Assembly: GCA_905221605.1 (NCBI GenBank)
Contig: CAJNDS010002537.1
Coordinates: 186,001-250,000, forward strand
Direction: 5' to 3'
DNA: 64,000 nt
DNA from: Symbiodinium natans
Taxonomy: Eukaryota; Sar; Dinophyceae; Suessiales; Symbiodiniaceae
Shown here: piece after piece, positions 1 through 64,000 of the stretch
Position numbering within the stretch: the first letter of the stretch is position 1
Layout: each line of letters starts with the position of its first letter
Position numbers and translations under genes: made by a program
Notes under the pieces: generated by a model
The model's database searches: none
The model's input: only the letters and a program-made list of their open reading frames with translations
What the model was told of the DNA's origin: nothing

Positions 1-370
1 CTACAGCAGATACGTAAGGAAAGCCCATGAGCCACACGTTCAAGCCGGCGCTTTGCACACAAGCCGTCTGTGTCGTTACAGTTTCGTTGCGTGAAACGCT
101 TTGTGCCAAACTGCTCAAGCCAGACCTATGCACAAAACGGTTCAAGCGAGTGCTTTGCACACAAAACATCACGTTGTGTCAAACAAATTGAGCCAGCGCT
201 TTGCGCACAAGCCATCTTCTCGTGACAGTCTGGTTGCGTGAAAGACATTGCGTCAAACTGTTCAACCCAGAGCTTTGCACACAAGCAACCTTTTCGTGCC
301 GGTTCCGTTGCGGGAAACACGTTGTGTCAAACTGCTCAAGCCAGCCCTCTGCACACAAAACCAATCTTGT
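1..370. repeat. Degenerate ~74-bp tandem repeat
   Basis: The block GCTTTGCACACAA recurs near 50, 153, 198 and 273, with a variant near 347. The spacing fits a period of about 74 bp, and each unit also holds a TTGCGTGAAA-like block and a CAAACTGYTCAA-like block. The array starts before the window. Open frames across it on both strands are by-products of the repeat. Confidence 0.7.
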
Positions 371-439
371 GCGTAGCAAATCGTACCCCCTCTGAAGTTG
401 CCCATGGTGTCAACATGTGTCAACCAATTCTTACACGGC

Positions 440-645
440 TCATGTACAACGACAGCACTTAGTGCGAAAAGACCGTGTCAAAAATGCCCAACTTCTGTGC
501 ATCGCGGACACACGTACAATGACAGCACGTCATGCATTTGGAAAAAGTATGCTCCCAGTTTGTGCGCTTTGCCCCAAGCAGTGGACGAAGTACGATTTGT
601 TGCCACCTGCTTGTGGGCAGTCTGCAGGTTTTTTGTCCCAAACGC
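440..645 (+). repeat. Left arm of a large inverted repeat
   Basis: This arm is the diverged reverse complement of 1055-1262. Shared blocks include GAAAAGACCGTGTCAA, CAATGACAGCAC, CATGCATTTGGAA and AGTACGATTTGTTGCCACCTG. The spacer is about 410 bp. It may be a MITE-like element or one old repeat inserted twice in opposite directions; no transposase is visible. Confidence 0.6.
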
Positions 646-1054
646 CTTTGTTGCTGGCGCGCATTCAATTTAGTCATGGTGTCAGAGCATGAACAGTGCG
701 GAAAGGATAGGAAAGGAACGCGATACCTGCCAGTTCCCTACAAAAGCTCTGGGTTTTAACATCAGCGCAAGCGGAACGCAAAGGAACCCAGGAACCCTCC
801 AAGCAGAAATCCCCCTCAGTGAGGAAGGCGTTCCTTTCTTTCCGCTGTGGGAATAGTATTCTTATTCTCCCACAACATAAAGGAACGTCCAGAGCTGGCC
901 TGAATGCTGCCAGTCGGCTAGTAGTGGTGATCTCCAGTTCTTTCTGTCGAAAGGATGGTCCGAAATCGGTTTGGCGCAAGAAGCCCACACACAGGCAGCA
1001 ACAAAAACGTGCAACAAAAACGTGCAACAAATCGTACTGTTTCGACTGTTTCGG

Positions 1055-1262
1055 GCAAAATAGCCCACAAACTACCCACAAACAGGTGGCAACAAATCGT
1101 ACTTCTTCCAATGCTTGGGCCTAAATGCCCACAAACTGGGAGCAACGAATGGTACGTACTTCTTCCAAATGCATGAAGTGCCGTCATTGTACATGCGCGC
1201 GCGACGCACACAACACTTTGGACATTCTTGACACGGTCTTTTCGCACGAACCGTGACACCAT
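1055..1262 (-). repeat. Right arm of a large inverted repeat
   Basis: Reverse-complement partner of 440-645 (CAGGTGGCAACAAATCGTAC, TTCCAAATGCATGAAGTG and TTGACACGGTCTTTTC are read here on the plus strand). A nearby GTGCAACAAAAAC direct repeat (about 1000-1030) belongs to the same low-complexity block. Confidence 0.6.
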
Positions 1263-1418
1263 GACCAAATAGATCGCGCCAGCATGTCCTGCTGGTCGCA
1301 GGTGTGCTCTCAAGGAACTTGAGAGCAGGGCGAACGAAAGCTAGGGCGCAGGTGTGAAGACCGCGCTGCTCAGTCATGTAGACAAGCCCTGAAATGATAA
1401 GTAACAATGCTGACCTAA

Positions 1419-1545
1419 GGGGGGGGGGGACCCCCCCCCCCACCTTATCGGGAACATGCCTCCCCCCCCCCCCTGGATCCGCCAGCCTCCAAGGATTTCT
1501 TGTGTGGTCACCCCCAGAGGGGGGGGGGGGCCCCCCCACCCCATA
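1419..1545. repeat. Poly-G/poly-C junction tracts
   Basis: Runs of 10 or more G are followed at once by runs of C, at about 1421-1441 and again at about 1518-1541, with a C run at 1460-1473. Such G-to-C junctions could fold into hairpins or G-quadruplexes and are prone to sequencing error. A similar junction occurs at 47556-47583. Confidence 0.7.
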
Positions 1546-1671
1546 TCGGAGATTAAGGCCCCTGAGTGCTGTTTGACCCAAGAACAAACTGGTAAACAAG
1601 AACTCCCGCAAGCTCCTAAAGAGCTAGCTTTCGTGATAATCATAGTGCCCTGCACGCAAACAATCATTTCT

Positions 1672-1795
1672 TGACAGTTTCGTGGCGTGAGACACTTTGC
1701 GCCAAACTCTTCAAGCCAGCGCTTTGCACACAATCTTGCGACAGTTTCGTTGCGCGAAGCACTTGGTGCCAAACTGTTCAGGAGGTCTTTTGGGG
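1672..1795. repeat. Outlying copies of the 74-bp repeat
   Basis: Two more units of the repeat seen at 1-370: a GACAGTTTCGT block, a CCAAACT-TTCAAGCCAG block and CGCTTTGCACACAA. They are separated from the first array by the inverted repeat and the G/C tracts, so those may have been inserted into a longer array. Confidence 0.6.
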
Positions 1796-4536
1796 TTGAA
1801 TTTGTGCCCCAGTGACCGCCACCTGGCTTGCCAAGAGACGGTGATCACTCGGGCACGACTTCTTCTCACAGGAGAGCCCTTTGCGAGCGTGTTTTCTGCT
1901 TCTTCCACGTCTGACGACCAAGATCTGCGCAAGCAGGGCTTGCTCAGTGTAGAGTCGCTTTGAATCTGTTCTCAAATTACCCCGCGCCTCTTGGGGGGAG
2001 CCATTCTGGGGGGGCCCTGATTAGAGCAGCTCTTGGACAGTGGAAGTTGTTTTTAGGGTTTAGGGTTTAGGGTTTAAGGCTTAAGGTTTGGGGTTTAGGG
2101 TTTTGGGAGGTCCTTGTGGTTGACTTTGTGCCCCAGCCTTGTTCCCACAAGAGAGCCCTTGGTGAGGCTATTCTTGCTTGCGTTTTCCGGGTTTCCCCTT
2201 GGTGGCTTTCCCGTTTCTTGACTCTCAAGGCCCGCTTCCTGACCCTTTATTTCCCATTTCCTGACTCAGTTTGCTGAACCCTACCTGGAAAACTCGGTAT
2301 CCGCTTATTCTTGGCGTTTTCAGTCGTTGACGCTTTTTGGCGGGATTTCAGGCACTGGCTAAAGTGACTGTTTTTTGGGCTCAGGAGTTTAACATGAAAC
2401 ACATCCCGAAAAGCCCCAAGGGGTAAACAGGAACCACAAACCACTTCCATGAAACTCGCTCCTAAACCCTCAACCCTAAACCGTTTCATGAATGTGGTTG
2501 CTCTGGTCGACTCGGACCGTTGGTTGCCATGAGTTTACATTGCGTGGCCAGGCGGCCTGGGCAGTGGGCGTCAACGCTGTCAAAAGCTTGCAGCTTCAAT
2601 TCGATGAAGTGTATATATGTTAGCTATGTTATCGATTCGTCAGATAGATGGCATGGTTTCAGGAGTGCTCTCAGCATCAATCAGCGAAACCCACCTGACG
2701 CACGGTGCTTCTCAACACGCAATGTCACCTTCCCCCTCACGCCATCACTGTGGATCTCCGTGGGAGGATGCAAACAACGCAAGCATGACCCCCCGAAGAG
2801 TGGGGCAAAGCAAGCGGCGATCTGCTGGAATACGCCACGATAAGGGCACACGTGGCACTCAGATCGTTCAAGCTGGAACACATCAAAAACAACAAAACAC
2901 ATCACTGCAGATGATTTGGCCCAGAATTGCCCAGAGCCCAGGTGTGCTTTGTACCTGCCATGTTGTTTTCAGTGGCTCAAGTTGCTGATGTCGGGTCAGC
3001 CGTCATCAACGCACTTTGTCGATGATTTCGGACTGGCTCTCACAAGCTTGAACTTGAACCGCACGAAAGGCCTTGTTGTTTCGGGCCAGCGTGAGACTAA
3101 AGTGAAGGCGTTGTGAAGCACATGGCAATGTGCATCTGTAGAAGGCGGACACTTTGCTCAGGCCCCTTCATCGATATCAGCTACTTGCGTATGTTGGCAT
3201 CTATCTCAATGTGCCATAATGTGCCCAACATATCCCATGTTTCTCCTCAGCTCGAAAGCAAAACAGGAAAACCAGAAATACGATCTCGCGTAACTCCGAG
3301 TTTGCGAAGCTGACATCACACCAACTGCCGTGACTTGCTATGAGCTGTCGAATGTGAAGGTGCCCAGAAACTCGATGGAGGAGCTCTGCCTACTTCTCAG
3401 TCTGGGCACCTACGTCGTTGAATGTGAAACCGGCTGCGCAGCATCATCGTGCAGCCCTCCTTGATACAAGACCTCAGCGACGATTGCAGTTTGGGCACGA
3501 CTGTCCCGGATAATCCAGATCTCTCTCGCTGCATCTGGGGCCAGGGCATGGATCGCACGAACATCTTTGTCATGGGCAGCGGAAGAAAAACTTTGCTGCC
3601 CAATGTCATGTGGATTGTTCTTCTCAACTCAGCTAAGTTTGCGCGGGCCTGCGTTGAGCTATCAAAACATGAAATCCGCTGAAGTAAGGACGCCTCATTC
3701 GACAGCTAGTGCGTGCTTTGTGTGTGTGTGTGTGTTCATACCCATAAAACCCCGTCGCTGGTAAGGACGGGACGTATGTAGTTCCAGCTTGCATTTCGTT
3801 TTGGTATCTTTTCGAGTTGATTCTCCCTGCCTTAACCATCGACCCAATGCTAGTATCACGAGCCTTAATATTAACGCACACAGCCTATCCCTATACCACT
3901 ATACTATGCAGCCGCGGCGCTCTCTGGGCCCGCAACAAGAGCTGCCTTGGAGCCTGCCAGAAGCAGGTGTGACGCTGAGTGTGGTTGCTTGTTCAGGAAG
4001 GGTTCCTGTGACTCCTCTGAGACCTGTGACCCCCTTGAGGACCCCGGGATGTTTTAGCTTCGGACGTGTTGGTTCCGGTTGTGAGCGGTTGTCGTAAGGT
4101 TTTTAAGCCGGTTCAGGATTTTTGGCTTGGCGTCTCTCCGCTTGTGCCTTATATATCTTAATCCCACAACCGAGGAGGTTAAGGCTTTGGGGCGGGGCTT
4201 GTTTGGGTCTGGAGATTTTGGGCTCGGGGCTGTTTTAAACGCACTAGTTGATGGCTTGGAGTCTGGGGGCTTTGGGTTGGGTCCCAGAGCCAGGTATCCG
4301 AGACAAGGTGGCTTCTGCCCGGCGTGCATGGTGCGCGCTGTGCATAAACTGGAACGAGGCGCTTCGGAGGGCCTCTGCGTCCCGAGCCTTTGCGGTTTGT
4401 CATTCGGAGGGGCTCTGCTTCGGATGAGGCTCTGCGTCTCGAACATTGGCCAAAAACTCGAAAAAGCCTAAAACCGTGGCCTTCTCCGAGGGTGCGCTCG
4501 ATGTTGTCGTGGCTTTCCCCGAGGGTGCGCTCGTCA
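1796..4536. other. Intergenic, no gene recognised
   Basis: A telomere-type patch (TTTAGGG and variants) lies at 2047-2104 and a (GT)n run at about 3719-3735. Frames are short and broken. A faint resemblance to a decayed LINE reverse transcriptase at 2500-3690 is treated under rejected items. Confidence 0.5.
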
Positions 4537-4885
4537 CAGGCCAGTGATTTCGCCAGGTGCCTCATCCTCGAGACTGTCGTCACGTTATTAGGCAGCGACG
4601 CCTCGCTGGAACTTCAAGCATGCAACAACAACATCATTTTTCCCCGAGCGCGTGCTCGATTTGTCACTCCGTCAACCAAAGTGAACGATTTCGTCCAGGT
4701 GCCTCATCCTCGAGACTGCTGTCACTTTTTACGCAACCATGCCTCGAACATGCCTCAAAAAAGCTCTAACAAGCATTGTTTTCCGTGCCTGATTTGTCAC
4801 TCCCTCAACCAAAGTGAACGGCTTCGCCCAGGTGCCTCATCTTTGAGACTGTCGCTTGTTAAGCTTTCCCGAGGGTGTGCTCGAG
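4537..4885. repeat. ~133-bp tandem repeat, about 2.5 copies
   Basis: The block CCAGGTGCCTCATC recurs at about 4554, 4697 and 4830, each time followed by GAGACTG and preceded by a TCAACCAAAGTGAAC block in the later copies. The third copy is truncated. CCCCGAGGGTGCGCTCG blocks just upstream belong to the same family. Confidence 0.65.
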
Positions 4886-5544
4886 GTTGTCAACTCTTAA
4901 AACGGGAACCCTACTGCTGCGCATCTCTGAACCATGTCGAGTCAAGCCGAGCGAGAATCATTTGATAAGGCCCGTGTCACCAGCGCGCGCGAGTGGCCAG
5001 GGCATCCATGCCCGCACGATGAGAACGTCCATGCTAAGCCAAATCCCGGAACCTCAACAACCGAAGCCCTGATGGCTCGAAATCCTGACCCCCCCAAAGT
5101 TTTGGGCCAACTCTTGTCTTGTTGTTGGTTTCTGGTCGGTGTGTGCGGTCTGCACAGGCTCAGCGTGTCCATGCTCGAACGAGGAGTCATTTCGCCCGCG
5201 TTGAGCCTGATTGGTACATTTTGTCTTTCGGGTGTGTTTGCCACAAACGCACGGAAAAGTCTAATGATGACAGAAATAGCCCAGGAGAAAACACATTTTA
5301 AGATAACATGTGCGCCAAAAGAAATCATCCAAAAGCATCCAAAGCCATGCCACGTCATGGCGCCAAAAACCCTTTAATTTTCTCAGGTGATTTGTGGACA
5401 GCTGGACGCTTGCTTGGAACATCTGTGCTCAAAACCCAAGCGATAGCGCTGTTTTCTAGAAACTAACCCCTCAAAACAGCAAAATCGCGTTGTTGCAAAC
5501 AGGCCTGTCCCCTCTGGCCCGAACGTGGCGACAGTGTGGCGACC
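4886..5544. other. Intergenic, nothing recognised
   Basis: Both strands have frames up to about 147 codons, but none shows a motif, a signal sequence or any domain that I recognise. Confidence 0.4.
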
Positions 5545-5835
5545 ATTGCCTCATCTTGGCAATCACGGCAGTGATGGTTCGCAGGTGGTAAGTTCTGTTT
5601 TGGCAAACACGGTGGCGATGGTTCGCAGGTGCTTGTGGTAAGGTCTTTGTTTAATTGGCAACGCGCGGTGATGGTTCACAAGGTTTTTGTCTCAGCAAAC
5701 GCGGCGGTGATGGTTCACAGATGTTCGCAGGGGCTTCTGGTGAGGTGTTTGTCTTGGCAAGCACTGCGCTGATGGTTCGCAGGTGCTTGTGGTAAGGTTT
5801 CTGTCTTGGCAAACGCGGCGGTGATGGCTCGCTAA
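5545..5835. repeat. ~58-bp degenerate tandem repeat
   Basis: About five units centre on GGCAAACGCGGCGGTGATGG and TTCGCAGGTGCTTGTGG (variants near 5560, 5605, 5665, 5705, 5765 and 5815), separated by TTTGTCTTGGCAA blocks. Confidence 0.65.
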
Positions 5836-6675
5836 AGTTAAGCCCTCCCCCCGCACTACACTCAGCACCAAAAACAAACCATTCCACTTCAATGTCTGAC
5901 GCTCTCGTCACAGTGGCATGTACAGTGTAAGCCATGTCAGCTCCAGGGCGGTGGCATTTCAAGGTCAGGACAACGAGCCCCAAACCTTCTTCTCTTGGTC
6001 TCAAAGTTCTGACGTGCCATGTCGTGCCATTGTTTTCCGGGCTGCGAGAGTCCCAGTTTTTCAGTGGGGAAAAAAACTGCGTACTGCGTACCTGTGGGGG
6101 CTTCATATGCACACCCGTGTCTTGCCCTCAAAAAGGGCCGCCAGAAAACTACATGTATGTTAACCACTCTCCAACACTCCATGGCTTGCAAGCTGAAAAG
6201 GCGGACGTCGTGCAGAAAGACTCCGATGTCACAAGAGGAAGGGCCTCGTAGGCAAAGTCAAGAAAGTCGTTGTGTCCTGTCAGTTTGCCCCCAAGACACA
6301 TGTGCGCAGACTGTGGAGAGAGAAACCCTACAAGCTCCAACCAAGAAAGGCCTCGGCATGCCAAGCGAAACTTGATCCCATCGCAGGTTTCGACTTTGGA
6401 GTAGGAATCACCTCCGTCAAAAAACCTTTTCCGTCCGGTTCTGCGTGAGCGCTCGAAAGATATGTTGTACTCCATCTGCTCTCCACAAAACCCCAAATCC
6501 TACCAAGCAAAACAGCACCTGCAAGCCCAGGACTCTCGGGCCGCATTTGTAGCAGCTTGGCACCTCGCAAGAGCAAGCGGCTGTCGGGGGGATGGCCTCC
6601 AACTCTTAGGAGCAAGACCGAGCAACAGCCTGCAAGCTGGTCGAAAGCCGCAGCACTCCCGAACAGTGGTCTGCC

Positions 6676-6835
6676 ATGAAGAGTTATGTACCTGAGGAGG
6701 CCGACATGCACGAAGCACAGGACCCAAACGAGAACCAGGAGAAACATGATGAGATGCAGCCACGTGGCCCAGGTCTTGTATTAGGAGGATGGGACTCGGG
6801 TGCCCTGATCACCTCTCAGGCTTATAGACTTTCAT
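6676..6835 (+). repeat. Dispersed repeat, copy 1
   Basis: Direct repeat of 8888-9072. Shared blocks include ACCAGGAGAAACATGATGA, GCAGCCACGTGGCC, TAGGAGGATGGGAC and ATCACCTCTCAGGCTT. Copy 1 lacks a short C-rich insertion that copy 2 carries after the ATGATGA block. Confidence 0.7.
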
Positions 6836-8065
6836 GACTTTCATGATTTAGCTGTCAGGGATAACACACCATTGGCAGGTCCGCGCAAGCACCTCCTCTG
6901 GACACCCAGCCGCCAAGTAGCTCTGAACAGAGCTACCTCGATAAGGCAAGTGCCCTCCAACGAAGCTCCTCATATGACGTCAGGATCACCGAAGATGCCA
7001 GGACGCCTGGCAGCGTCTTTCAAAGATTCGAGTTGGCCTACTGTGAGCTCGTCGAAAAAGCCCATGAGGTACACTCCCCGCAGCCTAGACGAAGCCAACG
7101 CAAATATTCAATCGAGTGTGGGGCTGTGTAGAGCTGCACAAAAGCCTGATCCATCCCACAAGCCTTGCAATGCCCAAGATCTTCCAGCACTCTTTCCCAC
7201 ATCCACCAACCCGTAGTGGCCTTCAACGGCTGTACAGCCGTTGAAAGACTACAAAGCCCGCAAGCAAGACCAGGTAGACTGTGTGTATGCATACAAAAAC
7301 ATATACATATATATATACATGAGATTATTTATCTTCTAGACATGTATAGACTTGACTGTCTGGGATGCAACACAAATTTCCGGAGATCAGCTGATCGGCT
7401 GCCTCGGACAGCCTTGCGAAAAAGGGACGGTAAGCCAGGGCCAGAAAGCACCTTGAAGTGAGCTTTCGGAATCTTGGGCTCGAACAGGGCCGTCAGGGTC
7501 AACCTTTGCAAGCCACATGCCACTAGGGACATCATGATCAGAGGACAACAGACCCTTCTTGGAGCTTCTCATCGAAACATGCTCTGTCGGATGTCTGCCC
7601 ATTCCAGAGGCACACACACACATTTGGAACCTGCCACCCGCCAAGGCCGCTTCGAACCCTTCTCGAGCCGGGGTCCCTTGGTTGGGAGGGGGGGGGGGGG
7701 GGCGGTTGGAAAATCTGGAGGAGGTTGGACGTCTGGAAACCCGAAGACCATGCACTGCTGTACCACATGACACCGCACGTGGAACAGGGCCAGACATGCC
7801 CGAATGGCATGCTTCACCCATGTCAAGCCCACAGACCTTCAGTCTGCTTCTGAAAATAGATCATATACCCTGATGGCATTGATTACCTCATTTGGCGGCT
7901 CATAAGGGTCCTTGTGGCAAGTTGCGTCTCGTCGCCGGCATCGCCCAGTAGGTGCTGGAGCGGTGGTAGCTGTTCCCTTTGCCTCCCTGTCGCGTTCAAT
8001 GTTGTGCAGTGATGGTTGCAGATGCCTCTGTGGCCGTCACACTTGCGGTTGACGAAGTAGCGCCA

Positions 8066-8135
8066 ACCCTAAACCCTAAACCCCAAACCCTAAACCCTAA
8101 ACCCCTAACCCTAAACCCTAAACCCTAAACCCCTT
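8066..8135. repeat. Interstitial telomere-type repeat (CCCTAAA)n
   Basis: About nine imperfect CCCTAAA units. Sequence continues normally on both sides, so this is an interstitial array and not a chromosome end. Confidence 0.9.
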
Positions 8136-8887
8136 GTGACGGTGATCGATGTGGGCACTTGAGCTTTCCGTTGTGCTGCTGGTAAGAGGTTGTGCTGACG
8201 CATGAGATTGTGTTCGGCAGTGATGCTTGTTGACGCGCGGAGACGCCTGTCAGCGCCTTTCAGGATTTCAACGCTTGCAGCGCGCTTCGGTAACTTTCGA
8301 TGGCAACTTGACCTCGCGCATAAGGTCACCCGTTCACTCTTACGCCTTTGTGCATGCTTATTATGCTGCGAGGACTATCATCGGCTACTCTCAGATCAAA
8401 CGTTCCCCCAGCACACTGTCTATACATGCAACGCGTGGCATGCGAGCAGCCTATTCGAATGCCATCTCTCTCGATGAGAAGCAATGCATATCGAGACGTA
8501 TCATGCTATGCAGGCAAACATCAGCAAACAGAATGAGCACCCACATGTGCCTCGTCTTCGTTCAACAAACACCGCCGTGTTGACGGAAGACATGGGGCCG
8601 TTTCTGCGGCCAGGGATGTTGATGGCATCGCCACGGCTCATCTACGCTGTTTTGATTGTGTCTGTTTCTCGCCTGGCAAGCTACATGGTGAACAAGGTTG
8701 TGTATCACCACCACTCACTTACGACTCACTTCTTCCCTCACTTCTGGCACGTCTTGGGACAACAAGGCTTCGCTTAGACTCTCAGAGTGCCTCTGAGATG
8801 ACTGGTACGCAGGTTACACGGACTGTGCACAGACATGCACAGCTTCGACTCAGTTGCCCAGCCAGCACTTTGGGGTCCACAGGCGCT

Positions 8888-9072
8888 GATGATGAAGAGT
8901 TGGGCACCTTAGGAGCTGGGGGCGAGATGCACAAAGCACAGGGCCCAAACGGGAACCAGGAGAAACATGATGAATTCCCCCCCCCGACGCAGCCACGTGG
9001 CCTAGGTCTTGTAGTAGGAGGATGGGACATACTCGTGCGCCGGGATCACCTCTCAGGCTTCTAGACTCCCAT
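8888..9072 (+). repeat. Dispersed repeat, copy 2
   Basis: Second copy of the element at 6676-6835, in the same orientation and about 2.2 kb away, with roughly 80% agreement by eye. It has no terminal inverted repeats or coding capacity that I can see. Confidence 0.7.
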
Positions 9073-9308
9073 GACTCAGTTGTCCTGCACAACCAAACTC
9101 TGCCGCCCCTTTCAGCAGGCTAATGCACTACGTCGCTACGCGCATCTTTTGTTCCATTCCACAGGATGCCAAATGTACTTTGGAAATCGCGTCTGTAGGC
9201 TTCGCTTATGACATGTCTCTCCAAATGTACAGGCTCTTCTCACGTAACCGTTGTTACTAGCAAGAACTATGTACTGAGACTTGTGCTCAGCACCAAACAG
9301 GATGCAGG

Positions 9309-9818
9309 TCATGCGCGTCGATCGCGAATGGCGCTGCGGCAATTAAAGCTGTCAACCCAGGCAGAGTGCGACTCCTGGAAAAGGCGCTGGACATCCTGGC
9401 CCCTTCGGCTCTGCCCAGCATGCCCACCATGCCCAGCATGCCCACCATGCCCGCCATGCCCACCATGCCCGCCATGCCCGCCATGCCCACCTCTCCGCCA
9501 GGCTCGCAGCTTGGGATTGTGGGCTTTTTCCCAGCTCCGCACTTGGGACATTGAGGGCGCCAATGTTTTCAAGGCATCCTGCACATCCGCGTCCTGCAAG
9601 AAACTGGCGGCTGCCAACTTTTCGGCCTCCTCTTTACTATCGGCCTCCCCAAAGTACTGCTCGTCGTTGAAGCACGGCACCCTGAGGATTGCGAGGATTC
9701 GGCCATTTCCAAGTTCCCTGCAGGAGTAGTGGATGTCGTTCTGGGTCAAAGCTCTGTTGAGGTAGCGCTCCAAAAATTGGGAGACGGCTGTTTTGGGATG
9801 CTTCCCTTCAATCGACAT
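9309..9818 (-). CDS. dsRNA-binding-domain protein with Gly-His repeat tail
   Basis: 169 codons. Residues about 8-76 read as a double-stranded RNA-binding motif: an N-terminal helix (TAVSQFLERYL), a beta-sheet region (IHYSCRELGNGRILAILRV), and a C-terminal helix with the diagnostic SKEEAEKLAAASFL, matching the family's SKK-AK-xAA signature. An (GGH)n stretch of about ten triplets follows (residues about 109-136), encoded by a 9-bp CAT-GCC minisatellite at 9409-9492. The protein should bind structured RNA; its target is unknown. The start is the Met 11 residues before the first dsRBD helix. The C-terminus after the repeat shows no domain and may be the edge of an intron, so the true protein may be longer. 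Confidence 0.55.
   Translation of the reverse strand: MSIEGKHPKTAVSQFLERYLNRALTQNDIHYSCRELGNGRILAILRVPCFNDEQYFGEADSKEEAEKLAAASFLQDADVQDALKTLAPSMSQVRSWEKAHNPKLRAWRRGGHGGHGGHGGHGGHGGHAGHGGHAGQSRRGQDVQRLFQESHSAWVDSFNCRSAIRDRRA
9409..9492. repeat. 9-bp coding minisatellite
   Basis: About nine copies of a CATGCCCRC unit lie inside the dsRBD ORF, where they encode a Gly-Gly-His tract on the minus strand and a Met-Pro tract on the plus strand. The minus-strand reading is preferred because the dsRBD lies in that frame. Confidence 0.8.
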
Positions 9819-10492
9819 GCCGACTGACGGAGGACATCCACGGTAGCTCTTTCGCGACCCCGGTTTGGGATTGCGCTTCTTCTTGCCAGCCTCATCAGGA
9901 TTGTGCTTCCTCTTCTCGCCAGCCTCATCAGGCTCTTCTTTGGCGGCAACCTGAATGGTCGACCGGATGCATTGTGTCTCTTTCCCAATCAGTGGTGTGG
10001 GCTAGGTTCAGTCTCTCTGCGAGGGGGGTGCAGGGCGCAGAGTCGCAGTATAGGATGATGGTCATGGAAACCGGGCTTTAAAAACAGAAACACGTGGTGT
10101 TCACTTGCCCATGCAGGGGTTACCGGCCTCCGACGCAGACGGCCAGCAAGAGATTTCCTCTTTTGCCAAAAGAGGCTCCTTGCTGCGGGCCGAGTCTTCA
10201 GTGCTTGTACGGCACAAAGGCTAAGGATCTAAAGTTACAGTAAAGCACCGCAACGACGGGTTACACGGTTTGCCCCTAAGCCCTGAACCCTAAACCCTAA
10301 AGCCGCCAAAGGCGCCTTCAGTGCCGGCGCGGCATCGGCAGCCATGGCAAGGCAGGGACGGAGCCAAACACCAAAGTTGCAAGGCGGTACTTTGGCCGAT
10401 TGCTGCAGATGCAACACGAACGCGAGCGAGCAAGTCTCCCTTGACGAGAGGCAGACAAAGGAGCCCAACAGACCCAATGACTACCGAGGCCC
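9819..10492. other. Intergenic, nothing firm
   Basis: Frames exist on both strands but show no domain. A small telomere-type patch (ccctaaaccctaaa) lies at about 10286-10301. Confidence 0.35.
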
Positions 10493-10840
10493 TCACAGAG
10501 CTTCAAAGAGCGCCTCCATGTCCAAGTCAATGCCACATTGCCCCTTGACTTCCAGAGACTTGCACAAGAGGCAAACTTGCACGACGAGATGCGCCAAAAA
10601 CCGGGGGGGCCCTCGCGCATGCTCCGAGCCATTAGAGCTCCCAAGAAGGTGCTGCCAGGCCTCCGAGGGCCCTGCGATGAAGAGCCTCCGTGAAGCACCC
10701 ATGGAGTACATGGCACCCAACTCACTGTAGAAATGCAGAAACCATTCCCTTTTTTTTGCTTGGTGCCTTGAAGTGCTTCCCGAAAAATGCCCAGCACCTC
10801 GCGAGCTTCCCAAGAAACTCGGGACTAGACGTGAGGACAC
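10493..10840 (-). CDS. Hypothetical protein, possible 3' exon
   Basis: 115-codon frame ending in TGA. Its later part (from about residue 35) has the amino-acid balance of real protein, with a predicted helical stretch containing FLAHLVVQVCLLCKSLEVKG and an acidic end. I recognise no family. It lies downstream of, and on the same strand as, the transporter at 11115-12083. It could be the last exon of a gene whose upstream exons are not visible, or a chance frame. Confidence 0.3.
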   Translation of the reverse strand: MSSRLVPSFLGSSRGAGHFSGSTSRHQAKKREWFLHFYSELGAMYSMGASRRLFIAGPSEAWQHLLGSSNGSEHARGPPRFLAHLVVQVCLLCKSLEVKGQCGIDLDMEALFEAL

Positions 10841-11114
10841 TGAGTAGGCTCAATCGCTTCTGTCGTTTTACTGCTCTGGTGCGGGCGGAGGCGGATCTTC
10901 TGGGCCCCGTGCGGTGGCGGCGCCTTGCCTGGTCCTTGCAAGAAGTTTGGCTTCGCGCAACAGAAGAGAGGACCGGCAAGGATGGGAAAAAGTGACTGCA
11001 CTGCTGAGAAGAAGCAGGCTTTAAGGAGAGGATCATGCACAACAAGCACAGCTCACCGCCGTTTGTTTCCTGTGCGTATACCTCCAGTACCATCGGGTGT
11101 CTCACACGGCGTTC

Positions 11115-12083
11115 TTAGGAGGGAAGCAGCGGTCGCTGCTCCTCACGCTCCTCTTGCAAAGCCTCGCGCTCCCTGCTGTAGAGGACCCCGCCCAGGATGG
11201 CGATGCTGGCGCCCGCCACCTGCAAGAGGCTCAGTGCTTTCGCGTGCAGGCCGAAGGCTTCGATGCAGATGATCACGAACTTGTTGGCGTTGACCATGAC
11301 GAGGAAGCTGGTGGCGCTGATCAGGCTCTGGGCCCAGATGCCCGTGTAGGAGATGGAGAGGCCGATGACGCAGGTGAGGCCAATGTAGACCTTGTCCGTG
11401 AAGGTCAAGACCGCGTACTTGAGCGGAAGCTCCGAAAGCTCTCCCTTCACGCAGAGCGCGATGCCGACCGGTATCAGGCTCACGCTGTTGTTGATGAGGG
11501 TGATGCCTGCCTTGGAGATGTCCACGGGCTGCTGATCCTTGGAGAGGAGCAGGCGCTGGAGCAAGCGGTCTGCCACAGCCGCCGCACAGTTCAGCAAGGC
11601 CCAGCCCACACCGTTCAGGTGCTCCCGGGGGAGGTGTGACACGTACATGCCCGCGCCAAAGACCATGACCAGGATGCTGAAGAGCATCAGGCCGCTGATC
11701 CTCAACGGGTCGGGGTAGAAACGCTCGACGGCCAACGCGAAGAGGGGCGAGATGTTTCTCAGAACGATGATGAGGGACATGGGCGCGCTTCTCAGTGCCA
11801 GGATGGACGTCATCAGCATGCTGCAATAGAATGGGACCACCAGGAGCACCCATCGCAACAAGTCCCTGAAGCTGCCGATGTGGATCGACGGCCATGCGAA
11901 ACAAAGCAGCACGACCGTGGCAAAAGCCAGCTGCAGCCACACGAGGCTGCACTCCAAGGGAAAAGCCTCGATCGCCAGCTTGTTGTACAACAGCATCCCC
12001 ACCGAGGAGAAGCAGTTGCATGCACAGGCAACCACGGTCTCCATCCGGGCGGTACCGGCCCCGACATCGGACCGGGCCTTCAT
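11115..12083 (-). CDS. Nucleotide-sugar / triose-phosphate-type transporter (SLC35-like), intronless
   Basis: 322 codons with about ten hydrophobic helices, the usual size for the drug/metabolite transporter superfamily. Family landmarks are an early YNKLAIEAFPL (the NK-F-P signature of TPT/SLC35 proteins), SAPMSLIIVLRNISPLFAL in the fourth to fifth helix, and late SATSFLVMVNANKFVIICIE followed by GASIAILGGVLYS. The VNANK segment resembles the GALNK motif of GDP-mannose carriers, so a GDP-sugar is a reasonable substrate guess. The protein should sit in the Golgi or ER membrane and exchange nucleotide sugars. The tail EREEQRPLLPS is hydrophilic. ATATTTTCAG stands directly before the ATG, a good 3' splice acceptor for spliced-leader addition. 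There are no introns, unlike the related gene at 44360-49462. Confidence 0.85.
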   Translation of the reverse strand: MKARSDVGAGTARMETVVACACNCFSSVGMLLYNKLAIEAFPLECSLVWLQLAFATVVLLCFAWPSIHIGSFRDLLRWVLLVVPFYCSMLMTSILALRSAPMSLIIVLRNISPLFALAVERFYPDPLRISGLMLFSILVMVFGAGMYVSHLPREHLNGVGWALLNCAAAVADRLLQRLLLSKDQQPVDISKAGITLINNSVSLIPVGIALCVKGELSELPLKYAVLTFTDKVYIGLTCVIGLSISYTGIWAQSLISATSFLVMVNANKFVIICIEAFGLHAKALSLLQVAGASIAILGGVLYSREREALQEEREEQRPLLPS

Positions 12084-13267
12084 CTGAAAATATGCAACGC
12101 GCCTAAGGGCTGCAAAGTATCCTGACTGAAACTTGGTAGAACTTTGAGAGGCAAAAACAGGCGGCGCGCGGCTAAAGCTGCCCCATGCACCCTACCAGCA
12201 CAGCATGGGTGCAGACACTGCCGATGGCGCTGTGCAAAAATCATTCCAACCCCAAACTTGGCCCCAAACCCTAAACATGAGGTTGGGCATCATCGAGCCG
12301 ACTGCTTTGGGGAGTCACCCGGAGCGCATCATGAGCATCAGCCTGACTAGTTGCCGGCGAACGGTCCGGGGCTTGAGAAACGGCCTTAGTCCTAAACCCA
12401 CGTCTCGTGATGTCTCGGCGTTGCAAGTGCACAGCTACTGGCACGGGCGCCGTTGTTTGTTGTTCCGTTTGTTTGTTTGCTTGTGAAAAATCCATACGTC
12501 CTTATGTCTTATCCACACTTCCTTATGTCTTTCTCCCCGAACTTGAAAGCTTGCCAACTGACGTTGGCTCAAGACTCGCTGCATGGCAGGAAAAAGAAAC
12601 TTTGCAGCTTAGGCCAAGCCTACTTGTGTTGTTGAACTCAGTGCCCTCAGTGCCCTCATCTCATGGAGGAGCAGACCCAAACCTCTTGAAAAGTGTAGCA
12701 AGGGGACCAGAAAGGAGCAAGGGAAAGCACTACTCGATGTCAGGAAAGGCAACATACAGAGTACAGAGGGACCCCAATGCACAGTGAGGCCGAAGAAACC
12801 CCCCAACCGGCGAAGGCGCTTGCCGAAGCAGAGCCGGAGGACTGTGGTGGGAGGCCATCGGAAACGTGGCAGGCGCAAAAGCTGCCCCCCCAAGCTCCGC
12901 ACCGCTGGGACGGAGCGGCAAAACTTTAACGACCACTAAAAGTCCACAAAGAACATGGAGCTGGTAGGACACCCCCCCTGCCAGGGCCTCTGGAGAAGTG
13001 TAGGGCCGGAAAGGAACGAGGGAAGGCAGTTCCGAATGTCCACCCTTACAGCGGGCTGACCCCACAGTACACAGGCCAGGATACAGCAACCATCACTGAC
13101 GAGGACCACCGGAAGCCGGGGCACAGCGGCGACCCCAAGGAAGGCACCAAGCCAGGAAGCAGAAACTCCAAGGCTCTGAGCCGAGACATGGAGCGGCATC
13201 TTTGGCCGAAGTGAGGCTTGGCCATCAAGGGAAAGTGCCAACCTCGCACGTGCAACCCACCCGGAAA
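12084..13267. other. Upstream flank and intergenic DNA
   Basis: No gene recognised. Frames of up to about 138 codons on the minus strand lack motifs. Confidence 0.4.
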
Positions 13268-13332
13268 AGGACGACGAGAGAGAGAGAGGGAGAAGAAAAA
13301 GGAGAAAGAGAGAGAGAGAGAGAAGAAAAACA
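13268..13332. repeat. (GA)n-rich microsatellite
   Basis: Purine-only GAGAGA/GAAAAA stretch leading straight into the ATATAC array. Confidence 0.8.
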
Positions 13333-13339
13333 TGAAATG

Positions 13340-14099
13340 AATCAATATACATATGTACATATATGTATATATATATATATGTATATGTGTATTATATATA
13401 TATATATACATATATACACATATACATATATACATATTTACATGTTTACATATTTACATATTTACATATTTACATATATACATATATACATATGTACATA
13501 TATACATATATACATAAATACATATGTACATATATACATATATACATATATACATATATACATATATACATATATACATATATACATATATACATATATA
13601 CATATATACATATATACATATATACGTTTTTGCATATAGACATATATACATATATACATATATACATATATACATATATACATATTTACATATAAACACA
13701 TATACACGTATACATGTATACACATATACATACATATAGACATATATACATATATACATATTACATATATACATATATTACATATACATACATATATACA
13801 TATATACATATATACCATATATACTATATACATATATACATATATACATAATAATATATACATATTTACATATATACATATATACATATACATATAACAT
13901 ATATACATATATACATATATACATATATATATACATATATACATACATACATACATACATATACATATATACATATATACTATATACAATATACATATAT
14001 ACATATATACATATATACATATATATATACATATATACATATATACATATACATACATATGTACATATGTATATGTACATATGTACATATATACATACA

Positions 14100-14131
<32 letters not shown>

Positions 14132-14242
14132 CACATATATACATATATACATATATACATATATACATATATACATATATACATATATACATACATACAT
14201 ACATACATATATACATATATACATATATACATATATACATAT
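13340..14242. repeat. (ATATAC)n microsatellite, left part
   Basis: About 900 bp of hexanucleotide ATATAC/TACATA repeat with small variants. It continues at 31128 after the retrotransposon, so the two parts were one array before insertion. The long Met-Tyr-Ile-Cys frames across it are artefacts of the 6-bp period. Confidence 0.95.
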
Positions 14243-14496
14243 TGTGAGCTGACATGAGTGCATATGCATCTTCTGCTCTGTGATGCATTAGGACTCGGCA
14301 GACCACCTTGTAGTTTTCCTTTGCATGTAGAGTTTTGCAATTCGTATCAATGCCAATATTTTGGCTCAAGTACCGAGCTTGTGCCTTTGAGCACGGTAGA
14401 GTCGTACAGTAGCTCTTAGGTTGCTGTGCGGTCCGACCGGTGGCCGGGCTGTGATTGCATTGGCTTAGTGCAAGTCCAGTGCTGGTCGACTTCACA
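14243..14496 (+). repeat. 5' LTR
   Basis: 254 bp, TGTGAGCTGACA to GACTTCACA. By eye it is identical to the 3' LTR except that it lacks a 55-nt segment present there after GGTCCGACCGG. It carries ATTTTGGCTCAAG at 14358-14370. Confidence 0.93.
14358..14370 (+). promoter_or_regulatory. Spliced-leader-like 13-mer in the 5' LTR
   Basis: ATTTTGGCTCAAG equals the last 13 nt of the 22-nt dinoflagellate spliced leader and is preceded by GCCA plus a 2-nt offset. Retroposed dinoflagellate genes are known to keep such SL relicts, and the terminal AG can serve again as a trans-splicing acceptor. Here it could mark the 5' end of the element's mRNA. Confidence 0.6.
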
Positions 14497-14498
14497 AT

Positions 14499-14516
14499 TG
14501 GGGGCTGTTCTGGGAA
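14499..14516 (+). other. Candidate primer-binding site
   Basis: TGGGGGCTGTTCTGGGAA starts 2 nt after the LTR. It begins with TGG, the complement of a tRNA CCA end, and would pair with a tRNA 3' end reading CAGCCCCCA. I cannot name the tRNA. Confidence 0.5.
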
Positions 14517-14576
14517 GCGTACAGCTCTTGTGCCTACGGCCCGAGTGGGCAAGCATTGCTTTGCTTGTCTGTCGCA

Positions 14577-14656
14577 CGCTTGCGGCCTGTTAACCAAGGC
14601 GCGGCGCTTCGCGTGCCACGCCTGCGGCCTGCTAACCAAGGCGCGGCTTTTCGCCC
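14577..14656 (+). repeat. Short direct repeat in the retroelement leader
   Basis: Two copies of a ~40-bp unit containing GCGGCCTGYTAACCAAGG and GCGCGGC, just before the ORF start. A role in packaging or translation is possible but not shown. Confidence 0.6.
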
Positions 14657-14668
14657 TGTGTTGCGGCG

Positions 14669-17600
14669 ATGTCCGCAGAGGTTGCAGGTCAGGCCGAGGG
14701 CGTCACCCTCCTCGAAGCTATCGAGGGTGGAGACGTTCCCTATCCCGAGCGGATGAGCTACGTCGCTTGGCTTAAGTGGCGTAGGGAGACTGGCAGCCGT
14801 CCATTGTCCAAGCGGGATGGGATCAGTACTACGCCAGAGCAAGAGGCGGCTCTCTGGCGGAAAGTCATGAAGTTCCTCCATGACGCCGAAGACGAGGACG
14901 AGGATGAGGAGGAAGAAGAAGAGGACTCCGAGCTAGTCCCTGAGGCCTCGGGCGCTGGAGGCGACAGTCCGCCGCGGGTGGACGTCAGCGCCGCGGCTAG
15001 GGAGCTGGCCATGGTCCCTACCGGTGCTGCCTATGTCCCTGCTGCGGCACCAGGGTCCCGCCCGGCGGGACCGTCCGGTCCGCCGTCGACAGCAGGTTCA
15101 GTGCCAGGCACCGCAGAGGGCTTGCAGGCGGAGCTGCGCGCGATTTTCCGTCCAGACCAAGAACCGGTCGCGGACTACTTGACGCGCGTTTCGCGGATAG
15201 TCCTCGCGCTGAAAGCGCATGGAGTCACGGTGAGCTCCCGTGACCTTGACGCCTTAAGCACCAAAGCCACCCTCCTCGCGGATGAGTTCTCCAAGATAGG
15301 CGGGGACTGGCATCCGACAAAGATGGTCCGTCGGCTGCGGACCAGATTCTCGGTCGCGGCTTTGCGCGGTGGCGAGGACCCCGAAGACGCAGAGGAGATT
15401 CAGCGTGAAATCCAATGCATCGGGGAGCTTATCCTCGCGCTAGGGGGAAAAGAAAGCTCGAGCCAAGAGAAGGTTTGGAGCTCCCCGTCCGATGTGCCAG
15501 TTGAAGCCGTGGGGCCGCGTTCCCCAGGGCTCCCACAGCCTGCGACTGCAAGTGGGTTGGGGGTAGGTTTGGACCGTGGAGGTTTGCACACTGCCGAGGT
15601 TGCAGGTGGTCCTTCCGCGGCCCGTGACCTGGGCGCGACGGACGGCGATTCCCCTTTGCGCGCGAAGCTTGCGGCGCTGGAGATGGAGATAGAAGCCCTG
15701 AAGCGAGGTTCAGACGGCGGAGGTTCGCAGACCGGGTCCCAAAACCCGGCGGGCGATTTCGCCGCCGCACTCGCCGCCCAAACTGAAGCGCTGAAAGAAG
15801 CGTTAGCGCAGAGGGGCGGGCAAAGCTCCATAACGACGGTCAAAACTGACCTCACGTGGCCGACGCTGACCGACGACAAGTCGGACGCGCGAGACGTTGT
15901 CCTGTTCTACGAGGAGTTCGAGGACGTCTGCGCGCTGGCCAACAACTGCCGCGGTATGAGTGCGCGCGAGAAGCTGCTAGCGCTACGCAGGCGCTGCCGC
16001 GGCTCGCGCATGAAGACGTACACGAACGCCTACCGCGCAGCGTGGAAGTCGGGAGAGGTTCTCTCCGATCCACAGGCGGTGTACGACCGCATCAAGAACA
16101 AGCACTTGATGTTCGGGGAATCGCGGGAGGAAAGAGAAGTCCGCGTGGATGGTGAGCATGCCTCCCTCGCTAAGGGCAAGCTCACAGGCCACCAATTCGA
16201 GCCTTTGTTTGAGGCATCGATCGCGGACCTTGAGGCGGTGGGTCTTGGGAAGACCCCACGAGAGTTGTATCTCTCGTACCTCCGCAAGATGCCCCCGTAT
16301 CTCCAAAAGGAGATACGAAACGACAAGCGGTTGTGGCCCGGCGATCCCAAGGATGGCGGGCTGCGAGGGCCGCAGACTTGGGAGGAGAGCCACAAGGTCG
16401 TCTTGGAGTACGAACAGAGGGAAGCAGCTCACCGGGCTGTTTCCCACTCTGTGTACTCAGCGACCGGCTCTCAGAGCGCGGACCCGTCGGTCGCGCTAGC
16501 CGAGGCTCAGAAGGAGATTAAGAGCCTCAAGGCCGCTGCGAAGGCTGCTGCGAAAGGAGCAGCTGCCGCGGCCAAAGCTGGCGCGGATCAGACGTTTGCC
16601 GCTGCGTCGAAGGGAGCTGGCAAAGGAGCGGACAAGAAGATCTGCTTCCACTTTCGCGACCACGGGAATTGCCCGAAAGGGGATGCCTGCCCGTACAGCC
16701 ACGACAAGGAGCTTCGCAGAAAAGCTCTCGCGGCCAAGAAGGGTGACCAAACCTTTGCCACGGCGAAAGGTAAGGGCAAGGGGAAGGGAGGTGGCAAGGC
16801 AAAGGCCAACGCAAAGCCTAAGGCTGCGGCCAAAGGCGCGGCAAAGCCACCAGGCACTGTTTGCCCCTTTTTCTCCAAGAATGGGTCGTGCAAGAAAGGA
16901 GCCAGCTGCGACATGGTCCACAACCTGACGACCTCAGGAGGGACGCCGGCCTTGCCTGCCAACTGGGCCGCGCCCTCCGGGGCTTCCATGTCTAACCCCT
17001 TCGCCGCGTTCAGTGTCCAGATAGGAAGCTCAGGCGTCCAGGCAGGCGTCTCAGGAGCCGCAGGACGCGGCGCGGTGCAGCAGCACGCGCTTCCGTTGAG
17101 CAAGGGCGGGCGGGACAAGTTCGCCACCCTGGACGATCTGCCGAAGGACTGGTGGAACCTGGCGGACAACGAGCCAGGAGGCTACCAGTACAGGACGGTA
17201 GTCCAGGTGCTCGACCGTAAGGTCGAGTGCATGCTCGACGGATGCGCCGGCGCAAACCACGTGACAGAGGAACTCGTGGTGGGCATGATGAACCGGGCTG
17301 CAGAGCTGGGGATCGGCACCGAAGATCCCGGCTTCCCGGTCGTGAGACTCGAAAAGTGGGTCCACCCCGAATACGTGCATGGCATTGCTTCGGGAGCCCC
17401 CGTTCCTCTGAAGGGGGCAGCAGTCTTGCGCGTCACGCTGCTGGAAGGCAGGACGGCGGACGACTGTCGCCCCAACACTGAAATTTTCGTGCGATGCAAA
17501 ATCGCAGCCAGGGGGACGTCCGATTGGCACGGACTGATCCTCGGCGGCAGAGCGTTGGACTGCGCCGGAAGGATGGGCCTGGGTTTCAGGCCGGGTCCCG

Positions 17601-20600
17601 ACTTTCACGTCCTCGACACGCTGGGAATCAGGATGCCCAGATGTGAGGATCACAGCAAGACCCGGAAGGACAGGGCCTATGCCTTCGAAGCGCGGTTGTC
17701 AAGCCTGGACGACGCGTCATGCACCGAGCCTGGGGGCGGAAGTCGTGAGCTTCTCCGCTATGACGGGGAAGAGCCGCTCGAGCTCTCGCCAGGTGATGGG
17801 GTGCTGGTGCCAGTCGTGCGGGAGACAGGAGTCTCCGCAGAGGGATCCCTGTCCGAAGTTGTGCTTCCGATTGAGTGTGGGGTTGAGGCTGTGCCAGGTC
17901 TCTGGCCCACGGGAGAGGGTAAAGGGTTTGTGTTGCTTGCAGCCCAAGAGTGTGATCACTCTCTCCAGCCGGGCGAGGTTGTTGCGGAAGTGCGTTCCGG
18001 CCTCGTCAGCACTGCGGCCTGTGGTTGTGGCGCGATTGAGACGGTGTTCGAGTCAGAGCCGTCTCCGCAGGCATGTGCGGATTGTGGGGTCGCCGTTGCT
18101 TCGGTTGACCACGACCCGTGCTTTGCTTGCGGGTCCGCGTCCAGGGCCGCGGCAAGAAGCTTCCAAGGTTGTTCCTCGTGTGCGCGGTCCTTTGGGCGGC
18201 TGCGTACCGGCGCCAGGATCGGTGTGCTATCGGTCCTTGCTGCGGCGACTGTTCTCGCTTCGGTGTGGGGCGGGAGCGGCCCCGTTGGGCGCCCTGTTGA
18301 GGAGCCTGGAGTGCTTACTTGCTTGGACCACCTTCCAAGCGTCGACAGCTGGTGGGAGGCGCCGGGTGGTTACGCGTCTGTGTGGGGTAGGCGCCCTGCG
18401 CAGAAGGACCTTGGAACCCTGGCGGTCGAGAAGGCGCCTTACGAAACGTGCTTGCTTCAGCGCGCAGGTGAGGCGTGGCGTCTTTGGGACACGAGGGATT
18501 TGCGTGCGGCGGAAAGCGTTGCGTGCAGCGATGAAGTTCCCGTCACCGAACGCCTCGCGGTCTTTAGGACGCGCAAGGGGCCACGCTGGGCTGGCTGGCG
18601 TGAGGGATCGGCCACGGCTGGAAGAGGCGCAAGTGACGCTGTGCGCCCAGCAGACGCGGTCGACACGGCGCGCTGCCCGAGCTATCATATCGTGGAGAGC
18701 TGGGACATCGATAAGATGATCGAGGAGCCTCCAACGGACTATTATTATGAGCAGCTCGCGGCAGATATGCGCGCCCGGCACCCTAAGGCGTGCCCGCACC
18801 TCCTCGACCACCTCGTTTCCTTAGAGGGTTTCCTAGACAAGTCAATCTTGTTTGGGTTCTCCTTTGGAATCAGCAAGGCCGAAGTTTGTGTCTCCAAAGG
18901 CAAGCTCCTGGGACACAACATTGGGCGGGACGGGAGTTCGCCTGACGAAGAGCGTTGTCAGGCGGTGATTGACTTTCCCCCGCTCTGGGAGAAGCTTCAC
19001 ATTCAGCAATTTTTGGGTTGCGCAAATTGGTTGCGCGGCTACCTGCCTGTTGAGTATGGGCACGCAGCCAAGATTTTAGGGCAGTGGCAGAAGCCAGGCG
19101 CCGTCTTTCCGGAAGGCGGGCTGGGCTCAGCCGCCACCGAAGGTTGCAAAGCCTTTAAAGCGATTAAGCGCATGATGCAAAACCGCATCAATTTGGCTAC
19201 CTTCGATGAGGCCTCTGCTGCGGATGGGTCGTGTCCCCTTGAGCAGATCGCGGATGCGTCGGGCATCGCGGTAGGGGGCAGCGTCGTGCAGATGACGCGT
19301 GACTTGAGCCAGCTCAAAGTGCTTATGACGCACTCGAAGAGCTTGACCCCCGCGCAGCAGAACTGGCCGCCCTTGATACAGGAGGCGTTTGCCCAGCTCG
19401 AGGTAAAGCGGGCGACACGCCGCATGTTTGGCTCTATTCGGACTCTGTGTTGGACAGATCATGCCAACCTTACCCGAGCGCAAACGTCGGACATCGGAAT
19501 GGATCCGAAACTCGTCCGGTGGGTTGCGGAAATCCTTATGGATGGGTCCGAAATAAGGAGCCTTAGCGGTCGCTCAGCGACGCTGGGTGACAGTTTTAGC
19601 CGCAATCCCAAGGATCGGGATGCGCTCCTTGCGGCGAGGACGAAAGATCTCGAGGGCCTTTCGGGCCAACTCCGAGGTTTCGACCTGGACCAGTACCTCG
19701 GAGAGGGTACTGAGGGTGACGGACCCGTGCCCTGGGCGGTCGGCAACGACGCCGTCCCAGAGCCTGCGGGCCGTGTCCAGGCCGCGGCTGTGCCGATGTG
19801 CGTCGTCGCAGCCCTTCCGGTGCGCGTCATGGTTGTCTTTGACTACGCGCGTTGGAAAGAGCAGGACGCAGAGCTGACTGAGATCAGGCGCGTCTTCCAA
19901 GCGAGCCTCCCTGGAGTTTCTGTGGCTGTCAGGGGTTGTTGGGGTCCGTTTGAGGATACCGACGGGCTTGCCTCGCATTTCGATTGCGGGGCCGGCAGGC
20001 TCGCAGGGACCAAGAAGATCAAGCGGATCAGGGTCGACTTGCTTACTTCGTGTGCCAAGGTTCTTAGGGAAGCTTCGGGGTTTCGTCCGCAGTTCCTCGT
20101 AGGACTAGGGCAAGGCGGGCTTGTCACAGCCGTCCTTAGGTGGCCTTTGGTTGTTGAGCTCACGCTCCAAGCAAGGAACCTGCAGCGCAAGGAAGCCAGG
20201 GCTGTAGGAGAGGCTTGGGCAGGCATCAAGGCTATCTGGGCGGTGCGGCCACGCCTTTGGCGCACGCAGCAAGGCCACTTGGAAGTGGCCGAGGCTTGTC
20301 CGGAACTCAAGAAGGATTTTCCGGAGCCTCCCCTGCGAGGTTTTGGGATCGTAGGGAAGCAGGCATTGGGGGCGGAAGTTCTGCGGTCCTTGAGGCTGGA
20401 CGCGGTTCGTTCCATCGATGATGCCAGCATTAGAGGAATGCTGGACGAACCGTCACGACCCCTCTGGGACCATGAGGGTCTGTGCCTCTGCGGCAAGCGG
20501 ACCTACCTGTTTTCTCGCTGCCCCGCCTGCATCGAGAAAGAGGCAGTCGATACCTCGGTGGAGATAGCCGAGCGGGAGGAGCCCGAACCTCCGCTTGAGG

Positions 20601-23600
20601 GCGACCTTGAGGCCCATGAGGTGGGCCTAGAGGTCAACTCCGTCCTTGCAACTTTGGATAGGACAGGAGGTTTAGTTAGGGTTAGGTCCTCAACCATCCA
20701 GCAATGGGCGGTAGGGTTCAGGACTACGCCCAGGGATGCTCCAGTTCCCACAGCATATGGCATGCTGAGTGGGAAGATATGGAAGAAGAGCCATTCCATG
20801 AAGCTCAGCCTCGGCTCCCAGCACAAGGATCTTTCCAAGTGGGGCGATGTGAAGCCTTACTGGACCACATGGGTGGTTAGAGAAGATGGTGCTGTGGTGG
20901 CGGGGCACAACTGCTCGCCTCTGAATGTGGTTCAGGGCGACATCGTCGTGCATTGGTCGTCAGTAGTGAACTGGCACGGCCACAGACATGTCGTGAATGA
21001 GCAGTGTGAAGTGCTCTGGAGGTCTAATGGCAAAGAGGTTGCCTTAGACCCCTCCTTCGGCAAGCTGATAGCCCTTGTGGGTAGGGTTACTCAGGTCATT
21101 GGCTGGCGGGCAACCGGAGAAGCTTCGGATCCCCGCAGTTCTACCCGGCTGGCGTCAAGGGTCCTTGCTCAATTCTCTTCGTCCAACGAGGGCGTAGAAG
21201 GGCATTGGACCGCGGGCGCTATCAGTCGCGGGAAGAATGCCAATGAGTGCAAGCTGAAGGGTAGAGTTTTGGCGTTTATGGGTGAAGAGCACAAGGGCCC
21301 TGCAGTGGTTCTAGAGCTCGTTAGCCATAGCCCCATCCTGTGCATTTGGGACCATTCCTCAACCAAGGTCAAGGTCGAGTTTAAGGGCGGTGTTCCGTCT
21401 TTGAGCCTGATCGCGGAGGAGGACGAAAATCGTCGTGAGCAGCTTGCGGTCGAGGCAAGGGACGCGGCGAACATTTCGGAGTTCCGAGTCACGGGATCCC
21501 TTCGTACGGCGTGGTACGAGGGCCAGCGGCGCGATCCCTCATTGGCGGGCTCGATTCGCAAGCCAGAGCCGCCGATGGTGATCTCCGGAGACGGGTTGCT
21601 CGAGCGCGAGGTGACCCTCAGGACGGGTCAAACCGTCGTTGTCCCAGTGGTTCCCAACGGGGCTGCGGGCGCGAATGGAGTGACCTGGCGCCGCGCTTGC
21701 TACAATTCAGTCCACTGTGGAGTCCTTGGGGCCCATAGGTCCGCTGAGGTTACCATCAAGCTGCTAGAGAGGGCAGTCTGGTGGCCCGAATTAGAGAAAG
21801 ATGTGCGGACCTGGGTCGCCAAATGTCTCGCTTGCATTAAGGGCCGCTCTCGACCGACGAAGGTCGAGGCTCGTGCGGTCAAATGTGGCGCCGAGACATG
21901 CTGGCAGGAAGTCAGCGTGGACTGTGAAGGTCCAAACCGAGAGGATAGGGAAGGGCATAGGTACTCGCTTACGTACTTCGATTGCCTCAGTCATGCCGTC
22001 CTCCTCGAGCCGATGAGGTCTCTGACTCACGCTGAAGTCAGGAGGGCGTTCGTACGCTGTGTGCTTCGCAGCAGGACGATCCCGAGCCTCATCAGGTCGG
22101 ATAGAGGGCCAGAGTTCAAGAATGCGCTCATGGCAGAACTCAGCGCTATGCTTGGGACCGAGTGGCGGTTCAGCGCGCCCTTGCGGCCTTGTGAGTTGGG
22201 CGCAAACGAGCGAGTCCACCAAGAAGTTCAAAAGGTGCTGGGGGCGGTCGTCAGACAAGTCGGCGCCTCCCTTTCCGAAGCTTGGTCGGATTGGCTCGCG
22301 GTGGCGGAGTACGTCATTGATAACACTCCGGGACCCCACGGGTATACCCCGAGGGACCTAGAGCGGAGCTGGTCGCTCGCTCTACCACTTGAAAAGGACG
22401 TCCTGCGAGACGCCTTGCAGTTTGAACCCATCTCTGATTGGGCTCGGAGCCAGTTTAAGCAGTTCTCGGAACTAGCTGCTGCGGTCCGAGAGCACTGGAC
22501 GCGGTCTTCAGAAGCGCGGGCGAAACTTGCAAATCGCCATAGGCGCACTGTGGACCTTAAGCCAGGCGACCGAGTGGTCTGGAACGCTCCGAGGGCCCGT
22601 TCAGAGGGGGCGAGGCGTGTGCCTTGGGAACCGGGTCTGACCGGCCCCTGGCGCGTGTTGGAAGTCAAGGGCCACAGGCTCACCTTGGAGCCCGTGTCGA
22701 CGGAGTCGGGGGGTACTTCTTCCGCCCGGCGCGGCCCGATGGAGGCGCACGCAGAAGACTGCATTCTTGTTCCTGCGGATGCAGATGGCGCGGAATCCCG
22801 CGAGCCGGTCGTCTTTGAGGACGATGGAACCGGCGGGGACGGCTCGTCTCGCCCCAGCTTAGGGCAACAGGTTCAAGGCGACGCCAAGCAAGTGGAGTTC
22901 ACGCTGACCAGGCGCGGGAGGGATTTCGTCCTCCGCCTTGGTGACCGCATTGCCTATCGGGGTGTAGGTGGAGGCCCGAAGGTGTGCAGGTTAGGGCGGG
23001 TCACGCAGGTAGATGCTGCCCGTGCGCAGGTCGGCGTGCACCGCTATCTCCCCGACGCCAGCGGGGTTCGCGTCAAATGGCGGCTCGCATACATCGCCGA
23101 GGACGGTGCGCTCACGCTTTCAGAGGGGACTCGTCCGGCCCACGAAGCGGTTTCCGTCAGGGAGATCATTTCCAAGATCGACCTGAACCGCGACGGCGTG
23201 CTTGCTGCAGCCTCGGCCAGAAAGTTGGACAAGGGGGCGTACTCGTTGCAGGACAGGACGCTCGAGGACGCGGTCGTCTCCGACGCGGCTAGGAGGCACG
23301 GGTACAGGGTTGTTCCCGCTTTTGTGCAAGGCAAGCAGGCCTACGGGTTCACCTGGAACCTGGCCGCAGAAGAGCACTTAGAGGCCATTAGCGGCGCTGT
23401 TCTGCGCACAGAGCCGAAGGTGCTCGTGATTGGGCTTGAGGGCAAGAATGTGCCCCGGGCTTTCCTCCAACTAGTCGTCCGGTGTGCGCAGGAACGCACG
23501 CGCGCGGGCGCCCACGTCGCGCTGCATTTGCAGGCACAAAAAGGCGAGTGGGAACCCTGGCGGCTAGAGGAGTGGGGCGCCTTGTTTGGGACGCTCGCAG

Positions 23601-26600
23601 AGCCACGCTGGCCTTGGGCTTTCGTGCGGGCTGACATATGCCAGTTCGCGCGGGCCAGTGGCCGCGGCAACCTCGTTGAGAGCGGAGCCCTGTGGCTCGC
23701 CGATTTCAGCTTAGAATCGGTAGGTTTGAGGTGTAGTAGGCCGGATGCGTTAGGCGCAGTGCAGCACAAGCACGTTGAGCGCGCGCAAGCCGACTACAAC
23801 CTCATAGGGGCATCGCTCCAGGACCTTGGTCTGAGGGGCGCAGAAGAGCTGTGCACCGCTGCAGTTGAAAGCTTTCCAGCCACTGCGGGTGCAGATAGCG
23901 CCGCGGCTGCGCCACAGCCCTCTCCAGTCGTTCCCCTCCCGGACGTGCGCTCGGGCGAGGACCTCACGCCAGCAGAGCGTGCGGAGCTGGATAAGGAGGT
24001 GGATAAGTACGCCGCTGAGAAGGAAGCGTTTTGGCGGACCAAGGCGGACGCCAAGGACTGGGATTCCGTCCGGGCTGACCTTGAGGTCTATGCTCTTGCG
24101 GGCGAGAAGGTCGCGGAGGATCCTAGGCGCACCGAGGCCTATAGAGACCTCGTATGGTCGGGTTTGAAGATCGAGCCTGGACCAACCAGACCAGGGCTGA
24201 CCGATGCTGACATCGCAGCCGTCAGGGAGGTCATACGGCGAAAGGCCGCTGGGTTCTGGGTGGAGGACACCACCAGGACCACGGTCAGGAAGTTCGCCCA
24301 TGACTGCATCCCCACCGGGCCGCCGGTCTCGTCCCAGCCTCACAGTCTGAGGGGCGAGTCCGCGCAATGGGTCGACGACAAGCTTGAAGAAGAATGCAAG
24401 CGGGGTCAGTTGATCCGCGGCAGCTCGGCTTGGGGATCTGCGCCGTTTCCGACCAAGGAAATGCCCAGCTACAAGCGGCATAGGAAGCGACGCTTGGTGG
24501 TTGACTACCGCCGTGTGAATGCCCGAATTAAGCGCTCCACGTACTATTGTCGGCGGGGTAGCGATGTGCTCGCCGCCGCAGTGGGTTCGGTTTGGTATAC
24601 CTTCGTGGATGCGGTTAGTGGGTTTAATCAGATTAGGAACACCAAGCGTGCTCGCGAGGTGTTGGCCATTGTGGCAAGATCAGGGAAATATCTCCCTGTC
24701 GGCCTCACCTTTGGCCCGATTAACGGCCCAGATGATTTCAACTTTGTGGTTGATAGGGCCTATGCCCCCGGCAGAGGTAGGCGCCTTAAGTATACTAAGG
24801 AGTGGATAGCCTACGTGGATGATCTTACTGTTAGGACGGGTAGGGTCATTGATGGGCAGTTTTTCACTGATGCCCAAGCCGAGGGGGCGGTGCGCGAAGC
24901 GTGCGCCAAGGGGGCAGTCGCGGCTCCGCAGAGCGCGTCGTCTGCTCTTGAAGCCTTAGGCGTTCGCGGTGCGCACAACTCCAAGCGCGCGAACCATGAC
25001 GCGGCGCGCTCAGACCAGAATCACCCCACGCGCGTTCTGATGCTCAGGATGTTGGGGCTGTTCGGGTGTTTCTGTGTTCAGGGCGGGTGTTTTTGGGGCG
25101 GGCCGTTTCCCAGGTCGCCGGTCTGCGGGCAGAAGGATTTTTCGTCGTTCGTCGCGTGCAGCTTCGTTCGTCTGTCTAGCAGCCAGTGTCTTGCAAGCAG
25201 GCCTAGAGGTTCGGTCCAAGGTCGAAGCAGAAGCCGTAGAAGCCTTAAAGCCCAGACCTTAAGAAAACTCCCCAAACCCCCGCCGCAGCGGTTCAAGTGT
25301 GTTGTAGAGCCTAGGGTAGGTAGTCCCTCCCCGCGTTCGTGCCTGTGCACTGCGCCCCGCTGCGGGTCGCGACCAGACCGCGCGGGAGCGACCAATCGGT
25401 CGCCCGGACCTTCGTGGTCAACCACAAGGCCCCGCTGCGGGCCGTGCCCTGGCCGCGCGGGAGCGGCTACCTACCACTACTGCACACCGGCCCCTTGCAG
25501 CGGGCCGTGTCCTGGCCGCTCAAGGGCGCGTCAGGTTTTCCTCGCCCATCGGAGGTCCAGCAAAGTCGCGGGCCTCAGTGCCGCGATGGGTGGAGGAGGG
25601 TCGAAGGGCAGGGGCAAGAGCAAGAGCCCTGGCCCTAAGGGCCGGAGGGGCCCGCCCACGATTGACGACGTGCAGCGCAGGCTAGTCCGATGCATGCGGC
25701 ACGGCGAAGCTGGTTGCAGAGGCCGGTTCGCTCCGGGCGGCCTCTACCCGGTTGATGAGTTGATCGAGCAACTTGGCATCACCATCAACCAGTACAACCA
25801 GGCGGTCGCGCACGACGCCAACCAGCGGAAGCCGAGGTTAGATACCTCGCACGCTGGCTTCCTGCGTGCCTTCCAAGGCCACTCGGCCGATTGCGGCCAT
25901 CCTATGGGGTTCATGATGGAGGGTCTAAGTGAGACCGCCATCAACGATCTTTTTGACCGGTATGGCCCGGCCATGTGGCACGGCACGGACCTGCATGTCG
26001 TGCCAAGCCTGATTCAGAACGGCCTGATCCCCGGCGGCGGGCCGGGAGGCCGCCTCGGAGTGCACTACGTCCTAGGCCACTGCCCCACGCAGTGGGAGGA
26101 CGGGAGACGCGGGTTCCGCCGCGGATCGACTTGCATAGTCGAAGTCCGGCTGGCGGTCCTGCGGGACGCCGGAGTGCCTATCTATTCGGGAGCGGATGGG
26201 GTGGCTCTCACTGGCCAGATTAGGGCCACCGGCATCTCCCGCATCTGGGCACTCCCCAAGGGCTCGCCTGTTTACTCAGTCTTGATTGCTGAGTTAGAAG
26301 TGGATCGGTTGATCCAGCATGTCGACCTAAGGAGTTTAGGCGACGCCAGTGCGGGCCCATACCCGCCGTTGGGGCGAGGACCGAGACTGGGCACGGTCCA
26401 GGCGTCCCAAGCTGCTGCGGCCAGCAGTGGCGCGGCGAGCTCCTCGACGGTTGTGCTGGCCCCTGCGGGCCGTGTCATGGCCGCGGGGGCCGCCCAACCT
26501 GTTACCCCTCCTAAGGCCGCGCCTAAGGCCAAAGGGCGACCCTCAGGGGCTCCTAAGACTTCGATCGTTCCAGCGAAGCCCAAGGTGTACCCTAGGCGCA

Positions 26601-29584
26601 ACGTCCCTGGCCCCAATGTCCTCGAGGCCGAAGACTCGCTCGAGGAAGAGGCAGCCCGAGAAGCTGAAGGTGTCGAGGAAGATAGTTCCCGCTCGGATCT
26701 CCCCGACACGCGGGCGCCTCCAGCCGCGGTCAAGGTGAAGGAGGACGAGGAGCCCGCTGATGGGGCCCATGCCGAGAGCACAGAGGAAGGGTTCCTCGAG
26801 CTCGGCCAAACGGTGGTCAGCAGCGCGAAGGAGTACCTCGCGCGGTCCGAAGCTCTTCTGACAGCGCAGAAGCTCCAGACGAAGATACTGGAGGTGGCGG
26901 GAACCGCGATGGTGAAGCTAGAGAAGATCACCAAGCGTGAGGAATCCCTCAAAACACTGCGCCGAGAGGGAGAGAGTCAGTCCGCCCCGGCCCCAGAGGA
27001 GCCTCGCCCCAACGCTGACGGCCACTACGGATGCTCAGCTCCTGGATGCGGGCTAGCCTTTGAGTCGCTGGTGCAGTACCACTTGCATCAGGCGGCCTGC
27101 CATGGCGCCTCTCTTCCGCCCAACCTGGGGATCAGCCCCTCCGCACCTCTTGACCCTTTTCGTCAAGACTGGCGGGGACGGTTGTTCCGCCGAGGAAAGG
27201 ACGGTGAGTATGGGGAGGTGCCCATGCTCCGAGTGATTCGGTACCACAAAGCCAATGGGTACGATCACTCGAAGGTCCCGCTCCTGAAGAGAGGGGACCG
27301 AATCCAGCTTGAGGACGGGTCGCACCACATTTATGGTGGTAGTCATCCGCCGGGGTGGCTTCGCGATGACCCGGAGCTGGATCCCGCTCCAGAGAGCAGC
27401 AGTGGAGGGTCCACGCCCAAGAGCGAGCCCAAAGAGGAGGCCGAGCCGAGACCTCCGCGGGAAGCAGCTCCGCGCGGGCGGGCCCTCGAGCCGCCGAAGG
27501 GCGACGTTCAGCAACGCCTTGCGGAGCGTCGTTCCAAACGGGATTATTCGCCAGACCTGGTGACGCCTCTTGACGATCTCCATGCCCAGGAGATCGATTC
27601 CTTCTTCGCGGGCGACCCAGCCGCGGACAGCCTTGACGTCATTCTGATGCGCGCCGAGGTTCGCACTGAGTCCCACCTCAAAGTTGGCCGGGAGGAGGAA
27701 GTGCCCCTGGTCAAGGAGGAACAGGAGGAGGAAACAGAGGTTGTCAAAGACGAGGAGGTCTCGGTTGAGATGGAGGAGGGCACCGCGGATGAGGCGGACG
27801 AAGTCGCCCTCCCAGCCAACCGAGCCTACGTCGAAGGCCGCTTTTACCCCTACGGCAGCTGGCGGCGCTTCTTCTGCGAAGCCATTAACCCGGTCACCGA
27901 GGACCAGTGCCTCACCACGCACGCGGGCGGCCCGAACGCGGGCGCCCCGTGCGACGGCCGATGGATCAATGGGATCGACATCGGGTGGTGGGAGGTAGAT
28001 CCTCAAACCGCGCCGGAGCAATGGCGGCGGAGGTTTTCTGCCGAAGAGCTTGAAGAACAGCAAGCGCGGGCAGATGCCGCGAGGCTTCTCAGCGATGAGG
28101 AACTCGCTGAAGCCCTCCAGGCGGCCGAGGAGGCGCGGGCGGCCGAGCGCGCCAAGAAGCGGGAGCGGCGCCAGGCGGAGAAGGCAGAGCGCGATGATCA
28201 CATCAGCGAGGCGCTCCGCATAGCAGGGTGGCAGTGCCCTAACTGCTATGAATGGAACCTTTCATTCAGGCAGCTGTGCTTTCGGTGCAGCACGCCTCTC
28301 CGCTTGGCAGAGGTCGTTTCCCGCGGGATCCCGGATCCGCGGCGCGGCGAAGAGAGGGACTCGGGCTCCGAAAGCAGCCAGGACGAGCTGGAGTACGAGA
28401 TCCTTCTGGCCAATCGCGCGATGGACCAGGAAACCATCCAGCCTCTTCTTAGAAATAAACACAAGAAGAGGGGCGGCAAGAGACGTCGCGAAGAGGCGAC
28501 GTACGGCAAGGGCCGCGACCCTTGGAGTGCGTGGGCAGACGCCCGTGGCAAGGGCCAGGGCAAGCCGAAGGGCAGAGGCAAGTCCGATGCCAAGGGCAAG
28601 CCCAAGGGGAGGGGCAAGTACGCCTGGGGCGCTTTCGCCGCGGGCATTGTTGCCGCGCTCCAACCCCGCCCAAGCACAAGCTGGGTCCCAGCTTTCCCGT
28701 GCGGGTCGGCCCGGCCGCCGCCAAGTGTTCCGCTTCCGCCGCGGACCCCCTTTTTCCTGGGTCGCGGGCTCCTCAATCGGTTGATGCACGCCCTCAACGG
28801 GAACATCAACGGCTGGTGGGGCCTGGCGGCTGCAGCGTCGGCGCCGATTGCCTTGCAGTTGCACCGCGGGGTTGTGCATGTTGTCGAGGACTCCATGCAC
28901 GCGGTTGCAACGGTTTCGGCCGACGTTGTCGAGGAAATCGGCCATGGGGCCAGGCGGACCGTGTGGGTCGCCGGAACAGCCATCACTCTGGTAGTAGTGA
29001 TTTTGTGCGGCGCTGTTCTGTGGTACGTGAGTCGTGCCGTTGCCAATCGCATTGCGCATATGCGACATGGCAACACCGCGGCCCCTGAGGCGCGGCTGTC
29101 TCAACTCCTTGGCTCTGAAGCGACGTTTGAGGTCGCGAGCTCCAAGAAAGGGGTAACCCATAAGGTTTGGGTGCACCTCAAGGAGGAGACAGCTGCCTGT
29201 GGCTGTCGTGCTTACCTGGCAGAAGGACGCTGCGGGCATTGCGATGCCGCAATGGACACCGCTCGTTCCTTAGGGTTTTTGCACGCGGCCCAGCGAGGCG
29301 CGGGTCCTGCGCTCACAGACTCCATTCGGAGTACCGCCTCCGAAGCCCTGGCTAAGGGTAAGGTTGTGTTGGGTTTGGGAAACAGTGAAGGATGTTTCTC
29401 CCAACTTGCGGCTAAGAGCCGCGGGCTCTCCTGCTTTCAGGGGCTCGCGGGTCGTGACCTGGCCGCGGCAACAGCAGATGGAGCGAGCGCAGCCCACGCA
29501 CAGTCCGGCTCCGTGCAACGTGCCGCCACTCCCCTTTGTGGCGCGCACGCCAGGCCGGAGGAACAAGGGCCCAGCCCCCGCTAG
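14669..29584 (+). CDS. Giant retrotransposon polyprotein (4,971 aa) with permuted RT
   Basis: Uninterrupted from ATG 14669 to TAG 29582-29584. Order by residue: acidic tract about 71-90; Gag-like helical domain 394-592; Lys/Ala-rich linker; CCCH fingers 659-678 and 732-751; protease-like 841-975 (D857); Cys-rich plus hydrophobic segment about 1115-1210; RT thumb/connection 1371-1460; RNase H 1505-1655; two domains I do not recognise, 1690-1905 and 2010-2260; integrase 2341-2678; a third unrecognised domain 2835-3030; RT fingers/palm 3176-3407 (YVDD 3382-3385); basic, low-complexity linker; Tpt1-like 3663-3880; long charged region with C2H2 4122-4145, RanBP2-type finger from W4521, membrane helix 4765-4787 and SWIM finger 4844-4857. 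Ty3-type Pol is usually 1,000-1,300 aa, so this is several times larger. Another Met, at residue 3640, stands before the Tpt1 domain and could start a second product. Confidence 0.9.
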   Translation: MSAEVAGQAEGVTLLEAIEGGDVPYPERMSYVAWLKWRRETGSRPLSKRDGISTTPEQEAALWRKVMKFLHDAEDEDEDEEEEEEDSELVPEASGAGGDSPPRVDVSAAARELAMVPTGAAYVPAAAPGSRPAGPSGPPSTAGSVPGTAEGLQAELRAIFRPDQEPVADYLTRVSRIVLALKAHGVTVSSRDLDALSTKATLLADEFSKIGGDWHPTKMVRRLRTRFSVAALRGGEDPEDAEEIQREIQCIGELILALGGKESSSQEKVWSSPSDVPVEAVGPRSPGLPQPATASGLGVGLDRGGLHTAEVAGGPSAARDLGATDGDSPLRAKLAALEMEIEALKRGSDGGGSQTGSQNPAGDFAAALAAQTEALKEALAQRGGQSSITTVKTDLTWPTLTDDKSDARDVVLFYEEFEDVCALANNCRGMSAREKLLALRRRCRGSRMKTYTNAYRAAWKSGEVLSDPQAVYDRIKNKHLMFGESREEREVRVDGEHASLAKGKLTGHQFEPLFEASIADLEAVGLGKTPRELYLSYLRKMPPYLQKEIRNDKRLWPGDPKDGGLRGPQTWEESHKVVLEYEQREAAHRAVSHSVYSATGSQSADPSVALAEAQKEIKSLKAAAKAAAKGAAAAAKAGADQTFAAASKGAGKGADKKICFHFRDHGNCPKGDACPYSHDKELRRKALAAKKGDQTFATAKGKGKGKGGGKAKANAKPKAAAKGAAKPPGTVCPFFSKNGSCKKGASCDMVHNLTTSGGTPALPANWAAPSGASMSNPFAAFSVQIGSSGVQAGVSGAAGRGAVQQHALPLSKGGRDKFATLDDLPKDWWNLADNEPGGYQYRTVVQVLDRKVECMLDGCAGANHVTEELVVGMMNRAAELGIGTEDPGFPVVRLEKWVHPEYVHGIASGAPVPLKGAAVLRVTLLEGRTADDCRPNTEIFVRCKIAARGTSDWHGLILGGRALDCAGRMGLGFRPGPDFHVLDTLGIRMPRCEDHSKTRKDRAYAFEARLSSLDDASCTEPGGGSRELLRYDGEEPLELSPGDGVLVPVVRETGVSAEGSLSEVVLPIECGVEAVPGLWPTGEGKGFVLLAAQECDHSLQPGEVVAEVRSGLVSTAACGCGAIETVFESEPSPQACADCGVAVASVDHDPCFACGSASRAAARSFQGCSSCARSFGRLRTGARIGVLSVLAAATVLASVWGGSGPVGRPVEEPGVLTCLDHLPSVDSWWEAPGGYASVWGRRPAQKDLGTLAVEKAPYETCLLQRAGEAWRLWDTRDLRAAESVACSDEVPVTERLAVFRTRKGPRWAGWREGSATAGRGASDAVRPADAVDTARCPSYHIVESWDIDKMIEEPPTDYYYEQLAADMRARHPKACPHLLDHLVSLEGFLDKSILFGFSFGISKAEVCVSKGKLLGHNIGRDGSSPDEERCQAVIDFPPLWEKLHIQQFLGCANWLRGYLPVEYGHAAKILGQWQKPGAVFPEGGLGSAATEGCKAFKAIKRMMQNRINLATFDEASAADGSCPLEQIADASGIAVGGSVVQMTRDLSQLKVLMTHSKSLTPAQQNWPPLIQEAFAQLEVKRATRRMFGSIRTLCWTDHANLTRAQTSDIGMDPKLVRWVAEILMDGSEIRSLSGRSATLGDSFSRNPKDRDALLAARTKDLEGLSGQLRGFDLDQYLGEGTEGDGPVPWAVGNDAVPEPAGRVQAAAVPMCVVAALPVRVMVVFDYARWKEQDAELTEIRRVFQASLPGVSVAVRGCWGPFEDTDGLASHFDCGAGRLAGTKKIKRIRVDLLTSCAKVLREASGFRPQFLVGLGQGGLVTAVLRWPLVVELTLQARNLQRKEARAVGEAWAGIKAIWAVRPRLWRTQQGHLEVAEACPELKKDFPEPPLRGFGIVGKQALGAEVLRSLRLDAVRSIDDASIRGMLDEPSRPLWDHEGLCLCGKRTYLFSRCPACIEKEAVDTSVEIAEREEPEPPLEGDLEAHEVGLEVNSVLATLDRTGGLVRVRSSTIQQWAVGFRTTPRDAPVPTAYGMLSGKIWKKSHSMKLSLGSQHKDLSKWGDVKPYWTTWVVREDGAVVAGHNCSPLNVVQGDIVVHWSSVVNWHGHRHVVNEQCEVLWRSNGKEVALDPSFGKLIALVGRVTQVIGWRATGEASDPRSSTRLASRVLAQFSSSNEGVEGHWTAGAISRGKNANECKLKGRVLAFMGEEHKGPAVVLELVSHSPILCIWDHSSTKVKVEFKGGVPSLSLIAEEDENRREQLAVEARDAANISEFRVTGSLRTAWYEGQRRDPSLAGSIRKPEPPMVISGDGLLEREVTLRTGQTVVVPVVPNGAAGANGVTWRRACYNSVHCGVLGAHRSAEVTIKLLERAVWWPELEKDVRTWVAKCLACIKGRSRPTKVEARAVKCGAETCWQEVSVDCEGPNREDREGHRYSLTYFDCLSHAVLLEPMRSLTHAEVRRAFVRCVLRSRTIPSLIRSDRGPEFKNALMAELSAMLGTEWRFSAPLRPCELGANERVHQEVQKVLGAVVRQVGASLSEAWSDWLAVAEYVIDNTPGPHGYTPRDLERSWSLALPLEKDVLRDALQFEPISDWARSQFKQFSELAAAVREHWTRSSEARAKLANRHRRTVDLKPGDRVVWNAPRARSEGARRVPWEPGLTGPWRVLEVKGHRLTLEPVSTESGGTSSARRGPMEAHAEDCILVPADADGAESREPVVFEDDGTGGDGSSRPSLGQQVQGDAKQVEFTLTRRGRDFVLRLGDRIAYRGVGGGPKVCRLGRVTQVDAARAQVGVHRYLPDASGVRVKWRLAYIAEDGALTLSEGTRPAHEAVSVREIISKIDLNRDGVLAAASARKLDKGAYSLQDRTLEDAVVSDAARRHGYRVVPAFVQGKQAYGFTWNLAAEEHLEAISGAVLRTEPKVLVIGLEGKNVPRAFLQLVVRCAQERTRAGAHVALHLQAQKGEWEPWRLEEWGALFGTLAEPRWPWAFVRADICQFARASGRGNLVESGALWLADFSLESVGLRCSRPDALGAVQHKHVERAQADYNLIGASLQDLGLRGAEELCTAAVESFPATAGADSAAAAPQPSPVVPLPDVRSGEDLTPAERAELDKEVDKYAAEKEAFWRTKADAKDWDSVRADLEVYALAGEKVAEDPRRTEAYRDLVWSGLKIEPGPTRPGLTDADIAAVREVIRRKAAGFWVEDTTRTTVRKFAHDCIPTGPPVSSQPHSLRGESAQWVDDKLEEECKRGQLIRGSSAWGSAPFPTKEMPSYKRHRKRRLVVDYRRVNARIKRSTYYCRRGSDVLAAAVGSVWYTFVDAVSGFNQIRNTKRAREVLAIVARSGKYLPVGLTFGPINGPDDFNFVVDRAYAPGRGRRLKYTKEWIAYVDDLTVRTGRVIDGQFFTDAQAEGAVREACAKGAVAAPQSASSALEALGVRGAHNSKRANHDAARSDQNHPTRVLMLRMLGLFGCFCVQGGCFWGGPFPRSPVCGQKDFSSFVACSFVRLSSSQCLASRPRGSVQGRSRSRRSLKAQTLRKLPKPPPQRFKCVVEPRVGSPSPRSCLCTAPRCGSRPDRAGATNRSPGPSWSTTRPRCGPCPGRAGAATYHYCTPAPCSGPCPGRSRARQVFLAHRRSSKVAGLSAAMGGGGSKGRGKSKSPGPKGRRGPPTIDDVQRRLVRCMRHGEAGCRGRFAPGGLYPVDELIEQLGITINQYNQAVAHDANQRKPRLDTSHAGFLRAFQGHSADCGHPMGFMMEGLSETAINDLFDRYGPAMWHGTDLHVVPSLIQNGLIPGGGPGGRLGVHYVLGHCPTQWEDGRRGFRRGSTCIVEVRLAVLRDAGVPIYSGADGVALTGQIRATGISRIWALPKGSPVYSVLIAELEVDRLIQHVDLRSLGDASAGPYPPLGRGPRLGTVQASQAAAASSGAASSSTVVLAPAGRVMAAGAAQPVTPPKAAPKAKGRPSGAPKTSIVPAKPKVYPRRNVPGPNVLEAEDSLEEEAAREAEGVEEDSSRSDLPDTRAPPAAVKVKEDEEPADGAHAESTEEGFLELGQTVVSSAKEYLARSEALLTAQKLQTKILEVAGTAMVKLEKITKREESLKTLRREGESQSAPAPEEPRPNADGHYGCSAPGCGLAFESLVQYHLHQAACHGASLPPNLGISPSAPLDPFRQDWRGRLFRRGKDGEYGEVPMLRVIRYHKANGYDHSKVPLLKRGDRIQLEDGSHHIYGGSHPPGWLRDDPELDPAPESSSGGSTPKSEPKEEAEPRPPREAAPRGRALEPPKGDVQQRLAERRSKRDYSPDLVTPLDDLHAQEIDSFFAGDPAADSLDVILMRAEVRTESHLKVGREEEVPLVKEEQEEETEVVKDEEVSVEMEEGTADEADEVALPANRAYVEGRFYPYGSWRRFFCEAINPVTEDQCLTTHAGGPNAGAPCDGRWINGIDIGWWEVDPQTAPEQWRRRFSAEELEEQQARADAARLLSDEELAEALQAAEEARAAERAKKRERRQAEKAERDDHISEALRIAGWQCPNCYEWNLSFRQLCFRCSTPLRLAEVVSRGIPDPRRGEERDSGSESSQDELEYEILLANRAMDQETIQPLLRNKHKKRGGKRRREEATYGKGRDPWSAWADARGKGQGKPKGRGKSDAKGKPKGRGKYAWGAFAAGIVAALQPRPSTSWVPAFPCGSARPPPSVPLPPRTPFFLGRGLLNRLMHALNGNINGWWGLAAAASAPIALQLHRGVVHVVEDSMHAVATVSADVVEEIGHGARRTVWVAGTAITLVVVILCGAVLWYVSRAVANRIAHMRHGNTAAPEARLSQLLGSEATFEVASSKKGVTHKVWVHLKEETAACGCRAYLAEGRCGHCDAAMDTARSLGFLHAAQRGAGPALTDSIRSTASEALAKGKVVLGLGNSEGCFSQLAAKSRGLSCFQGLAGRDLAAATADGASAAHAQSGSVQRAATPLCGAHARPEEQGPSPR
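15849..16925 (+). other. Gag-like domain with two CCCH zinc fingers
   Basis: A helical, highly charged segment has the look of retrotransposon Gag (YEEFEDVCALANNCRGMS, LYLSYLRKMPPYLQKEI). Two C-x8-C-x5-C-x3-H fingers follow: C659, C668, C674, H678 and C732, C741, C747, H751. CCHC knuckles are normal in Gag; CCCH fingers in their place imply a different RNA-binding mode. Confidence 0.7.
17188..17592 (+). other. Retropepsin-like protease domain
   Basis: MLDGCAGANHV resembles the D-[ST]-G-A active-site loop of aspartic proteases, with Cys in place of Ser/Thr (D857). The later HGLILGGRALD matches the hydrophobic ILG-x-D-xL segment near the end of the retropepsin fold. If active it would process the polyprotein. 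The D-G-C loop is unusual. Confidence 0.6.
18779..19640 (+). other. RT thumb/connection plus Ty3-type RNase H
   Basis: HLLDHLVSLEGFL, then KGKLLGHNIGRDG and IQQFLGCANWLRGYLP, match the segment that normally follows the YxDD motif in Ty3/gypsy RT (FLGH-xIS-xxG and LRSFLGL-xNYYRRFI equivalents). RNase H follows with D1529 (ADAS), E1572, D1597 (TDHANL) and D1641 (GDSFSR), so all four metal ligands are present. No fingers or palm precede it: the 180 residues upstream contain no RT motif. Confidence 0.85.
21690..22700 (+). other. Integrase (HHCC, DD35E, GPY/F-like tail)
   Basis: Zinc ligands H2349, H2356, C2386 and C2389. Catalytic D2418 (VDCEG), D2478 (RSDRGPEF) and E2514 (GANERVH) give D-x59-D-x35-E, the exact retroviral/Ty3 integrase spacing. 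A basic stretch ending LKPGDRVVW, then GLTGPWRVLEV, resembles the GPY/F module. It should insert the cDNA into chromosomal DNA. Confidence 0.92.
24195..24890 (+). other. RT fingers/palm with YVDD, C-terminal to integrase
   Basis: RRLVVDYRRVNARIK (finger strand), YTFVDAVSGFNQI (motif A, D3314), LPVGLTFGPINGPDDFN (equivalent of the LPFGLxNAPxTFQ block) and WIAYVDDLTV (motif C, YVDD 3382-3385). The homology stops about 25 residues after YVDD, which is where the thumb at 18779 begins in an ordinary RT. All catalytic Asp residues are present. Confidence 0.9.
25655..26310 (+). other. Tpt1/KptA-like RNA 2'-phosphotransferase domain
   Basis: The domain shows VRCMRHGE, FLRAFQGHS, MWHGTDLHVVPSLIQNGLIP and a following GGRLGVHYVLGHC. 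These match KptA/Tpt1 in order (L-RHxPE, IRAxQGHS, YHGT-xxxxxSIxxxGLxP, RxHVHLS). The Arg-His-Arg-Arg quartet falls at R3677, H3678, R3733 and R3795. Tpt1 enzymes move a 2'-phosphate from an RNA splice junction to NAD+, and some ADP-ribosylate nucleic-acid 5' ends. A role in RNA or cDNA end processing is inference. Confidence 0.8.
27022..29245 (+). other. C-terminal zinc-finger and membrane-segment region
   Basis: C2H2 finger C4122/C4127/H4140/H4145; an alternating acidic/basic region with probable coiled coil (EELEEQQARADAARLL); RanBP2-type finger W4521-x-C-x2-C...C-x2-C; Lys/Gly-rich stretch; one clear membrane helix (VWVAGTAITLVVVILCGAVL); and a SWIM-type finger C4844-x-C4846-x8-C4855-x-H4857. 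An envelope-like role for the membrane segment cannot be shown. Confidence 0.65.
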
Positions 29585-29589
29585 GAGTT

Positions 29590-30223
29590 CTCCAGTCAAA
29601 GAAGCGGAATTCCTTGCGGGCGGGCCATACGTTCAGGCCGCCCAAACGCTGCTTGGGTCTGGAGCAGCAGAGGATGTGATCTACATCCGCGCGTATAGCT
29701 TAGATTGCCCATCCTGCATCGAGGCAATCGAAGCGTCGCTTAGCAAGGGCGCAAGCGTTCGGATTGTCGCCGACATGGGGCAATGCCACCGCACCAAGCT
29801 TCAGTGGCAAGCGTTGAAACGCTTGGCGGCTGCAGGTGCCGAGGTGAAGGTGGGTTGTGGCACATCCGTGCGCGACGCCTAGCTCGCGACGGCCGCGGGG
29901 CTAAGGTAGGCACTGGGATTCAAGGGCTTCACCATGCCAAGGCCCTTTGCCTACTGCGGCCTGACGGCGCGGTGGTGCTGATTGGGAGCCTCAATTTTAC
30001 CACAAGCAGCAAGGCCAATGCGGAGGCAGGGCTTAGGCTTGAGGTCCCCAAGACGCACTCAGTCGTGCAGTCCTACATCGAGGATTTCCAGAGGGTGTCG
30101 GCTGAGGCATTCTCCCTCGATGAGGCGGTCGCAAAGCGCCCTCAGTTGGAGCGAGCCAGTAGCTCCAACGTTGCTGGCATCGCCGCTCGTGCCCCCAACA
30201 CTGCTCCACAGGGTATCGAGTAG
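29590..30223 (+). pseudogene. Phospholipase-D-like (HKD) module, frame-broken
   Basis: The first half (DVIYIRAYSLDCPSCIEAI, then ASVRIVADMGQ) is read in the frame +1 to the giant ORF, up to about 29870. The second half (GLHHAKALCLLRPDG, VVLIGSLNFTTSSKANAE) is read in the giant ORF's own frame, up to the stop at 30223. H-x-K and G-S-x-N-F of a single HKD motif are present, as in bacterial Nuc and the Zucchini/MitoPLD nucleases. Two opposite one-base shifts, one before 29584 and one near 29860, would merge it with the polyprotein. They may be real lesions, programmed shifts or sequence errors. The predicted role is a nuclease or phosphodiesterase. Confidence 0.6.
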
Positions 30224-30806
30224 GCTGCGGCCAGTCGGCGCGGCGTGGAATGGTTTCCACGCGAATTCTTAGGCATCGCAGCGCGGCACGCTGTCGAGCC
30301 TCTTTTGATTGTGTTTTGCTTGCGGGCGAAGAGCCGCAGCAGGGGTTTTCCCTGCCCATTTTGCCTACCCCGCACTTTTCTCCTCAGCCCGTTGCGGCTG
30401 CTGCGGACCGTGTCCTGGTCGCGGCAGTGCGCTCGCCGAAGCGCGTGCGAGTTGCATTGCCTGCGGCACATGCCATGTGCGCGGCTCTCGCTGAGTCCGG
30501 TAGCCCGTAGGGTAGTTCTGGATAGGTGAGTAGCCGTAGCCGTAGCTTAGGACCGGCCGTGTACAGTGTACCATCTGTACCATAGATTTCAGTGTCTGCC
30601 GTAGCAGTCCTCAGGGCACTCAGTAGGCTCTGTGTACTGGAGCCTCGACTCAGGTCGTGCAAAAGACCGGACCGCCTGGTTTAGGCTGGTTTTGGAGGGT
30701 CGCTCGTTTGGGTCGTCTCGTTTCGCGTGTCTTCGTTTGCGGGCTTGCGCCCAAAGCCGCGACGGACGCCCGCCCTCCTTGTGGAAGTCACTCACCGGAG
30801 CCTCGG
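30224..30806 (+). other. Retroelement 3' untranslated segment
   Basis: Short frames only. It contains a copy of the GC-rich element motif at about 30385-30425 and a CCGTAGCCGTAGC run near 30530. Confidence 0.5.
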
Positions 30807-30818
30807 CTGAGGGGCGAA
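30807..30818 (+). other. Candidate polypurine tract
   Basis: TGAGGGGCGAA lies directly before the 3' LTR. Nearly all-purine and in the position expected for plus-strand priming. Confidence 0.5.
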
Positions 30819-31127
30819 TGTGAGCTGACATGAGTGCATATGCATCTTCTGCTCTGTGATGCATTAGGACTCGGCAGACCACCTTGTAGTTTTCCTTTGC
30901 ATGTAGAGTTTTGCAATTCGTATCAATGCCAATATTTTGGCTCAAGTACCGAGCTTGTGCCTTTGAGCACGGTAGAGTCGTACAGTAGCTCTTAGGTTGC
31001 TGTGCGGTCCGACCGGACGCACTCAGGCGTAGCTGCACAAGTGCTTGAACTCGCGAAGTCGTAAAACAGCGTGGCCGGGCTGTGATTGCATTGGCTTAGT
31101 GCAAGTCCAGTGCTGGTCGACTTCACA
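30819..31127 (+). repeat. 3' LTR
   Basis: 309 bp, identical by eye to the 5' LTR apart from a 55-nt extra segment (ACGCACTC...AAAACAGCG, about 31016-31070). The same TG...CA ends are present. Confidence 0.93.
30934..30946 (+). promoter_or_regulatory. Spliced-leader-like 13-mer in the 3' LTR
   Basis: Same ATTTTGGCTCAAG as in the 5' LTR, at the same offset from the LTR start. Confidence 0.6.
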
Positions 31128-31472
31128 ATAATACATATATACATATATACATATATACATATATACATATATACATATATACATATATACATATATACAT
31201 ATATACATATATACAGATATATACACATATTATACATATATATACATATATTACATATATACATATATACATATATACATATATACATATATACATATAT
31301 ACATATATACATATATACATATATACATATATACATATACATATATACATATATACATATATACATATATACATATATACATATATACATATATACATAT
31401 ATACATATATACATATATACATATATACATATATACATAGATATATATATATATATATATATTTTTTTTTCG
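31128..31472. repeat. (ATATAC)n microsatellite, right part
   Basis: Continuation of the array interrupted by the retroelement, ending in (AT)n and a T run. Confidence 0.95.
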
Positions 31473-33316
31473 AAAAAGACATGTCAGAGAGAAACAGAGC
31501 AAGAGAGGGTCACACGCACCCCACCCCCCGCACACAACAGGGTACAAGAGAAAGCGGTTGCAGCATAGCAAGCCGCAGCTTGACCCGCAAAAGCAGGCAC
31601 ACCAAACCGCAGAGGAGGGTGAGGAAGCGGACGCGGCACGCCAATAAAAGGACCTAGTTTGTTCAGTCTGTTTGTTGCTATTGTTTGCTTGCTGGGTTTG
31701 CTGGTGTGTTGAGTGACAGCGTGTGCAGCGTTATAAGGGCTTTTACACAGGTTTTCTACAAGCTTGAAGTAGAAGCTCTTTACACTGTCATACGGCGAGT
31801 CATACTGTGTTCAGCACGCGCTCTCATTGCGCCCTCTTCGAGAGCTTCACGCTCGGGGCCCGGGCAGGCGACCAGCCCCTCTTAGACAATTGGCTGCAAA
31901 GTCCATCACAATCCTTGTACTTCAAGGACAAGTTCATGCAATCTTGCAAGCACAACATGCCCAGCATGAACGCGTCAAACAGAACACTCCACCATGCCTA
32001 CTTCTGAGGGCGGCGCCAAAACTGGAGAAAACAAACAGCGCCCCGAGTGGTGAGAGAAGGCGACAGGGGGCTTGCCCTGCTCTAACTCAAGAAATAGCTT
32101 TGAGAAGCTTACGACTCAGAGCCGATGGCGAAGGCGAAGGCGCCTACACGTTGTCTTTCCAAGTTCATCCGCACTCTTGAGCCCAATGACGCTTCGGGCC
32201 GCATCTAACTCAAGCCCTCTCTGAGCCCACCGTCGCGGCTCCAATTTTGTTTTTTTTCTCTCCGTTTTCTCCCACATGGCCGCGACTGCACCTCATATCT
32301 CTGGCTTGATCTCACTGCCGTGTTGGCAAGTGAAAGGCCCAGTGATCTGCTCCGGCGGGAAGGTTTTCAGCCATTCGCTTGCGGAGCCGGTCTGGTTGTC
32401 TTGCTGGAGGCTGGTATTGTACTCGTACATCGTCACGCCGGTCCAAACCTGAGCAATTTCGCGCTTAGGGTTTTGGGTTTTGGGTTAGGATTTAGGGTTT
32501 ATAGGGTTTAGCATTTAGCGTTTAGCGCTTAGCGTTTAGCGTTCAGCGCTTAGTACGCTCAGCGCGTACAAACCCACGAGGAGCCATGCTCTGCAACTGG
32601 TCCCCAGGGCAATGTGATGCTAACCGAATCAGTGGAACCAGCTACCTCGTTTATCTGGGAGGGTCGCAGGGCAGTTCTCGGTTGCTCCATGCGCTTTCGA
32701 AGGATCTCCTTTCAAAGAACCAACATGCCAGCTCGGCTGCAAGGGGCATTGCAGTTGATGATCGAGTGCAAGATGCTGTACCATTGTGCGTCACGCCGAC
32801 GGTACATCACCTACAACATGCAGGTAAAGAAACCACGAGCTGGGCACAACATGGCACAACGCATTTGCAGGAGCTGACTCGCAAGCAGCCCAGTCTAGAC
32901 TGACGCTAGGCGCACGACTCTAAGCCCAGCACTGCGTCTTACAGCAAACCGTCGACGCACATACGCTGCACAGCAAAAGCGGCCTGAAGCTCGTTGCTGA
33001 GCAGCGCAGCAGAGAGGGACAAGCTGGAGAAGGCCAAGACCAAGTTCCTTTGGAATGTTAGGACTGCCACACCCCTGCATTGCACCAACGAAGCACACGT
33101 TGCACGCGGCAGGATAGAAGGTTAAGTATACGTAACGTATACGTAGCACATGCCGATCGAGAACTGTTTTTTCCAAGCCCGTGCCCTCTTCGACCCTTCT
33201 AAAAAAATAGCTGACCTTCGCCCACCTCCCGCCCCGCCAATTGCCGAATTCGCCAAGCTTCTGCGCACGAATCATTGCTGACAAATCCTGAGCGCATCGT
33301 GTCATATTGTCCACAA
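31473..33316. other. Intergenic
   Basis: No gene recognised. 32460-32565 holds a TTTAGGG-like patch that shades into TTTAGCG/CTTAGCG variants, a diverged telomere-type array. A minus-strand frame at about 33250-33344 may carry the missing end of the next gene. Confidence 0.4.
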
Positions 33317-34354
33317 CTAAAGCTTTTTTCGTCCCAAGGGACAAACAAAAACAAACGCTACAGGTCGACCGTCTTTAGCAGTCTCGAACACTTGCCACAC
33401 CTTGTTTCGCCAAGCCTCGCCAGCCAGTGTCATGTCACTCGGCCGGGTGATGCCTATTCCGTGTGCACGCCCATAGTCCACCAGCCAGCCGTCACAAGCA
33501 GCATCCGACCGTCTGGTCACAGGATTGGTTTTTGCGACAATCTGCATGGACCTATACCCAAACTCGGCAATGATCTTCTGATACATGCTACATGGCGGCT
33601 GACCCCACTCATACTCGCCCTTGTTCCACCGATGGACATCATCTGCGCGCAAGTGGATGGTGAGAACGCGGTCTGTCCCGACATCACGCGGTGCCTGCAC
33701 AAGATTTGCAAGAGTCTTGCCAAGGTACGGGCGCAGAAAAGCCTTCATCACCTGCCGGTGGTGCCAGGCGGGGACCATCCGGCAGTGGTGCTGGTACCAG
33801 GTGTGATTGTTATACATGGGGCAGCTGATTGGGATGTTCAAGTCTTCATGGCGTCGAAGCCCTGCTGGCAGCGTAAGGTCTTCAGGCATGTCTAAGAGGC
33901 CATCCTGCTGCTGATAATTGCGGCCCCCGACTTGCATGTAGATGTGCGGTGGAAATTTGACATGCGTAATGTGACACAGGAGGGCTGCCACGACTGCCTG
34001 GCTCACCTGAAAGTAATGGTTGCCAATCCGCCCGTTCCACTCATTGACTCGAATCTCTGGCGGGCACTTCGTCATGCTGCGCGGCAGGTCTTGCTGGTCG
34101 GCAAGGGAAAACAACGAAGGCATGGCTGATGATGAGGTCGATGCGGAAAAAGGTTGCGATTGTGCTGTCACTGCTTCCGCGGCAAGAGCTCGTCCCGTCT
34201 CACTACCGAGCCCGGGCTGCACCACGCTGTGGGAGTCGCGGCCGCCTGGGCCAGGCCGAACAGCAATGGTTGGCAACACATAGTGGCCACTCAGTGCAAT
34301 AAGCACAAATATTTCGAAAACAATAAGGGTCACCATCCGAAGTCTTGAGCTCAT
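33317..34354 (-). CDS. Golgi-type glycosyltransferase, fucosyltransferase-like
   Basis: Type II membrane layout: the chosen Met (34354; alternative Met at 34336) is followed by a signal anchor (MVTLIVFEIFVLIALSGH), a low-complexity stem and a lumenal domain. The domain has NGRIGNHYFQVSQAV, like the GG-x-GN-x-F-Q sugar-nucleotide loop, then LTIHLRADD (H-x-R-x-D) and GQPPCSMYQKII. These are typical of GT-B fucosyltransferase-like enzymes. The open frame continues upstream to 34660, but that part is Arg-rich and lacks the conserved start. The stop comes early: a neighbouring frame (33344 downward, KKALVVDNMTRCAQDLSAMI) looks like the missing continuation, implying an intron or frameshift near 33335. 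The 5' end is shared with the locus at 40599-42321. Confidence 0.6.
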   Translation of the reverse strand: MSSRLRMVTLIVFEIFVLIALSGHYVLPTIAVRPGPGGRDSHSVVQPGLGSETGRALAAEAVTAQSQPFSASTSSSAMPSLFSLADQQDLPRSMTKCPPEIRVNEWNGRIGNHYFQVSQAVVAALLCHITHVKFPPHIYMQVGGRNYQQQDGLLDMPEDLTLPAGLRRHEDLNIPISCPMYNNHTWYQHHCRMVPAWHHRQVMKAFLRPYLGKTLANLVQAPRDVGTDRVLTIHLRADDVHRWNKGEYEWGQPPCSMYQKIIAEFGYRSMQIVAKTNPVTRRSDAACDGWLVDYGRAHGIGITRPSDMTLAGEAWRNKVWQVFETAKDGRPVAFVFVCPLGRKKL

Positions 34355-34784
34355 AAGCTGTGGCACACATGCCGGCAAAACCAAGAGACGCAGTTCAAAC
34401 TGGAAAATGGTTGAGAAAGAAGAAGAAACAAGGAAACAAACGATCCTGACTACCCTTTTGCACCATATGCAGGGAACCATGAAGCGGGAGCTGAGGGCTG
34501 CAAAAGCAGAGTGCACCACGCAGCGCCGTGTCAACGGACTGGATGGAGGAGTCGCAATCCCATTTGCGTGGTTCGCCGCGATTCGCCGCGCACCCCGCCC
34601 CAAGCGCCGACCAATGCGCATCGCCCGGTCCGCCCTCGCCCGCGCCGCTCGCGAGACCACGCCAACTGCCGGCCATCAGTGACATGTCCGTTTGTCGCAG
34701 GCTGCATCGAGATCTGCACCAATAGCATCGGCGCGCCAGCCCTGCAGCCATTTACTGCTGTCTGCCAGCCGCTCTCGTTCAGCC

Positions 34785-35117
34785 ATGGCCTCTTGCGAAG
34801 ATTGCGGTCGCTGCGGGGCAGCGAACGTGCCCCGGTTGAAAGGCATTGCACTTGGCGCACAACGGGCTTGGTCCTCAGCTACTTGGCGGGCATGTGGCCA
34901 GGCATTGCAGGCAGTGGTGCACATGGCGGAGGTGGCGGCGGCAGCGGAGGCCGCTGCCCCGGCCGCGGCCCCGGCCGCGCCGCTCCCCACTGGCCATGAT
35001 GCACGAGTTGAGCGCAGCCGCTCCCGCAGCCGATCTCTGGACAGCTACTCGCCGCCCGCCCCTGGCCGTGAGTCGCAGGGAGAGGGCGGTCAGGCCCCCT
35101 GCAGCTCCACGAGCTGA
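34785..35117 (+). CDS. Possible SR/RG-rich RNA-binding-type protein
   Basis: MASCEDCGRCGAA opens a frame with an Ala-rich middle and an SRSRSRSLDSY stretch. After 35150, in another frame, an RG- and KG-rich stretch (RRRGSRRGGGRSGLGDAG) ends GKAEQLARAILGLGRERR and a stop at 35359. Together they look like a low-complexity RNA-binding protein with an unresolved splice or frame change between the halves, where a 10-bp tandem repeat sits. No folded domain is visible. Confidence 0.25.
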   Translation: MASCEDCGRCGAANVPRLKGIALGAQRAWSSATWRACGQALQAVVHMAEVAAAAEAAAPAAAPAAPLPTGHDARVERSRSRSRSLDSYSPPAPGRESQGEGGQAPCSSTS

Positions 35118-35178
35118 CCATCGCCGCAACGCGCCGCAACGCGCCGCAACGCGCCGCAACGCGCCGCAACGCGCCGCA
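35118..35178. repeat. 10-bp tandem repeat
   Basis: About six copies of CGCCGCAACG. They lie between the two halves of the possible SR/RG-rich gene. Confidence 0.85.
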
Positions 35179-35359
35179 GCCACCGCGCCGACGAGGCAGC
35201 CGTCGCGGAGGTGGACGCAGCGGACTTGGTGATGCGGGAAGCAAAGGCCACGGTCATGCAGGGGGCAAACGCAACGGCAAGGGCGCCGGCAAGGGCGATG
35301 GCAAAGCCGAGCAGCTGGCCAGGGCCATCTTGGGATTGGGCCGTGAGCGCCGGTAGATC

Positions 35360-36175
35360 ATTTTTGGCTATTGAGCCCTTTTTGAAAGGTTCATGTGCAG
35401 ACTGCCTCTGCAGCCACAGGCGCTGGCGCGGCCAGACCACAGCTGCCGTGGCGCGGCAGGCGGCGTGCACAGCACTGCCACGCATTTGCCAGCGTCGACC
35501 CATGCAAAAAGTGCCGGGGGTTGGAGCTGCTGGGCTGACATGTTGCTGTTTGCACCTTCTGTCGTGGAAGCATGCGCGCGCCTCACCCGTTCTTTGCCCG
35601 CCCCAACCGGTCATGGCAAGGCGACAATGGGGACCCACATGTGCGAGCATTACCTTACACCTCTCGCATCGCCTGCTGGGAGCCCGAGACAGCATCTCCG
35701 CCCGGGCGAAGCGGCCCCAACGCAGGCAGAGGAGGCAACGCCCGGTTTCACGCCGCCGCCCTCACCGACAGCACAGCCGCCCCATGGCAAGATGCTCGCC
35801 CGCCCAGCGCCCAGCCAGGGATCGCAATTCCTGGCTGTTCGTGCCGCTGTTGCATGCGGCGGCTGGCAACCGGCCTTGGCAGCTTGGCGCTCTTTACCGG
35901 GACGACGCGGCAGGGCGGTTCGACGCACTGGCTGGCGCGCTGCGGGCAGCGCCGCCGGCGGAGCCGAGCTGTCTCGCGCGCCTGCTGCACTGCGTTGCGG
36001 AGTGCGGCGCCTCCGGGCATTGCCGTGACAGACGCTGCGCTTGCCACATCCCCCATCCCTCTTGCAACGGCCCTTCTCCTCGCGCAGGCCCCAAACGGGT
36101 ACGTGTTTGCGGCTGCCCAGTCCGCTTTATCTGTGCTGGCATGTGGGGTGTCTTTGACGTTACGGGGAAAATGCT
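35360..36175. other. GC-rich, no gene recognised
   Basis: Long frames on both strands (up to 351 codons) are Ala/Arg/Pro-rich and lack motifs. They probably reflect base composition. Confidence 0.35.
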
Positions 36176-36587
36176 CCGGAAAAGCCAGTTTTCTCGAGAA
36201 GCCCCTGAAGAGCCACTTTTCTCGAAAAGCCACTTTTCTCGAAAAGCCACTTTTCTCGAAAAGTGACTTTTCTCGCGGCGTTTGCGCGCGCCACGTCCCT
36301 GAAAAGCAACTTTTCTCGAAAAGCCCCTTTTCTCGAAAAGCCACTTGTTGCGAAAAGTAACTTTTCTCGTGGCGTTGGAGCGCGCGGTGTCCCTGAAAAG
36401 CCACTTTTCTCGAAAGCCACTTTTTGCGAAAGGTGTGGCGTTGGAACGCGCGGTGTCCGCAAAAGCCACTTTTCTCGAAAAACCAATTTTTTCGAAGAAT
36501 AACTTTTCTCGCGGCGTTGGAGCGTGTCCGCGAAAAGCCACTTTTCCCGAAAAGCCACTTCTTGAAAAGCCACTATTTGCGAAAAGT
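36176..36587. repeat. Hairpin-forming 17-bp array, block 1
   Basis: Repeated CTTTTCTCGAAAAGCCA and variants. Each unit pairs CTTTT with AAAAG around a CTCG loop. Longer sub-units contain CGGCGTTGGAGCGCGCGGTGTC. Confidence 0.85.
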
Positions 36588-36860
36588 GAGGGTTTAGGGT
36601 TAAGGGTTAAGGGTTAAGGGTTAAGGGTTAAGGGTTAAGGGTTTAGGGTTTAGGGTTTAGGGTTTGGTTTAGGGTTTCAGTAGGGTTTAGGGTTTAGGGT
36701 TTAGGGTTTAGGGTTTAGGGTTTAGGGTTTAGGGTTTAGGGTTTAGGGTTTAGGGTTTAGGGTTTAGGGTTTAAGGTTTAGGGTTAAGGGTTTAGGGTTA
36801 AGGGTTTAGGGTTTAGGGTTTAGGGTTAGTAGGGTCTAGGGTTTAGTGTTGAGGGTTGGA
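36588..36860. repeat. Interstitial telomere-type array (TTTAGGG)n
   Basis: About 270 bp of TTTAGGG with TTAAGGG variants, inserted between two blocks of the hairpin array. The hairpin repeat resumes right after it, so this is not a chromosome end. Confidence 0.92.
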
Positions 36861-37700
36861 GCGCGCGGTGTCCGCGAAAAACCACTTTTCCCGAAAAGCC
36901 ACTTTTCTTGAAAAGGCACCTTTTGCGAAAAGTGACTTTACTCATTGAAAGCCGGAAAAGGTAGTGTGTCCGTTGCGTGTGGATTCAGTTTGTGCACCCA
37001 CTTCTCTCACCGTCGTGGGCAGCTGCGCGATAGCCATACGCAGCACTTCCTGGTGGGGCTCTGTTCACAGGACTACTAAGTTAGCAATGTTAACCTTAGA
37101 GATTCTAATTTATTGCCTTGCCGTGCCATAGCTCAGAGAAGCGGAAAAGGAGGTGTAGAGGTTTTCTTGGTTGCTTCAATGGTGGGTGCCGTGGCACTTA
37201 GTGCCGACGCGTTGCATGTTCTCGAGAAGCTATTTTCCTGAAAAGCTACTTCTACCGAAAAGCCACCCGTTCGCGAAAAGCCACGATTCGACAAACGCTA
37301 CTTGCATCGAAAAGCTGTGTTGGTTGTTGTTTGTAAATGTGCCTTTTCTCACGGCGTTGGGGCGCGCAGCATTCGTAACAACACGTCTCTGGACAAGCTA
37401 CTGTCAGAAAAAGCGTTGCCTGTGGCGTATTCCGGAATGCCACTTTAAATAAACTGATTTTTCTCGCGGAGTGGGGGCGCGCAGCGTCTTAGAAAAGCCA
37501 CTTTTCTCGAAAAGCCACTTTGTTCGAAAAGCTACTTTTTGCGAAAAGTTACTCTTCTCGCGACCCCGCAGCGTCCGCGAAAGCCACTTTTCTCGAAAAG
37601 CCACTTTTCTCGAAAAGCAGCTTTTCTCGAAAAACCACTTTTTGCAAAAAGTGACTGTTGTCGGCGTTGGAACCGCTGTGTCCGCGAAAAACCACGTACA
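36861..37700. repeat. Hairpin-forming array, blocks 2 and 3
   Basis: Further CTTTTCTCGAAAAGCCA-type units at 36870-36945 and 37225-37690. They are separated by about 280 bp of non-repetitive sequence (36950-37220) with no gene. Confidence 0.8.
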
Positions 37701-38405
37701 CTTAGCTTAGGTGTTAGTTCGGGAATACTGCGGCGCTACGTAAAAGCTACTTAAATGGTACTTAGTTTTCATGTCTTTTTGTGTCCAAAGCACAGCACGA
37801 AGCCAAAAACGTATCAAAATATGAATTTTGTTGGTTAAGAAGTTTTCTTTGATTTGTAGGCTGTTAAAGTCACAGTGTTCTTGGTACAATTTGGAGGCCT
37901 TTTGCTCAAGGAGCTGCGTAGCTTTTTAGGAGTTTTTCGTATAGGCCTTGCAACTGCCATGACGGAGGTCGTGGACCGCAAACTTCATTTCCGTGGCGAA
38001 ATACAACGACGGCTAATTCTTGTATTTTCTCGTATTTTCTTGTACGGCCGGATTCTTGTTTTCTTGTGTAGAACGATAGGCCTCTGCAACAACCACGGCC
38101 CATTCTTGTTTTCGTGTATGACCAGCAGCATCACATGAGCCATGTCCTGTAATCTGTTCCAGCGTCCTGGCCGGGATCTTGTATTCTTGTATGGCTGGCA
38201 CGGGCCGTTGCCTCTGATTCTTGTATGGTTCTTGTATGGATTTCCACGTGCCGACAAACACCCATATTCGCGCGCAGCCGCTCTGGTCTGCCCGAGCCAA
38301 CTTCTGCAGCTTCCTAGTTCCGCCCTAAACGGGTTTAGGGTTGAGGGTTTGGAGCAACTTTTTAAAAAAAGAATGGAGACTCTCACACATGTCGTCCTAC
38401 ATTTT
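37701..38405. other. Intergenic
   Basis: TTCTTGTATT/ATTCTTGT words recur between 38010 and 38240. No coding sequence recognised. Confidence 0.4.
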
Positions 38406-40312
38406 GCTTGAAGCCCAGCACAGTTTCCGCGGACTTCCTGGCGACGCTCTAGGATCCGCGGCGAGAACGCTGTTTTTACTTGACGCCCAGCACAGTTTCC
38501 GCGGACTTCCTGGCGACGCTCTAGGATCCGCGGCGAGAACGCTGTTTTTGCTTGAAGCCCAGCACAGTTTCCGCGGATTTCCTGGCGACGATCTAGGATC
38601 CGCGGCGAGAACGCTGTTTTTGCTTGAAGCCCAGCACAGTTTCCGCGGACTTCCTGGCGACGCTCTAGGATCCGCGGCGAGAACGCTGTTTTTGCTTCAA
38701 GCCCAGCACAGTTTCCGCGGACTTCCTGGCGACGCTCTAGGATCCGCGGCGAGCACGCTGTTTTTGCTTCAAGCCCAGCACAGTTTCCGCGGACTTCCTG
38801 GCGACGCTCTAGGATCCGCGGCGAAAACGCTGTTTTTGCTTGAAGCCCAGCACAGTTTCCGCGGACTTCCTGGCGACGCTCTAGGATCCGCGGCGAGAGC
38901 GCTGTTTTTGCTTGAAGCCCAGCACAGTTTCCGCGGAGTTCCTGGCGACGCTCTAGGATCCGCGGCGAGAGCGCTGTTTTTGCTTGAAGCAGCCACAGGG
39001 GGGGGGGGTTTTTTTTTTCGGGGACTTCCTGGCGGACGCTTTAGGATACGCGCGTGAAGCAAGAGAACGCTGGTTCTTGCTTGAAGCCCAGCACGTTTCC
39101 GCGGATTCCTGGCGAGATTTAGGATCCGCGGCGAGAACGTTGTTTTGCTTGCAAGCCAGCACAGTTTCGCAGGAGTTTCCGCGACGTCTAGGATCCGCGG
39201 CGAGAACGCTGTTTTTGCTTGAAGCCAGCACCGTTTCCGCGGACTTCCTGGCGACGCTCTAGGATCCGCGGCGAGAACGCTGTTTTTGCTTGAAGCCCAG
39301 CACAGTTTCCGCGGACTTCCTGGCGACGCTCTAGGATCCGCGGCGAGAAGGCTGTTGTTGCTTGAAGCCCAGCACAGTTTCCGCGGACTTCCTGGCGACG
39401 TTCTAGGATCCGCGGCGAGAACGCTGTTTTTGCTTGAAGCCAGCACCGTTTCCGCGGACTTCCTGGCGACGCTCTAGGATCCGCGGCGAGAACGCTGTTT
39501 TTGCTTGAAGCCCAGCACAGTTTCCGCGGACTTCCTGGCGACGCTCTAGGATCCGCGGCGAGAACGCTGTTTTTGCTTGAAGCTAGGATCCGCAGGATCC
39601 GCGGCGAGAACGCTGTTTTTGCTTGAAGCCCAGCACAGTTTCCGCGGACTTCCTGGCGACGCTCTAGGATCCGCGGCGAGAACGCTGTTTTTGCTTGAAG
39701 ACCAGCACAGTTTCCGCGGACTTCCTGGCGACGCTCTAGGATCCGCGGCGAGAACGCTGTTTTTGCTTGAAGCCCAGCACAGTTTCCGCGGAGTTCCTGG
39801 CGACGCTCTAGGATCCGCGGCGAGAGCGCTGTTTTTGCTTGAAGCCCAGCACAGTTTCCGCGGAGTTCCTGGCGACGCTCTAGGATCCGCGGCGAGAGCG
39901 CTGTTTTTGCTTGAAGCCCAGCACAGTTTCCGCGGAGTTCCTGGCGACGCTCTAGGATCCGCGGCGAGAACGCTGTTTTTGCTTGAAGCCCAGCACAGTT
40001 TCCGCGGAGTTCCTGGCGACGCTCTAGGATCCGCGGCGAGAGCGCTGTTTTTGCTTGAAGCCCAGCACAGTTTCCGCGGAGTTCCTGGCGACGCTCTAGG
40101 ATCCGCGGCGAGAACGCTGTTTTTGCTTGAAGACCAGCACAGTTTCCGCGGACTTCCTGGCGACGCTCTAGGATCCGCGGCGAGAACGCTGTTTTTGCTT
40201 GAAGCCCAGCACAGTTTCCGCGGAGTTCCTGGCGACGCTCTAGGATCCGCGGCGAGAGCGCTGTTTTTGCTTGAAGCCCAGCACAGTTTCCGCGGAGCTC
40301 CTGGCGACTCTC
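38406..40312. repeat. 72-bp satellite, about 26 copies
   Basis: The unit carries CAGCACAGTTTCCGCGGA, CTTCCTGGCGACG, TCTAGGATCCGCGGCGAGA and CGCTGTTTTTGCTTGAAG. The length is 24 codons exactly, so both strands stay open for hundreds of codons. Units are highly alike. A damaged stretch at 38990-39230 contains a G11-T8 run and partial units, and a short unit lies at 39580-39600. Confidence 0.95.
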
Positions 40313-40598
40313 GGCTTGCCCCTCCGCGCTTTCCGCCGGCGAAGAGGTTTGCCACCTCATCAACCTCCACCGACTCCACCCGTCCTGCGATTCTCAGTCT
40401 TGAGGTACACCATGCATGGCAATGCCACGACTACTCACCAACTTGCTCAACCCATGTGGACTGTATGGGCTGCTTGCTGCAAGAAGGCTCTCCGCCTTCA
40501 GAAAATCAGTCGGGCATTTTAACCGCGTCAGGTGGCGACTCTCTCTATCTCTCTAGGGCAAACGAACTTGCCACAGCCTTCGGCCATTTCTCAATTTC

Positions 40599-42180
40599 TC
40601 AATTCGCACGAGGAACACAGAAACTCACCGCGCAGCTGCTTGCCCGGAGGTAGTCTCGCGTGTCCTCCCAGCTCTGGTGCTTCAGCCACTGTCCAGGAAG
40701 GAAGTCGGTCTGCACCCACTGCAGGTTACGAGGCGAAGGCACAGAGAACAAGGGCTGTCGGACGGAGGTGTTGTCATTCACAGCCAAGAAGACCTGGTTT
40801 GGGTTCCCAAATGCTGCACTTGCACAAAAAGTCGACGGCGCGCAGAAGAGCAACGGCGCCGATGCCAGAAAGTGCCAGTCCTCCTCCTGAGTGCCATTGG
40901 AGCGCAGCTCCACCGAGACGTTCCTCTGCTCCATGTACTCCTGGAAATCCTTGATGCATTTGCCACAGATATTCTTCACATCAAAGGATATGGATTCGCC
41001 CACAACGACCAGATTTTGCACATTGGCCGGTAAGCGGTCTGCCACGAAGCGGTGCCTCAAGAGACCATAGTCAGCGTGTCTCTTCAGGATGTTCGGATCA
41101 CACCGAACATGTACCACAGCAAAGCTGTTCCGGCTGTTCCGCCCTGGATGTACTGTCTTGACGACTGCTTGCGTCTCCGAAGACATTGTTCTCATGATGA
41201 GCTGCCAGGGAGACCGGGGACTTTCTGCCGGAGCCCTGCAAGTGAGACAGGCCTCTGCATCTCTTTCAAGCTTCAAGAACAGCGATTGCATGTGTGAAGT
41301 CTCTGAAGGCGGAACTTGGGGAGCATGCTGTGGCAAACGCTTCAAGATCTCGGAGCCATGCAATGGAGAATTCACAGCTGCAAAGACCAGATGCTTGAAT
41401 GTTGCCACTGCTCGTGCATTCCAGTAGTAAAAATACGAGTTCCCCAAAGCCAGGTCTGGCCATTCGTATGCGGCCTCATTCTTCAAGAATGCTTCCAAGA
41501 CACGCGCGGTCAAGTCAGTACTCAAGTGGACCCTTTCGAGGTCCACGTTGAGACTTGAAAGATTCACCCACTTGCCCATGTCCACATCTTCAGAGGAACT
41601 TCCGTCTGCCTCGTAGGCCGCCCGGGAGAGATTCTGCAGATTCCCATCAACAATGTCGGATGCCAAGGCCTGCGAAAGGGCATAGCATCGGCCATCAAAA
41701 TATGGGCTTCTGAGGGTCCCGGTCTTTAAAGAAGCTCCATGCTTCAAAAGGCCAGAAAAACTGGTCATCATCAACCTTGACAATGAAGCTGTAGCCCCTC
41801 TTGACTCCTTGAGAGAAAAGAGCAAGGGCTTTGGACGGCCGCTCTGAGTAGACGTCTAGAGTTGGTACGCGCACAATGTCGCCATAGAGTTGTTCTTCAT
41901 CAGCCAGCTGGCCCTCCAGAAGAAGCTGATTCTGCCCAGCCCGACCCACAATGAAATCTGCATCAAACTGCAACTTTGCTTTCGCAAGCCAAGAATTGCG
42001 GACAGCCTGACGCCTCGCTTTGTTCTCAGCAGCCGAGAAAATGCCAATGTAAACACTGATCCTCTCCGTGGATAACTCGGGGACGGCCACTGGCCGTACA
42101 GCGGCAGTCGGCAACACACAGTGGCCACTCAGCGCAACAAGTACAAGCACAAGGTTCTCGAAAACAACAAAGGTCACCAT
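40599..42180 (-). pseudogene. GT31 galactosyltransferase-like plus second glycosyltransferase domain, frameshifted
   Basis: Start Met at 42180 (MVTFVVFENLVLVLVALSGH, signal anchor). The first frame holds a beta-1,3-galactosyltransferase-type N-half: RRQAVRNSWLAK, YGDIVRVPTLDVYSERPSKAL and the metal-binding VKVDDDQFF. It stops at 41695. In an adjacent frame the fold continues (SPYFDGRCYALSQALASDIV, then EDVDMGKWV, as GT31 ends), so a single-base shift lies near 41720. A second lumenal domain follows in that frame: FAVVHVRCDPNILKRHADYG, NLVVVGESI and FLASAPLLFCAPSTFCASAAF, a GT-B/fucosyltransferase-like pattern, ending at 40599. The locus is either a pseudogene or carries one sequencing error; the rest is well kept. 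It is a Golgi-type two-domain glycosyltransferase. Confidence 0.65.
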
Positions 42181-42469
42181 CGTCGCGAAGTCTTGAGCAA
42201 GAAAAGAAGTTGTGGCACGGTACAAGAACTGCATGCACAACTCCTGAACGGCGTAAACCGAGGCAAGAGACGCAGCGAGAGCCGGAGAATGTTTGAAGCA
42301 AAGAGCCAAGAAGAACAACAAGAATGGACTGCCGAAACCTAAGCGGAAAGTGCCTAACTTTCTCCTTTCGGGTTTTGGAGTGGAGCTTAGGGTTTTGGAG
42401 TGTCCCCATCCGGCCGCGTTGGAGCATCATCGTCCCTGAGCGTTCTACATGAAACCCGTGTTCAAGAAC

Positions 42470-42610
42470 AGACGGTACATTCAAAAAGACCATATAGTCA
42501 GAGTGTCTCTGCATGATGTTCGGATCACACCGAACATGTACTACAGCGAAGCTGTTCCGCCCTGGATGTACTGTATTGATCGAGAGAATATGAGGAAGGC
42601 GTGAACCACG
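42470..42610 (-). pseudogene. Fragment of a second GT gene copy
   Basis: Reads VHPGRNSFAVVHVRCDPNI and lies upstream of the gene whose own copy is at about 41065-41165. The DNA is about 85-90% alike by eye over about 100 bp, lacking a 9-bp CCGGCTGTT duplication. It is probably the remains of a former tandem neighbour. Confidence 0.6.
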
Positions 42611-43656
42611 TGATCTCCCGCGTGAAAGAGATGCCATTGTTATTCACCCAAAGCTCGGAAAAAAACGATTCCCGAAGAAAGGAAGGTCGATCAGGAGAGC
42701 TACCGTCGTCCATCCGCGCCATGCGTACATCGCCTGTTTCCGTTCCGTAAGGCAACAAATCTATGCCGCTTGCAGCGATGGCAATCGAAGATGTCAGCAG
42801 CCACATCCAGGCAAGCATCACACAGTTGGTCCGAGACACTCCGCTTGCATCCGCTTGCATCCGCTTGCAACATGTGTGAGCAGCAGCTGCGGCGACAGCG
42901 CAAGACACAAGATGAGCAAATCGAGGTCCTCGGGACCGGGCCTGCCCAGCTGTGAGTCATTAGTGGCAAGCCTGAGGCATCCTGACCAAACTTGAGGTAT
43001 CCATAGGCCGGGTTTGTGGGGTATCCGGGTTCTTGCCTTGGTGTCATCAAACTTGAGACCCCAAGCTTGGATAGATAATCAACAAGACTGAAACGCTGCA
43101 ACCATGTCCACAAGGTCAACAGCCTCGCAACCCAACAGATGGAGCAAGCAAGATCTTAACGTGTTGACAGTGTCGAGTGAATAAACGCTGGACGCAAATG
43201 GTCTCACATGTGACCACTCCAAGCGAATGCCAATCACATTGCCATTCTTCCATGCTTCTGTTGGTCCGAAAGTCCTCCTAAGCTCTCTCTAGCGATCAAT
43301 GTACACATGTGACCAGAAGGAAACGCTTCCATTCCCAGAGGTCGGGTGACCAGCACCTGGCTCAACTTGCAAAGCTGCACCCCCGGTGAAGATATCCGAG
43401 GCTCCACCAGCATGCCTCGTAGAACATGCTTCGCTCGCAGGGGCTGGTCAGCAAAGCAGGTGCAAAAGCGACATCCCAATGTCACTTTCCAGCTTCATGC
43501 AATGCGCCCGGCGTAGCAACCAAACTAATCCCCTCCCCCTACTACTAACCCCCCCTACCCCCTAATATTGAACACCCCCCCCCCCCCATTATATTCCATA
43601 ATAGAGCAATCATGGGAAGCTTTTCGAGTGGTCCCGCCTTGCCAAAGCCCTATAAC

Positions 43657-43765
43657 TACAAATTGCTTAAGAACCCCCCAAAATCAAAAACACTAATCCT
43701 TAGATTCCGTTTTTTAGGTAGTATATGTTTTTCATATTTTTGGGGGGTTCTTCAGCAATTGGTAG
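43657..43765. repeat. Short inverted repeat (MITE-like stem)
   Basis: Arms AATTGCTTAAGAACCCCCC and GGGGGGTTCTTCAGCAATT pair with one mismatch around a loop of about 55 nt. Confidence 0.7.
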
Positions 43766-44234
43766 ATAACTTCCTTTCATAGACACGCACTTCCCTTTCA
43801 CGGACACACAGAGCTTGCCCCGATTCCGAAATTGGCTCATCTCGGATATTTGAAAGACATCGACTCGTGACTCATATGACAACAGATTCATGGAATGTAT
43901 GACAATACTTCACCAAGCATCTCGCGTCTACGAACATGATCAAGAAAATCGGACGACAAGTTGTGTTCTCGTGAAACTCACCACGGAAGTTCGTATGCGA
44001 TGATCTAGATATGAATGGTTTTGAGACGTGAGGGCCGTGCTGGCAAGCCACTCCATGCAGAGCTTGTCTACCTCCCAAAGATCCAGCAGGTTACCCTAAA
44101 ACCTAGATTTGACGGCTCAGCCAAAATCAGTTTTGAGGCTCGCGATCGTCCAGTCTCCGGCTACTGTGCTTGGGGCCGACTGCAACACAGCAAGCAACCC
44201 TGTTGATGTCATCTATCTATCCATCCATCTATCT

Positions 44235-44322
44235 AGTGTCTATACATACATACATACATACATACATACATACATACATACATACATACATACATACATA
44301 CATACATACATACATACATACA
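44235..44322. repeat. (CATA)n microsatellite
   Basis: About 21 CATA units, just beyond the last exon of the transporter gene. Confidence 0.95.
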
Positions 44323-44359
44323 CACATTAGAATCAAGGCTGCGTCCCCCTTCGTGTCCC

Positions 44360-49462
<5,103 letters not shown>

Positions 49463-49486
49463 CTGGGTTGCTGCTGGGGTTTGTGG

Positions 49487-49690
49487 GGGTTTAGGGTTTA
49501 GGGCTTAGGGCTTAGGGCTTAGGGTTTAGGGTTTAGGGTTTAGGGTTTAGGGTTTAGGGTTTAGGGTTTAGGGTTTAGGGTTTAGGGTTTAGGGTTTAGG
49601 GTTTAGGGTTTAGGGTTTAGGGTTTAGGGTTTAGGGTTTAGGGGTTACGGTTTAGGGTTTGTAGTGTTTAGGCTTTGGGGTTTAGGGTGT
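49487..49690. repeat. Telomere-type array (TTTAGGG)n upstream of exon 1
   Basis: About 28 units, opposite in orientation to the array on the other side of the same exon. Confidence 0.95.
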
Positions 49691-50371
49691 AGGTTTAAGG
49701 GAAACTCAAACTTAGCTACCATTCATCATAAGGATCTATCGTACATGATGGGGTTTCCTTGTTGTGGTAACTGAAACTAAGCTCCTTAACGGCAACCTAG
49801 ATTCGGACCCTGTGGTCTTTCCTAGGGCGAGACCAAAGATGTAGAAGCAAATGCCACCGGCAAGGAAGACCTGTCGTAGGGTTTCAGGGTTTAGGGGTTT
49901 TCCAAGGTTGTTGCAGGGATCCTTTTGAGCGGCTTTAACAGCTAAGGGTACAAGTACAGACTATGGCCCAGGTCTCGGTTGAGGCTTTAAGGGGTCCCAC
50001 CAAGCATTTGTGAACAGGTACTACAAGACCAGCATAGTCAAAGTTATCCCAAATGGCCACTTAGACACTGGCCAAAATGGCTCCACGGTGTTCCAAACAT
50101 TCTGAGACGGCCAGAAGGCTCCCAAGCCGGTCCTGACTGTATCTTCAAGCAACCATGAACGCACCATCTGATTCGCGAACTACGACACCTGGAAAAACCG
50201 CAGCAGAAGCTGCGGAACATCGTGGCTTGAGCCTAGCCACTGGCGGGATCAAGCTCTGCTTTGAAGAAGATCAGAGCGTTTAGGCTTATCATGTACCCGG
50301 CTTCCGAAGCCACTCCTAAAGACACCCTAAGACCCGAAGCTCCTGGAGAAAATCTTCAGGTCTCTTTTCAG
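49691..50371. other. Intron-like DNA with one candidate membrane exon
   Basis: On the minus strand at about 49818-49867, AG is followed by VFLAGGICFYIFGLAL, a good membrane helix, then a possible GA donor. It may be the end of the candidate gene upstream (50372-54880) or a 5' exon of the transporter. Confidence 0.3.
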
Positions 50372-50908
50372 CTAGGCCAACGGTAGATCCAGGGGTGAGA
50401 ATGGCGAAGCCTCGGCGAAATCTGCCAGCAAGACCGGGATTCCCTTGCCGAACTTGGCCTCGTAGAGGTGGCGTAGCTTGAGAGCTGCTTCAAGGCTCTG
50501 ACGGTATTGTGCAGTTTCGACGGATACCGAGCGACAGAAGACTGCAGACACCTGATGAGAGTTATTCGGATCGTAGGGCAGGACGACCTCGTTGTAGGTG
50601 AGTCCGTGATAATGGTCAGCGACACTGAAGCTGCCACATTTCCTCACTGTGTCCTTCCAGGCTCTCTGCATCTTCAACCCTCCAGCCAAGCCTCCAGATT
50701 TCTGCCCGTCCCCAGCAGGATTGTAGGGACAGCCGCTGCATTTCCAATTTGAGAAAGCTGACCACTCAGTCAAGGAGCAGCCTGGCGTGGAATACGCGCG
50801 GCACTTGCACTGATGTTCGTCAGTCTTCCTCTGGGATTTGAAGTAGCTAGGGAGAAGAAAAAGCATAAACTTGCATTGCATATAGAGGAAAGGAAACAGA
50901 CCTTCCAA
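50372..50908 (-). CDS. Hypothetical protein exon, Cys-rich then globular
   Basis: 178-codon frame. From about residue 27, after a possible acceptor (AAATCCCAG), it reads like real protein: a Cys-rich part (HQCKCRAYSTPGCSL, KCSGCPYNP), then HGLTYNEVVLPYDP, VSAVFCRSVSVETAQYR and a helix ALKLRHLYEAKFGKGIPVL. I do not recognise the family. Candidate companion exons on the same strand lie at about 51245-51312 (DASIQWMAALEGEMALAVGI), about 53345-53452 (DYGLDLWPHGVCGLLLNATH), about 53703-53782 (SAHKKIMSASLLNAGMMED) and 54720-54876. Together they suggest a secreted or membrane protein of several exons, but splice phases were not resolved. Confidence 0.4.
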   Translation of the reverse strand: MEGLFPFLYMQCKFMLFLLPSYFKSQRKTDEHQCKCRAYSTPGCSLTEWSAFSNWKCSGCPYNPAGDGQKSGGLAGGLKMQRAWKDTVRKCGSFSVADHYHGLTYNEVVLPYDPNNSHQVSAVFCRSVSVETAQYRQSLEAALKLRHLYEAKFGKGIPVLLADFAEASPFSPLDLPLA

Positions 50909-51589
50909 AAAGCAGAATAGTAGTTCTAACCTTCCAAAAAAAGCATCATCCGAGAACTAAACATCACAGCAGAAAGGTATAGTACTCCAGAACCCAGTCC
51001 TATCACAGTTCCCACCAGAAGTTGACTTCACCAGACCTTGGGTGTTGAGCACGCTGGCCCAAAAAAGGTTAACCAATACCATGTTGGTAGGATCCTACGG
51101 GCCCCAAAAACCTTAAAGGTTACCTACCCAGCTACTAAGAAGCTCAACCCTATAAACCCTAGAGACCCCATATGGAGCCCTTAGAGGAACCTTAAGGGTT
51201 ACCTGCCCTAAAACCGAAACCCTAAAACCCTAAACCGCGAAACACCTACTCAGCTACTGAGAAACGATCCCCACAGCCAGAGCCATCTCGCCCTCCAGTG
51301 CAGCCATCCACTGGATAGAAGCATCGCCACCTTTGGGAGCTTTTAGGTTTCAGGATTTGGGGTTTAGGGTTTAGGAGGGCTTAGGGCTCCGGAAGATCAG
51401 GGCACCAAAACACCGAACCACAAATGATAGTATCCTTGGTGTGATGGTAGAAGTGTGTGATTATGTGTATATATATATATATATGTATATATGGTACCCC
51501 CCCCCCCCCTCATATGCCCACACTTTTTCCTCTCAGATGCCATGGTAGGGTTTAGAGGTTTAGGATTTCGAAGCCTCCTAAATCAGCGA

Positions 51590-52365
51590 GCACGAAAGCG
51601 CTCTACTGTACCAATGTTTTCGGCCCAAAAGAGCAAAAACGCTGTACTGTCCCAAAAAAACCAATCTTTTTAGGCCAAACACAAGCAAAACTGCTGTACT
51701 GTCCCAAAAAAACCGAAAAAAATTAGAGACCTTGGACGCCAAGTGGCCTGGAGGTCTACATTTGGTTTTTTGGGGACAGTACAGCATTTTTGCACTTTTT
51801 GCCTTAAAAAGATTGGTTTTTTTGTGACAGTACAACACTTTCGAGGCATGGGAGTGCAAAAACGCTGTACTGTCCAGAAAAAACCAATGTTTTTAGGCGA
51901 AAAACTGCAAAAATGCTGTACTGTCCCACAAAAACCAAAGTTTGGAGACCTCCAGGCCCTGGAGGAGCCCAAGGTCTCCAAACTTTGGTTTTTTTGGTTT
52001 TTTTGGGACAGTACAGCATTTTTGCACTTTTTGCCTTAAAAAGATTGGTTTTTTTGGGACAGTACAGCACTTTCGGGGCCTGGGAGTGCAAAAACGCTGT
52101 ACTGTCCCAAAAAAAACAATGTTTATTGGGCCAAAACCTGCAAAAATGCTGTACTGTCCAAAAAAAACCAAAAAAAACAAATTTGGAGACCTCCAGGCCC
52201 TGGAGGAGCCCAAGGTCTCCAAACTTTGGTTTTATTGGTTTTTTTTGGGACAGTACAGCATTTTTGCACTTTTTGCATTGAAAAGGTTGGTTTGGACAGT
52301 ACAGCACTTTCGAGGCCTGGGAGTGCAAAAACGCTATACTGTCCCACAAAAACAATCTTTTAAGC
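51590..52365. repeat. Palindromic repeat cluster around a GCTGTACTGTCC core
   Basis: GCTGTACTGTCCCAAAAAAACC and its reverse complement alternate many times, with GGAGACCTCCAGGCC / GGCCCTGGAGGAGCC near-palindromes at about 51950 and 52185. Units of about 240-255 bp are repeated. Single strands could fold into long hairpins. Confidence 0.85.
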
Positions 52366-52379
52366 CGATTCACATTCTT

Positions 52380-53060
52380 TTATACAGGAGTCCTATTGGC
52401 GCCTATTCATTTTAGTAAGATTCCTTCTCATTTTAACAGGATTCCTATTAATTATAACCGGGTCTTTTCAATTTGGTAAGGGTTCCTATTCATTTTAGTG
52501 GCTTCCTATTGGTTAAGGCTCATATTCATTTAGTAGGATTCCTATTAATACTTGTTGAAGGAATCGTATTTTTTCACAGGAGTCCTATTAGTTCCTGTCA
52601 TTGGTTCCTATTAATTTTAGTAGGGGCCCCTCTTCAGTTTATTAGGATTCCTGTCAAGTATAATTGTGTTCTCATTAACTTTAATCGGGTTCCTATTCAT
52701 GTTAATAGGCTTCCTATTAACTTTATATACAGGCCGATCAATTTTAATAGGGTTCCTATGGGTTTTAATGGAGGATTCCTATTTTCTGTTTATTAAATTC
52801 CAATAAATTTTCATAGTTGCCCTAAATATTTTAATAAGGCTCGTGCAAATGGAATATGTTTCCTATCAATTTTAAATAGGATTCTGTCATTTGAATAGCG
52901 TTCCCATAGAATTTAATAGAATTAAGCGTTCTCGGGTTCTCATTCATGTTAAAGGGTTTCCTTTTCACTTTAATAAGATTCCGATTAAAACAAAATGAAT
53001 CCTATGAACCCCATTAAATTTGATAGGAACGCTATTCACATGCATAGGATTTCTATTTAA
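52380..53060. repeat. AT-rich minisatellite, TTAATAGGATTCCTATT type
   Basis: Dozens of diverged copies of GGTTCCTATTAATTTTAATA-like words, themselves partly palindromic. No coding sequence. Confidence 0.75.
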
Positions 53061-53189
53061 ATCATAGCATGCAATGAGCAAATTGTTCAGGTGACTTCTG
53101 CTGGAGTGTTTATGGGAGTCCCTCCCCCCTTTAAAACCACCGCGCATGGCGGAATGTAGTATTTTTATCTGGAAACCATGCTGAAGCGT

Positions 53190-53300
53190 GGGCGCATGGG
53201 GGGGGGGGTAGCATATATGGTACTATATATATATATATACATATATACATATATACACACACACATTTGTGACATACATATATATATATATACATATACA
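53190..53300. repeat. G run and AT-rich microsatellite
   Basis: A run of nine or ten G at about 53199, then ATAT/ACATAT repeats similar to the array at 13340. Confidence 0.8.
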
Positions 53301-53882
53301 ACTTCTTTTAAAGAAATATGTGAGAAGATCCTCAACGTAAGGATCCTCCAAAGGCCCAAGAAGCCGCCCCGAGATTTGCCGAACCTCCCCGCCTCTTGCC
53401 GTAGTGCGTCGCGTTGAGAAGCAGACCGCACACGCCGTGCGGCCAGAGGTCCAGGCCATAGTCCTCTCTTTTTTTGAGACAGGGTTTAGGGTTGAGGGTT
53501 AAACCCTAAACCCTAAGGCTTAAGGATAACCAGGCCCAAGGAAGCTCCAGCTTCTTTTAGGATAGACTGAATAGATGAGCCCAAAAAGTTCTAACAACGA
53601 TTATTAAACTCTTCAGATAGATTGAACGTATAAGCCACAAAAACTAAAGTTCAGATAAACTGAATGCATGATCCCCAAACAATGAAAGCTAAACGTTGGC
53701 CAAAGTAGGAGTCTTCCATCATGCCCGCATTGAGGAGGCTGGCGGACATGATCTTCTTGTGCGCAGAAACCTCGGCTTCTCTTGGAGGGGTTCGGGTTCA
53801 GGGTTCAGGGGGCTTTAGGGGCTTTAAAATTCAAGGTTTTAGGGCTTTAGGGTCCAGGATTTAGGGGCTTTAGGGTGTAGGG

Positions 53883-54052
53883 TTTCTTGGGGGGGGAGGG
53901 GGTAGGGTTTAGGGTTTGGGGTTTGGAGTTTGGGGTTTGGGGTTTGGGGTTTGGGGTTTGGGGTTTGGGGTCTGGGGTCTGGGGTCTGGGGTCTGGGGTC
54001 TGGGGTTTGGGGTTTGGGGTTTGGGGTTTGGGGTTTGGGGTGGGGGGTGTCA
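53883..54052. repeat. (GGGGTTT)n/(GGGGTCT)n array
   Basis: About 20 units of a G-richer 7-bp variant of the telomere-type repeat. G-quadruplex formation is likely. Confidence 0.93.
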
Positions 54053-54254
54053 GGTTTGAGGCAATATCATACATGTCGAAGCTTCATGTTGCACCTGCCC
54101 CACGTATCCTCTAAAGCAACAACTACTACACACCGCCCAGAAGCGACGTCATCCCAGGACCCTGCTTTCTGGACCATCTTGGTGAAGCCATCTTCTGCAA
54201 GGGTCTGAAGCTGACTCCGGCCATGTACATAAGTCCAGCTTTCGAAGAGGACCT

Positions 54255-54408
54255 TACTTGGAGTTCACGGTACTTAGTAGCCAATTATAACTGTACTAAT
54301 AACCCACTTATAAGCCCCTTAAGTGCCCTAATATGGTTCTAAGTACAGTTATAAGTACAGTTATAAGTTATAATTGGTTAACAAGTACCGTCAACCTCCA
54401 AGTACTTC
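54255..54408. repeat. Inverted repeat, MITE-like
   Basis: Arms TACTTGGAGTTCACGGTACT and its diverged complement (AGTACCGTCAACCTCCAAGTA), plus internal CCAATTATAACTGTACT pairing, form one hairpin of about 150 nt. Confidence 0.7.
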
Positions 54409-54489
54409 TCCAATAACGAAGGGGGGAGAAAAAAAATAAACTTGAGGATTCCTACTCAAGTAAGGAAGCCCAAAGAGTTTATAAAGGGT

Positions 54490-54745
54490 GAAGCTTTATT
54501 ATTCCTACTAAAAAATAGGAAGAATAGGAAAAATAGGAAGCCCTTTAAAATGTTTAAAGTTCAGCTGTTGGAGAAGTAAGGCACTCTCACGAGCACACCG
54601 ACCTCGGCCAGATTCTCGGAGTCGGTTCCTTACTTTTCCCGTAACCTTAAAGGAAAAAAAAGTCACACTTCATTATTCCTCCTACATAAAGAAACCCAGA
54701 AAGTTTGCAAAAGTTCCGCGGTTGGAGGAGTAAGGTTCCGTTCTG
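54490..54745. repeat. Pair of diverged direct repeats
   Basis: TTATTCCT-CTA, AGTTTRYAAA, AAAGTTC and GTTGGAGRAGTAAGG occur at 54497-54583 and again at 54670-54736. Confidence 0.6.
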
Positions 54746-54876
54746 GAAACTTTCGCTGAGGAAGGCAGCTTCCGCGTCCAGCTCACTCTGCTCCCCGGCG
54801 GTGCGGATCGCGGTAACTGCGCTCTTCCATAGGGCCATGGCGGCCCATAGGGCTATGAGTATGCGGAGGGAGCTCA
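54720..54876 (-). CDS. Candidate first exon with signal peptide
   Basis: MSSLRILIALWAAMALWKSA is a textbook signal peptide, followed by a short mature N-terminus (GEQSELDAEAAFLSES). CCCAAG directly before the ATG could be a trans- or cis-splice acceptor. It would head the gene whose other candidate exons lie between 49.8 and 53.8 kb. The donor is not fixed. Confidence 0.4.
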
Positions 54877-55031
54877 TCACCTTGGGCGACGAGTTTGCCG
54901 CATTTAGGCATAGGAATTAAACAAACTTCATGGCACTTCGAGCCGTGTGGGTCCAACGCAAGTAACGTCGCTGCAGGCGGATCAATTTCGCAGTGCAGCA
55001 CTGATCTTCAAGTCCCATAACCCCAATGCAT

Positions 55032-55140
55032 GATTTAGGGTTTAGGGTTTACGGTTCATGGTTTTGGGTTTAGGGTTTAGGGTTTAGGGTTTAGAGCTTA
55101 GGGTTTACGGTTTAGGGTTTAGGGTTTAGGGTTTACGGGA
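55032..55140. repeat. Telomere-type array (TTTAGGG)n
   Basis: About 14 units with TTTACGG and other variants. Confidence 0.9.
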
Positions 55141-56585
55141 TGAGGGCTTCGTAAACGACATTCCCCGTGCAGTCTGCAAGGACTCATTTAACAGACTTTC
55201 TCTTGTGTTCACAGCCTCGCGCGTTGGCTCCCCAAAAACTTTTTGGGCCCGAATCTCATGACCCGCCCCCAAAAGAGGATGTCTTAGCTGCAGGCCCTCA
55301 GACCCGAGGTCTGAAGCCCCACGCCAAACCGCCAAACCGAGGGTGTGGAACATGGAAACCCCCACCATGGCCAGGGCTCGCCCTTACGACGACGTTTGGG
55401 GTTTTGGGGCTTTGTCGGGGGACGAAGAGACCCCCAGCTCCCCCGGGACACCTCCCGTCTCAGCCCACAAAATGGCTAGGGTTTGGGGCTTGGGGCTTCT
55501 AGCGATATTCTAGCGGTTTCGGATTCGGCGGGCCTGGACCAAGTTTGACAGGCGATTCCTTCGACACCTGGTGGGCGCAGCGACCCTTTATCCAACCCTA
55601 CCCCCCACTTTCCGACAACGGGGGAAAACGAGAGCTTCTCGACATCCCAAATGACCCCCTGCTGCTCAAAGGTGACCCTCTCTTTTTCCGGCAGGCAGAT
55701 GGGAGCTGGAGAGCTTCACCTGAACAGGTCCGCCTACTTGAAGGCACAGCGGAGGCCCTTAAGAGGGCACTTTACAGCCCCTGTGCTTCGTTTCCTCCCG
55801 GGCGCCCGGGAGGCCAAAGAGTTGGTTTTCGAGAGGCGGGGCCTTCTTAGACTTCTGAGAGTGCTATACCCTCCTTGCGCACCTTCCCTCATGTGATGAG
55901 GGGGCCCAAAGGGGATATAAAGAGAGGTGGAGAGGCCTTGTGCTGTCTGTCGGATCTGTGCAAGGAGCTTCAGAAGAAATGGTCCAGGCCCAGTCTCTCC
56001 ACTGCTTGCATCGTATCTGAGCCCGCCAACGCCTAGGGCCATCGGGACTTTTGGGACTTCCACACAGACTGCGACCTTGGATGTCTTGAAAGGTGCACTG
56101 CAAGGAACAGCGCGGAGCCATGAGACCAGAATGCCCGCCTCGATGGCCGCACGCTGAGGCTACGGAAGGGCCTTGCTCAGAGTCTCAAAAGATGCTTGGG
56201 CTTAGGGAGTCTTAAGGGGCTGTGGCAAGGCCCCTTGCTTGGAATGCATCATGGGCGTGGCCTCCACTACGCAAAGCAAGTGCAAAGGAAACTGTTGCAG
56301 CCCGACACCGCTCCGCTGCTTCTCAAAGTCTGCCACTTGCCCAGCCATTACGAGATCCCCAGCGTGTTAGGAGGGGGGATGGAAAATGGAGCTGCCAATA
56401 ATGCCTGACGTATTTGGGAGCTGTCCTGGCTACGAGGCTCCGCAACTCCGGCCTCTCACGTGGTTGCCCAACGCCAGGATACACAGGCGAGAAAGGACAA
56501 TGGTAATTTCATGCGCCGAGGGTCCTGCCATCTTGCATGAGCCTGCCAGCCAAACAAGCCCAAAAATGGAGACGGACACTGGCAC
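55141..56585. other. No gene recognised
   Basis: Plus-strand frames at 55545-55850 and 56386-56814 have mixed composition but no motif; either could hold an unrecognised exon. Confidence 0.3.
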
Positions 56586-56775
56586 GTCACCCGAGACCCT
56601 GCCTCCCTCCATTTACAGTGGGGGTATTACGAGCAGAGCTTCAACGGAGACTCTCCGCCATGTGCAGCACTGCGCTGGTGCTGAAGAGGTGATACCTCTC
56701 TTGCACACGACATACCCTTCTCACAAGCCACGTCAGCAGTCACGGCGCCACACTCGGAGCCACAACTGTACAAGA
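56586..56775 (+). repeat. Dispersed ~200-bp repeat family, member 1
   Basis: Shares GAGCARAGCTTCARC, GCGCTGGTGCTGAAGAG, CCCTTCTCRCAAGCCRCG and CAGCAGTCACG with members at 59.2-61.0 kb. Confidence 0.6.
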
Positions 56776-59149
56776 AAGTTCTCACGGCAAAATGGGGGGG
56801 GGGGGTGTGAATAGAAGGGAGGTGGCGCCATGCCACTAGGCTCCAGCCCGTCGGTGCGGGACGTATGGCATACGACGTGTGGACCGCGCGCTGCGGGCCA
56901 ACAAGCGGCAAAGCCATTACCTGAGAATCAACGTCCTCTTTCACACGGCGCTGCCTAGTTGCCCCGCATCACTCTGCCTGAGGCCTGTGGTGTAACCTTC
57001 ACCATCTGAAGCACCAGGCCGCCACTTGGTACTGTGAGCTAGGTGATAGGACATGTCACATCGGAGAACCCCTTGCAGGGGCAGCTCACCCTCAAAGACC
57101 GCTAATGGGCAGCTGCACAGCGGCCAGGGGCCAAGACAGCATTCAAGTGCATCGGAATTGGCTACCTTGCCGACTGAGCTTTGGGATTCTCCAACGGCGC
57201 TCTTGCGGAACTCTCAAGCTACGAAGCAACGCGGCATGCTGAGCAAGTTGGACCACTTTCTTCTTCCATGACAATCTTCAAAAAACACCTGCCTCCTGAG
57301 CAGAGCTGCCTACTCCACGTCGCATCTACACTTCGAGCTTGCCTCTTCTAACTTAAAGACACACGTATCACCTACCGGCAGGAGACCACTCCTGCTAGTA
57401 TGCTGGCTTCATTCCAGCTGCATGTGCAGCTTTCGTTTCTGCCGTGCTGAGGGCTGCCACTTCCTCGCGGCAATCTCCGAACTCACAGCCTTGTGGGAGG
57501 ATTTAGGCAGTTGTGCAAATGGATCCTTCGTGATGGTACTTCGCGCGAGGCGTGAGGTTTCTTGGAGCCCCCCCTGTGCTTTCCAGCTTCCTCTGCGCAA
57601 CTCCAACCTTGGCCACGCTTAGCGGCTTAGCGGCTTGGCGGCTTGGCCTGGTCTGCCATCTGAACTTTCTTTTTCCTGAAGCCCCCTCCCGGAGCTGCCC
57701 TTAAGCTGTATGGCAATTGCACCGCACCGCCACATTGTGACCCACCTCACGGCCTCACGGATCCCCCTTGTTCGGTCGGAGTCGGCCTCCAAGTCCTCGT
57801 CCAGTCGGCCTAAGACTTAAGAACTTTTGACAGTCAGAGTCTCTGAGTCTGCTGGTGAGGCTTGCTTAAGGCCAAAGGCGGCGGGGCCTGTGTCTTCGGC
57901 AAAGGGATCCTCCCCAGCCTAGAGAGGAACCCACCACAACTTACAGGTTGTGCCTTAGAATGGCAGCAGCAAAGCCGAGGCCCAAGACTTTTCAAGACTC
58001 CAAGACCCAAAGGCAACAACCCAAAACAACCCTTGGCTCCGCCTCACACGGTGAAGGCGCGCCGAAGCAAGGCCTGTGATGGCCCCGAGCTAATCCTTAA
58101 ACCCCAAGACGGTGGCCCTGAGAGGTTTCAACCTTATCTCCAAGGCCCTGCGACCATCCTCTGCCTCAAGCAGGTCAAGCAGGTCCCACAGGTCCCACAG
58201 GCACAGAGACCCTCATTGAGGCCTTGATCCGCGAGGTCCCTGTGAAGGACTCGAAGGCTGCCAAGGACTTCGGTCACCTGCAGGCTTTCCCTTTGAAACC
58301 GTCCGCTTTTGAGGAAAAGGAATGCTGGCCCCAAGGCTTTGCACTGCTCAACGGGAACTTCTCTCTGGGGGGGCTACCTGAAAGGCACACATCCTGCCTC
58401 CATGGGCTCCATGATGTGTGGGTCATCAAGGCCCAGGCCTGCTGTTGCAGAGCAGCAAGATGGAATCGAGGAACGTCGGGCACTCGATCACATCACAGCA
58501 TGGAAGACCAGCTCAAGGTCAACGGAAGCTGTGGGCCGAGCTGTGGACCGCCTCGGGCCGGGGAGCACCCGGGAGCGCCGATTGGCGCCCAAGGGCACTA
58601 GCCAGCTTCTACTGCGGAGAAAACACAAAAGTCACACGGCGCGACAGCCATCATAGCCATCCAAAGCCTTTACTTTGGTTACATGCTTTGGCCTCTCAGT
58701 CTTGGACAGAGGCCAGAAAACCTCCGAAAATCTTTTCAGAGGGTTCGGTCTGGCGCCCAGACATCGCGTTGCATGGTTCTGCCTAACCCTTATCGGCCCT
58801 TCACTGGCCTTCCCCGATCGCCAGGCAACCGGGAACCCTCCCCCCACAAAGCTGCCGAAAACGTTGCGCACACCTTGGTGCCCCAAACTTCCTTGGACCC
58901 GGACCCAGCACTTGAGCCTGAAACATCCTCTTTCACACCCGGGTCTGAAGCACCCGCCTTTGTGCGGTGCGCTCTGTGAAAGCCAGACATAAAGGCACTC
59001 ATCATCCCGCAAGGCTCATGCACTGATGCACTGGAGGGGAAAGCAACGAGCTCTTTTGGTTGTGTGCCTTTGCTTCTTGGTGTTCTTGGTGTTCTTGGTG
59101 GCATGCCAGTCTAGCAAAATCCTAGCGCATTCTGATGACGGAAGTGGTC
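56776..59149. other. No gene recognised
   Basis: Frames of up to 126 codons on both strands lack motifs. A G run lies at about 56794. Confidence 0.35.
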
Positions 59150-59350
59150 GAAGCTTCGCGTCCGTTTGCCAAAGCAACCGACGCAACTCGCTCGCCGCGC
59201 CTTTCCTCCAGGCCACCGCAGAACCTCAAGCGGCTAGAAGTGGAGTTTCCTGTTCGACCCCAGCACTGCATTAGGGCCGTCGGGCTAGCACCTGCCTCAC
59301 GAACGATGCCCTGCTCGAAAGCCACGCCAGCAGGCACGGCGCGGGCAGGA
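59150..59350 (+). repeat. Dispersed ~200-bp repeat family, member 2
   Basis: Core: GCGGCTAGAAGTGGAGTTTC, CTGTTCGACCCCAGCACTGC, ACGATGCCCTGCTCGAAAGC, CACGCCAGCAGGC. GTTCGACCCC resembles a pol III B box (GGTTCGANNCC). Confidence 0.7.
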
Positions 59351-59544
59351 AGTGTTCCAACTAGTTATGCCAGAGGTCAGGCCACGCAAGGCAGCTCAAA
59401 TGCACAACTTCAGGGGCACGCCGTGACTCTTTCGGTTGCGCGTTTTTTGCCTCTTGGGGGCATGCTGGTCTAAAGGGAACCCAACACGTTCCTGTGGATG
59501 CAAAAAGCGGTCGAAGCTTCTCGTGGGTACTACAATTCGACACA

Positions 59545-59800
59545 ACACGCTCCCCGCCTTTCCACGAGGCCTTCCACTGCATAACCTCATTATGAGCAAA
59601 GCTTCAGCAGCAGAGATTCCCCGACCCCAGGAGCACCACTGCGCTGGTGCTGAAGAGCTACTAAGATACGACCTGTCTTACGAGTCTTACGGACGATGCC
59701 CTTCTCGCAAGCCGCGCAGGCAGGGACGACGCCTGGCGACGCAATGGAAAACCAGAGTTGGGCAGGAAACCTTCCATCCAGCTCGACATGCCTGCAGGCC
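59545..59800 (+). repeat. Dispersed ~200-bp repeat family, member 3
   Basis: Same end blocks (GACGATGCCCTTCTCGCAAG, AACCAGAGTTGGGCAGGAA, CCATCCAGCTCGACATGCC), with a middle like member 1 (GCGCTGGTGCTGAAGAG). Confidence 0.7.
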
Positions 59801-59959
59801 GATCACATGAGTGTTGCGCCACAACCGCGGCCAAGAAAAACACGAGAAAAGAAACACTGCAAGTGCTAGACAATGCTGCATTTCTAGAAGCTGAGTAAAA
59901 CTTGTTGGCGTAACACGTGTGATGCCGCAAAGACATACACTACCAACAAACCGACGCAA

Positions 59960-60195
59960 CTCGTTCGCCGCCTTTCCTCCAGGCCTGCCACCGCATAACC
60001 TTAAGCGGCTAGAAGTGGAGTTTCCTGTTCCACCCCAGCACCGCATTGGGGCCGTCGGGCATTCACCTGTCTTACGGACGATGCCCTTCTCGAAAGCCAC
60101 GCCAGCAGGCGTGACGCATGGCGACACCACAGTGGAACACCAGAGTTGGGGGCAGGAAGTGTTCCATCCAGGGCATGCCGGAAGGCCAGTCATGT
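59960..60195 (+). repeat. Dispersed ~200-bp repeat family, member 4
   Basis: Closest to member 2 in its first half (GCGGCTAGAAGTGGAGTTTC) and to member 3 in its second half (CAGAGTTGGGGGCAGGAA). Confidence 0.7.
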
Positions 60196-60764
60196 GATGA
60201 GCTTCTCGGGCGGCCTCTAGGGCGCCACGCCTTGCAGCGGCCGGAGGCTGCTTGGGAACTGCGGGGCTTCAGTGTCCAGTTCTTTCCCAAAACCGGTTTC
60301 GGGTTGAGGGTCCCGGTTTAGGGATAAGGTGTTCACGGTTTACTTTAAGGTTTAGTTTAAGGTGTGTACAGGCCAATGGCGGCGACCTGGCGGCCAGCAA
60401 GAACACAAGAAAAAAGCCACTGAAATTCATCGCCACTGCAATTTAGGCCCCCCCTTCGGCGGCACTCACCGAGAGGCCGGAGAGTGGAAGTCCCACGGGC
60501 CTCGGGATCCTCGGGATCCTCGGGGCCAAAGACTCCTTGAAGGGCGACTTAGCGACTTAGAGGTGACTTTTGGAACGCGACATCGAAGGGTCTCCCACGG
60601 GATCTGATGCCACCGGGGGGCCCGTAGAAGGTGACTGGGGACGGGCAAGAAGCGGAAGTGGACTTCATGGCAGTGGATGCAGTGGAACCTGCCGCTGTGG
60701 TTTGGTTGACTGAGTAGTGCTGAGAGTGTCGACCCTACAGCCTTTGTCACATGCACTTGTGCAC
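60196..60764. other. No gene recognised
   Basis: Includes a decayed telomere-type patch at 60295-60362. Confidence 0.35.
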
Positions 60765-60965
60765 TTGTGCAGCTGCCGAAGTTTCCTGTTCGACCCCAGC
60801 ACTGCATTGGGGCTGAATGGCTACAGCCCGTCTTGCAGACGACGCCCTTCTCGCAAGCCATGCCAGCAGTCACGACGCATGGCGCCGCCGCAATGGGAAA
60901 CCAGAGTTGAACAGAAAGCCTTCCATCCAGCTCGACGTGCCTGCGCTCCAATCACGTGTGCTTGA
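60765..60965 (+). repeat. Dispersed ~200-bp repeat family, member 5
   Basis: Contains AGTTTCCTGTTCGACCCCAG, CAGACGACGCCCTTCTCGCA and TCCATCCAGCTCGACGTGCC. Confidence 0.7.
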
Positions 60966-63900
60966 CAGTCAAAGTCCGCAGCAGGGGCGTTGCTTCTCGG
61001 TGCGGCTCACATCTTCTTCCTGCGGCTCCATGCGTCGGGGGAAAACTACAGGCACGTCTCCATTCTGGAGCTCCTTGCTATGCCCATCGCGGTGACCCTT
61101 TTTGGAAGGGCACGTGTCAACGTGTCTGCGGGGATGGGCAATGCGAGCCAAGCAGCTGCTTAGGGCACAGCAACTTGCAGAACTGGGAGTTGCCTTGCTT
61201 GCCTTGCTTGCCTTGCTTGCGCCCCGAGACGTAGAGCGCATGCTGCCGGCCTTGCAAGAGCAAAGCCCTTGCGTTATCTTCACATTTCTTGGCTTCCTTC
61301 AGCTGCCCAAAGCTTGGCTGGGCCTGGGCCTATTCGGTTTGATTGAAGAGGCTTTTTCGGACATCGGCTATGGTGATAGTTCTGTCCTTTACACTGTGTG
61401 ACCCGCGTGATGCCAAGCTGCACTCGTCATGCCGCAAGGGTAGTATGGTGCGCTCATCGTCACACAGGGAGCCTCAAGAATATCGTAGGAATATAAGTTG
61501 GGGAATAGATGGACAGTGGTAGGTGTATGGGCGCATCGACCAAGGTCGGTCACCTGCAACAGCCAGCTCCCTGACACAGTGTGGCTTTCACGGCTTTCCC
61601 TTTCAGGTCCGCTTTTCCCGGAGGGAGAGATGCCGCCGTGAGGGGCGCCTGACGGGCCTGACCCCGAACAAACGTCTTCGGTGCACTTCCGACTCCTCGA
61701 CTCGAGCCTGCGCTGGGTTTCAATTCTCCGTAAGCCCGGCACTTGCATGTGGTTGGTGAAACATGCTGTTCCCTCAAAGTGGCCATGCGGAGGCCTTGCG
61801 CTTTGCCCCCGGCGTTGTCCTATTCTCGCAAAACTGCTCGTATACTCAGTATACTCAGTATACTCAGTATACCTTACAACAGGGTGAGGCTCAACTGAGA
61901 GGACAGGAAGTGGCATGGCTCAACTTTGCAGGGGCCGGCGCGGCAAGCGCCGGCATGAAGTGCACAAGATGGAAGGTTGCGTCACCCACGCGCCCCTGAG
62001 GCTGGGAAGCTGCTCTGGGACATCCAGGAAGTTTACCGCAGAATGCAAGAGTTCAAAGGCTCTTGGTGCTGAGGGACTCGCGGCAGGGCGTGCGCATGTA
62101 TCACAAGCTGTCTACATGCATGTCTATGCGCGTGCAATCTGCAGTGTCTCAGCGCAATGACATCTGGCCGGCGGATGCACTAGCCTCTTGATTGGGTTTT
62201 TACCGCAGACCTACGAACAATGGTAAGTTCCCTTAACATCCCCCGTGCGTTCAGAGTAGGGAGCCCACGAAAAAGCCCTGTGCATTTTCCCAAGTTCGGC
62301 CAAATTGTCAAGAGGCTCTGCGGGCATTATCTGTTCATATGAACAGGATTCGGCATGAGCAGTAAGGCTTCAAGAAGGTGTCAGTACTGGGGAAGGGAGG
62401 AGCAATGAGGTCTCAAGATCGTTAGAAACGAAGAGTCCAAGCAGGTCATGCATCCAGCCGGGCGTTTTTCTTGTAGACCCACGATAGCCAAAAACCCGCA
62501 TGGCCCCTGAAACACTGAAAATGCCCACAAACGTTGCCTCGAGTCACGTATGCACCCCTAAGAGGCATTTTCCCAGCAATGGGGGAATGCCTTAACATGT
62601 ATAGCTTGGAGCAGGGTTCTAAGAATTTCCCGTTCCCAACCGCCCACTTCCACGCCGCGCTTGTGTGCCTCAACCTTGTGCGCCCTTGGGGCCTCCGGGA
62701 AAACAATACTACTTGTATGCAACATCTAAAACCCCAATGATGCCGCCTTGCTAGATGAGCCGACCTTTCAAGTTGTATCACAAAGCTCATGTCTGGACCT
62801 TGGGCACTGAGATCTTGGACTCTGGTAGCCGGTACTCACAAGGCACTCTGAAAAGACGCCTCCCATGCCGAAACACCTTCCCCCACATGTGTCCCTGACA
62901 ACTCCTAAACCCCAAGTGCCTTGACCTTACACCGCCTGCACGCTGCTTGAGCAGAGCTTGAGCCTGGCTCCACACGAAAGCACGCGGACACCGCGCAGCG
63001 CGCAGCGCGGGGCAGCTCGCGTCGAGCTTCGCATGCCTAGGAGGCAGACTCAGTTAGACCTGCTTAGCTTTGGATGCTTCAGGCGGTTGACCATTCCTGC
63101 CAGCGACGCGAGGCAGAACGCAATGAATCATCCCGAGTGCTCGGAGTGCTCGCCGCTGTTGGCCGGAGGCACATCGACATGCTCGGACCCGTCGCGTCGT
63201 GTTCAACAAGCAAGGAGATCACCAGCAGACCTCAACCAGCCACCGTCTTGCACTGAGGCCCTTGGATCCCGCGAGGCACCGAAGCACTCTGGCTTGGCTG
63301 CACGGAGACTATGCGAACCCAAGAAGTTGGCTCGGACGCCGAAACTGCTCTTGTGGCCCGTGCTCCAGAGGCGAAACCGAAGAACGGAACTGGAAAATCC
63401 GGTAGAGAACACGGGAAGGCCGCCCAAAGCTGCTGAGTCGCTTCCTTCGGGCGCTCGGTGCGTGAGCTGATGTTGATGCAGCTTTGTTCACCTGCTTTGC
63501 TCCGTCAGTGTGCGCCGGTGCCCCGGGGGGCAACGCTTCCGGAATGCAGGGACCGCATGGGACAGCTGGAGCATGGTGGGCTTCAAGCCAGACCGGTGCA
63601 CGCAGTACTTGCTGCGTACTGAGCGAAGAGCTCACCGCCACCGCTCTCCACGTGCAGCGTGCCCTCGGCATCAGCCCGCAGTTCACTGTGTATCATGCGT
63701 GCGAACATGCAGTAGCTGAAGACATAGTGACATAGTCCTGCTTTGTGCGTGGGGTGAGATGCAGCAGGGCGATGCACGGGCGCGCAGTCATTGGCTCAAA
63801 GCGGATTGCCGGATCAGTCTTCGGACGACACGCGTCGAAACGCTTGCCAGGCTTGAGTTGGACGCCTCAGCTGGGTTCCGTGGCATCTCCCCCACCACAC

Positions 63901-64000
63901 TTTTTTGAGGGCGAAGGTGACCTCAGTTGAGCAGAGCGAACCTCGCACGGGGCGGGGTCAGGGACGGAGACCTGAGCCGCAGTGCCACAGGCCACATGCG
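60966..64000. other. Right end of window, no gene recognised
   Basis: Minor repeats: TTGCTTGCC x4 at 61188-61222 and TATACTCAG x4 at 61840-61872. A plus-strand frame at 62958-63470 (170 codons) and smaller ones up to 63930 have no motif. A gene continuing beyond the window cannot be excluded. Confidence 0.3.

Follow-up and report, generated by a model that had tools for sequence, protein, structure and literature searches.

We report that the 64,000-nt stretch of DNA analysed here (the window; Symbiodinium natans, GCA_905221605.1, contig CAJNDS010002537.1, 186,001-250,000 of the forward strand) very probably carries a young copy from an LTR retrotransposon lineage that has been active recently, derives from Ty3/gypsy-like elements, probably belongs to the Symbiodiniaceae, and has a circularly permuted reverse transcriptase (RT). 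In its polyprotein one half of the RT (RT half 1) is followed by integrase, and the fingers and palm with motifs A-C (RT half 2) come after integrase. The features of the element are as follows.

14243..14496, + strand: 5' LTR, TGTGAG...TTCACA (alignment of both LTR regions; repeat D12)
14669..29584, + strand: ORF for a Gag-Pol-like polyprotein (P0001), 4,971 codons, uninterrupted reading frame
16643..16909, + strand: two CCCH-type zinc fingers, Gag nucleocapsid-like, residues 659-678 and 731-747 (Pfam zf_CCCH_4 / zf-CCCH, both below cut-offs)
17126..17698, + strand: putative retropepsin-like region, residues 820-1010 (protease identity inferred by eye; kept in relatives)
18686..19648, + strand: RT half 1, residues 1340-1660, post-motif-C palm, primer grip, thumb/connection and RNase H (Pfam RT_RNaseH; RT profile and fold matches)
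21566..22588, + strand: integrase, H2C2 zinc finger 2341-2393 and core 2427-2507 (Pfam)
24152..24982, + strand: RT half 2, residues 3162-3438, fingers and palm with motifs A (D3314), B and C (YVDD 3382-3385) (Pfam RVT_1; CaMV profile match)
24812..24823, + strand: YVDD, the catalytic motif C; the RT order is broken just after it (sequence)
25013..25033, + strand: D(H/Q)NHPTR peptide closing the palm module (motif pattern, 40 matches in the 245-protein set)
25670..26212, + strand: Tpt1/KptA-type RNA 2'-phosphotransferase domain (Pfam PTS_2-RNA, E 4.4e-8)
29600..30220, + strand: PLD-like domain, outside the ORF, in two frames in the window copy (PLDc_2 profile)
30819..31127, + strand: 3' LTR (alignment against the 5' LTR: the same apart from one 55-bp indel)

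An open ORF of 4,971 codons between near-identical LTRs had been described in the initial annotation, and this was borne out, the TG...CA-ended repeats having no substitutions and the indel as their only difference. TGGGGGC lies two bases downstream of the 5' LTR, at a candidate primer-binding site position. The putative protease region has LDGCAGAN at the place expected for D-S/T-G, has no canonical D-S/T-G and no Pfam match, and a homologous segment is present in 9 of 10 relatives at 36-74% identity. The integrase has an H2C2 finger (Integrase_H2C2, PF17921) above the cut-off and an rve core that scores 32.0 bits (cut-off 32.6); it is conserved in 9 of 10 relatives, and its D, D and E residues were identified by eye only. 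The Tpt1/KptA-type domain was found in four of the five relatives scanned and is absent from P0063. The earlier description of the polyprotein as intact holds for the ORF, which is open throughout, but the window copy is not wholly intact: its PLD-like C-terminal domain is frame-broken behind the stop codon, one frame matching PLDc_2 profile positions 8-73 (E 0.0038) and a second one positions 70-130 (E 2.3e-5); neither match reaches the cut-off. The corresponding PF13091 is present in several relatives in precomputed annotation.

The two RT halves were located by Pfam. RT_RNaseH (PF17917) matches residues 1528-1622 above the cut-off (E 2e-8), and the only RVT_1 stretch in the whole ORF, at 3272-3388, is downstream of integrase; with the whole protein as query its score of 27.0 bits is short of the 29.6-bit cut-off, and the isolated segment reaches 32.7 bits (E 8.1e-8). 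All the catalytic residues named in the initial annotation are at the places given there, namely, D1529, E1572, D1597 and D1641 of a D-E-D-D RNase H in half 1 and D3314, Y3382, D3384 and D3385 of the palm in half 2. This is an LTR-type RT with motifs A and C (D, YxDD), as judged by the RVT_1 segment score and by CaMV and Ty3 RTs being the closest solved ones. Its upstream segment had been taken for thumb, connection and RNase H; these parts are there, but so is the rest of the palm with the primer-grip hairpin. A second RT in the ORF, which the initial annotation had named as a refuting outcome, was not found by Pfam, and a six-frame scan of the window with both half profiles (open pieces of at least 40 aa, E up to 1) gave no second copy of either half.

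That the order is a circular permutation cut just behind motif C follows from mapping the halves onto solved RTs, on which they lie side by side without overlap. Both profiles match 11 solved chains, and in every one of them the stretch assigned to the palm half is over before the one assigned to the thumb half starts; by RT type the 11 chains come down to some five (caulimovirus, Ty3, MLV and two foamy viruses), with the weakest E up to 1.4. On the CaMV RT (8r0s_A) the palm half corresponds to 148-310 (E 3.5e-9) and the thumb half to 316-398, and on the Ty3 RT (4ol8_A) to 106-200 and 245-475, respectively. Thus, each half stops where the other starts, and the permutation proposed from the letters alone agrees both with the Pfam order and with the profile matches to adjoining parts of Ty3 and CaMV RTs. 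Chance-level matches to proteins other than RTs, all with E of at least 0.39, were four ribosomal L35 and one HasAp with the palm profile and ClpC and a pilin with the thumb profile. By eye, the palm tail and the thumb head looked alike, as they would if the order had arisen through an overlapping duplication, but hhalign comparison of the profiles (P 0.51 and 0.24) gave this no support. The predicted structure of the fingers/palm half is poor (pLDDT 46) and therefore this half rests on sequence profiles. The model of the thumb half is middling (pLDDT 71): its TM-scores to RTs over the model are 0.27-0.36 among the first ten matches, and RT matches spanning the connection have an rmsd of about 10 Å or more. 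The RNase H part alone fits RTs closely, at about 2.6 Å, and for this part the fold match is secure.

The permuted order is a family trait. Relatives were collected by a first search, in which 1,171 candidates were scored and gave 10 relatives, and by two further searches, from which the best 120 of 182 and the best 120 of 288 matches were taken. At the thresholds used, 13 proteins of the resulting best-ranked set of 245 have both halves; in 114 the palm half is alone, in 108 the thumb half is, and the remaining 10 have neither. All 13 proteins with both halves are permuted, 12 of 12 without the window, and these include P0003, with a shortened palm, and P0225, which consists of fragments; among the matches listed, the order persists down to about 50% identity. 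Palm followed by thumb within 400 aa was found for none of the 71 palm matches, and thumb preceded by palm within 400 aa for none of the 43 thumb matches, in this best-ranked part of the lists. In the domain matches of the window and its relatives the catalytic residues are retained in at least 97% of non-gap rows: the motif A D in 124 of 125, Y and the two D residues of motif C in 105, 106 and 105 of 108, and the RNase H D, E, D and D in 111/113, 115/115, 115/115 and 104/105 (each at least 98%). Pairwise distances of the two halves agree (Mantel r 0.91 over 12 elements, P0225 being omitted), and the half-specific trees disagree on the placement of the window element and P0003. Similarity among relatives ends behind the palm module, at D-H/Q-NHPTR, and begins before the thumb, at HIVE; the spacer downstream of D(H/Q)NHPTR varies among subfamilies.

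Copies with the same order, which the initial annotation had proposed to look for, are present in the same genome. The 759-Mb source genome has at least 150 palm matches, this being the number scored of 277 candidates, with 131 of the 150 at the top bit score and 149 without a stop. Twenty top-scoring copies were fetched with upstream sequence, and since these were the best-ranked palm matches, the window's own excluded, they are biased to intact ones. Thumb/RNase H, integrase and palm are in this order on one strand in 17 of the 20; of the other three, two have the palm only and one has thumb and integrase on the opposite strand. The thumb/RNase H is interrupted or short in three of the 17 (L032, L046 and L047). 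L046 and L047 share their thumb defect and sit on a single contig at a distance of 12 kb; a single duplication may account for both. Palm directly before thumb, a refuting outcome named in the initial annotation, was found at none of the 30 top-scoring palm loci of the genome. For the RVT_1 profile search of this genome, 150 of 2,439 candidates were scored. Distinct changes among copies were counted in gap-free full-length matches (14 of 20 for thumb/RNase H and 15 of 20 for integrase, each with the window). The synonymous to nonsynonymous counts are 43:5 for thumb/RNase H, 72:7 for integrase and, in a palm set picked by its 100% score (30 loci, one of them the window copy; this was entered a second time, giving n=31), 42:0, the expected synonymous share being about 0.23-0.24. 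Scans of IMG/VR with each of the two halves, in which records near the source genome may be absent, gave 43 and 19 pattern stretches and none was confirmed.

Among known systems the element is most like Ty3/gypsy (Metaviridae; the Ty3 RT has been solved, 4ol8) in its LTRs, RT motifs A and C, RT_RNaseH-type RNase H and integrase with H2C2 finger and DDE-type rve core. Unlike Ty3/gypsy, where the RT is contiguous and the order is PR-RT-RNase H-IN, neither the window nor its relatives have a contiguous RT, the post-motif-C part being before integrase and the fingers/palm after it, the ORF is 4,971 codons long, and the element has a Tpt1 domain as well as a PLD-like tail. The available part of PMC8220671, with reference to Goodwin and Poulter 2002, treats the RT domain of Gmr1-type Ty3/gypsy elements as a single unit behind integrase; integrase upstream of at least part of the RT is shared with these, whereas here the RT is cut in two and only the fingers/palm are downstream. 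Copia (Pseudoviridae) elements have integrase before a contiguous RT-RNase H, and in the window RNase H precedes integrase. Permuted RdRPs are defined by motif C lying before A and B within the palm. This is not the order found here, since D3314 precedes YVDD 3382-3385. As far as the accessible text of PMC7508674 goes, the permuted RdRPs of birnaviruses, permutotetraviruses and Yan-like viruses have the catalytic loop moved within the polymerase domain; like them the present family has inherited a rearranged polymerase order across a whole lineage, but it keeps the order of motifs A-B-C and has the post-C part and RNase H upstream of integrase. The SymbioDIRS-Dnmt3 elements of Symbiodinium, DIRS elements with a tyrosine recombinase and a methyltransferase, are likewise dinoflagellate retroelements with varied Pol domain orders and added enzymes, but the available portion of PMC5890265 makes no mention of a split RT.

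That the order arose by an error of assembly or by the nesting of two dead elements is hardly credible. Repetitive assemblies can be wrong, but one ORF runs through everything and the same order is found in 12 of 12 two-half relatives and in 17 of the 20 fetched copies; the argument of the initial annotation against a rearranged dead copy therefore stands, and the nested chimera that it had named as a refuting outcome was not found. It is also improbable that another element provides the RT in trans, leaving the split RT as a passenger or with some other role, e.g., RNA binding. Non-autonomous elements copied in trans are common, which counts for this view, but the catalytic residues are retained across diverged relatives and both halves and integrase change mostly synonymously. 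A shade less probable again is a reordering at the RNA level, by trans-splicing between copies or by back-splicing, that would make the RT contiguous again by fusing the end of the palm to the beginning of the thumb. Dinoflagellates do trans-splice mRNAs, and the stop of the relatives' similarity behind D-H/Q-NHPTR and its start before the thumb would fit such a junction; against it, the frame is open over all 4,971 codons.

A domain replacement, in which the original fingers/palm was lost and that of another LTR element was captured downstream of integrase, would leave the enzyme working unchanged, and we consider it unlikely but deserving of more weight. In its favour, no relic of a palm-tail/thumb-head overlap marks a duplication and loss (the hhalign comparison above), and the ancestor is out of sight because there is no canonical-order relative among the 245 best-ranked proteins. 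Against this, both halves indicate the same broad RT group, with CaMV and Ty3 as best matches, they fit without overlap, and their distances agree, which demonstrates only co-inheritance among those 12 elements.

The reading that we prefer is a true circular permutation, and the near-identical copies together with the distant relatives of the same order suggest that the swapped-order RT really works. The encoded order is post-motif-C palm, primer grip, thumb and RNase H, then integrase, then fingers and palm motifs A-C. The cut falls within the loop that follows the catalytic hairpin, and about 1,500 residues, including integrase, bridge the old N- and C-termini. We infer that the halves, assembling in cis or in trans, jointly form a single active site of the usual RT type, and that this RT has polymerase activity. 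The likeliest route, which we favour by a little and which the initial annotation had put forward as a possibility beside action in trans, is that the element's own protease cleaves the polyprotein and that the thumb-RNase H and fingers-palm chains then assemble; assembly within an uncleaved or partly cleaved polyprotein is a possible, less probable, route. The fuller picture of a natural split RT, whose separately released fingers-palm and primer grip-thumb-RNase H chains reassemble and whose design, successful as a retrotransposon lineage, has spread through the Symbiodiniaceae, is one for which we see even chances.

To our knowledge, a natural RT that is interrupted after motif C and has its halves exchanged about integrase has not been described, and a search of titles and the openings of abstracts gave no description of one. 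If the permutation is true, then the RT fold would tolerate being interrupted where the catalytic hairpin passes into the thumb, and the element would be a natural starting point for the study of split RTs. It would also mean that pipelines requiring contiguity of palm, thumb and RNase H would miss an abundant class of elements.

The first half of the reverse transcriptase (RT), the fingers and palm with motifs A-C, and the half that should directly follow it, the thumb and RNase H, lie in swapped order on either side of the integrase in a single polyprotein. The initial annotation had described this ORF as open and flanked by near-identical LTRs and had assigned its catalytic residues; ORF and LTRs are borne out, and the residue positions are all correct when checked against the sequence.

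Features of the element (window coordinates; residues are those of the polyprotein; domains from Pfam)
14243-14496 and 30819-31127: LTRs, differing by one 55-bp indel, all other bases shared
14669-29584: ORF of 4,971 codons, open throughout
Before RT_RNaseH: CCCH fingers (weak)
Residues 1528-1622: RT_RNaseH
Residues 2341-2393: Integrase_H2C2
Residues 2427-2507: rve
Residues 3272-3388: RVT_1, a single stretch
Residues 3668-3848 (25670-26212), behind the palm: Tpt1/KptA-type RNA 2'-phosphotransferase domain
29274-30220, behind the ORF stop: PLD-like domain, broken across two frames in this copy

The Tpt1/KptA domain was also found by Pfam in four relatives (P0002, P0004, P0005 and P0008) and was absent from the Pfam scan of another, P0063. 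In several relatives PF13091 (PLD-like) is precomputed on one protein. An open spacer (25034-25590) separates the palm module from the ATG preceding Tpt1. It is dissimilar between subfamilies; several of these spacers contain, by eye, F-P-Q peptides (pyrimidine-rich, CAG), which might serve as splice acceptors. The relative P0006 has, by eye, a putative methyltransferase-like Rossmann region (VHFVEVFGGSGNLTRAV...) between integrase and palm. The surroundings of the element are a TA-rich array of 8-bp repeats, of the (ATATATAC)n type on both flanks (13296-14242 and from 31128), in which a target duplication is not readable.

The permuted order is a family trait. A full-length protein search gave ten relatives, eight with both halves, permuted, and two without the palm. 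From the 182 and 288 relatives matched in two profile searches, the best 120 of each were examined. Among these 245 best-ranked proteins, window included, 13 had both halves, all 13 permuted and none canonical. Of the palm matches, 71 extend to motif C and leave at least 150 residues after it, and none of these has the thumb profile within 400 residues. Likewise, none of the 43 thumb matches preceded by at least 150 residues has a palm within 400; the window may be counted in either set. Of the 13 with both halves, P0003 and P0225 are assigned to Durusdinium trenchii and P0005 to Cladocopium goreaui, and the matches listed include single halves from Symbiodinium species and Effrenium voratum; D. 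trenchii and E. voratum are Symbiodiniaceae by taxonomy look-up, and the genome that holds the window probably belongs to this family too. Identity to the window's element falls as low as 50% in the palm and 55% in the thumb/RNase H, and at least 97% of the non-gap rows, window and relatives together, retain the catalytic residues. Pairwise distances of the two halves are correlated (Mantel r 0.91, 12 elements), and the half-trees share their main clades (P0009 with P0010, P0008 with P0058, P0004 with P0042) and disagree on the placement of the window's element and P0003.

The window's own 759-Mb genome holds at least 150 palm matches (150 scored of 277 candidates, window's copy included), of which 131 share the highest bit score, 149 are 100% identical as printed and 149 lack an internal stop. 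The initial annotation had proposed a search for copies with the same order, and these exist: when 20 copies were fetched, each with 5.8 kb upstream, 17 had thumb/RNase H, integrase and palm in this order on the same strand (thumb/RNase H short or interrupted in three), two had the palm alone and one had thumb and integrase on the strand opposite to the palm. At 30 palm loci the 1.5 kb to each side contained no thumb.

A permuted RT needs a new break point that is tolerated and a bridge that joins the old ends. The break is in the loop behind the catalytic hairpin, and in this family it is flanked on the palm side by about 60 extra residues, which run as far as the peptide D(H/Q)NHPTR, matched 40 times among the 245 best-ranked proteins, and on the thumb side by about 40 (HIVE...PTDYYY), with a helix at 18-31 in the predicted model; these extra residues could dock the two halves. 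The bridge is about 1,500 residues including the integrase, a length adequate for most geometries. Since a retropepsin-like region is present, the likeliest course, which we favor by a modest measure, is that the polyprotein is cut into separate chains that reassemble. Assembly of the halves within the polyprotein is a possible but less probable course, and reordering at the RNA level that restores a contiguous RT is very improbable. The protease-like region (17126-17698) reads LDGCAGAN where D-S/T-G is expected, and this is kept in P0006.

No permuted LTR-element RT was found in literature searches, to which subscription papers were mostly inaccessible. Gmr1 elements have the RT downstream of the integrase (PMC8220671), several RNA-virus lineages have permuted RdRPs (PMC7508674), Symbiodinium DIRS elements vary in Pol domain order (PMC5890265) and accessory domains are treated in PMC6338049; in the passages covered, none is described with the arrangement of this element. 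The contiguous RT order that defines Ty3/gypsy is lacking in the window's element, which we therefore class as a permuted derivative of Ty3/gypsy, outside strict membership.

The 30 palm loci comprise 25 distinct DNA sequences, whose distinct changes are 42 synonymous to 0 nonsynonymous in a set selected by identical protein score; the ratio is 43:5 among 15 sequences of the thumb/RNase H and 72:7 among 16 of the integrase. Since random change would be expected to give a synonymous share of about 23-24%, purifying selection seems to act on both RT halves and on the integrase. The element lineage is probably alive, or was until recently.
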